A stretch of DNA of 34,412 nucleotides, from assembly GCA_014384545.1 (NCBI GenBank), contig JACNFQ010000050.1, positions 1 through 34,412 on the forward strand, written 5' to 3'. A model generated the notes under the pieces. The model did no database searches. It saw nothing but the letters and a program-made list of their open reading frames with translations, and was not told where the DNA came from. Shown here one piece after another: positions 1 through 34,412 of the stretch (the stretch's first letter is position 1; each line of letters begins with the position of its first letter). This stretch comes from a bacterium. Its GTDB lineage: Bacteria > UBP7 > UBA6624. A program made the translations under genes and the position numbers.

Positions 1-2
1 GA

Positions 3-623
3 GCGTTTGATGGTCTTCACCTAGAAGGGCATCGTCTCTTTGGTCCAGGCTCTACACTCCATTTGGTTTGGGCACGCCAAACAGAGAGTCCCTCTGTGGA
101 CCAATCGGCAAACCTCTTTATCGCTTCCACACTTGGTGCTCTTGGAAATGGTTGGGACCTTCGCCTTGGCACGTCGCTAGGGGTAAACAGCCGTGAGGGC
201 GGATTGCTAGGGACAAGTGAACGACATAAAGCGTTTTGGATCGGTGTGGATGGGACTCTCCTTGAAGCGCTTTCGTTGTCGGTTGATTGGCACCAAACGA
301 ATGGAGAAAACTTGATGGGCAACCCCAACGGAGCAACGAAGGATGACGCCTGGAAAACGAGTCTCTCCTTCCCGCTGTTTGGCGATTGGGTCGCTACCTT
401 CCAAGTTGCACAATGGGGTGGAGCAGCGTTGATTCCTGGAATGGGAGGTTTGGGGAATGGCCCCCTCTCTCCCTTCTCCAATGGCGCAGGGGGCTTTGCA
501 ACGGATGGTCAAGAGATTCAATATCGCCTTCACTATCGCGATTGGGAGGGGGGCTATGCCCTCCTAAGAGCCGAGAGCAACAAGGCGACGACTCTCTTCC
601 TTAGGTATCGTGTTCTGTTTTGA
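3..623 (+). CDS. Partial (5' truncated) outer-membrane beta-barrel-like protein, C-terminal part
   Basis: Frame is open from base 3 through 623; alternating amphipathic strands and a C-terminal aromatic residue (...LFLRYRVLF) typical of outer-membrane barrels. The ORF-track start at 63 is probably internal. Confidence 0.6.
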   Translation, partial: AFDGLHLEGHRLFGPGSTLHLVWARQTESPSVDQSANLFIASTLGALGNGWDLRLGTSLGVNSREGGLLGTSERHKAFWIGVDGTLLEALSLSVDWHQTNGENLMGNPNGATKDDAWKTSLSFPLFGDWVATFQVAQWGGAALIPGMGGLGNGPLSPFSNGAGGFATDGQEIQYRLHYRDWEGGYALLRAESNKATTLFLRYRVLF

Positions 624-1912
624 GCGAGACTCTTCTGCTAGCCGATTGGGTCGTTCCTGTATCAACTCCAGCCATCAAGGAGGGAGCCCTCCTCATTGAA
701 GGAAAGACGATCAAGGCGGTTGGCAGACAATCTCTCTTTGATGGGTGGTGCGGAAAGAAAGAGTCGTTTGGTCTCCTTATGCCTGGATTGGTCAACAGCC
801 ATAACCACGCTTCCATGGCAGCATTTCGGGGATTAGCAGACGACTTGCCCTTGATGGAGTGGCTATATGGTGAGATTTTTCCTAGGGAAAAAAGATGGGG
901 AACGGCTGAACTCGTCGCTGCTGCTTTTCCAGGAGCGATGGCAGAGATGATTAGGAGCGGAACGACTTGTTCTGCAGATATGTATTACCACACAACGGTT
1001 TCGGCAACTCTAGCCGCCCGTGCGGGTTTCCGGTATGCCCCAGGCGAAGGGGTGATTGATTTCCCCAGCCCCTCATTTGAAACCGTTGAAGAGGGGCTAG
1101 TCGTTTCTCGCCAACTTGTTGAAAAGTTTGCGGACCATCCCACCGTTCATCCCACTGTGGCCGCACACGCCCCCTACACATGTGCTCCTGAGACGCTTAT
1201 CTCTGTTGATGCCTTGAGTCAGGAATATGGTGTCCCCTTCCAACTCCATATCGCTGAGACACCCGACGAGACTCAGATTATTCAGGATAGATACAGCACA
1301 ACTCCTGTTCGACATCTCCACAATCTGGGGCTACTCTCCCCACGCCTCCTTGGAGCCCACTCTGTTCATCTCGATGAAGAAGAGACCGCACTTTATGCCG
1401 ATGCAGGCGTCAAGGTCTCCCACGACCCCGAAAGCAATGCTAAGTTGGGCAGTGGATTGGCTCCTGTTCCCCAGTTCTTGGAAGCGGGCATCACTGTGGG
1501 GCTCTCTACCGATGGTCCCTGCTCGAACAACGACCTAGACCTTTTTGGAGAGATGCGTACGGCAGCACTTGTCCACAAACTCCACGGGATGGACCCCACG
1601 GTGCTTCCTGCTCCTCAAACGCTCCGAATGGCGACATGGGGAAGTGCAACCGCATTAGGTATCGGGGATAAAGTCGGAAGCCTTGAAAAGGGGAAAGAAG
1701 CAGATATCGTGGCGTTGGATCTTTCAAAACCCCACCTGACACCTCTATATGACCCTGTCTCCCATCTGGTTTACTCGGCAGGTAGAGGGGATGTGTCTGA
1801 TGTTTGGGTCGCTGGAAAGCGCCTCTTACAAGATAATGAACTTGTGACGATGGATGAAGAAGCCTCACTTCTTTCGTTGCGCCAATGGGGAGAACGGCTA
1901 AGGGATGGATAG
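620..1912 (+). CDS. mtaD: 5-methylthioadenosine / S-adenosylhomocysteine deaminase (amidohydrolase)
   Basis: TTG start overlapping the previous stop; motifs PGLVNSHNHASMAAFRG, HIAETPDET, GAHSVHLDEEE, STDGPCSNNDLDLFGEMRTAALVHK characteristic of the MTA/SAH deaminase branch. Confidence 0.88.
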   Translation: MSETLLLADWVVPVSTPAIKEGALLIEGKTIKAVGRQSLFDGWCGKKESFGLLMPGLVNSHNHASMAAFRGLADDLPLMEWLYGEIFPREKRWGTAELVAAAFPGAMAEMIRSGTTCSADMYYHTTVSATLAARAGFRYAPGEGVIDFPSPSFETVEEGLVVSRQLVEKFADHPTVHPTVAAHAPYTCAPETLISVDALSQEYGVPFQLHIAETPDETQIIQDRYSTTPVRHLHNLGLLSPRLLGAHSVHLDEEETALYADAGVKVSHDPESNAKLGSGLAPVPQFLEAGITVGLSTDGPCSNNDLDLFGEMRTAALVHKLHGMDPTVLPAPQTLRMATWGSATALGIGDKVGSLEKGKEADIVALDLSKPHLTPLYDPVSHLVYSAGRGDVSDVWVAGKRLLQDNELVTMDEEASLLSLRQWGERLRDG

Positions 1913-2684
1913 AGCGACCTTAGGGAAGCGTCTTTCTCTCCTTGAAGAAAGGGGAGAAGGTTGGGAAGAGGTTTATAGGAATCTGGCACAACGAGATTGG
2001 AGACTTCCTATTATTGTCCTAGCAGGCCCCCCTGGTGCTGGGAAGTCTACGCTCCTTGCTCATGTAGCTCTCCACCACCCTCAATGGGCCTACTTACTGG
2101 TAGACCCCACAGACCCCCTTACAGGCGGGGCTGTTCTTGCCGACAGGGCGCGCATACCCTTTATGGAGGATGCCCCTTTTGTCCGCTCTGTGGCTACTCG
2201 TGGCTCGGCGGGGGGTGCCGCCACAGCACTTTGGCCGATGTTGCGGCTCTTCAACGAAGAGAACTATCCCGGGGTCGTTGTGGAGAGCGTAGGTGTGGGG
2301 CAAGTCGCCGACTCTCTCCGTGCCCTCGCTGATCTTCTCATTGTCGTCCTCTCTCCCGAAACGGGAGATGCCCACCAAGCCGTCAAGGGTGGCTTACTTG
2401 GTGAGGCGGATATTGTGGTCGTAAACAAAGGTGATTTACCCGGTGCAGAAGCGTTGGTAGGTCATCTCAATGCTCTAAGCCAGAAAGATCCTCTCCTCGT
2501 TTCTGCGATGGTGGGGAGCGGACTTGTCCCTCTATTAGACCGTCTCAATCACCTCCCACCCATCGATATCCCGAGGCGACTTCGCGGAGAAGCGAAGGAC
2601 TTTGCTTTGGCGGGATTCTCATCGGAGTTGGAGCAACGCCTTGACGCCTGGAATCTTGAAGGAACGCCTCTTGACCTGCCCTAG
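1905..2684 (+). CDS. MeaB/ArgK-like GTPase (B12-mutase chaperone family)
   Basis: P-loop GPPGAGKST; DPTDPLTGGAVLADRARI and FVRSVATRGSAGG blocks; ESVGVGQ; VNKGD. Short (259 aa). Overlaps mtaD by 8 bp. Confidence 0.85.
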   Translation: MDRATLGKRLSLLEERGEGWEEVYRNLAQRDWRLPIIVLAGPPGAGKSTLLAHVALHHPQWAYLLVDPTDPLTGGAVLADRARIPFMEDAPFVRSVATRGSAGGAATALWPMLRLFNEENYPGVVVESVGVGQVADSLRALADLLIVVLSPETGDAHQAVKGGLLGEADIVVVNKGDLPGAEALVGHLNALSQKDPLLVSAMVGSGLVPLLDRLNHLPPIDIPRRLRGEAKDFALAGFSSELEQRLDAWNLEGTPLDLP

Positions 2685-2711
2685 TTCATCTGACACCCTA
2701 GGATTCCCCCT

Positions 2712-3089
2712 ATGAAAGTATTGGTGGCAAAAGTGGGGTTGGATGGACATGACCGGGGGGCGTTGCTGGTGGCGAGGGCGTTGCGGGATGCGGGGCACGA
2801 AGCGATTTACTCGGGGCTACACCGAACCCCACCTGAAGTGGCACAGATGGCAGCAGAGGAGAGTGTAGATGTCGTCGCTTTGGGTATCTTGTCAGGTGCC
2901 CATATGACTTTAGTTCCTAAAGTGCTTTCGGCGATGGAAACGGAAGGGATTTCAACGCCTGTTGCAGTCGGCGGCATAATCAGCGATACCGAGGCGAAAC
3001 TTCTGAAAGAGTTGGGCGTGGGCGCGGTCTTTCCACCGGGTACCCCGATGGCAGAAGTCGTCTCTACCCTTGAATCACTAACCGAATGA
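2712..3089 (+). CDS. Stand-alone cobalamin (B12)-binding domain protein, methylmalonyl-CoA mutase C-terminal-domain type
   Basis: KVGLDGHDRG (DxHxxG), SGLHRTPPEVAQMA, LGILSGAHMTL, VGGIISD; 125 aa single domain. Confidence 0.9.
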   Translation: MKVLVAKVGLDGHDRGALLVARALRDAGHEAIYSGLHRTPPEVAQMAAEESVDVVALGILSGAHMTLVPKVLSAMETEGISTPVAVGGIISDTEAKLLKELGVGAVFPPGTPMAEVVSTLESLTE

Positions 3090-4555
3090 ACTTTGCGACC
3101 TTCTTTGCCTTCCTTTTGGGGGCCGCTACTTTGGCGTTCGAGGTCTATGGTCCCCGTTTGATCCAGTCCCATTTTGGGTTTAGTCCCGTTCTTTGGGCTT
3201 CGGTCATTTCTGTCTTCTTGGGAGGGCTAACGGTGGGCTATTTCTTGGGGGGTCGTATCGCCGAAGATTCGATGCGAAGAACGAAGATCTTCTTCCTTTG
3301 GATGGGGGCTGGGCTCTTCGTCTTCTTCTCGCCTGTAATCGCTTCCTCTGTTGCTGAACTCTTCCTTTCCCGGCCTGGTGCTCCTCCACTTTGGGAACCC
3401 CTAGCAGGAGCGTTCCTCATCTTCTTCCTTCCCACCGTGGCGATGGGCACAGCGTTGCCTGTTTTGGTGGCGATTACGCCCACTGGTGGAAAGGGCGCCG
3501 GGCGCCATACGGGACGCCTTTTAGGTATTAGCACCTTGGGGAGTATCTTAGGGGTACTGGGACTTACATTCGGATTAATGGGTAGGCTATCCCTTCCTCA
3601 GATTGCACTCGTCCTTGCGCTGCCATGGGTCGCTGGAGCCTTCTGGATGCTCAGAAGGAAAACTCGACCGATAAATGCCATCAGCACCCTCCTTTTTCTC
3701 GCACTTCTTGGTTCACTTCCCCATGCGGAGAAAACCTTATGGGAGGGGGACTCTTTGCTTCACCACATTCGCGTTGCAGAAGATAAGACCCATCGCGCCC
3801 TTTTCTTCAACAATTGGATGGAGAGCGTGATGCTTATTGATGATCCCTTAAAAGGGCACTTCCATTACATTGAGGCGTTCCATCTTGCAGCTCATGCGGT
3901 AGAGAAAAAGGGGCGAGTCTGTTTGGTCGGCTTAGGAGGGGCTTCAGCAGCAAGGACATTCTTGGCACGGTATCCCCAAATGGAGATGGTCGCTGCCGAG
4001 ATTGACCCCAAGGTAGAGGAACTTGCCCAGAAGTGGTTTGGAATCCCCTCTGAACGGATGGAAGTGAGGATTCAGGATGGAAGGCAGATGTTCAAGAGAG
4101 AGGGTGCCCCTACCTGCAAAGTCGTCTTGCTGGATGCGTATTCAGCAAGCCGGTATGGGGCTTGGATACCCTGGCATCTAACCACAAAGGAGTTCTTTAC
4201 AGAGGTGCGGGGGCAAATGCCCGAGGGAGGCGTCGTCGCTTACAACGTGATTGGACAGGTAGATGGCGCTTCTTCGTGGCCCGTTCAGGCGATTGCCAAG
4301 ACGATGGGAACTGTCTTCCCATCGGTTTGGGCTTTGCCCATTCCCGAAAGTAGGAATGTCGTCCTATTTGGGTTTACCACACCACAAGACGAGGATACCG
4401 ACTGGTCTACCTTGGTCGGTTGGGGGGGCGCACCCGAACTCTTGAGGCAACTCACCAGCCGAATGACTCTAGAGATTCCTCAATCTAAGGGTATCCCCAT
4501 CCTCGTAGACGACTTTGCCCCCATTGACCTGCCCGGTCTGATGATAGGTCCCTAA
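3086..4555 (+). CDS. Membrane protein with C-terminal spermidine-synthase-like (SAM-binding) domain
   Basis: Multiple hydrophobic segments in the first ~200 aa, then CLVGLGGASAARTFLARYPQMEMVAAEIDPKVEELAQKWFG and DGRQMF / VVLLDAYSA. ATGA overlap with the B12-domain gene. Confidence 0.75.
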   Translation: MNFATFFAFLLGAATLAFEVYGPRLIQSHFGFSPVLWASVISVFLGGLTVGYFLGGRIAEDSMRRTKIFFLWMGAGLFVFFSPVIASSVAELFLSRPGAPPLWEPLAGAFLIFFLPTVAMGTALPVLVAITPTGGKGAGRHTGRLLGISTLGSILGVLGLTFGLMGRLSLPQIALVLALPWVAGAFWMLRRKTRPINAISTLLFLALLGSLPHAEKTLWEGDSLLHHIRVAEDKTHRALFFNNWMESVMLIDDPLKGHFHYIEAFHLAAHAVEKKGRVCLVGLGGASAARTFLARYPQMEMVAAEIDPKVEELAQKWFGIPSERMEVRIQDGRQMFKREGAPTCKVVLLDAYSASRYGAWIPWHLTTKEFFTEVRGQMPEGGVVAYNVIGQVDGASSWPVQAIAKTMGTVFPSVWALPIPESRNVVLFGFTTPQDEDTDWSTLVGWGGAPELLRQLTSRMTLEIPQSKGIPILVDDFAPIDLPGLMIGP

Positions 4556-4580
4556 GGGTTCTCTCTTCTAGAATCCCACT

Positions 4581-7500
4581 ATGAATGCTCCTCGGCGCTT
4601 TCTAACAGCGGCCAGTCTCTTTGATGGTCATGACGCTGCCATCAATCTCATTCGTCGCCTCATTCAAGATGCCGGTGGAGAAGTCGTTCATATGGGGCAC
4701 GACCGCTCGGTGGAGGAGATTGTGATTGCTGCACGGCAAGAGGACCCCCACGCCATCGCCCTCTCGTCCTACCAAGGCGGGCATATCGCTTACTTCACCT
4801 ACTTACTAAAACGGCTCAAGGAAGAGGGGCTGGGGCATATTAGGGTATTTGGGGGGGGTGGGGGTACGATCCTGCCCGAGGAGGCACGCGAACTTGAACG
4901 GCGTGGTGTTGCCCGGATATTTCGACCCGAGGACGGCACCGACAAAGGACTTGAAGGCATTATTTCTGAAGTCTTTGACCTTTGCGATGTGGAACCCTCA
5001 TCACTCAAGTCCAACAAAGGTGAAGGCGCTTTGGCGAGGGCCCTTACACGGATTGAGACGGGCAATCTTGAAGAAGGCGAAGCACCAAGTAAGGGCGCAT
5101 TGGTGGTGGGGTTTACAGGAACGGGTGGTGCGGGAAAATCATCTCTTATTGACGAACTCGTTCTTCGCCTGCGGCGGCAAGAACCAAATAGACAGATTGC
5201 GATACTAGCAGCCGACCCCACAAGAGAACGGACAGGGGGGGCGCTCTTGGGAGACCGAATCCGAATGAATGCGATCTACGACGGTGGTGTCTTTATGCGA
5301 AGCCTCGCTGCCCGACGGGAGCGCCCCCTTATTGAGATTGTAGCATCGGCGGTAGAGAGAACGAAAGCCGCGGGATACGACTTGGTGATGGTTGAAACCC
5401 CTGGCATTGGGCAAGCAGACAACCCGCTTGGCGACCTTTGCGACCTCTCGCTATATGTCATGACTAGTGATTATGGTGCTCCCTCCCAACTAGAAAAAAT
5501 AGAGATGTTAGATAGAGCAGACTTAGTCGTCTTGAACAAGTTTGACCATCGCGCTGGCGAGGACGCTCTTAGAGAAGTGCGCAGACAAGTCAGGCGTCTC
5601 CGATCCAAGGGAGAGGGCACCCTAGAAGAGCAACCCGTCTACCCCACAATTGCTAGCCAATATGCTGACAAGGGTGTGGATGCGTTGGCTACCGAGATAG
5701 AGAGACTGCTTTCGGGGGGGGATGGTGAGAGAACCCACCCTGTTGTTTCTGCCAGACAGCACCTAATACCATCCGATAGAGAGAGGTATCTTGCTGAGAT
5801 TGCACAGGTGGTGCGCCACCGTAGAAAGCGCGTATCTTCGCTATCAGGAAGAGTCCGCCTTGCAGAGGCATTGGCGACTCTCCTTATTGATGACGGAACG
5901 CCTCCACCATCTGGATTCGTCCCCTTCCCCTCTCCTCAAGGGACACTCCAAGAGAGATACAACGATGCGTTATCGGGGATGGGGGAGAGCGCCTTGGTCT
6001 CTTTGCGGGCGTATGACGAGACCGCAAAACGGTATGGAGGCGATACGGCGACCTATTCGGTGCGGGGAAATGAGATCAGCGTCCCCGCATCCACAGAGTC
6101 GCTCTCTGGGCTTCGAATTCCCAAAGTTGCACTCCCCCGCTTTTCCTCGTGGAGCGACCGCTTGGAGTGGATTGCCCAAGAGAATGTGCCTGGGGCATTC
6201 CCCTACACCCAGGGGGTCTACCCTTTCCGCCGTACAGGGGAAGCTCCCACACGGATGTTCGCTGGGGAAGGACCTCCAGAGAGGACGAACGCTCGTTTCC
6301 ATCTCCTTGCCGAGGGGCAACCCGCCACTCGCCTCTCCACGGCGTTCGACTCGCCCACCCTTTATGGCCACAACCCCGAACCCCGTCCCGATGTCTTGGG
6401 CAAGGTGGGGGAGAGTGGCGTCTCCATCGCCACCTTGGATGATATGAAACGCCTCTACGCGGGGTTTGACCTTTGCGCACCCACCACAAGTGTCTCTATG
6501 ACGATTAATGGCCCCGCCCCGATGCTCTTGGCGATGTTCCTGAACACCGCCATCGATGACAAACGGGGGCGGTTTGAGGACGAGAAGGGGAGAGAAGCGA
6601 CCCCTGAGGAGGCTCTCGCCCTTAGGAAGAAAGCTCTTCAGCGTGTGCGCGGCACTGTTCAGGCGGATATCCTCAAGGAAGACCAAGCACAGAACACCTG
6701 CATCTTCGGGACGCCCTTTGCCTTGCGGATGATGGGGGATATCCAATCGTGGTTTATTCAAGAGGGAGTAAGGAACTTTTACAGTGTCTCTATCAGCGGA
6801 TACCATATCGCCGAGGCTGGTGCCAACCCTATCTCTCAGTTGGCTTTTACTCTTGCCAACGGATTTACTTATGTGGAACATTACCTGTCGCGGGGGATGG
6901 AGATTGACGACTTTGCCCGCAACCTCTCCTTCTTTTTCTCTTCAGGCATGGATCCCGAATACCAAGTTCTGGGGCGGGTCGCACGACGCATCTGGGCGGT
7001 CGCTCTTAGGGACAGATATGGTGCGGGGGAACGGGCACAAAAACTAAAGTACCATATCCAGACAAGCGGGCGAAGCCTCCACGCCCAAGAGATTCAGTTC
7101 AACGACATCCGGACCACCCTTCAAGCACTGATGGCGTATTTTGATCGGTGCGACAGCCTCCATACCAACGCCTACGACGAGGCGATTACCACCCCCACCC
7201 CTGAAAGCGTCCGGCGCGCCCTTGCAATCCAACAGATTATCCAGCGGGAGTTCGGCACCGCCCAATGCGAGAACCCCCTCCAAGGCGGTTTCCTTGTGGA
7301 GGAGCTGACAGACCTTGTGGAAGAAGCGGTTCTGACCGAGTTTGAGAGACTCAGCCGCAGAGGAGGGGTCTTGGGTGCGATGGAGTTGGGCTACCAACGA
7401 GGGAAGATCCAAGAAGAGAGTCTCCATTACGAGCGACTAAAACATAGCGGGGAACTCCCCCTTATTGGCGTGAATACTTTTCTTGGAGACGACCCTCAGA

Positions 7501-7745
7501 TAGAAACACCCAAGAATGTCACCCGAGCCACAGAGGAAGAGAAAGATCTCTGCGTCGCCAGATGCATAGCCTTTGAGGGCGACCACGCCAAAGAGGCACC
7601 AGAAGCTTTGTCCCGTCTTCAGTATGCCGCCTTGGAGGGAAAGAACCTCTTTGAAGTGCTGATGGAGACGGTGCGTGTGGCAAGCCTAGGGCAAATCACC
7701 AAGGCACTTTACGGCGCTGGGGGTCGCTACCGCCGAAGCCTCTAG
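4581..7745 (+). CDS. icmF: Fused isobutyryl-CoA mutase (B12-binding + G-protein chaperone + mutase catalytic domain)
   Basis: 1054 aa; N-term ASLFDGHDAAINLIRRLIQDAGGEVVHMGHDRSVEEIV; central GTGGAGKSSLIDEL / ETPGIGQAD / LNKFD; C-term DMKRLYAGFDLCAPTTSVSMTINGPAPMLLAMFLNTAID. This is the IcmF domain order. Confidence 0.93.
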   Translation: MNAPRRFLTAASLFDGHDAAINLIRRLIQDAGGEVVHMGHDRSVEEIVIAARQEDPHAIALSSYQGGHIAYFTYLLKRLKEEGLGHIRVFGGGGGTILPEEARELERRGVARIFRPEDGTDKGLEGIISEVFDLCDVEPSSLKSNKGEGALARALTRIETGNLEEGEAPSKGALVVGFTGTGGAGKSSLIDELVLRLRRQEPNRQIAILAADPTRERTGGALLGDRIRMNAIYDGGVFMRSLAARRERPLIEIVASAVERTKAAGYDLVMVETPGIGQADNPLGDLCDLSLYVMTSDYGAPSQLEKIEMLDRADLVVLNKFDHRAGEDALREVRRQVRRLRSKGEGTLEEQPVYPTIASQYADKGVDALATEIERLLSGGDGERTHPVVSARQHLIPSDRERYLAEIAQVVRHRRKRVSSLSGRVRLAEALATLLIDDGTPPPSGFVPFPSPQGTLQERYNDALSGMGESALVSLRAYDETAKRYGGDTATYSVRGNEISVPASTESLSGLRIPKVALPRFSSWSDRLEWIAQENVPGAFPYTQGVYPFRRTGEAPTRMFAGEGPPERTNARFHLLAEGQPATRLSTAFDSPTLYGHNPEPRPDVLGKVGESGVSIATLDDMKRLYAGFDLCAPTTSVSMTINGPAPMLLAMFLNTAIDDKRGRFEDEKGREATPEEALALRKKALQRVRGTVQADILKEDQAQNTCIFGTPFALRMMGDIQSWFIQEGVRNFYSVSISGYHIAEAGANPISQLAFTLANGFTYVEHYLSRGMEIDDFARNLSFFFSSGMDPEYQVLGRVARRIWAVALRDRYGAGERAQKLKYHIQTSGRSLHAQEIQFNDIRTTLQALMAYFDRCDSLHTNAYDEAITTPTPESVRRALAIQQIIQREFGTAQCENPLQGGFLVEELTDLVEEAVLTEFERLSRRGGVLGAMELGYQRGKIQEESLHYERLKHSGELPLIGVNTFLGDDPQIETPKNVTRATEEEKDLCVARCIAFEGDHAKEAPEALSRLQYAALEGKNLFEVLMETVRVASLGQITKALYGAGGRYRRSL

Positions 7746-8545
7746 TCGAGGGCTGGGGAGGGGGCGGTCTCCCCAGGACCGAGCCCGACGCGCTCTCGGG
7801 CGAAGTCAAGAGCCTCCTGGAAAAGGCTCCGGGCCTCCGCTGTCCACTCAGCCGTTTCTGGCGTGGGCTGGGTGAAGGCGATGACATCGCTCCACCCCTC
7901 AATCGTTTCGGGGAGACGACCGGTGCGGTCGTAGGCCCACAAGAGAATCCCGCTTGTCCACCACTCCATATTGCGCTTTTCCTTGGCGGGATTTCGGGCG
8001 AAAGAAGTGTCAAGAACCCACCACCTCTCAGCCCATCCCTCGGTGCGCCCCTTCCCGCAGAAGAGCGCCCCCACCACCCTAGCCCCCTCCTCGACCGACT
8101 CCAGCCAGACCATCTTGACGCCCCCGTAAGGCATTTCCTTGTGGTGGAAGCCCTGAAGGTTGTCCTTGGAAGGGGTTGTCTCGGAAGGGAGCAAGACCCA
8201 TTCGGAGGCCTCCTCTCGGGGCAGGAAGGGCACCCAAGGGTTCTCCACTAGGTCGGACGCTTGTGGCAGAGACCCGCCAGCCCATCCCAAGGTGCCAAGG
8301 GAGAGGTACCACAGGCCCGGATGACAGTTGGCGTAGTCGCCCTGCGGGTGCCCCCATCTCTCGGGGAAATAGCGGGCCACGCCCGCTAGGATGTTCGGCT
8401 CTCCCGAATCGCTCTGGACCTGAGGAGCCACCTTCCCGGCAGTTGGGACCTCTCCTTCAGTCTGTGCAGTCAGACACCCCGCCAGCCCGAACAAGCCTAG
8501 GACCAACGCGCCTTGAGCCACCCGCCAATCGCTCTCTCTATCCAT
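7742..8545 (-). CDS. Putative lipoprotein of unknown function
   Basis: ATG at 8545 with GGGGAGGTG upstream; lipobox ..LGLFGLAGC; no family recognised. Stop codon shares CTAG with icmF. Confidence 0.65.
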   Translation of the reverse strand: MDRESDWRVAQGALVLGLFGLAGCLTAQTEGEVPTAGKVAPQVQSDSGEPNILAGVARYFPERWGHPQGDYANCHPGLWYLSLGTLGWAGGSLPQASDLVENPWVPFLPREEASEWVLLPSETTPSKDNLQGFHHKEMPYGGVKMVWLESVEEGARVVGALFCGKGRTEGWAERWWVLDTSFARNPAKEKRNMEWWTSGILLWAYDRTGRLPETIEGWSDVIAFTQPTPETAEWTAEARSLFQEALDFARERVGLGPGETAPSPALD

Positions 8546-8563
8546 CGCCTTCACCTCCCCGCA

Positions 8564-9097
8564 TCAAGTTCCGCATACCGTGCAGTGGAAGAGGAACCCA
8601 GGACCCCCTGTCTGCCCCCCCGCCAACGCCTGTTTCGCTTCGATGAAACAGGGGCAACCCTCCCCGACTGAGATATCCACGACCTGAAAGTCGCTGGGAA
8701 AGAGGCACGAAGCTTCAGGCAGTGAATCGCAGCAGGAGACGAAACACCAAGCCGCCGGATTGCAATTCGCTCTCGAGGGGTCATTCATCACGATCATGGA
8801 ATACCCATTCCTTTCAATGACGAGGTTGCAGGGGATGTTCTGAGGCGGCATATCCTCGAGATCCGCCCAGAACCCCGTATCGTTCAGGCAGTCATACCAG
8901 AGGCTGATAAAACCTGGACCTGACCCCTTGGTGAGCGTGATCTGGCAACACCCTCCACATTCCTCAAAGCCGAGAAGCCCCACAGCCGAATCCAGGCAAG
9001 TGCGGGAAGGAGTCCCCGCAGAGTGGGTAGCAGGCTGGGTGGCGTCCACAGCCCCGACTGTCCCTAGGATGAGCGCGAGGGCGAGAACCATACTCAT
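8564..9097 (-). CDS. Secreted cysteine-rich protein of unknown function
   Basis: N-term signal peptide MSMVLALALILGTVGAVDA; 15 Cys including two CC pairs; promoter-like sequence directly upstream. Confidence 0.65.
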   Translation of the reverse strand: MSMVLALALILGTVGAVDATQPATHSAGTPSRTCLDSAVGLLGFEECGGCCQITLTKGSGPGFISLWYDCLNDTGFWADLEDMPPQNIPCNLVIERNGYSMIVMNDPSRANCNPAAWCFVSCCDSLPEASCLFPSDFQVVDISVGEGCPCFIEAKQALAGGQTGGPGFLFHCTVCGT

Positions 9098-9103
9098 ATA
9101 TAC

Positions 9104-9132
9104 ATGCTACATTATGTTTTGATAGTTGTCAA
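9104..9132 (-). promoter_or_regulatory. Sigma70-type promoter, probably leaderless, for the 9097..8564 gene
   Basis: On the minus strand: TTGACA (9132-9127), 17-nt spacer, TAGCAT (9109-9104), then 6 nt (GTATAT) and ATG (9097). Confidence 0.6.
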
Positions 9133-9145
9133 GACTGGACGCAAG

Positions 9146-9320
9146 TGGCGGCGGGTGTTCCGTCGCCTCCCCAAATCCGTTAGGTCGGGGTTTGTGGCTC
9201 TCCGAGCCACCATGTCGGGTGGCTCCGGCACAGAGCCGGACGCTAGCGTCCTTCTCTGGCATCCGTCCCTCATGTCCACCCCTCGGGATGTGGCAAGGCG
9301 TGGAAGCCTTGCCCTATAGT
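9146..9320. repeat. Structured intergenic repeat cluster (left copy)
   Basis: 9146-9167 tggcggcgggtgttccgtcgcc and 9262-9279 tccgtccctcatgtccac are both present in inverted orientation at 12750-12771 and 12697-12714; contains several perfect hairpins. Confidence 0.75.
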
Positions 9321-9365
9321 GGAAGGGTCGCCCTAACGGGAAGAGGATAGCATCCCCACAAGATT

Positions 9366-9425
9366 CCGCTAGGTCGGGGATTGTGGCTCTCCGAGCCACC
9401 ATATCGGGCGCTCCGGCGCTAGACC
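9366..9425. repeat. Second direct copy of the internal repeat module
   Basis: ccgctaggtcggggattgtggctctccgagccaccatatcgggcgctccggc closely matches ccgttaggtcggggtttgtggctctccgagccaccatgtcgggtggctccggc at 9177-9229. Confidence 0.8.
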
Positions 9426-9671
9426 AGCCCACCTTTTTTCCGCGCAGGGCTGGAGTTGCCTCCACCGCTTTAGCTGACGTTGATTCCCCGCACGGATTGC
9501 TGTCCTCCTCCAGCTATGGATGCCCGTTCCCATACTGCTCAACGGAGTACGAAGACACACCCTCTTCTAGAGGCAAACCAAGCAACGGTTTCTATGGTAT
9601 ACTCTGCACTCGGACACAGATGGGAACCCCCGATGCTCCCCAACCGCGACCGGACAATTGGGAGGTAACAA

Positions 9672-10523
9672 ATGGTGATGAAACGCTCGGTCTTTTTCGT
9701 AGGGATCTTGCTCGCCGCAGGGTGGGGGTCCCTCTCCATCCTTACAGATACACACCTGAGAGCCGAACACCTGCCCGCGTGTATCAGTGGGTTCTGCGAC
9801 GTTGTCGTGCCTGCGCCAGAAGTGAATCCTGCTTCACGGGTCCAAGCGGATGGGACGATTCCTCGTGGTCAGGCGAACATCATCGCCATGGCGGGAGCCC
9901 TGGAAATGGCCATCAAGGATGGATATCCATTCCCTCAGGATGCAACGTGGCTCCTCGAGCATGACTACCTACCCCACGCAATCTGCCGCCCGGGAGGTTT
10001 GCCTGAGGATTCAGCCAGTCTTGATGGTGCCAAGGGTGGCGATTTCACTCTTGACTCCCAGTCTGGACAGTTCTCGCTCTCCATCGTTGGCCTACCCGGC
10101 AGGATGAAGGTGGAAGCGGATCCAGGCAAGATCCTGACAGGACTCCTAGAGACACCGAGCCTCCACAGGGATCTCTTGGCAACAGACAGCCTGGCTCGCA
10201 GGATGTTCGTGCAGGCACGGTGGATCACCAACGCCGGTAGGCTTGGTGCCACTTGGCCCGACAGAGTCGCCGCAAAGGGTGGGAACCTCAACTTTCCCGA
10301 CGCGTCCTTGGCAGCACTCGCCCCGTGGCTTCCCTGCACCGGGCTGGTGAATCTGGTCACGGGGGAACCGCTGGCCGAGGGCATGGGTCCCGGCGAGGTG
10401 ACGATCGAATCGGTCGCTGGCATCGTGGGCGATAGGCCAGGGAGAGGCTACCGGGTCTCCGTGCACCATCCCTCCGGTGCCGACCTGTCATGGAAGATCA
10501 TGCTCGCCCAGCCGCCGAACTGA
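9672..10523 (+). CDS. Secreted protein of unknown function with a possible pseudopilin-like globular region
   Basis: SD GGGAGGT before ATG; hydrophobic N-terminus MKRSVFFVGILLAAGWGSLSIL; ALEMAIKDGYPFPQDATWLLEHDYLPHAICRPGG...GDFTLDSQSGQFSLSIVG resembles C-terminal domains of type IV pilin-like proteins. Confidence 0.6.
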   Translation: MVMKRSVFFVGILLAAGWGSLSILTDTHLRAEHLPACISGFCDVVVPAPEVNPASRVQADGTIPRGQANIIAMAGALEMAIKDGYPFPQDATWLLEHDYLPHAICRPGGLPEDSASLDGAKGGDFTLDSQSGQFSLSIVGLPGRMKVEADPGKILTGLLETPSLHRDLLATDSLARRMFVQARWITNAGRLGATWPDRVAAKGGNLNFPDASLAALAPWLPCTGLVNLVTGEPLAEGMGPGEVTIESVAGIVGDRPGRGYRVSVHHPSGADLSWKIMLAQPPN

Positions 10524-10548
10524 GTTCTTGGCGGGTGGACAGGGTGCA

Positions 10549-11187
10549 TTGAGGTCTTGGGTCGCGGTAGCTCTCCTCGTTGCGGGGTGTCTGCGCGTGG
10601 GGTCGGCACCAGAGGGCGACCGACCGGAGCCTCTCCTGGACCACGAAGTGCCTTGGGCATGCGTTTCGCAGGATTTCGCCGAGCACCGTCTTCTCCTATT
10701 GATGGGTAGGGAGTGGGTTTGGGCAGGGCGGCCGGGCAGCCTCGGTGATCTGTTTTCAGGGCTGGGCGCGTTGGCCACAGAAGAAGCGGGAGAAGGAAGT
10801 TGCCTCAAGGAGAGTGGTCAGACGCTCCTCATCAGGTCCATCGGCGATCCGGCCCAGAGCACGCTGTACGAATGGGATCCCCGCGAGATGCCCGAGGAGG
10901 CGGCGTTCCCCTACACACGGGTTGCCAAGAAGGACTGGTCCGCCGTGATGTGGTTCCGTGCGGTTTCGAGGTTGGTCTTTGGGGGTTTGCCCTACGCCGA
11001 CCCGCCGGTCGCAGATTGTTCACCCCCGCCCGTCCCCCACATTGACGGATACCGAATCGCGTCCGACCCAACGGAAGAGGGATGCCTTCTGAGCCTTTGG
11101 CGAGGAGAGGAGCTCATCCATCGCATCGCCCTTGAAGTCACAAAGATACGGAAGGATTTTCTGAGCGTCTGGCCTCCTAGGGATTGA
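10549..11187 (+). CDS. Putative lipoprotein of unknown function
   Basis: TTG start at 10549 in frame gives MRSWVAVALLVAGC (lipobox LVAGC) followed by a soluble domain; the ORF-track ATG at 10477 overlaps the preceding gene. Confidence 0.55.
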   Translation: MRSWVAVALLVAGCLRVGSAPEGDRPEPLLDHEVPWACVSQDFAEHRLLLLMGREWVWAGRPGSLGDLFSGLGALATEEAGEGSCLKESGQTLLIRSIGDPAQSTLYEWDPREMPEEAAFPYTRVAKKDWSAVMWFRAVSRLVFGGLPYADPPVADCSPPPVPHIDGYRIASDPTEEGCLLSLWRGEELIHRIALEVTKIRKDFLSVWPPRD

Positions 11188-11410
11188 TCCCGCTCTTCCC
11201 CCCGATCACCGACCAGGGAAGGGGGGGACTGGGTCGCCCAAGACCCCTTTTCTTTGGGGGGCGGCTAGCCTGTCGAGGTTGTTGAGGACCCCGAAACCCT
11301 TCGCCTTTCGTGCCTGCCAGGGGCCTCCAAAGCCTGGGATCTTGCCCTGGTGCGGGGACAGGCGACCGGCCATGAGGGGATCGGGCTAGCCCTGGGTGTT
11401 TCTGCTAGGC

Positions 11411-12118
11411 TCAGGCGACGCAATCCAAATCCGTGGTGGCCGTCAAGGCCGCGGGCGGCTGCGGGCCCACGGGGAGATCCCAAGTGACCGTGGTCCCCTC
11501 AACGGAAGCCGGCGGGTCCGCAACGACCACAGGGCATTCCAGCGTAACGGCCACATCGAGGGAACTGCCGGGTGACGCCATGCCCATCATAGGTTGGGTC
11601 ATCTGCCAGAGTGGGAGAAGAACCTCCGTGGAGAGGGTGACCTCGACTGAGCCATCTTCAAGGACAGTTCTCGTCAGTGCCCCCGGGGTGGGCACAGGGT
11701 AGAAGTAGGTCCCATCCGGGGCGCCCGCCGCGAGAAAACCCACCCACTCCGAGACATACTGGTTCCAGTCCTGCAGGGTGGAGAACCTGAACTGGAAGGA
11801 GAACAGGCAGATGTCCCCAGCCGGATTCGGATTGGCCCAGCCGTCCATCGCGACGTCCACCCCAATCTGGGCAAACCAGGAGGACCCCGCGCCATCAGGA
11901 TCGAATTCGTTGGTATTCGGGGCGCACCCCCAATCGGGGAAGAAGGGCTCCTCCTCGACCCAGGTCACCTCGACGGCCCCGTCCGCCCCCACCTCGATCG
12001 CCACCTGTTGCTTGGGCGACACACCAGCACATCCGGCAAGCGACAGAAGCAGAAGCCCCCCGGAGAGGACGACAAGCCCCCGGCCGCCCATCATCCCTAG
12101 CCCCTGCACTCGCCTCAT
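11411..12118 (-). CDS. Putative lipoprotein, beta-rich, unknown function
   Basis: ATG at 12118 with GGGGGAAGG upstream; LVVLSGGLLLLSLAGCAG lipobox; the longer track start at 12223 is less likely. Confidence 0.65.
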   Translation of the reverse strand: MRRVQGLGMMGGRGLVVLSGGLLLLSLAGCAGVSPKQQVAIEVGADGAVEVTWVEEEPFFPDWGCAPNTNEFDPDGAGSSWFAQIGVDVAMDGWANPNPAGDICLFSFQFRFSTLQDWNQYVSEWVGFLAAGAPDGTYFYPVPTPGALTRTVLEDGSVEVTLSTEVLLPLWQMTQPMMGMASPGSSLDVAVTLECPVVVADPPASVEGTTVTWDLPVGPQPPAALTATTDLDCVA

Positions 12119-12260
12119 CCGCCTTCCCCCTGGGTGGTGACCTCTCCGCAGGCCATCCAGACGGATTCCCCCGATCCAACAACCGATGAGGGGCACGCTT
12201 GGATGTCGCAGATGTTCTCGCAACCCTCAATCTTTCCCTTTCGGGGGTGTTCCTCGCTGT

Positions 12261-12482
12261 TCACTCTTGCGCACCGGGCAAAACCGGCCGTACCGAACTT
12301 GCATCTGCAAGCCCACGGGGCACGTGGATCCCCTTGGCAACGGTCCTGACCGGCTCCCCCCATGTCAGGACGGCCCCGCCACTCTCCAAGGCCAGATCGA
12401 TCGTGTAGGTGGCGTTGTCGCACCCCCATCCCATAAGGGCAAGGCCCAGCACCAAGATGACAGTGCCACTCCCGTTCTTCAT
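12261..12482 (-). CDS. Small putative lipoprotein (73 aa)
   Basis: ATG at 12482 preceded by AGGAGGAG; MKNGSGTVILVLGLALMGWGC lipobox. Confidence 0.55.
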   Translation of the reverse strand: MKNGSGTVILVLGLALMGWGCDNATYTIDLALESGGAVLTWGEPVRTVAKGIHVPRGLADASSVRPVLPGAQE

Positions 12483-12678
12483 TCCGGTGTTCACTTTTCT
12501 CCTCCTGCGAGAGCAACAGCCCTGAAAGTCGGCGAGCAGGACCAAACGGTCATCGGTTGCCCTGAAAGCCCCCGGCCGCAATAGTCTACACCGCTGGTCC
12601 AAGTCTTTGCGCTCAACTTGCGGATTCATGGAATCTCCCATGGTGGATAAGGCTGGGAATTGGCGACGGATTCTAGGT

Positions 12679-12773
12679 GTCGCCACGCGTCGGGGCGTGG
12701 ACATGAGGGACGGAGAGCTACAACCGCCGCCTGATAACGGATTGGGGGTGGCGACGGAACACCCGCCGCCATT
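12679..12773. repeat. Inverted partial copy of the 9146-9320 repeat
   Basis: Reverse complement contains tggcggcgggtgttccgtcgcc, atccgtta, gtagctctccgtccctcatgtccacg; lacks the segment with the central hairpins seen in the left copy. Confidence 0.75.
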
Positions 12774-12838
12774 AGGGGGAGGCTATAAGGAGTAATGGGA
12801 TTGGGAAAACATGGTGGGGTTGGGCATACGATGGGGGT

Positions 12839-13861
12839 ATGCCACGCTTAGCGGTCATTGGGGGGTCTGGGCTTCTGGGTTCCCATCTTATCGCTGCCCT
12901 AGAAAGAGAGGGATGGTCAGCTTCGTCAATAGATAGAGTACCCTTCCCCAAGAACGCCCCTAGGCCCCCAGGGTTTTGGGAACTATGTGGTGATGCCCTA
13001 GATACAGCGAAGTTGGCTGAAACCCTCAAGGGGGCTGATGCAGTATGGATAAAAGCTGCAAAACTAGCAGGCGACCGCCATGACGACGATGCTCTTCCCG
13101 CATACAAGCGCATCAATGTGGCACTGCCACAGAAAGTGATGGAGATGGCCGGAAAGATGGGGATTCCTCGTATCTATCTAGACTCATCCGATGCCGTCTT
13201 TTTGGATACTTGGACAGAGGGAAACCACCTTCCTGACAGCCCCCCCTGCCCCAAGGACCACTACGGAAGAACGAAAGCCGAAGCAGAATCTCTCCTAAAG
13301 GAATGGGCTATGGCGAGTGATGACCGCTCTGGGCAGATAGTTAGATATTCGCGTGTGCGTGCCTTTGAAAGTGGCGGTGTTCTAGCGCTTTGGTGTGCCC
13401 AAGCGTCCCTGGGGTTGCCCCTTCGCCTTTTTGGAGATGGGAGCCGGGCGGGGTGTGCCATTCATCTGGACGATTGTGTGCGGGGCAGTGTGGCTGCCCT
13501 CTCGTTGGCACCTCGCTTTGCCACCTACAATCTAACCCTTCCACCCATAACTCTCTCTGACCTCTCTTCAATCGTTGCCCAGTTGCTGGGTGAAACAGGG
13601 GTTTCTTACGATGACGACCCAAGCGATCCCACCGACCCACAGATCCACGCTATGGACCCCGGCGATAGTTGGGAGCGTTTGGGGATAGTGCCCCGAGTTT
13701 CGTATGACCAAATGGTTGAAGAGACCGCAGCGTTCGTCAAGGAGCGACTAGAGGGGGAGATTCCCCCTTGGGTTCGCCCCTTCAAGAATCTTCCTGGTAT
13801 TCAAGCGCTCATTAGAATATCCCTGATTGCTGCGTCCCGGAAACGTGGCATTCCACTTTAG
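12839..13861 (+). CDS. NAD-dependent epimerase/dehydratase-type (extended SDR) protein
   Basis: N-term LAVIGGSGLLGSHLIAALEREGW (GGxGxxG); YLDSSDAVF and HYGRTKAEAE (YxxxK). Confidence 0.8.
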   Translation: MPRLAVIGGSGLLGSHLIAALEREGWSASSIDRVPFPKNAPRPPGFWELCGDALDTAKLAETLKGADAVWIKAAKLAGDRHDDDALPAYKRINVALPQKVMEMAGKMGIPRIYLDSSDAVFLDTWTEGNHLPDSPPCPKDHYGRTKAEAESLLKEWAMASDDRSGQIVRYSRVRAFESGGVLALWCAQASLGLPLRLFGDGSRAGCAIHLDDCVRGSVAALSLAPRFATYNLTLPPITLSDLSSIVAQLLGETGVSYDDDPSDPTDPQIHAMDPGDSWERLGIVPRVSYDQMVEETAAFVKERLEGEIPPWVRPFKNLPGIQALIRISLIAASRKRGIPL

Positions 13862-13870
13862 GAGGTAAAG

Positions 13871-14356
13871 ATGATTAGTATTGGAGATACTGCCCCTAGT
13901 TTTACGCTGTTGACAGCCCACAACCCCCCAGATGGCGCCCCCTTACGCCCCGTCTCATTGGACGCTCTACTTGCAGAAGGCCCCGTTGTGCTGGCTTTCT
14001 TTCCCGCGGCGTTTACGGGTGTTTGCGAAAAAGAGATGTGTACCTTTAGGGACAACTTTAAGGCACTAGGTTCTGCGAACGCTTCGGTTGTGGGTATCTC
14101 AAGCGACCTCCCCTTTGCCCAAAAGGCGTTTGCTGACCAAAACGCCCTCCCTTTCCCGCTTCTGTCCGACCTAGGGGGAAAGGTTGCCACATCTTTTTCT
14201 GTCGCTTACGACGACTTTATCGGATTATCTGGTATCGCCAAGCGCTCGGTCTTCGTCCTCAATACCAAAGGAGTTGTTACTTATACTTGGGTAACGGATG
14301 ACGCTGGCGTAGAGCCCCCCTATGACGAAGTGATTGAGGCTGCGGAGAGCGCATAA
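13871..14356 (+). CDS. Peroxiredoxin (AhpC/TSA family)
   Basis: VVLAFFPAAFTGVCEKEMCTFRDN active-site block; SD aggaggtaaag. Confidence 0.88.
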   Translation: MISIGDTAPSFTLLTAHNPPDGAPLRPVSLDALLAEGPVVLAFFPAAFTGVCEKEMCTFRDNFKALGSANASVVGISSDLPFAQKAFADQNALPFPLLSDLGGKVATSFSVAYDDFIGLSGIAKRSVFVLNTKGVVTYTWVTDDAGVEPPYDEVIEAAESA

Positions 14357-14400
14357 GTTTCCTTAGACTTATAAGACCTTGGGGCTCCACTATTTGCCAT

Positions 14401-14736
14401 ATGAAGAAGGGGTTCTGTATCTCAAGTAAGATCTCTTTTGAAGAGGGAGATAGTGCCGCGATGCCCCCAAGAGATCCTAACCAAGGTACACCTTTCCAGA
14501 ACGGTGTTTGGGATGCGCTAGCATCAATCCCCTCTGGAGAAACCCGCACTTATGGTGAGATTGCCCAAGAGATAGACCGTCCTATGGCGTTTCGGGCAGT
14601 CGCAGCTGCTTGTGGTGCCAACCCCTTCCCCGGGCTTGTCCCCTGCCACCGCGTCGTTGCTAAAGATGGCTGGGGCGGATTTTCGGCACCGGGCGGACTT
14701 ACCCTTAAGATTCGCATGGTCAACGCTGAAAAATGA
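14401..14736 (+). CDS. Methylated-DNA-protein cysteine methyltransferase (MGMT/Ogt-like)
   Basis: GTPFQNGVWDALASIPSGETRTYGEIA ... CGANPFPGLVPCHRVVAKDG (PCHRV active site). Start could be internal (14461). Confidence 0.9.
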   Translation: MKKGFCISSKISFEEGDSAAMPPRDPNQGTPFQNGVWDALASIPSGETRTYGEIAQEIDRPMAFRAVAAACGANPFPGLVPCHRVVAKDGWGGFSAPGGLTLKIRMVNAEK

Positions 14737-15368
14737 GTGAAATTGAGACTTTTATGGAAGCGTTTGCGTCAGGTCGGGCTGAACTGCCACCAACCGGACA
14801 AGAGACTCTCTCTCTCCAGATATCTCTACACAAGGAAGGTCATACGGATGCGAGCAAATGGGTGGGGTGGCGGGGTGCTGTGCGTGCATCAGATAATGAT
14901 GAGCCCAAGGTAGAAGCAGCGTTGCTTCATAACATTGCCTCCTTCCTTCTTCCCGATTTTGATAGAGGGGTTGGCAAGGAAGATGCAGAAGAAGCGATTC
15001 GGGCAACAGAAAGGGCATTACCCCTTCGCGCCTATCTTGCGGAACCTGGTCCCCTCTGTTGGGCTTGGTGGGATTTGGGCACGGCACGCCTAGCTGCAGC
15101 AGACTTAGATGGGGCTGTCCATGCCTTTGGCGAAGGGCTTAGCCTAGCCGAGGGACTCATGGCAGAGGACTTGGGGAAAGAGATGAATAAAGAGATTCGT
15201 CTCCATGCGGCATGGCTTCGTTTGATGTCTGCCCGCGCATTAGCCCGTAGCGGGGGCAATATAGATCACCTTTCCAAAGGTGCTAACGAGGCAGCAAAGA
15301 CCATCATTAGAGAGGGCGACAGTTGGGCGGCTGGCGCCGCCACCTCCCTTGCGGATCTCTCTACTTAG
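14733..15368 (+). CDS. Helical-repeat (TPR-like) protein of unknown function
   Basis: ATGA overlap with the upstream gene; Ala/Leu-rich helical repeats (AAADLDGAVHAFGEGLSLAEG...). Confidence 0.55.
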   Translation: MSEIETFMEAFASGRAELPPTGQETLSLQISLHKEGHTDASKWVGWRGAVRASDNDEPKVEAALLHNIASFLLPDFDRGVGKEDAEEAIRATERALPLRAYLAEPGPLCWAWWDLGTARLAAADLDGAVHAFGEGLSLAEGLMAEDLGKEMNKEIRLHAAWLRLMSARALARSGGNIDHLSKGANEAAKTIIREGDSWAAGAATSLADLST

Positions 15369-15757
15369 CTCTTTTTCAAGGCGAAATCGGCTTGAATAAA
15401 GAGATATAAGAAAGCGATATCAATCAGAGCGAAGGGCATCAACACGCCTTGGTGAGGAACGGAGTTGCCTAAGAACAGGAATCCGAAAACAAGAGCGATG
15501 AAGACGCTCTTCATCAGAATGCCTAGCCAGACAATCCCTTTGTGACTCTTGGGGTCTTGAGCCACGAAGAGAAAACCTAGGCCAAAGATGAAGATGTAGA
15601 GAGCGGGAAGGAGGATGTAAACGGGATGCACCTCCATCGCTGCACGATCTCCCAATAAGTCAAAGATTCTCTGTCCAAAGAGGGCGAAACCCGCCCCCAA
15701 AACGATGTCGTACCACCCCCCCCACCAAAATATCGTCCTAATCACACTTTCCTTCAT
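15365..15757 (-). CDS. Small integral membrane protein, about four TM segments
   Basis: 130 aa with evenly spaced hydrophobic segments; ATGA overlap with the radical SAM gene. Confidence 0.65.
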   Translation of the reverse strand: MKESVIRTIFWWGGWYDIVLGAGFALFGQRIFDLLGDRAAMEVHPVYILLPALYIFIFGLGFLFVAQDPKSHKGIVWLGILMKSVFIALVFGFLFLGNSVPHQGVLMPFALIDIAFLYLFIQADFALKKS

Positions 15758-17064
15758 TGTGCCCTCCTTGTCTCTTCCACTCTCATCTTACGGTATCTTC
15801 GCCGCCTCTTTTCTGTTTCTTCTTTAGAGTAAAGGAGACGAACGAGGTTCACAAATTGACGCCGAAAATAACTCTCCGTCATCCCTAACGGTTTGAAGTT
15901 CAGGTCAAAAAGGGTGCACCTATCCCAAGCCCCTTCTCTCAGGATACGCCTCTCTTTTTTGAGTCGGGCATAGAGGGGCGTTCCCGGAAAGGGCGTCAAG
16001 ACCGTAACTTGAACCTCATAGAGTGAACTCTCTCTTGAGAATCTGAGTACATCTTCAAAGACTTCGGGGGAATCACCATCAAGCCCTAGAACGAAACATC
16101 CATTGACGGTAATTCCCCTAGATTGAATCGCCTGAATCGATCGCTTATACCCTTTGACCTTTCCTGCCTTCCAGTTGGCTTGCATCTCCACACCCTCTAA
16201 AGATTTGCGCCTTGGGCTTTCGAGTCCAATAAGAACCTGTTGACAACCCGATTCAGCAAGGAGATCAAGAAGTTCTGGGTCTTCGCCGATGGAGATATCT
16301 GTTTCAGTAAACCACCTTATTCTCTCCAGAGCCAACGCCTTCAAAAGCCTCCTTGAATACGCTCTGTCCACAAAACTGTTGTCATCTGCTAGCTCAATAA
16401 AGGGGTTATTCCAGATTCGTTTGATAGCACGGATCTCTTCCACCACTTTCTCAACGGGTTTGGTCTTATACTTGGGGGCGATTAGGTATGAACTGGCACA
16501 GAAATCACATCGCCAAGGGCACCCTCTGCTCGTTTGGACTGTCAAACGGTTGTATCTATTGGCGTCAAGGAGGTCAAATCTTGGGATAGGTGCATCTGCT
16601 AGGTCAAAAGGAAGTGCTGTTCTATAGACTTGCTTAAGAGATCCCTTTTCGCAATCTCTAAGCACTTCCCCCCAAAGAGGCTCCCCCTCTCCTATCACGA
16701 CGCTGTCGCAGTGGAGAAGTGCCTCATCAGGACAGACCGATACATGGAGCCCCCCCATCACGACCTGCGTCCCCATTGAGCGAAACCTCTCAGCGACTTT
16801 GTAAGCCTCAAAAACCTGTGCTGAAAAAGTACTCAGAGCAACGATGTCCAAACTTTGAGGCAATCTCCCCCCCTCTCTATAGTCCTCAATCTCATAGTAA
16901 GAGATGTCGTGGTGCTCGGGTGTCAGAGCTGCCAGAGTAATGAGCCCCAAACTGGGCAATGAAGCAATCACTTTGTTTCGTTCTACAAACCCAGGCAAGG
17001 TAAGCCCCAATGCTGTCAGTGCAGGATCGTGGGCACGAACCCCACTCATCGCCACAAACCCCAC
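15754..17064 (-). CDS. B12-binding-domain radical SAM protein
   Basis: TSRGCPWRCDFCASS (CxxxCxxC); N-terminal Rossmann-like LVMGGLHVSVCPDEAL..VVIGEGE; start taken as GTG 17064 (ATG 17049 possible), just after the upstream stop. Confidence 0.88.
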   Translation of the reverse strand: MGFVAMSGVRAHDPALTALGLTLPGFVERNKVIASLPSLGLITLAALTPEHHDISYYEIEDYREGGRLPQSLDIVALSTFSAQVFEAYKVAERFRSMGTQVVMGGLHVSVCPDEALLHCDSVVIGEGEPLWGEVLRDCEKGSLKQVYRTALPFDLADAPIPRFDLLDANRYNRLTVQTSRGCPWRCDFCASSYLIAPKYKTKPVEKVVEEIRAIKRIWNNPFIELADDNSFVDRAYSRRLLKALALERIRWFTETDISIGEDPELLDLLAESGCQQVLIGLESPRRKSLEGVEMQANWKAGKVKGYKRSIQAIQSRGITVNGCFVLGLDGDSPEVFEDVLRFSRESSLYEVQVTVLTPFPGTPLYARLKKERRILREGAWDRCTLFDLNFKPLGMTESYFRRQFVNLVRLLYSKEETEKRRRRYRKMRVEETRRAQ

Positions 17065-17066
17065 CC

Positions 17067-17426
17067 TCAAAACAGATATCGAAGAGCACTTATCGTGCCA
17101 AGAAGGAGGGCAGCAACGGGGATGCCAAAAAGCCATTTTAGGCGTGGATTGGACGCAAAGAGAATACAGGCTAGGGGCATCGTTACTGCACCAAGAATGA
17201 AAGCGCCCTCCGCCACGGGGTGCGCCTTCTCCAACGATGAAAGGGTTAGGGAAAGGAGAATATTCAAGACGCCTAATCCGAAGAAAGAGATGTGAGCAAG
17301 GCGATACAAACGGCGACGAAGCGAACTATACCCGCCCAACCAACCCTCTTTATTGAAGCGAAGACCGAGGAATGCCCCAGAAACAAACCCAAGGGAAATC
17401 CAGACCCATCCAAAGAGAAGATTCAC
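17067..17426 (-). CDS. Small integral membrane protein, about four TM segments
   Basis: GTG start with GGAGGTGG upstream; hydrophobic segments across 119 aa. Confidence 0.6.
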   Translation of the reverse strand: MNLLFGWVWISLGFVSGAFLGLRFNKEGWLGGYSSLRRRLYRLAHISFFGLGVLNILLSLTLSSLEKAHPVAEGAFILGAVTMPLACILFASNPRLKWLFGIPVAALLLGTISALRYLF

Positions 17427-17544
17427 GGAGCCACCTCCACTTACCGACTAAAGTCCAAGTCTAAACGAAGCCACCCCAAAGAGAATGGGACTCTTTCTCC
17501 TATCTATCTCCAATCATGTGAACTTGAAGGTAGCGTATATAATA

Positions 17545-17568
17545 GACATACCGACCGGTAGGTATGTC
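17545..17568. promoter_or_regulatory. Putative TetR-family operator overlapping the tetR start codon
   Basis: GACATACCGACCGGTAGGTATGTC: inverted repeat with 11 of 12 half-site positions complementary; lies just downstream of TATAAT (17538-17543). Confidence 0.75.
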
Positions 17569-18175
17569 ACTACTTCAAGCCCAATCCCAAGCGACGATTC
17601 GTCGCATCCAAGACGCTGCACGCACCCTCTTTCTCCAGAGGAGCTATGCCGATGTATCGATGTCAGACATTGCACAATCAGCGGCACTAACGAAGGGCGC
17701 TCTATATCACCACTTTCGGAGCAAAGAATCACTCTATTTGGAGATGATGCATGCCGATTTGGATAGCAAACGAACACTCTTTCTTAGTGCGATTGAAGAA
17801 CCGGGGTCTACAAGGGATAGATTGGCTAGGCTCACACTCGCTTATTTTTCGTTGCCTGCCTCTCAGCGCGACCTTATCCGCTTGGTTAGGCGCGACAACA
17901 ATGTCTTTGAAGAACCCCTGCGAAGCGCGTTGGTCGCCGCCTACCAAAGGGCACTTCCTGAACCGGTAGAAACGGTCTTGAGAGAAGGCATCCACCGTGG
18001 CGAAATTGCCCCTACCGACCCCCGCCTCCTCTCGTGGCAATATGTCGCCTTGGTTGAAACGGCTCTTTCTCCCCACGCTGACCGCGTTCTTCCCACAGCC
18101 AAAGAGAAGGTAGCCTACACACTTTCCCTCTTCCTTGAGGGCTCAATAGGAGATTCGAATGCAAAAGATTCTTGA
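17564..18175 (+). CDS. TetR/AcrR-family transcriptional regulator
   Basis: RIQDAARTLFLQRSYADVSMSDIAQSAALTKGALYHHFRSKESLYLEM HTH block. Confidence 0.93.
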   Translation: MSLLQAQSQATIRRIQDAARTLFLQRSYADVSMSDIAQSAALTKGALYHHFRSKESLYLEMMHADLDSKRTLFLSAIEEPGSTRDRLARLTLAYFSLPASQRDLIRLVRRDNNVFEEPLRSALVAAYQRALPEPVETVLREGIHRGEIAPTDPRLLSWQYVALVETALSPHADRVLPTAKEKVAYTLSLFLEGSIGDSNAKDS

Positions 18176-19319
18176 TTGGGAAGGGCTCTCCCTAAATGAA
18201 GTCCTAACTTTGGCACGGGATGTCCTTGAAGACCCGGACCTTCCTACTGTCGCCAAATGGCGAGAAGGAGGGGGAAAGGTTTTGGGTCATTTCCAGGTCT
18301 ATTTCCCCGAAGAGATTGCTCATGCTGCGGGGATGCTTCCTTTCAAGATGAAGGGATTCCCTGTCGCTCCCGACCATGCAGATTCTCGCTTTGGCTCCTT
18401 CCTCTGTTCCATCATCAAAACCTCTCTAGAGGTCGCTCTCTCGGGTACCTTGAAACTCGACATGTTCGTCACGCACCCCATCTGTGATGCTGCCCGAAAC
18501 CTAGGGGCAATTTTTGGTCGGAATTTCACCCACCCCTCCCCCATTCTTTACCTCCCTCAAAACCCCAACTCGTCCCACTCCGTTGTTTGGCTGACCGAAG
18601 AGTATGAACGGCTTCAAAAGATGGTGGAAGAGGTTGCCGGGAAGAAGATCTCTCAACAAGACCTAGCACACTCCATCGCTCTCTTCAACACCAACCGAGC
18701 CCTGATCCGTAAACTCTATGCATTAAAAGACGCAACCCCGTGGAAGATTGCAGCAGAGGATGCCTATGCATTGGTCGCCTTGGCTGGTTTTGTTCCCCGA
18801 GAAGAACATAACGCCCTCCTTGAGTGGGTTCTCCCCCAACTCCAAAGTAGAGACTCTCGCGAAGAGGACCGTGTTCGTATCGTCTTTGAAGGCGCATTTT
18901 GCGAGCAACCCCCTCTAGATCTTGTCCGCCTTCTGGGTCGAACGACTTACGTCGTGGATGATGATTTCCTTATCGGTCTTAGATACCTCTTGGAGGATGT
19001 ACATCCAGGAGACGACCCCCTAGAAGCACTTGCCGAAGCTTACATCAATGCCTCTTCGTACAGCCCCGTCCAGCACGACAACCGCAAGCACAAGGAGAAA
19101 CTCCTCTTGGGGAGGATTCGTAATGCCCGCGCTGGTGCTGCCGTGGTGGGCGCTGCCAAGATGTGCGAGCCGGGTCTAGAAGAGTTGGTCAACTACACCC
19201 ACGCTCTAGATGATGCTGGTATCCCCCATTTTGTGACCGAGTTTGAGGAGAACATGACGAGTTTCTCTACCCTTGAACTCCAGTTAGAGACTTTTGTAGA
19301 GAATATGCTTTTTGCCTAG
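18159..19319 (+). CDS. Benzoyl-CoA reductase / 2-hydroxyacyl-CoA dehydratase family FeS subunit (BcrC/BzdN-like)
   Basis: 386 aa; FPEEIAHAAGMLPFKMKG, FGSFLCSIIKTSLEVALSG, THPICDAARNLG, GAAKMCEPGLEE. Overlaps tetR by 17 bp. Confidence 0.85.
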   Translation: MQKILDWEGLSLNEVLTLARDVLEDPDLPTVAKWREGGGKVLGHFQVYFPEEIAHAAGMLPFKMKGFPVAPDHADSRFGSFLCSIIKTSLEVALSGTLKLDMFVTHPICDAARNLGAIFGRNFTHPSPILYLPQNPNSSHSVVWLTEEYERLQKMVEEVAGKKISQQDLAHSIALFNTNRALIRKLYALKDATPWKIAAEDAYALVALAGFVPREEHNALLEWVLPQLQSRDSREEDRVRIVFEGAFCEQPPLDLVRLLGRTTYVVDDDFLIGLRYLLEDVHPGDDPLEALAEAYINASSYSPVQHDNRKHKEKLLLGRIRNARAGAAVVGAAKMCEPGLEELVNYTHALDDAGIPHFVTEFEENMTSFSTLELQLETFVENMLFA

Positions 19320-19335
19320 GAGGAACGTAAGACTT

Positions 19336-20616
19336 ATGGATTCAATTATTGGAAGAGGAAACAAAGAAGGAGCCCAAATGTTCAGGGACTGGTTTGATGG
19401 TCTGACCCAAACCGCCAATGCGGGCAATAAGGCTGCGTATGTCTTTGTGATGGGTAGCTTTAATGAGATACTGCTCTCCTTTGACCTTCCAGTCGTCTTC
19501 CCTGAGATTCACTCCCTCCAAACAGCCGTACGACGCTCGGCACTTCCCCTCCTGCAAGAAGCAGAGGACCATGGCTATTCCCCTGATATCTGTGGGTATG
19601 TAAAGGCTGATATAGGTGTTCAACTTCGTGGTGGCGAACACCCTATGGGGAAGATTCCCAAGCCCGGAATTGCCGTTTATACGAATGCTTGCAACACTTA
19701 TATCAAGTGGGCTGAAGCCTGGGAGCGAATGCACGGATGCCCCATCTTTACTCTTGATGTCCCGGGGTCCCGAGAGGCTGACGGAATCAGTTGGCAAGGT
19801 GATTCCTCTTTTGAGAGCGACCGCAAATATGTAGAAGTCCAAATCCGCGAACTCATCACCCTCTGTGAAGAGATTACAGGGAAGAAGTTCGATATTGACC
19901 GCCTCCGAGAAACGATGAATCATGCCAATGCCATCAATAGAGGATGGGCCCGTATCCTGGAACTCAATAAGAGTCGCCCCTCCCTCTTCAATGCCCTAAC
20001 CGATGGCACCATCTACTTGGGCGTTGCGAATGTGATGCGTGGAACCAAAGAGGCAGCTGATTACTTTGACAGATTGGTAGAAGAGATGGAAACGAAAGCA
20101 GCACAGGGCATTGGAACCCTTGCCGAGGAAGAATGGCGTCTCGCTTTTGTCGGTGTTCCCTGTTACCCCATCTTTCGCCGATTCAACGAGATCTTTTCCG
20201 AATGGAAGGGTACATTCGTGACAAGCACCTACCTTTGGTTCGCTTCGGGTGGATCCAACATAGGGTTCCAATACGAGATGAAGGACCCCATAAAAAGTCT
20301 ATCTGAGGGCGTTCTCATCAGTGTAAGAGATTCAATGGACTCTATGTTTCACCAAGATCGCATTATCCCAAAGATGGTTGAGGAGTTTGATTTGGATGGC
20401 GTCGTTTATCACCCCATCAAGAGCTGCAGAACAGTAAGCACGGGTTTAGCGGATAGCAGACGTGTGCTCACCGACCAAGGTATTTCTAGCCTCTTTATAG
20501 AGAGCGACATGATGGACAAGCGCGTCGTGTCAGAGGCTCAGATGAAAAATAGGATTGATGCCTTTTTTGAAGGTTTGGCATCAAAGCGAAAACAGCTCTT
20601 GGTGGCAGGAGGTTAG
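19336..20616 (+). CDS. Benzoyl-CoA reductase / 2-hydroxyacyl-CoA dehydratase family FeS subunit (BcrB/BzdO-like)
   Basis: SD taggagga before ATG 19336; [40 protein letters not shown]. Confidence 0.85.
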
Positions 20617-20618
20617 TC

Positions 20619-21431
20619 ATGGCTTATTCAGGTGGCGTTGATGTGGGAAGCACCCAAACGAAAGCCGTAATTCTTGACGAGGATGGTGCGATTATCGGTC
20701 GATCCCTAACGGATACAGGGGCGAATGTGATGGCTGCCGCCAAAGGTGCCTTTAGAGACGCTTTAGAGGACGCTGGTCGCATGGAACAAGAAGTGGAATG
20801 GGTCATTGGTACAGGGTATGGAAGGTATCGCGTGACTTTTGGCAACGACCAAGTCACCGAAATCTCTTGCCACGGACGAGGGGCTGTTCATCTCCATCCA
20901 GACACCCGCACCGTCTTGGATATGGGGGGTCAAGATACGAAGGCGATCAAAGTTGCTCCCAGTGGAGAGATTCTGGACTTCTGCATGAACGACAAGTGTG
21001 CTGCGGGAACGGGGCGTTTCTTAGGCGCTGCCTCTTCGGCACTTGGGATTCCCCTTCCCGACTTAGGACCCACCGCCCTCAAAGCCCGCAAAAGCGTCCG
21101 CATCAGCACGACGTGCACCGTCTTTGCCGAATCGGAAGTTCTTGCTTGGTTGGGCAAGGGGAAAAAAGTGGAAGATATCCTCTGGGGCGTTCACCAATCA
21201 ATCGCCACCCGTTCTATGGGACTCTTGAGACGCGTTGGGGTCGTTGAAGAAGTGACTTTCACTGGGGGAGTCTCCAAGAACGAGGGGATGGTAAAAGCGC
21301 TTGAAGATGCCACAGGCGTTTCTCTCAACATCAGCCCCGAAGGACACTATATGGGCGCCGTTGGGGCAGCACTTTTTGCCCTTGATCATATCTTAGCGAG
21401 CCGCATTCCCAAGGCTGTGGAGGCATCATGA
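20619..21431 (+). CDS. BadF/BadG/BcrA/BcrD-family ATPase (activator subunit 1)
   Basis: [78 protein letters not shown]. Confidence 0.92.
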
Positions 21432-22240
21432 CCATTACGGCAGGTATCGATGTAGGTAGCACCTACGCAAAGGCTCTAATCTTGGACGACAGAATGAAGA
21501 TCTTGGGACAATCGATGCTCCCCACAGGATTCCTATTGGGCAAAGTCGCAAGAGATAGTTTCGAACTTGCCCTCAAAGAAGCTGGACTCGAACAGGGGGA
21601 TATCTCATACACCATCTCAACAGGGTATGGACGCCACCAAGTTGATTTCAAGGATATGGCAGTGACCGACCTAACTGCAGGGGCTAGGGGTGCCATTCAC
21701 CTCTATCCCAATACACGCACCATTCTGGATGTGGGTGGACAGACAATGAAAGCGCTCAAAGTCGACGAAAAGAAGATGATTCAAGGGTTCCGCCTGAACG
21801 ACAAGTGTGCAGCCGGCACAGGGGCATTCTTAGAGAAAACAGCACGGTATATGGGGTACGAAACAGAAGAGATTGCCCCCCTGCTCCTTACCTCTAAGAG
21901 TCCGGTTTCGATTTCGGGTGTCTGTGCCGTCTTTGCCGAATCAGAAGTCATCAACCACCTTTCTCAAGGTGCTCCCCCTTCGGAAATCATGCAAGGTTCT
22001 GTTGAATCCCTTACACAGCGTGCCCTCCAACTCATGAAACGCGTCAAGGGTGGTCCAGGCTATTCTCTTATTGGAGGGATTATGCGCTTTTCTACGATGC
22101 CCAAAGCCGTCAAAGACGCTTTAGAGGGCGAAGTGAATATCCCCGAGGGTGAAATGACCCAATACATCGCTGCTCTGGGCAGCGCACTCCTCGGTCACCT
22201 CCGATTAGAGAGACTCGCCTCAGAAGCCGCCACGGTATGA
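21428..22240 (+). CDS. BadF/BadG/BcrA/BcrD-family ATPase (activator subunit 2)
   Basis: [65 protein letters not shown] overlap with subunit 1. Confidence 0.92.
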
Positions 22241-22524
22241 CGGGGCTTGGCGACAGACTCCCTCTTATCCAAGGACCTGCACCACCTAAAGGCGATACCG
22301 ACCTCATCAAAGCAGGTTGGACCCGACGGTTCCAAGCCGACGAAAACAGGGCAAAGGAAGCGCGTGAACTTTACGAAAGTATGGGGCTTGAAGTCAAAAT
22401 CGTTCCGCTTGCACCCACCGAGTTTGCGAGTGCTTGTGGCACTTGCCCTCAAACAGCTGCTAAGGGGAGCTTTCTTGTCTATACCCGAAAACGAGACAGA
22501 TCAACATCCCACAACACCACCTAG
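22237..22524 (+). CDS. Small CxxC protein of unknown function, last gene of the reductase operon
   Basis: 95 aa, ATGA overlap; KAGWTRRFQADENRAKEARELYESMGLEVKIVPLAPTEFASACGTCPQTAAKGSFLVYTRK. Confidence 0.7.
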   Translation: MTGLGDRLPLIQGPAPPKGDTDLIKAGWTRRFQADENRAKEARELYESMGLEVKIVPLAPTEFASACGTCPQTAAKGSFLVYTRKRDRSTSHNTT

Positions 22525-24245
22525 CCAAGGTATCCCATTTCACGCAGTCGTGCTTTGATCGCTTCTTCCTCTTCTGCCGTATAGTCTCGCCCCTCCCTCT
22601 TTCCCTGAGTTCCTTCACGCTTCACGAGGGGTCTCTTCCCTTCCTCCCAGATGTCCATCTCACGGCTATCAATATCTTCTGGTACAGGAATCCCCAGCTG
22701 AGAGAGTATCGATAAGTAGGGGTCCGAAATAGCCGCCTCCTTTCCCTTCTTGCCCACTTTGATTCCTGGTCCTTTTGCCATCCAAATTCCTTCCATCCTA
22801 TGGAATCCGTTGTAGGGAAGAATAGCGTCACTCCAACTGGGGGTCAAATCGAAACGACGAAAGAGCGAACGGTATTTTGGAGGAATCTCATCTTCTGAAG
22901 GATCCAACACGCCTGTTTCGGCTAGGTTCCATTCCACCACCAAATCTGGCGCTTCCTCCAAAAAGGGCCCCCTATAAATCTCCTCTCTTCGGTGCACTTT
23001 CTTGACCGCTTTGATTCCATTCTTCAGACTAGCCTCCTCAAAGAGCTTGATTAGTTCCTCACGCAAGTTCTCATACTCTTCAGCCTCAACGATTCCTCGG
23101 GGCTCTCGCCCCTTAAGATTGATATGGATTTCTCCCATATTCTTGGCGTCTGTTACATAGACTCTCGTTTGCGACCAATCATAGATAGATAAGATCGTCA
23201 TCCCTTCTTTATACGCCTCTTTCTGTTTCTCGAAGAGTCGGTTCAGGAATCTCTTCAAGGGAAGGGGCAGAACCTTCTTTAGAGCCAAGAAAAGGTGGTG
23301 CTTTAGGCTAGAGAACTTCCCCAACAACGGAGCGAGCGCAATCATCTTTTCGGCCTTTGCCACGGGCACCTTCAAGCGAAGATACCCCTCTGCCTCCAAA
23401 AAGCCGACGAAGTCGGGGACTCTGTGGAAGGGTCCCATCCCATGGTCGCTCAGTATCCAAGTTGTCGTCTTTTCACCCACACACGCTGCCATGATTTCAC
23501 CCACTGCCTTGTCCACCTCTTGGTAGACCTCTCGCATCACGCCGCCAAACCGCTCCGCCTCCCTTTCGTCGTGGAGTGGATGTTCCCTGTCGTGGAATTT
23601 CCAGAAATAGTGCCCCACCTGATCGGGTGAGGGGAAAACGATAAAGAAGAGATCCAACTCGTGGTTCTCTAACAGATGGAGAGAAAGCCTCCGTTGGAAG
23701 TCCGTATAGGACAAGAGGTTTTCTCGTAGAACCCCATATCCCTCTTTCGTTTTTCTCCCCGGAGCAAACTCCATCATGCCATAGGGCTCTCCCAAGGCGT
23801 TCTCTACCTCCTTGCGTAAATCCTTCGGCGAAAAAACAGATTCATCTTCAGGGCTAGGTGCCCCCATCCCCGCAATGTAGATTCCATCCAAAACCTCGGC
23901 TGGGAAACCCATGGGGACATTCACAATCCCACATTTCAGCCCATGTTTTTCGGCTTGTCTCCAGAGAGACGGACCCGCCACATGGGTTCGGTTTGGAAAC
24001 CTCAGGTCGTAGGTTCCCCTTACGACTTGAGAGAAATCAAAGACCCCCGTCTTTCCGGGATTCTTGCCCGTTACCATACTTGCCCATGCACACGGCGTTA
24101 TCGGCTCTAAAGTGCTTATAAGAACACCTCTAGAACCTCCCTTGGCGATACGGGATAGGTGGGGGAGGCTTCCCTCATCCATCCACGGCTCCATCAAATC
24201 CCAAGTCGCACCATCCAACCCCAAGATCAAAGAGCGAACGCTCAC
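22521..24245 (-). CDS. Alkaline-phosphatase-superfamily phosphodiesterase / nucleotide pyrophosphatase-like protein
   Basis: LILGLDGATWDLMEPWMDEGSLPHL, EPITPCAWASMVTGKNPGKTGVFDF, TWILSDHGMGPF, YNGFHRMEGIWMAKGPGI. GTGA overlap with the upstream gene suggests start at 24245. Confidence 0.85.
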   Translation of the reverse strand: MSVRSLILGLDGATWDLMEPWMDEGSLPHLSRIAKGGSRGVLISTLEPITPCAWASMVTGKNPGKTGVFDFSQVVRGTYDLRFPNRTHVAGPSLWRQAEKHGLKCGIVNVPMGFPAEVLDGIYIAGMGAPSPEDESVFSPKDLRKEVENALGEPYGMMEFAPGRKTKEGYGVLRENLLSYTDFQRRLSLHLLENHELDLFFIVFPSPDQVGHYFWKFHDREHPLHDEREAERFGGVMREVYQEVDKAVGEIMAACVGEKTTTWILSDHGMGPFHRVPDFVGFLEAEGYLRLKVPVAKAEKMIALAPLLGKFSSLKHHLFLALKKVLPLPLKRFLNRLFEKQKEAYKEGMTILSIYDWSQTRVYVTDAKNMGEIHINLKGREPRGIVEAEEYENLREELIKLFEEASLKNGIKAVKKVHRREEIYRGPFLEEAPDLVVEWNLAETGVLDPSEDEIPPKYRSLFRRFDLTPSWSDAILPYNGFHRMEGIWMAKGPGIKVGKKGKEAAISDPYLSILSQLGIPVPEDIDSREMDIWEEGKRPLVKREGTQGKREGRDYTAEEEEAIKARLREMGYLG

Positions 24246-25243
24246 CCTGCACACCCCCCGCCCACCACCCTCGTTCCTTTATAGATCACAACACTCTGTC
24301 CGGGTGCCACGACTATGGGCTGGGTAAACCGAACCGTAGTTCCGTCAAACTCTTCCACCTTGTGACGCTTTCCCCGATGACGGATACGCGCTTCCAACCC
24401 CCCTCCTCTGCACCGAGAAATGAGATTAACAGAGGTTAGGGGCACTTCATTCCTTGCTCCTGCTCCATAGGGGCCAACTGTCACTGTATTCTTTTGGGCG
24501 TTCTTTCCCACAGCATAAACGGGTTGTCCCAATGCAACGCCCAATCCTCGTCGCTGACCCAAGGTGACGGTGTGTTGCCCCCTATGTTTTCCCACCACCA
24601 AACCCTCTAAGTCCAAGACTTCCCCTTCGTTCTCTTCTAGAAGAGCCGTAATACCTTGGGGGGCAAAACATAAATCTTGACTTTCTGGTGTCTCCGCAGT
24701 AGGAAGTCCTACCCGAGCTGCCTCCTGACGCACATCTCCCTTAGAGATATCCCGCCCCAAGGGAAAGAGAATCTTCTCCAAGGCAGGTTTTGGAGTAGAC
24801 CATAAGAACCAAGTCTGGTCTTTCTTAGTATTCGCCGCTTCATGGAGTTCCACTCCAGATTTGCCCTCTTCCCGTCGGGCATAATGTCCTGTCGCTAACT
24901 GCTCAACCCCCATCCTCCGAGCTTGTTCCAATAAGGCTCCAAACTTAACCACCCCATTGCAGTCGGCACAGGGACTGGGCGTCATCCCCTCTCGCAATCC
25001 CTTCAAGGCAGGCTCAATCACACCCTTCTGGAAAGCATCCGCATAATCAAGTGCAAAGAATGGAATCCCTAACTCTGTCGCTACTGCTCTAGCAGCCTCT
25101 GCGCTCCTCAAGTTGCAGCATCCACTTCCGTCGCCCTGCATCAGCTTTAGGAAAACCCCACCCACTTCGTGCCCCTCTTTGACCAATCGCCATGCAGCTA
25201 CAGAAGAGTCCACTCCTCCTGAAAGGGCGACAAGCACCCTCAC
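24242..25243 (-). CDS. mnmA: tRNA-specific 2-thiouridylase
   Basis: VRVLVALSGGVDSSVAAWRL PP-loop; PSPCADCNGVVKFG; ATGHYAR; KKDQTWFLW; SQDLCFAP. GTG start at 25243. Confidence 0.92.
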   Translation of the reverse strand: MRVLVALSGGVDSSVAAWRLVKEGHEVGGVFLKLMQGDGSGCCNLRSAEAARAVATELGIPFFALDYADAFQKGVIEPALKGLREGMTPSPCADCNGVVKFGALLEQARRMGVEQLATGHYARREEGKSGVELHEAANTKKDQTWFLWSTPKPALEKILFPLGRDISKGDVRQEAARVGLPTAETPESQDLCFAPQGITALLEENEGEVLDLEGLVVGKHRGQHTVTLGQRRGLGVALGQPVYAVGKNAQKNTVTVGPYGAGARNEVPLTSVNLISRCRGGGLEARIRHRGKRHKVEEFDGTTVRFTQPIVVAPGQSVVIYKGTRVVGGGCAG

Positions 25244-25250
25244 ACCAAAC

Positions 25251-25568
25251 CTACCCTGCGGCGTTGATCTTCTCGGTCCATTCCTCAACGAAACGGGGCG
25301 TAAAGCCACTCGTTCTATCTAAGACCTCACCATCCTTGAAAAGGATAAATGTCGGAATGCTCATCACCTGGTGTTTGGCAGCAACACCCTGGTTTTCATC
25401 CACATTCACCTTAACGACATTGGCGACACCCTCCATCTCCACTGCTAACTTATCCACAAAGGGGGCAGCCGTTCGACAAGGTCCACACCAAGGTGCCCAA
25501 AAGTCAACAAGGGTTAACCCCTTGCCGACTTCTCCATCAAAATCTTTATCTGTCAACTCTACAACCAT
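25251..25568 (-). CDS. Thioredoxin
   Basis: LVDFWAPWCGPCRTAAPFVDKLA; SD aaagggaggcg before ATG 25568. Confidence 0.93.
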   Translation of the reverse strand: MVVELTDKDFDGEVGKGLTLVDFWAPWCGPCRTAAPFVDKLAVEMEGVANVVKVNVDENQGVAAKHQVMSIPTFILFKDGEVLDRTSGFTPRFVEEWTEKINAAG

Positions 25569-25755
25569 ATACACGCCTCCCTTTGATGCCACCGAGCCGT
25601 TCCAACCCTAGGCCCTCGCACTGAGGGTAATACAGGTGGCTCTCGCTGCAACCCCTAAGGGGAGCGATGCGCCCCTAATCAAAGAATTCGAGGCGGGGCG
25701 GATTGGTCACGCACCCGGTCGCGCCCCTATTCTATCCTCCCTCTAAAATCACCCT

Positions 25756-28083
25756 GTGGATTGGAGACTCACTTCGCTCACCCTTTCAGCCCTCATACTC
25801 TGGGCAATAGCCTGGGGAAACGATGTAGGGGCTGACGCTGTCTTGGATCTCTTCCAACCAGGCGGAAGCCCCAGGATGGCTCGGGTGATTTCGGTCTCGC
25901 TTTGGGACGACAACAAGAAGGTCGCCAAACTTGACGCACAAACCGTCGTGGAAAGGGGCACGAACCAGTTTGATCTAGAGGGCATTGAAAACGCCCTTTT
26001 CTACCGCCACTACGAACCCTATGTAACCCTATCTGCTCCTGGAGCAATCTACGATGATGCCGCCGAAAGTCTCCAGTTTCGGGGACCCTTTACGGCCACC
26101 ACCACAGACGGAATCGTTGCCACAAGCGAGAGTGCCTTGTGGACCCGCCGTTCTCGAATCTTGGCGTTTCCTCGTCCTGTTTCGATTGCTACTGATGATG
26201 TCCTCATAGAAGGAACCCGCATCCTCTTTGATACGGAGGACGACCGCGTCGTTATGACCGGCCCCTGGCACATCCTCTTACGCGCGGGAACGAATCGTCC
26301 CAGTCTATCAGGTGGGGGGGCGATTTATAACACCCAAGAAAAAGTCCTGCTCGTTAGAGAGGTCGTTGAGTTGGGTGAAGTTTGGGACCCCGCCATAGCT
26401 ACCGCAAAACGAGAACCCCTCTTTCGCGCCCTAGGCCCCATGGCTCCCCCAGGGAGACCCCATCTCCGCTCGCGAGATTGGGACTTGGGAGCGACCCTCT
26501 TTACCGTAGATGTGCTTTCTGGAGGTGCGAGGATGACGGGGGGGATGGACATTGGACTCGGAGGGCAAGACGACAGGGAGAGTCTGACTGCTCCTCGGGG
26601 TGAGTTTTGGTGGGAAGCAGGATACGCTGACTTAGAAGGTCCCGTTGTTTGGGACAAAGGGGTTCGACACGCCGAAGGAGACCGAGCTTTCTTGGACCGA
26701 GACAAAGATGAAGTCCGGCTTGAGGGCAATGTCACACTTTTTCCTGGAGAAGGGGTTCTTGAAAACGAAGGAGAACCCTACCTTTCTGCAGGAAAGACCG
26801 AAATAGAGAGCGACCCCGAAATCTTTCGAGCTTCAGAGGGTTTTATCTGGGAGGAGGGGATGACCCTTGTAGCAGGCGACTCTGTCGTTTGGTTCCCTGA
26901 AGAGAATCGTCTCGTTCTCGAAGGAGGAATCACCTATCTAAGTAGAGAAACAACCCTTGAAACAGATGCCCTCCGTCTTTCCAGAGAAAGTGCCCGCTTT
27001 GCTGGAGAGGGTCGTTTCTCTCAAGGGGACCTTGTCGCTCAGGGGCAAGATGGGGTCTTGAACAGAAATACAGATGCTTTGACCTTACGGAATGCTACGG
27101 GAAGTTTGGATGGGAATCCTTTTGAGGCGACATTCCTAGAGAGACTGGGCGAAAAAGAATGGTCTTTCGTGGGAGGTTCAATCTCACCTTCAGAGAACTT
27201 GACCCTTGACGGAGACCTACAGATTGAAGAAAGCAGCTCTACAGGAACAGTTGTTAGGGGAGGTCTTTCTATTGGAGAGGTGCGGGTGTCTAGTGATTCT
27301 CTCTCCTTTGGATGGAACCCTGCCACAGCACTCTGTTCGCAATCCTGCGGGTTGGACAGCCCCCAATGGGTGGGAGAAACCGATTGGGTAGAAGCGAGTG
27401 AGGGAGCTTCGTTTTCTACGGCTCCTATCTCCTTGTCTCGAAGGGGTGACTGGCTGGGTGTGGGGGGTGTTTCTCTCTCAAGTAGGGGCGTCCTTGCTGA
27501 AGAGGGGAACTGGGTTTTGGAACAACCCGTTCTTTCCCATCCTGATTGGACGGTTTCAGGAGAGAAAGGGAGAATGCCTGAAGAGGGAGATTCTTTGACC
27601 ATCTTGGGACAAGTTCGCATCGAAGATAATGTGGGAAAGAGAACAGTCCGCGGAGAACGGTGGCTTTGGGAAAACACCACAGAGTCCATCACCGTTGAGG
27701 GCAATCCCACTATTGAAGGAGAAAAGACGATGATTCGCTGCCATCGTCTCCTCTACAAGGATGATTTATGGCATGGAGAGGGACCCATTGACTGGATCCA
27801 CCAGAACGAAATCCGGTCTACTTCGCTCCAAGCGGACCAGTTGACAGAAGAGAAAGGAGGATACCTCTTAGAAGGAAATGTAGAGATGGTAAGAGGGGAT
27901 GTCACCGTTCAGGCAGGATTGGCGCGCCTAAGGACCTCCGCCGAAACTATAATCTTCCAGTGGGATGTTGTGGTCTTGCTCAAGGATGGAACGAAGCTCT
28001 CTGGCGAACGCTTTCTTTTCGATTTAGATGAAGGGAAAGGTGTACTAGATGGTGGGGCAAGCGGCGTGGTCGTAGTGGACTAA
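25756..28083 (+). CDS. Large LptC/LptA (OstA-like) protein, probable LPS-transport-type beta-jellyroll
   Basis: GTG start; single N-terminal hydrophobic helix, then repeated OstA-like strands (AKLDAQTVVERGTNQFDLEGIENALFY; GIVATSESALWTRRSRILAFPRPVSIATDDVLIEGTRILFDTEDDRVVMTG; EVRLEGNVTLFPGEGVLENEGE; YLLEGNVEMVRGDVTVQAGLARL). Confidence 0.65.
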   Translation: MDWRLTSLTLSALILWAIAWGNDVGADAVLDLFQPGGSPRMARVISVSLWDDNKKVAKLDAQTVVERGTNQFDLEGIENALFYRHYEPYVTLSAPGAIYDDAAESLQFRGPFTATTTDGIVATSESALWTRRSRILAFPRPVSIATDDVLIEGTRILFDTEDDRVVMTGPWHILLRAGTNRPSLSGGGAIYNTQEKVLLVREVVELGEVWDPAIATAKREPLFRALGPMAPPGRPHLRSRDWDLGATLFTVDVLSGGARMTGGMDIGLGGQDDRESLTAPRGEFWWEAGYADLEGPVVWDKGVRHAEGDRAFLDRDKDEVRLEGNVTLFPGEGVLENEGEPYLSAGKTEIESDPEIFRASEGFIWEEGMTLVAGDSVVWFPEENRLVLEGGITYLSRETTLETDALRLSRESARFAGEGRFSQGDLVAQGQDGVLNRNTDALTLRNATGSLDGNPFEATFLERLGEKEWSFVGGSISPSENLTLDGDLQIEESSSTGTVVRGGLSIGEVRVSSDSLSFGWNPATALCSQSCGLDSPQWVGETDWVEASEGASFSTAPISLSRRGDWLGVGGVSLSSRGVLAEEGNWVLEQPVLSHPDWTVSGEKGRMPEEGDSLTILGQVRIEDNVGKRTVRGERWLWENTTESITVEGNPTIEGEKTMIRCHRLLYKDDLWHGEGPIDWIHQNEIRSTSLQADQLTEEKGGYLLEGNVEMVRGDVTVQAGLARLRTSAETIIFQWDVVVLLKDGTKLSGERFLFDLDEGKGVLDGGASGVVVVD

Positions 28084-30719
28084 TGGGTCTGTTGGATCTT
28101 TTTTCAAAGACGGAACGAGAACTCCGTAAGTTCCGACCTTTGGTTGCGCGGATTGGCGCACTGGAAGAAGGAATGAGATCTCTCTCTGACGATAAACTCG
28201 CTGCTCTTACCCCTGCTTTTAGAGAGCGTCTGTCCCAAGGCGCTTCCTTGGAAGACCTTCTTCCCGAAGCGTTTGCAGCGATAAGAGAAGCCGCTTGGAG
28301 GCGTGTTGGTCTTCGCCCCTACGATGTGCAACTGATGGGCGGAATCTGTCTCCATCAAGGACGCATCGCCGAGATGACAACAGGAGAAGGAAAAACCCTC
28401 GTGGCAACACTGCCTACCTATTTGAATGCCCTTTCAGGTAAGGGTGTTCATGTGATTACGGTCAATGACTACTTAGCTAGAAGAGATGCAGAATGGATGG
28501 GTCCTATTCACACATTTATGGGATTGACAGTTGGCTCTCTCCAACATGGAACACCCAAGAGTGATAGGCGCGCCACCTATAGCAACGACATCGTTTACGG
28601 CACCAACAGCGAGTTTGGTTTTGATTACCTCCGCGACCATATGATTCAGCGCCCCGACGAGAAAGTCCAGCGCGACCATTCCTACGCCATTGTGGACGAA
28701 GTAGACAGCATCCTTGTGGATGAAGCCCGAACTCCTCTCATTATCTCAGGCCCCCCTTCAGGAGATACGGGGAGTTATCAACACGCATCTAAAGCGGTCC
28801 GACTCCTGAAAGATGCCGATGTAGAGGTTGAAGAAAAGTCCCATAGTGTCTCCTTGACAGAAAAAGGGACAGAGAAGATTCAGCGTGCTTTTGGGGTGGA
28901 GAACCTTTATGACTTCGAGAACAACACCCTAAACCAACGCGTCAACCAAGCCCTCAAAGCACGGTGGTTGTATCAGGTTGAAAAAGATTACATTATCCAC
29001 GAGGGTGGCATCATCATCGTAGATGAGTTTACAGGACGACTGATGTTTGGTAGACGGTATGGTGATGGGCTACACCAAGCGATTGAAGCGAAAGAGGGGG
29101 TCCACATTCGTGCCGAAACACTGACAGTCGCTACGATTACGATTCAAAACTACTTTCGTCTTTACACCAAGTTGTCAGGGATGACGGGTACTGCGAAGAC
29201 TGAAGAGAGAGAGTTTATTGAGATCTACGATATGGATGTCCTTCCCATACCCACCAATATGCCTCTCCAAAGAAAGAAGGAAAGGGACGAAGTTTACAAG
29301 ACGGAAAAATCGAAATATTCCGCCAGCGTCCAGAAGATTCGTGAGAGTTACGACAAGGGGCAACCAGTCTTGGTGGGGACCGTCTCGATTGAGAATAGTG
29401 AGCTCATCTCTAAGTTGCTCCGAAAAGCACAAATCCCCCACCAAGTTCTCAACGCCAAACATCACGAAAAAGAAGCGAACATTATCGCTCAAGCAGGGCG
29501 ATGGAAAGCGGTCACTATCGCCACCAATATGGCAGGTAGAGGGACGGATATTCTTCTGGGAGGAAACCCCGAGTTCTTGGCTAGGGATATCCTCTCGGAG
29601 CAAGGACACGACCCCTTTGCAGACGATCTGAATCCCGAAGCAGCAGTTCTTGCCCAGACCAAAGCAGAGAAAATATGTAAAGAAGAGGCAACGAAAGTGA
29701 TTCAAGTGGGGGGTCTCCATGTCTTGGGTACCGAGCGCCATGAAGCACGCCGAATAGACAACCAACTCATGGGGCGTTCGGGTAGACAAGGCGATCCAGG
29801 GAGTAGCCAGTTTCTCCTTTCCCTAGAAGATGACATCATGAGAAGGTTCGCAGTGGATCGTGTCGAAGCGATGATGGAGCGGTTTGACTGGCCAGACGAC
29901 GAAGCGCTTTGGCACCCTCTCCTTGACCGAATGATTGAGAATGTCCAGAAGCGGATTGAAGGGCACCATTATGAGGTGCGGAAATCGTTGCTGAAATATG
30001 ACGATGTTCTCAACGAACAGAGGCGCATCATTTACCTAGAGCGTTCCCGCGTCATGGAAGAGTCCGACTACTTGACCCAAGTTCAGTCCTTTATTGAAGC
30101 GATTGTGGACGGAAGCACAGAACTCCATGCCTCACCCAGCCTTTCTTCTGCCGAATGGAATAAAGCAGGATTGGTTCAAGAGCTCTCCACCCTTATTCCT
30201 TTGCCACCCAACGCTTTAGACCGACTCTCGGGAGAGAAAGAGCCAGGGGAGCTCATAAAAGGGTGGGCTTTTGAAGCGTTAGCCAGCCGAAAGGAGAGTT
30301 TGGGAGATCAGCTAATGGACCAACTGGGTCGGTGGGCATCACTTAGGGCTGTGGATCGGTTGTGGATGCACCACCTGACAGATATGACCAACTTGCGCGA
30401 AGGTGTCTCGTTGCGAGGATACGGGCGCGTCGATCCCCTAACCGTCTATGCGAAAGAAGCGTATGAGTTGTTCAATGCTCTGGTGGGGAAGATTCAACAG
30501 GATATCGTTCGTGCTGTCTTTATGGCCAAAGTAGAGACCAGGCCGCCCCCTACCTATCGTCAGAAGACACCCCCCCCCAGCTTGCCCAAGAAACCAACTA
30601 CCCCTTCTGCCCAAGCTTCTCCTTACGAAGGGGTAAAAGAGAAAGATCAAAAAGTAGGTAGAAATGCTCCCTGTCCCTGTGGGTCTGGAAAAAAGTTCAA
30701 AAAGTGTTGCGGACGGTAG
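28083..30719 (+). CDS. secA: Preprotein translocase ATPase SecA
   Basis: MTTGEGKTLVATLP; IVDEVDSILVDEARTPLIISG; NMAGRGTDILLGGNPE; GRSGRQGDPGSSQFLLSLEDD; C-terminal NAPCPCGSGKKFKKCCG SEC-C motif. Confidence 0.98.
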   Translation: MGLLDLFSKTERELRKFRPLVARIGALEEGMRSLSDDKLAALTPAFRERLSQGASLEDLLPEAFAAIREAAWRRVGLRPYDVQLMGGICLHQGRIAEMTTGEGKTLVATLPTYLNALSGKGVHVITVNDYLARRDAEWMGPIHTFMGLTVGSLQHGTPKSDRRATYSNDIVYGTNSEFGFDYLRDHMIQRPDEKVQRDHSYAIVDEVDSILVDEARTPLIISGPPSGDTGSYQHASKAVRLLKDADVEVEEKSHSVSLTEKGTEKIQRAFGVENLYDFENNTLNQRVNQALKARWLYQVEKDYIIHEGGIIIVDEFTGRLMFGRRYGDGLHQAIEAKEGVHIRAETLTVATITIQNYFRLYTKLSGMTGTAKTEEREFIEIYDMDVLPIPTNMPLQRKKERDEVYKTEKSKYSASVQKIRESYDKGQPVLVGTVSIENSELISKLLRKAQIPHQVLNAKHHEKEANIIAQAGRWKAVTIATNMAGRGTDILLGGNPEFLARDILSEQGHDPFADDLNPEAAVLAQTKAEKICKEEATKVIQVGGLHVLGTERHEARRIDNQLMGRSGRQGDPGSSQFLLSLEDDIMRRFAVDRVEAMMERFDWPDDEALWHPLLDRMIENVQKRIEGHHYEVRKSLLKYDDVLNEQRRIIYLERSRVMEESDYLTQVQSFIEAIVDGSTELHASPSLSSAEWNKAGLVQELSTLIPLPPNALDRLSGEKEPGELIKGWAFEALASRKESLGDQLMDQLGRWASLRAVDRLWMHHLTDMTNLREGVSLRGYGRVDPLTVYAKEAYELFNALVGKIQQDIVRAVFMAKVETRPPPTYRQKTPPPSLPKKPTTPSAQASPYEGVKEKDQKVGRNAPCPCGSGKKFKKCCGR

Positions 30720-32131
30720 TCCTACCTGCTAAAAGAGGGTTTTCAGCCTTTGGATTGGGTCTTCTTTGGGGACTACCCCTCCTTTTTCCCTCCCTGTGGT
30801 TGCTCCCCTTTTTCACGCTGATACCCGCTGCGATTGCCGCTAACAAGTGGTCAGCAGGAGCGTTAGCCCGTGCCGCCTTCTTAGCCTGTTTTGCCCATCA
30901 CCTTGTAGCGGTCAAGTGGATCACCACATTGGGTCTATTCCCGTGGCTTCTCATTCCCCTTATCATCTCTGTAGAGCTTGCCCTTTCGGCTACACTCCTT
31001 GTGTGGATTAGAGAGAAAACGAGTCCTGAGTGGTGGGGAAGGGTCTTCCTTTTCCCGTCTATCTGGTTTCTCTACGAAACCCTTAGAGCTCTCGGTCCTT
31101 GGGCATGGACTTGGACCCATCTATCGCACCACTTGACTGGCGCCCCATCGTTATTGGGTGGGGCGAAATGGATTGGAGGGACGGGGCTGGGATTCGTGAT
31201 TGCCCTTATCGCCTCTAGCTGGTCCTACCGAAGGAGATTCCCTTGGACACGAATGGTGGTTGGTTTTGGTCTTGCACTCTTCGCGGGAAGTCTATTGATT
31301 CCTGCCCCCACCCCTTCAGGGACTATTGATGTCGCTGCGATTGCCCATGGCTATTCGGTAAGAGATGGGTGGGGAGCTTCTTCTGCAGATGATGCTGCTA
31401 CTTTCTATCTCAGGGAGTCCTTTGGAGAAGGGGCGGATATCATCGCTTGGCCCGAATCTGCCCCTGTTGCTCAGTACCCCGATGCCATTGTGGGTGCATT
31501 GGCTCGCAAACTTGACACCCCCATCCTTTACGGCGACTACACCTATCAAGAGGGAAACTACTACAACCTATATGGAGGCGCTGATCGCACTGGTGAAGCA
31601 CTACCCTCCTATCGAAAACGGGTCTTGGTCCCCATGGGCGAACGCATCTTCTTCCGCCCCTTTGTCACTCAGTTTCTTCCGGGTTATTTATGGCCAGAAG
31701 ATGATGCGACACCTGGTCCTGGAGACCCTCCTCTTTCGGTCGCAGGAACGACAGTCGGTCCCCTCCTCTGTTGGGAGACGTTATTCGCTCCCCTTGCACG
31801 CGACCATGTCTTGGGTGGAGCAGAGTGGTTGTTGGCTGCGACCAACACCTCTTGGTTTGACCCAACTGCAACCGAAATGATCACCCGATTCCAAGCCTTG
31901 CGCGCTATTGAGAACGGTCGCACTCTTTTATCCGTCGTTACGGGCGGGGGCAGTTCAATGGTTGATGCTCGTGGAAGGAACATTTGGCAAGCAAGTCTGG
32001 GAGAAGATGTTGCGGAAGTCGTATCTGTTCCCCTCCACAATACCCTCACTCTCTATACGAAATGGGGGGATTGGCCCCTCATCCTCTTCTCCGTCTTTCT
32101 TCTGGGATTCGCTATGATACAGAAGAGATGA
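30704..32131 (+). CDS. lnt: Apolipoprotein N-acyltransferase
   Basis: N-terminal TM segments, then nitrilase-like domain with IIAWPESAPV, YRKRVLVPMGE, GPLLCWETLF, ATNTSWF, RAIENGRTLL. Confidence 0.9.
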   Translation: MLRTVVLPAKRGFSAFGLGLLWGLPLLFPSLWLLPFFTLIPAAIAANKWSAGALARAAFLACFAHHLVAVKWITTLGLFPWLLIPLIISVELALSATLLVWIREKTSPEWWGRVFLFPSIWFLYETLRALGPWAWTWTHLSHHLTGAPSLLGGAKWIGGTGLGFVIALIASSWSYRRRFPWTRMVVGFGLALFAGSLLIPAPTPSGTIDVAAIAHGYSVRDGWGASSADDAATFYLRESFGEGADIIAWPESAPVAQYPDAIVGALARKLDTPILYGDYTYQEGNYYNLYGGADRTGEALPSYRKRVLVPMGERIFFRPFVTQFLPGYLWPEDDATPGPGDPPLSVAGTTVGPLLCWETLFAPLARDHVLGGAEWLLAATNTSWFDPTATEMITRFQALRAIENGRTLLSVVTGGGSSMVDARGRNIWQASLGEDVAEVVSVPLHNTLTLYTKWGDWPLILFSVFLLGFAMIQKR

Positions 32132-33069
32132 TTATTCTCATCCTTTCGGCATTTGGGTTGGCTTCAGCTCCTGTTCTCTTGGAAGCTCCCCCGTTGCGCC
32201 CTCAAGAAGCCCTTCTCGCCGTAGGAGGAAGAAACCTCTTTGCCCTCTACGCCCCCGAACCGAATGGGGAAGAGACCGTTTGGCGCCTAAGGGTCGTGGA
32301 TGGATATGGAGAGAAACATCTTACTTTCCGCGTCAGTGGGCGAACGATACGCCCCTTGGATATCGCCCTTTCTGATGATACAGTTTGGTTGGCCACTTGG
32401 CCTCAAGGTTTTTATCGGTTGGGTCTCACCACAAAAGAAATTGAAAAGAAGTTGCCCGGGGATGACCCCCTTTTCCGGATGATGCCCATGGTGGGGGGGC
32501 GTTGGACAAGTCCCAATCTCTTTTTGGGGCTGACAAGACGCTTTATTTATGAAGAGTTGGAGATGGCACCCCACTTTCTTCTCTTGGATTTAGAGAATGT
32601 AGAGCCTCATAGGGATGATGTGATTTCTATTGGGAATGTTCCTGGCGCCGAGGACGACTTAGTCGGTGTTCGATTCTCCCGCATCTACGGAGAGACTGCT
32701 TTGGGCTGCGTTACACCAGAAACAGATGGTGTTATTGACTTGTGCCATTTTGACCGCGTCATTCAGTATCGGGAAGAAGGGGAGGGTCATATCGCTCGTG
32801 GACAGCGTGTTCTTCCCCTCCCCATCAAAGACTATCTGGTCATGCCCAATGGACGGTATCTTGCCCTAGAAAGTGAAGGGAACTTCCTCTTTGATGGCTG
32901 GATTGGTTTTGGGGACCCCCAGACGACTCCTCTGAACCACCTGTCCCGTGATTTGGGTAAGCCTTGTGGAGAGCCCCTTCTTCTTGACCTTGCTGCTGGA
33001 GCACAACAGCCTTGGGTTCTCCTAAGTTGCCGCACCGAGGGAAGCCTCTGGGCTGTCCCCTTACCCTAG
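32128..33069 (+). CDS. Exported beta-rich (possibly propeller-like) protein of unknown function
   Basis: ATG at 32128 with ATGA overlap with lnt; short hydrophobic N-terminus MIILILSAFGLASA. The track start at 31984 lies inside lnt. Confidence 0.6.
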   Translation: MIILILSAFGLASAPVLLEAPPLRPQEALLAVGGRNLFALYAPEPNGEETVWRLRVVDGYGEKHLTFRVSGRTIRPLDIALSDDTVWLATWPQGFYRLGLTTKEIEKKLPGDDPLFRMMPMVGGRWTSPNLFLGLTRRFIYEELEMAPHFLLLDLENVEPHRDDVISIGNVPGAEDDLVGVRFSRIYGETALGCVTPETDGVIDLCHFDRVIQYREEGEGHIARGQRVLPLPIKDYLVMPNGRYLALESEGNFLFDGWIGFGDPQTTPLNHLSRDLGKPCGEPLLLDLAAGAQQPWVLLSCRTEGSLWAVPLP

Positions 33070-34412
33070 TTTTCCCTCAATAAGGTGGGGAAAAAAACCC
33101 TCCCACGCCTCCCGAATCGGTCCGAGGGGTGCCGACCAACCCGAACAAGCCAATCGGTCATCTCCTGTGACGACTCCTACTGACAAGGACTCTCTTGGTG
33201 GCTCCTCTCCCTCGGAAATACCGAAAACGACACGGGCAGGCGCTTCGCTAAAGAGAAAAGAGAGCCAATCTCCATCCAAAGGGCAAGAAAGGGATGCGCC
33301 CATCCCTAAAGGAAGGAGGCGAAGGAATGCATCAAAAAGTCCTCCTTCAGATAGATCCGACAGCCATGCGGTGTGGGGCGCTACGACCAACAGACGCTCC
33401 AATGTCTCTCTCGCTTCTTCTAGGTTTAGGGGCGGAAGAGTGGCTGGCAAATCGGGCACCAAAGCCTGGAGTGCTTCAGACCCCGCCAATGTCCAATCTT
33501 CGGTATTGCCCAAGAGCATTATTTGGTCCCCAACTTGGGGAGACCTCCCTCTCATACCGTCCAAGTCAGAAATGACTCCCACCATCCCAATCGTAGGCGT
33601 GGGAGGAATCGCACCACCGGGACTTTCGTTGTAAAAAGAGACATTCCCACCAGTAATGGGTGTATCCATGGCACGAGAAGCCGCCGAAATGCCATCCACA
33701 GCCTGAGAGAAAGCCTCCATAACTGATGGTTTTTCTGGATTCCCAAAGTTGAGGCAGTTGGTGATTCCTAAGGGTCGTGCTCCTCGAACAGCGACATTGA
33801 AGGCTCCTTCAACGACCGTATGCGCTGCTCCCCAATAGGGGTCCGCCAAACACCACATGGGCTTCGCATCCGCCGATAGAGCGATGCCCCTCTTTCCTTC
33901 TACTTGAAGCACACCCGCATCTCTCCCCTGCTTGACCACCGTATTCGCTTGGACTTGGCTGTCATACTGCTCCCAAACCCAAGCTTTTCGGGCGATATTC
34001 GGTCTAGCTGCCATCTGATTGAGGAAGGCGACAGGGTCTGGGGGACAAGGAGAAGACGGAGCAATAGGTGGGGGAGGGAGGGGGGTTCGAGGGCGGTCGT
34101 ATTTTGGCCCGTCCTCAATAAGAGAGATAGGAAGATGACATACCCTTTCGCCTTTCCATGCCATCTCTATCTTCCCTGTAGATGTGACCTCCCCCACATC
34201 AGCAGCACGCAAATCCCATTTCTTTGCCAAGCGAATCACTTTGGGAACCTCTGAAGGAGAGATACAGAAAAGGACTCTTTCTTGGCTTTCTGAAAGAGCG
34301 ATTTCGTAAGGGGTAAGTCCCGCTATGCGCGTCGGCACAGTCTCTAGGTTGATAAGCGCTCCATGACCCGAAGCTCCTGCCATCTCGGCTCCCGAACCCG
34401 TAAGTCCCCCAG
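33061..34412 (-). CDS. purL: Phosphoribosylformylglycinamidine synthase subunit PurL (partial, runs off the right edge)
   Basis: GLTGSGAEMAGASGHGALINLETVPTR, LTPYEIALSESQERVLFC, RPLGITNCLNFGNPEKP, DTPITGGNVSFYNE; frame stays open to 34412. Confidence 0.95.
   Translation of the reverse strand, partial: GGLTGSGAEMAGASGHGALINLETVPTRIAGLTPYEIALSESQERVLFCISPSEVPKVIRLAKKWDLRAADVGEVTSTGKIEMAWKGERVCHLPISLIEDGPKYDRPRTPLPPPPIAPSSPCPPDPVAFLNQMAARPNIARKAWVWEQYDSQVQANTVVKQGRDAGVLQVEGKRGIALSADAKPMWCLADPYWGAAHTVVEGAFNVAVRGARPLGITNCLNFGNPEKPSVMEAFSQAVDGISAASRAMDTPITGGNVSFYNESPGGAIPPTPTIGMVGVISDLDGMRGRSPQVGDQIMLLGNTEDWTLAGSEALQALVPDLPATLPPLNLEEARETLERLLVVAPHTAWLSDLSEGGLFDAFLRLLPLGMGASLSCPLDGDWLSFLFSEAPARVVFGISEGEEPPRESLSVGVVTGDDRLACSGWSAPLGPIREAWEGFFPHLIEGKLG

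Follow-up and report, generated by a model that had tools for sequence, protein, structure and literature searches.

Organisation of the operon and its predicted operator

Six ORFs occupy positions 17564-22524 of the plus strand of the window (the whole stretch of 34,412 nt that was analysed) and, since neighbours overlap or abut, we considered them as one tight operon. The gene order is tetR, two FeS subunits with an HGD-D domain, two differing activases of 270 aa each and a CxxC protein of 95 aa, and both the ORFs and Pfam agree in this with the layout given in a preliminary description of the same DNA. The first gene (17564..18175, +) encodes a TetR-family regulator of 203 aa (PF00440, TetR_N, 7.8e-17).

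The ATG of tetR is overlapped by the palindrome GACATACCGACCGGTAGGTATGTC (17545..17568, core ATACN10GTAT at 17548-17565), a predicted operator through which TetR would regulate its own gene. The palindrome at the tetR start, ATACCGACCGGTAGGTAT, was also found at homologous tetR genes in other phyla. It is unique in the 1.39 Mb genome when ≤3 mismatches are allowed, and the chance expectation for such a site is 0.06 per window. When ATACN10GTAT was searched in 1.14 Mb of related loci, every site (13/13) lay just upstream of a homologous tetR; about 33 of the 80 related loci have this operon headed by a TetR homologue (about 45-58% identical). The form ATACN10GTAT is that of the MbdR operator (PMC4424350). 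An orthology of the regulator itself to MbdR is not evident, no chain named MbdR occurring among the 60 best PDB matches.

Directly 5′ of the operator we read a -10-like hexamer TATAAT (17538..17543, +). Because a good -35 is absent and the promoter scan gave no hit at this position, the hexamer is taken as a putative promoter element only.

Reductase subunits and their assignment

Few enzymes can reduce a benzene ring in the absence of oxygen, and class I reductases are some of them. Their MBR type (3-methylbenzoyl-CoA reductase, with a crystallised representative) has been characterised from a few Betaproteobacteria. The second gene of the operon (18159..19319, +) encodes an MbdN-like subunit (gamma) of 386 aa, with an HGD-D match of 3.8e-58 in Pfam and a phmmer score of 477 bits to MbdN (9g87_B). 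It is followed by the gene of the MbdO-like catalytic subunit (beta), of 434 aa (19312..20616, +; HGD-D 2.2e-60; 515 bits to MbdO, 9g87_A), whose start codon is either TTG or an internal ATG. For both HGD-D subunits the MbdO/MbdN match is the best by several hundred bits.

The two ASKHA activases, which the preliminary description had called distinct, indeed pair with different partners. The first (20619..21431, +; 270 aa; BcrAD_BadFG 3.4e-65; TIGR00241 260 bits) carries the motif TTCTVFAE and scores 403 bits to MbdQ (9gai_D); the second (21428..22240, +; 270 aa; BcrAD_BadFG 3.8e-48) scores 294 bits to MbdP (9gai_C) and has GGQTMK where GGQDxK would be expected, as does the solved MbdP. Taken together, the four subunits match MbdN/O/Q/P with E-values of 1e-87 to 1e-153, much better than any other solved family.

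The tree of the O-subunit, an analysis proposed in the preliminary description, places the window protein and the solved MbdO in one MBR clade (100/100), with BcrB and its relatives as sister group (100/96); the MBR and BcrB groups fall together (98/98), apart from the dehydratases.

The cysteines were examined in alignments. The preliminary description had counted three conserved Cys in each FeS subunit, a count that needs correction: Cys 83, 109, 248 and 336 of the MbdN-like subunit are all invariant and are predicted to bind the intermediate [4Fe-4S] cluster, and the MbdO-like subunit has three invariant cluster cysteines (Cys94/127/372) and a likewise invariant Cys284. The invariance of the cluster cysteines was seen in 79-83 aligned sequences. 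The four-Cys pattern of the N-subunit is common to the MBR and BCR types and unlike the extra-Cys pattern of the Bzd type. Glu65 of the MbdO-like subunit, which corresponds to the conserved FPE glutamate, is, like Cys94/127/372, invariant in 83 sequences.

Judged from its subunit matches, clade and ligands, the operon encodes an ATP-dependent class I aryl-CoA reductase of the MBR type (MbdNOQP). In the preliminary description a class I ATP-dependent reductase with two distinct activases had been preferred to a 2-hydroxyacyl-CoA dehydratase, and the MBR matches and the tree bear this out.

Predicted reaction, lower pathway and the CxxC protein

As already remarked for the window, its genes scanned with Pfam or NCBIfam include none for a ferredoxin, hydratase, hydrolase or CoA ligase. 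Ring-cleavage genes, also described as missing, are indeed absent from the window; they are present in the genome, where the suggested search for ring-cleavage homologues and a ferredoxin was productive. On another contig (C74) an oah/BamA gene (611 bits; cut-off 464), an SDR, a Had-like and a Dch-like gene are contiguous, the Had-like and Dch-like proteins scoring 254 and 167 bits, under the NCBIfam equivalog cut-offs of 339 and 292, respectively. A 2-oxoacid:ferredoxin oxidoreductase and a small ferredoxin are encoded elsewhere in the genome. No aryl-CoA ligase was identified in the genome; of its two AMP-binding proteins one was scanned, and it fell below all cut-offs. Since reductase and lower-pathway genes lie on separate contigs of a metagenome bin that is 79% complete, the link between them is by genome only. 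Upstream of the oah cluster no copy of the operator was found in 20 kb at ≤4 mismatches.

In other genomes the two sets of genes can be neighbours. A had-oah-dch-SDR cluster lies immediately upstream of mbdNOQP in distant genomes such as L038, L088 and L119. Of the 80 related loci, 31 have oah- or had-like genes near the reductase; in many others, mainly of Planctomycetota, the oah gene is absent within about 8 kb. The preliminary description had held that a complete standard benzoate pathway next to an identical operon in related genomes would speak against its reading; this arrangement is present in such distant genomes; the two genomes of the same family are without the reductase. A plasmid search for close relatives returned none with >28% identity.

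We infer the following course of the reaction. MbdQ and MbdP would form an ATPase dimer with a single bridging [4Fe-4S] cluster, to which each contributes two Cys and which reduced ferredoxin would load. ATP hydrolysis would then push low-potential electrons through the four-Cys [4Fe-4S] cluster of MbdN to the active-site [4Fe-4S] cluster of MbdO, held by Cys94/127/372 and probably by water at the fourth position. There benzoyl-CoA, or a close analogue, would be reduced at its ring to a 1,5-dienoyl-CoA through the addition of a hydrogen atom, an electron and a proton, the last supplied by Glu65. The Dch-, Had- and Oah/BamA-type enzymes of the other contig could process this product onward. TetR, sitting on the palindrome over its own start, would repress the whole operon until released by an aryl-CoA, and the small CxxC protein would serve as a dedicated accessory of the reductase, in maturation, protection or electron delivery. 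We place high confidence in this explanation as a whole (MBR-type reductase, lower pathway on another contig, TetR autorepression, CxxC accessory). What the computation shows of it is the identity of the subunits and their clade, the conserved ligands, the presence of lower-pathway genes in the genome, the conservation of the operator and the association of the CxxC protein; the reaction, its substrate, the path of the electrons, the ligand of TetR and the accessory role are inferred.

A different reading concerns the substrate. V44, M47, A126 and Y130 of the MbdO-like subunit are common to 82/83 aligned O-subunits, and W309 to 79; the corresponding residues of MbdO, the only solved MBR, are C, A, Y, F and D. 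Because these five positions differ from the solved enzyme, the substrate may differ as well, and an MBR-type reductase acting on another aromatic CoA ester (a substituted benzoyl-CoA, a heteroaromatic or a larger aryl-CoA) would also suit the diverse neighbouring genes of the 80 related loci. Against this, the oah/BamA, Had and Dch homologues of the genome belong to the benzoyl-CoA pathway, and many loci pair the reductase with such homologues. We think a substrate other than benzoyl-CoA the less probable choice.

The active-site differences are shared across a reductase clade that spans many phyla. The MBR type is now found in Planctomycetota, Actinomycetota, Gemmatimonadota, Acidobacteriota, Chloroflexota, Zixibacteria, KSB1, Calditrichota and other groups, and some of the bins with an MBR-type reductase come from marine samples.

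The last gene (22237..22524, +) encodes the CxxC protein of 95 aa, with the pattern GW..R ... C67xxC70 ... YTR and no convincing Pfam match. In many bacterial phyla it accompanies class I reductases. Of the 72 loci that could be tested, 67 have a CxxC gene ≤400 bp 3′ of the MbdP gene. A set of 386 genomes contained 16 occurrences, of which 15 are inside class I reductase loci of either the MBR or the Bzd type, the latter in G033, G081, G161 and G317. The pair C67/C70 is invariant across 55 sequences. Pfam searches with these 55 members gave a best value of 0.0012, for a single member, and no family common to >3/55; a PDB profile search (best 0.015) and Foldseek of the AF2 model (pLDDT 77.8) against solved structures (best E 0.74) gave no credible match. 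A hemerythrin-like gene sometimes accompanies the CxxC gene.

This association suggests that the protein is a conserved accessory in operons for class I aryl-CoA reductases, one that Pfam and structure searches leave unnamed. The protein could instead be a passenger which operon inertia, and not reductase function, has retained; a second regulator would be an example. In favour of this are its place as the last gene, its absence from a few loci and an orphan copy (G124, L157) with no reductase in its vicinity. The presence of the protein at two separate reductase types of differing gene order, its near restriction to those loci and the invariance of the Cys pair make a passenger unlikely. A stronger proposal, on which we are evenly divided, is that the CxxC protein is a dedicated component of both MBR and Bzd systems, needed to mature, protect or feed a low-potential FeS enzyme in organisms that also encounter oxygen; the clade of the window (TetR - NOQP - CxxC) would then be a multi-phylum MBR subgroup distinguished by its active-site signature and perhaps also by its substrate. 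The gene may be a general missing part of the class I reductase system. If the protein proves necessary, it could help to explain the difficulty of producing and studying these reductases, and could serve as a marker for them in metagenomes.

Comparison with related enzyme systems

The 2-hydroxyacyl-CoA dehydratases (HadBC, HgdAB), which have one activator, share with the window proteins the HGD-D fold and a related activase. A dehydratase of this kind, or another non-dearomatising member with duplicated activase genes, would account for the common Pfam domain and for phmmer matches of 120-127 bits to HadB/HadC. We consider it very unlikely and reject the assignment: HadB/HadC-like models reach 155 bits against cut-offs of 700-750, the tree groups the window protein with MBR and not with HadB-like sequences, the two divergent activases pair one-to-one with MbdQ and MbdP, and oah (BamA) is present in the genome and, in other genomes, beside the reductase.

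The Bzd type (BzdNOPQ of Aromatoleum sp. CIB), in which the ATPase dimer is transient and the N subunit carries a double-cubane [8Fe-9S] cluster, shares class I chemistry, the catalytic Glu and the three O-subunit Cys, and has His131 of BzdO at the place of Tyr130. The preliminary description leaned towards it on account of the similar activase sizes; the MBR activases are equal-sized too (269 and 273 aa). A Bzd-type benzoyl-CoA reductase belongs to the same superfamily and its models do match weakly (TIGR03191/TIGR03190, 102 and 91 bits), but the cut-offs are 449 and 454 bits, these models give 700 and 554 bits for a true Bzd operon (G033), phmmer gives 95/88 bits to BzdO/BzdN, the extra cysteines (FCTY, PFC, QC, CPTK) are absent from the window, the solved MbdN and related MBR rows, and the FCExPP cysteine of the window subunit is absent from Bzd, so that we reject this reading as extremely improbable.

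The BCR type (BcrABCD/BadDEFG) is nearer in the tree, as the sister clade, and in the N-subunit cysteines. The window proteins stay below the cut-offs of its models TIGR02260/02263/02259/02261 (212, 209, 226 and 139 bits; cut-offs 487, 421, 578 and 313, respectively), and neither activase is a long BcrA-like one (270 aa, where the model has 432 positions).

The closest known system is mbd (MbdNOPQ of Thauera chlorobenzoica / Azoarcus (Aromatoleum) sp. CIB). It shares with the window the four subunits, the distinct activases of equal size and the cluster cysteines, as well as, by prediction, TetR control with an operator of the form ATACN10GTAT (PMC4424350). The window differs in that its genes are ordered N-O-Q-P in a single operon with tetR in front, without the ferredoxin MbdM and MbdWXYZ, and with an apparently extra CxxC gene.

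The operon and the class of its reductase

The operon proposed in the preliminary description is real: six contiguous plus-strand genes, overlapping or almost abutting, occupy positions 17564-22524 and encode, in order, a TetR regulator, two HGD-D proteins of 386 aa (N) and 434 aa (O), two BcrAD_BadFG activases of 270 aa each (Q and P) and a 95-aa CxxC protein. Since the larger flanking genes, for a B12-binding radical SAM protein (15754-17136, below all equivalog cut-offs) and a phosphodiesterase-family protein (22521-24254), are both on the minus strand, we considered the operon as a closed unit; its G+C content (0.52) is near that of its surroundings. Elsewhere in the window, at 620-7745, lie in a row genes for a TRZ/ATZ-type amidohydrolase, a MeaB GTPase, a lone B12-binding domain, a fused MFS/spermidine-synthase and a fused isobutyryl-CoA mutase, IcmF (1568 bits, cut-off 1500).

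The four subunits were compared with solved structures, and the best match of each was the MBR-type 3-methylbenzoyl-CoA reductase (entries 9g87 and 9gai, whose chains we take to be those of Thauera chlorobenzoica MBR), with 477 bits for N, 515 for O, 403 for Q and 294 for P. In the same comparison BzdN and BzdO scored 88 and 95 bits, and HadC and HadB 127 and 120 bits. The earlier assignment to class I aryl-CoA reductases was right; the MBR of strain 3CB-1 is described as a tetrameric class I enzyme (PMC11971306). The BCR, Bzd and dehydratase types were rejected, as their NCBIfam models all scored the window subunits far under their own cut-offs.

O-subunit sequences were placed in a tree by maximum likelihood. 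One clade (100/100) joined the window sequence to the solved MbdO and 30 others; within it, the exact position of the solved MbdO, on a long branch, is uncertain. Its sister group (100/96) consisted of two unassigned relatives and two true BcrB proteins, which scored 671 and 677 bits (cut-off 487), and both groups together were split from dehydratase-like sequences (98/98).

Lower pathway, electron supply and distribution

The compact operon had been noted for its lack of ring-cleavage genes; this puzzle is mostly resolved, because the enzyme, judged from its sequence, is an MBR-type member whose lower pathway lies elsewhere in the same genome (1.39 Mb, 79% complete, 107 contigs), on contig C74. 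The only HGD-D genes of this genome are the two of the operon. The order on C74 is oah/BamA (611 bits, cut-off 464), an SDR gene, a Had-like Zn-dehydrogenase (254 bits, under the cut-off of 339) and a Dch-like hydratase (167 bits, under the cut-off of 292). A few genes upstream of this run (L036, the C74 locus, 2604-8233) are those for a respiratory-type molybdopterin oxidoreductase, an ArrB/DsrO-like FeS subunit, NrfD and a chaperone; this oxidoreductase may serve as the electron sink when aromatics are degraded.

Regarding electron supply, contig C18 encodes the beta subunit and a portion of the alpha subunit of a 2-oxoacid:ferredoxin oxidoreductase, adjoining an acyl-CoA dehydrogenase gene; in Thauera, an oxidoreductase of this kind is known to reduce the ferredoxin used by BCR. 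An 83-aa ferredoxin is encoded on contig C66. COX1 was found in two pieces, at the ends of contigs C74 and C69, which are probably a single haem-copper oxidase gene broken by assembly. Given this gene, the organism can probably respire oxygen, in line with the rule that facultative anaerobes are the ones that use class I enzymes (PMC11971306).

A scan of 84,980 species genomes gave 262 encoding places, and the best 80 of these were used. All 80 are from metagenome bins, across many phyla, with 66-74% identity to the window O subunit and the NOQP order kept. An oah-like and/or had-like gene scoring >100 bits was present in 31 of these 80 loci (oah in 28, had in 26, both in 23), and in L038 (genome G055), L088 and L119 had-oah-dch-SDR-N-O-Q-P form a single run. 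In a chromosome-level Gemmatimonadota bin (bin118; L087 5-11300) a Bzd-type operon is adjacent to the MBR-type one. The reductase is absent from the two genomes of the window's own family, hence its presence there is patchy.

Several Planctomycetota loci (L045, L050, L056, L076, L079, L118 and others) have conserved 1010-aa, thiolase-like and 825-aa proteins preceding the MBR operon instead of oah/had, and may use a different lower pathway. Contig JASMMN010000024.1 has two mutually inverted copies of one MBR locus (L050 and L051), which may reflect an assembly artefact. In 14 of the best 80 loci, including L038 (8348-9106), L088, L119 and L133 (4330-4848), a hemerythrin-domain gene adjoins the CxxC gene or the reductase, as if serving oxygen sensing or protection.

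The CxxC protein

Of the best 80 loci (of 262), 72 had enough sequence beyond the MbdP match to contain the CxxC gene, and in 67 of these it lay no more than 400 bp downstream of that match. Among 386 genomes it occurred in 16, and the contexts were MBR subunits in 10 cases, Bzd subunits in 4, BzdV-/Had-like fragments at a contig end in 1 and an orphan in 1. In a subset of 60 mixed genomes, it was present in three only (the window's own, G055 and G033) and absent from the BCR-type genomes G027 and G034. The alignment was made from MBR loci, so that the link to Bzd loci did not arise from its construction; the Bzd subunits of G033 exceed the Bzd equivalog cut-offs, and in several Bzd-type loci a BzdV-like flavoprotein gene and a GNAT gene precede the CxxC gene. 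The orphan (L157 6017-6334, genome G124) is followed by a transporter-like gene and has no reductase subunit within 16 kb.

GW, CxxC and the T of YTR are invariant in the 55 aligned sequences. The protein gave no credible Pfam family and no match in PDB. Its AF2 model (pLDDT 77.8, with block means of at least 90 across residues 21-60 and low values at the N-terminus) has a beta-alpha-beta-alpha-beta fold. Possible roles for the two Cys are the binding of an FeS cluster or of zinc by a protein dimer, or a thiol switch.

Predicted operator and catalytic residues

The remaining interest lies in a phylum-spanning MBR clade with an active-site signature, a dedicated predicted operator and a conserved putative CxxC accessory. 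The predicted operator is the palindrome GACATACCGACCGGTAGGTATGTC, which overlies the tetR start codon and shares its core form, ATACN10GTAT, with the published operator of MbdR, a TetR repressor responding to 3-methylbenzoyl-CoA (PMC4424350); MbdR orthology of the window TetR protein is not evident. ATACN10GTAT has one site in the window (0.06 expected), and ATACCGACCRGTMGGTAT, at 3 mismatches, one in the whole genome. Related loci totalling 1.14 Mb contain 13 ATACN10GTAT sites, by position all just upstream of a homologous tetR, and the spacer between the half-sites is conserved too (ATACCGACCAGTCGGTAT, ATACTGACTGGTCGGTAT). About 20 more tetR homologues of these loci are without the strict site, several having variants, e.g. 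ACCGACCGGTCAGTCGGTCGGT.

In the BzdNO structure, an O-subunit [4Fe-4S]-OH2 cluster on three Cys gives a hydrogen atom to the ring, BzdO Glu65 protonates the ring and His131 contacts the water ligand (PMC11971306). The three cluster Cys align with C94, C127 and C372 of the window O subunit. As the alignment did not cover the stretch around Glu65, we infer from the sequence that E65, the FPE glutamate, is its natural counterpart. These four residues are invariant in 83 aligned O sequences. The position of His131 is Tyr130 in the window (82 of 83 sequences) and Phe in the solved MbdO, and positions 44, 47, 126 and 309 also set the clade apart from the latter. The MbdQ-like and MbdP-like proteins each keep one CAAGTG Cys and one VFAES-type Cys, with GGQTMK in the MbdP-like protein against GGQDTK in the MbdQ-like one, a contrast also seen in the solved pair.

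Four Cys, one of them in FCExPP, are invariant in the N subunit, a pattern in common with the BCR type, whereas the extra N-subunit cysteines of the Bzd type are absent; a plain four-Cys [4Fe-4S] cluster is, for this reason, the likely electron relay.
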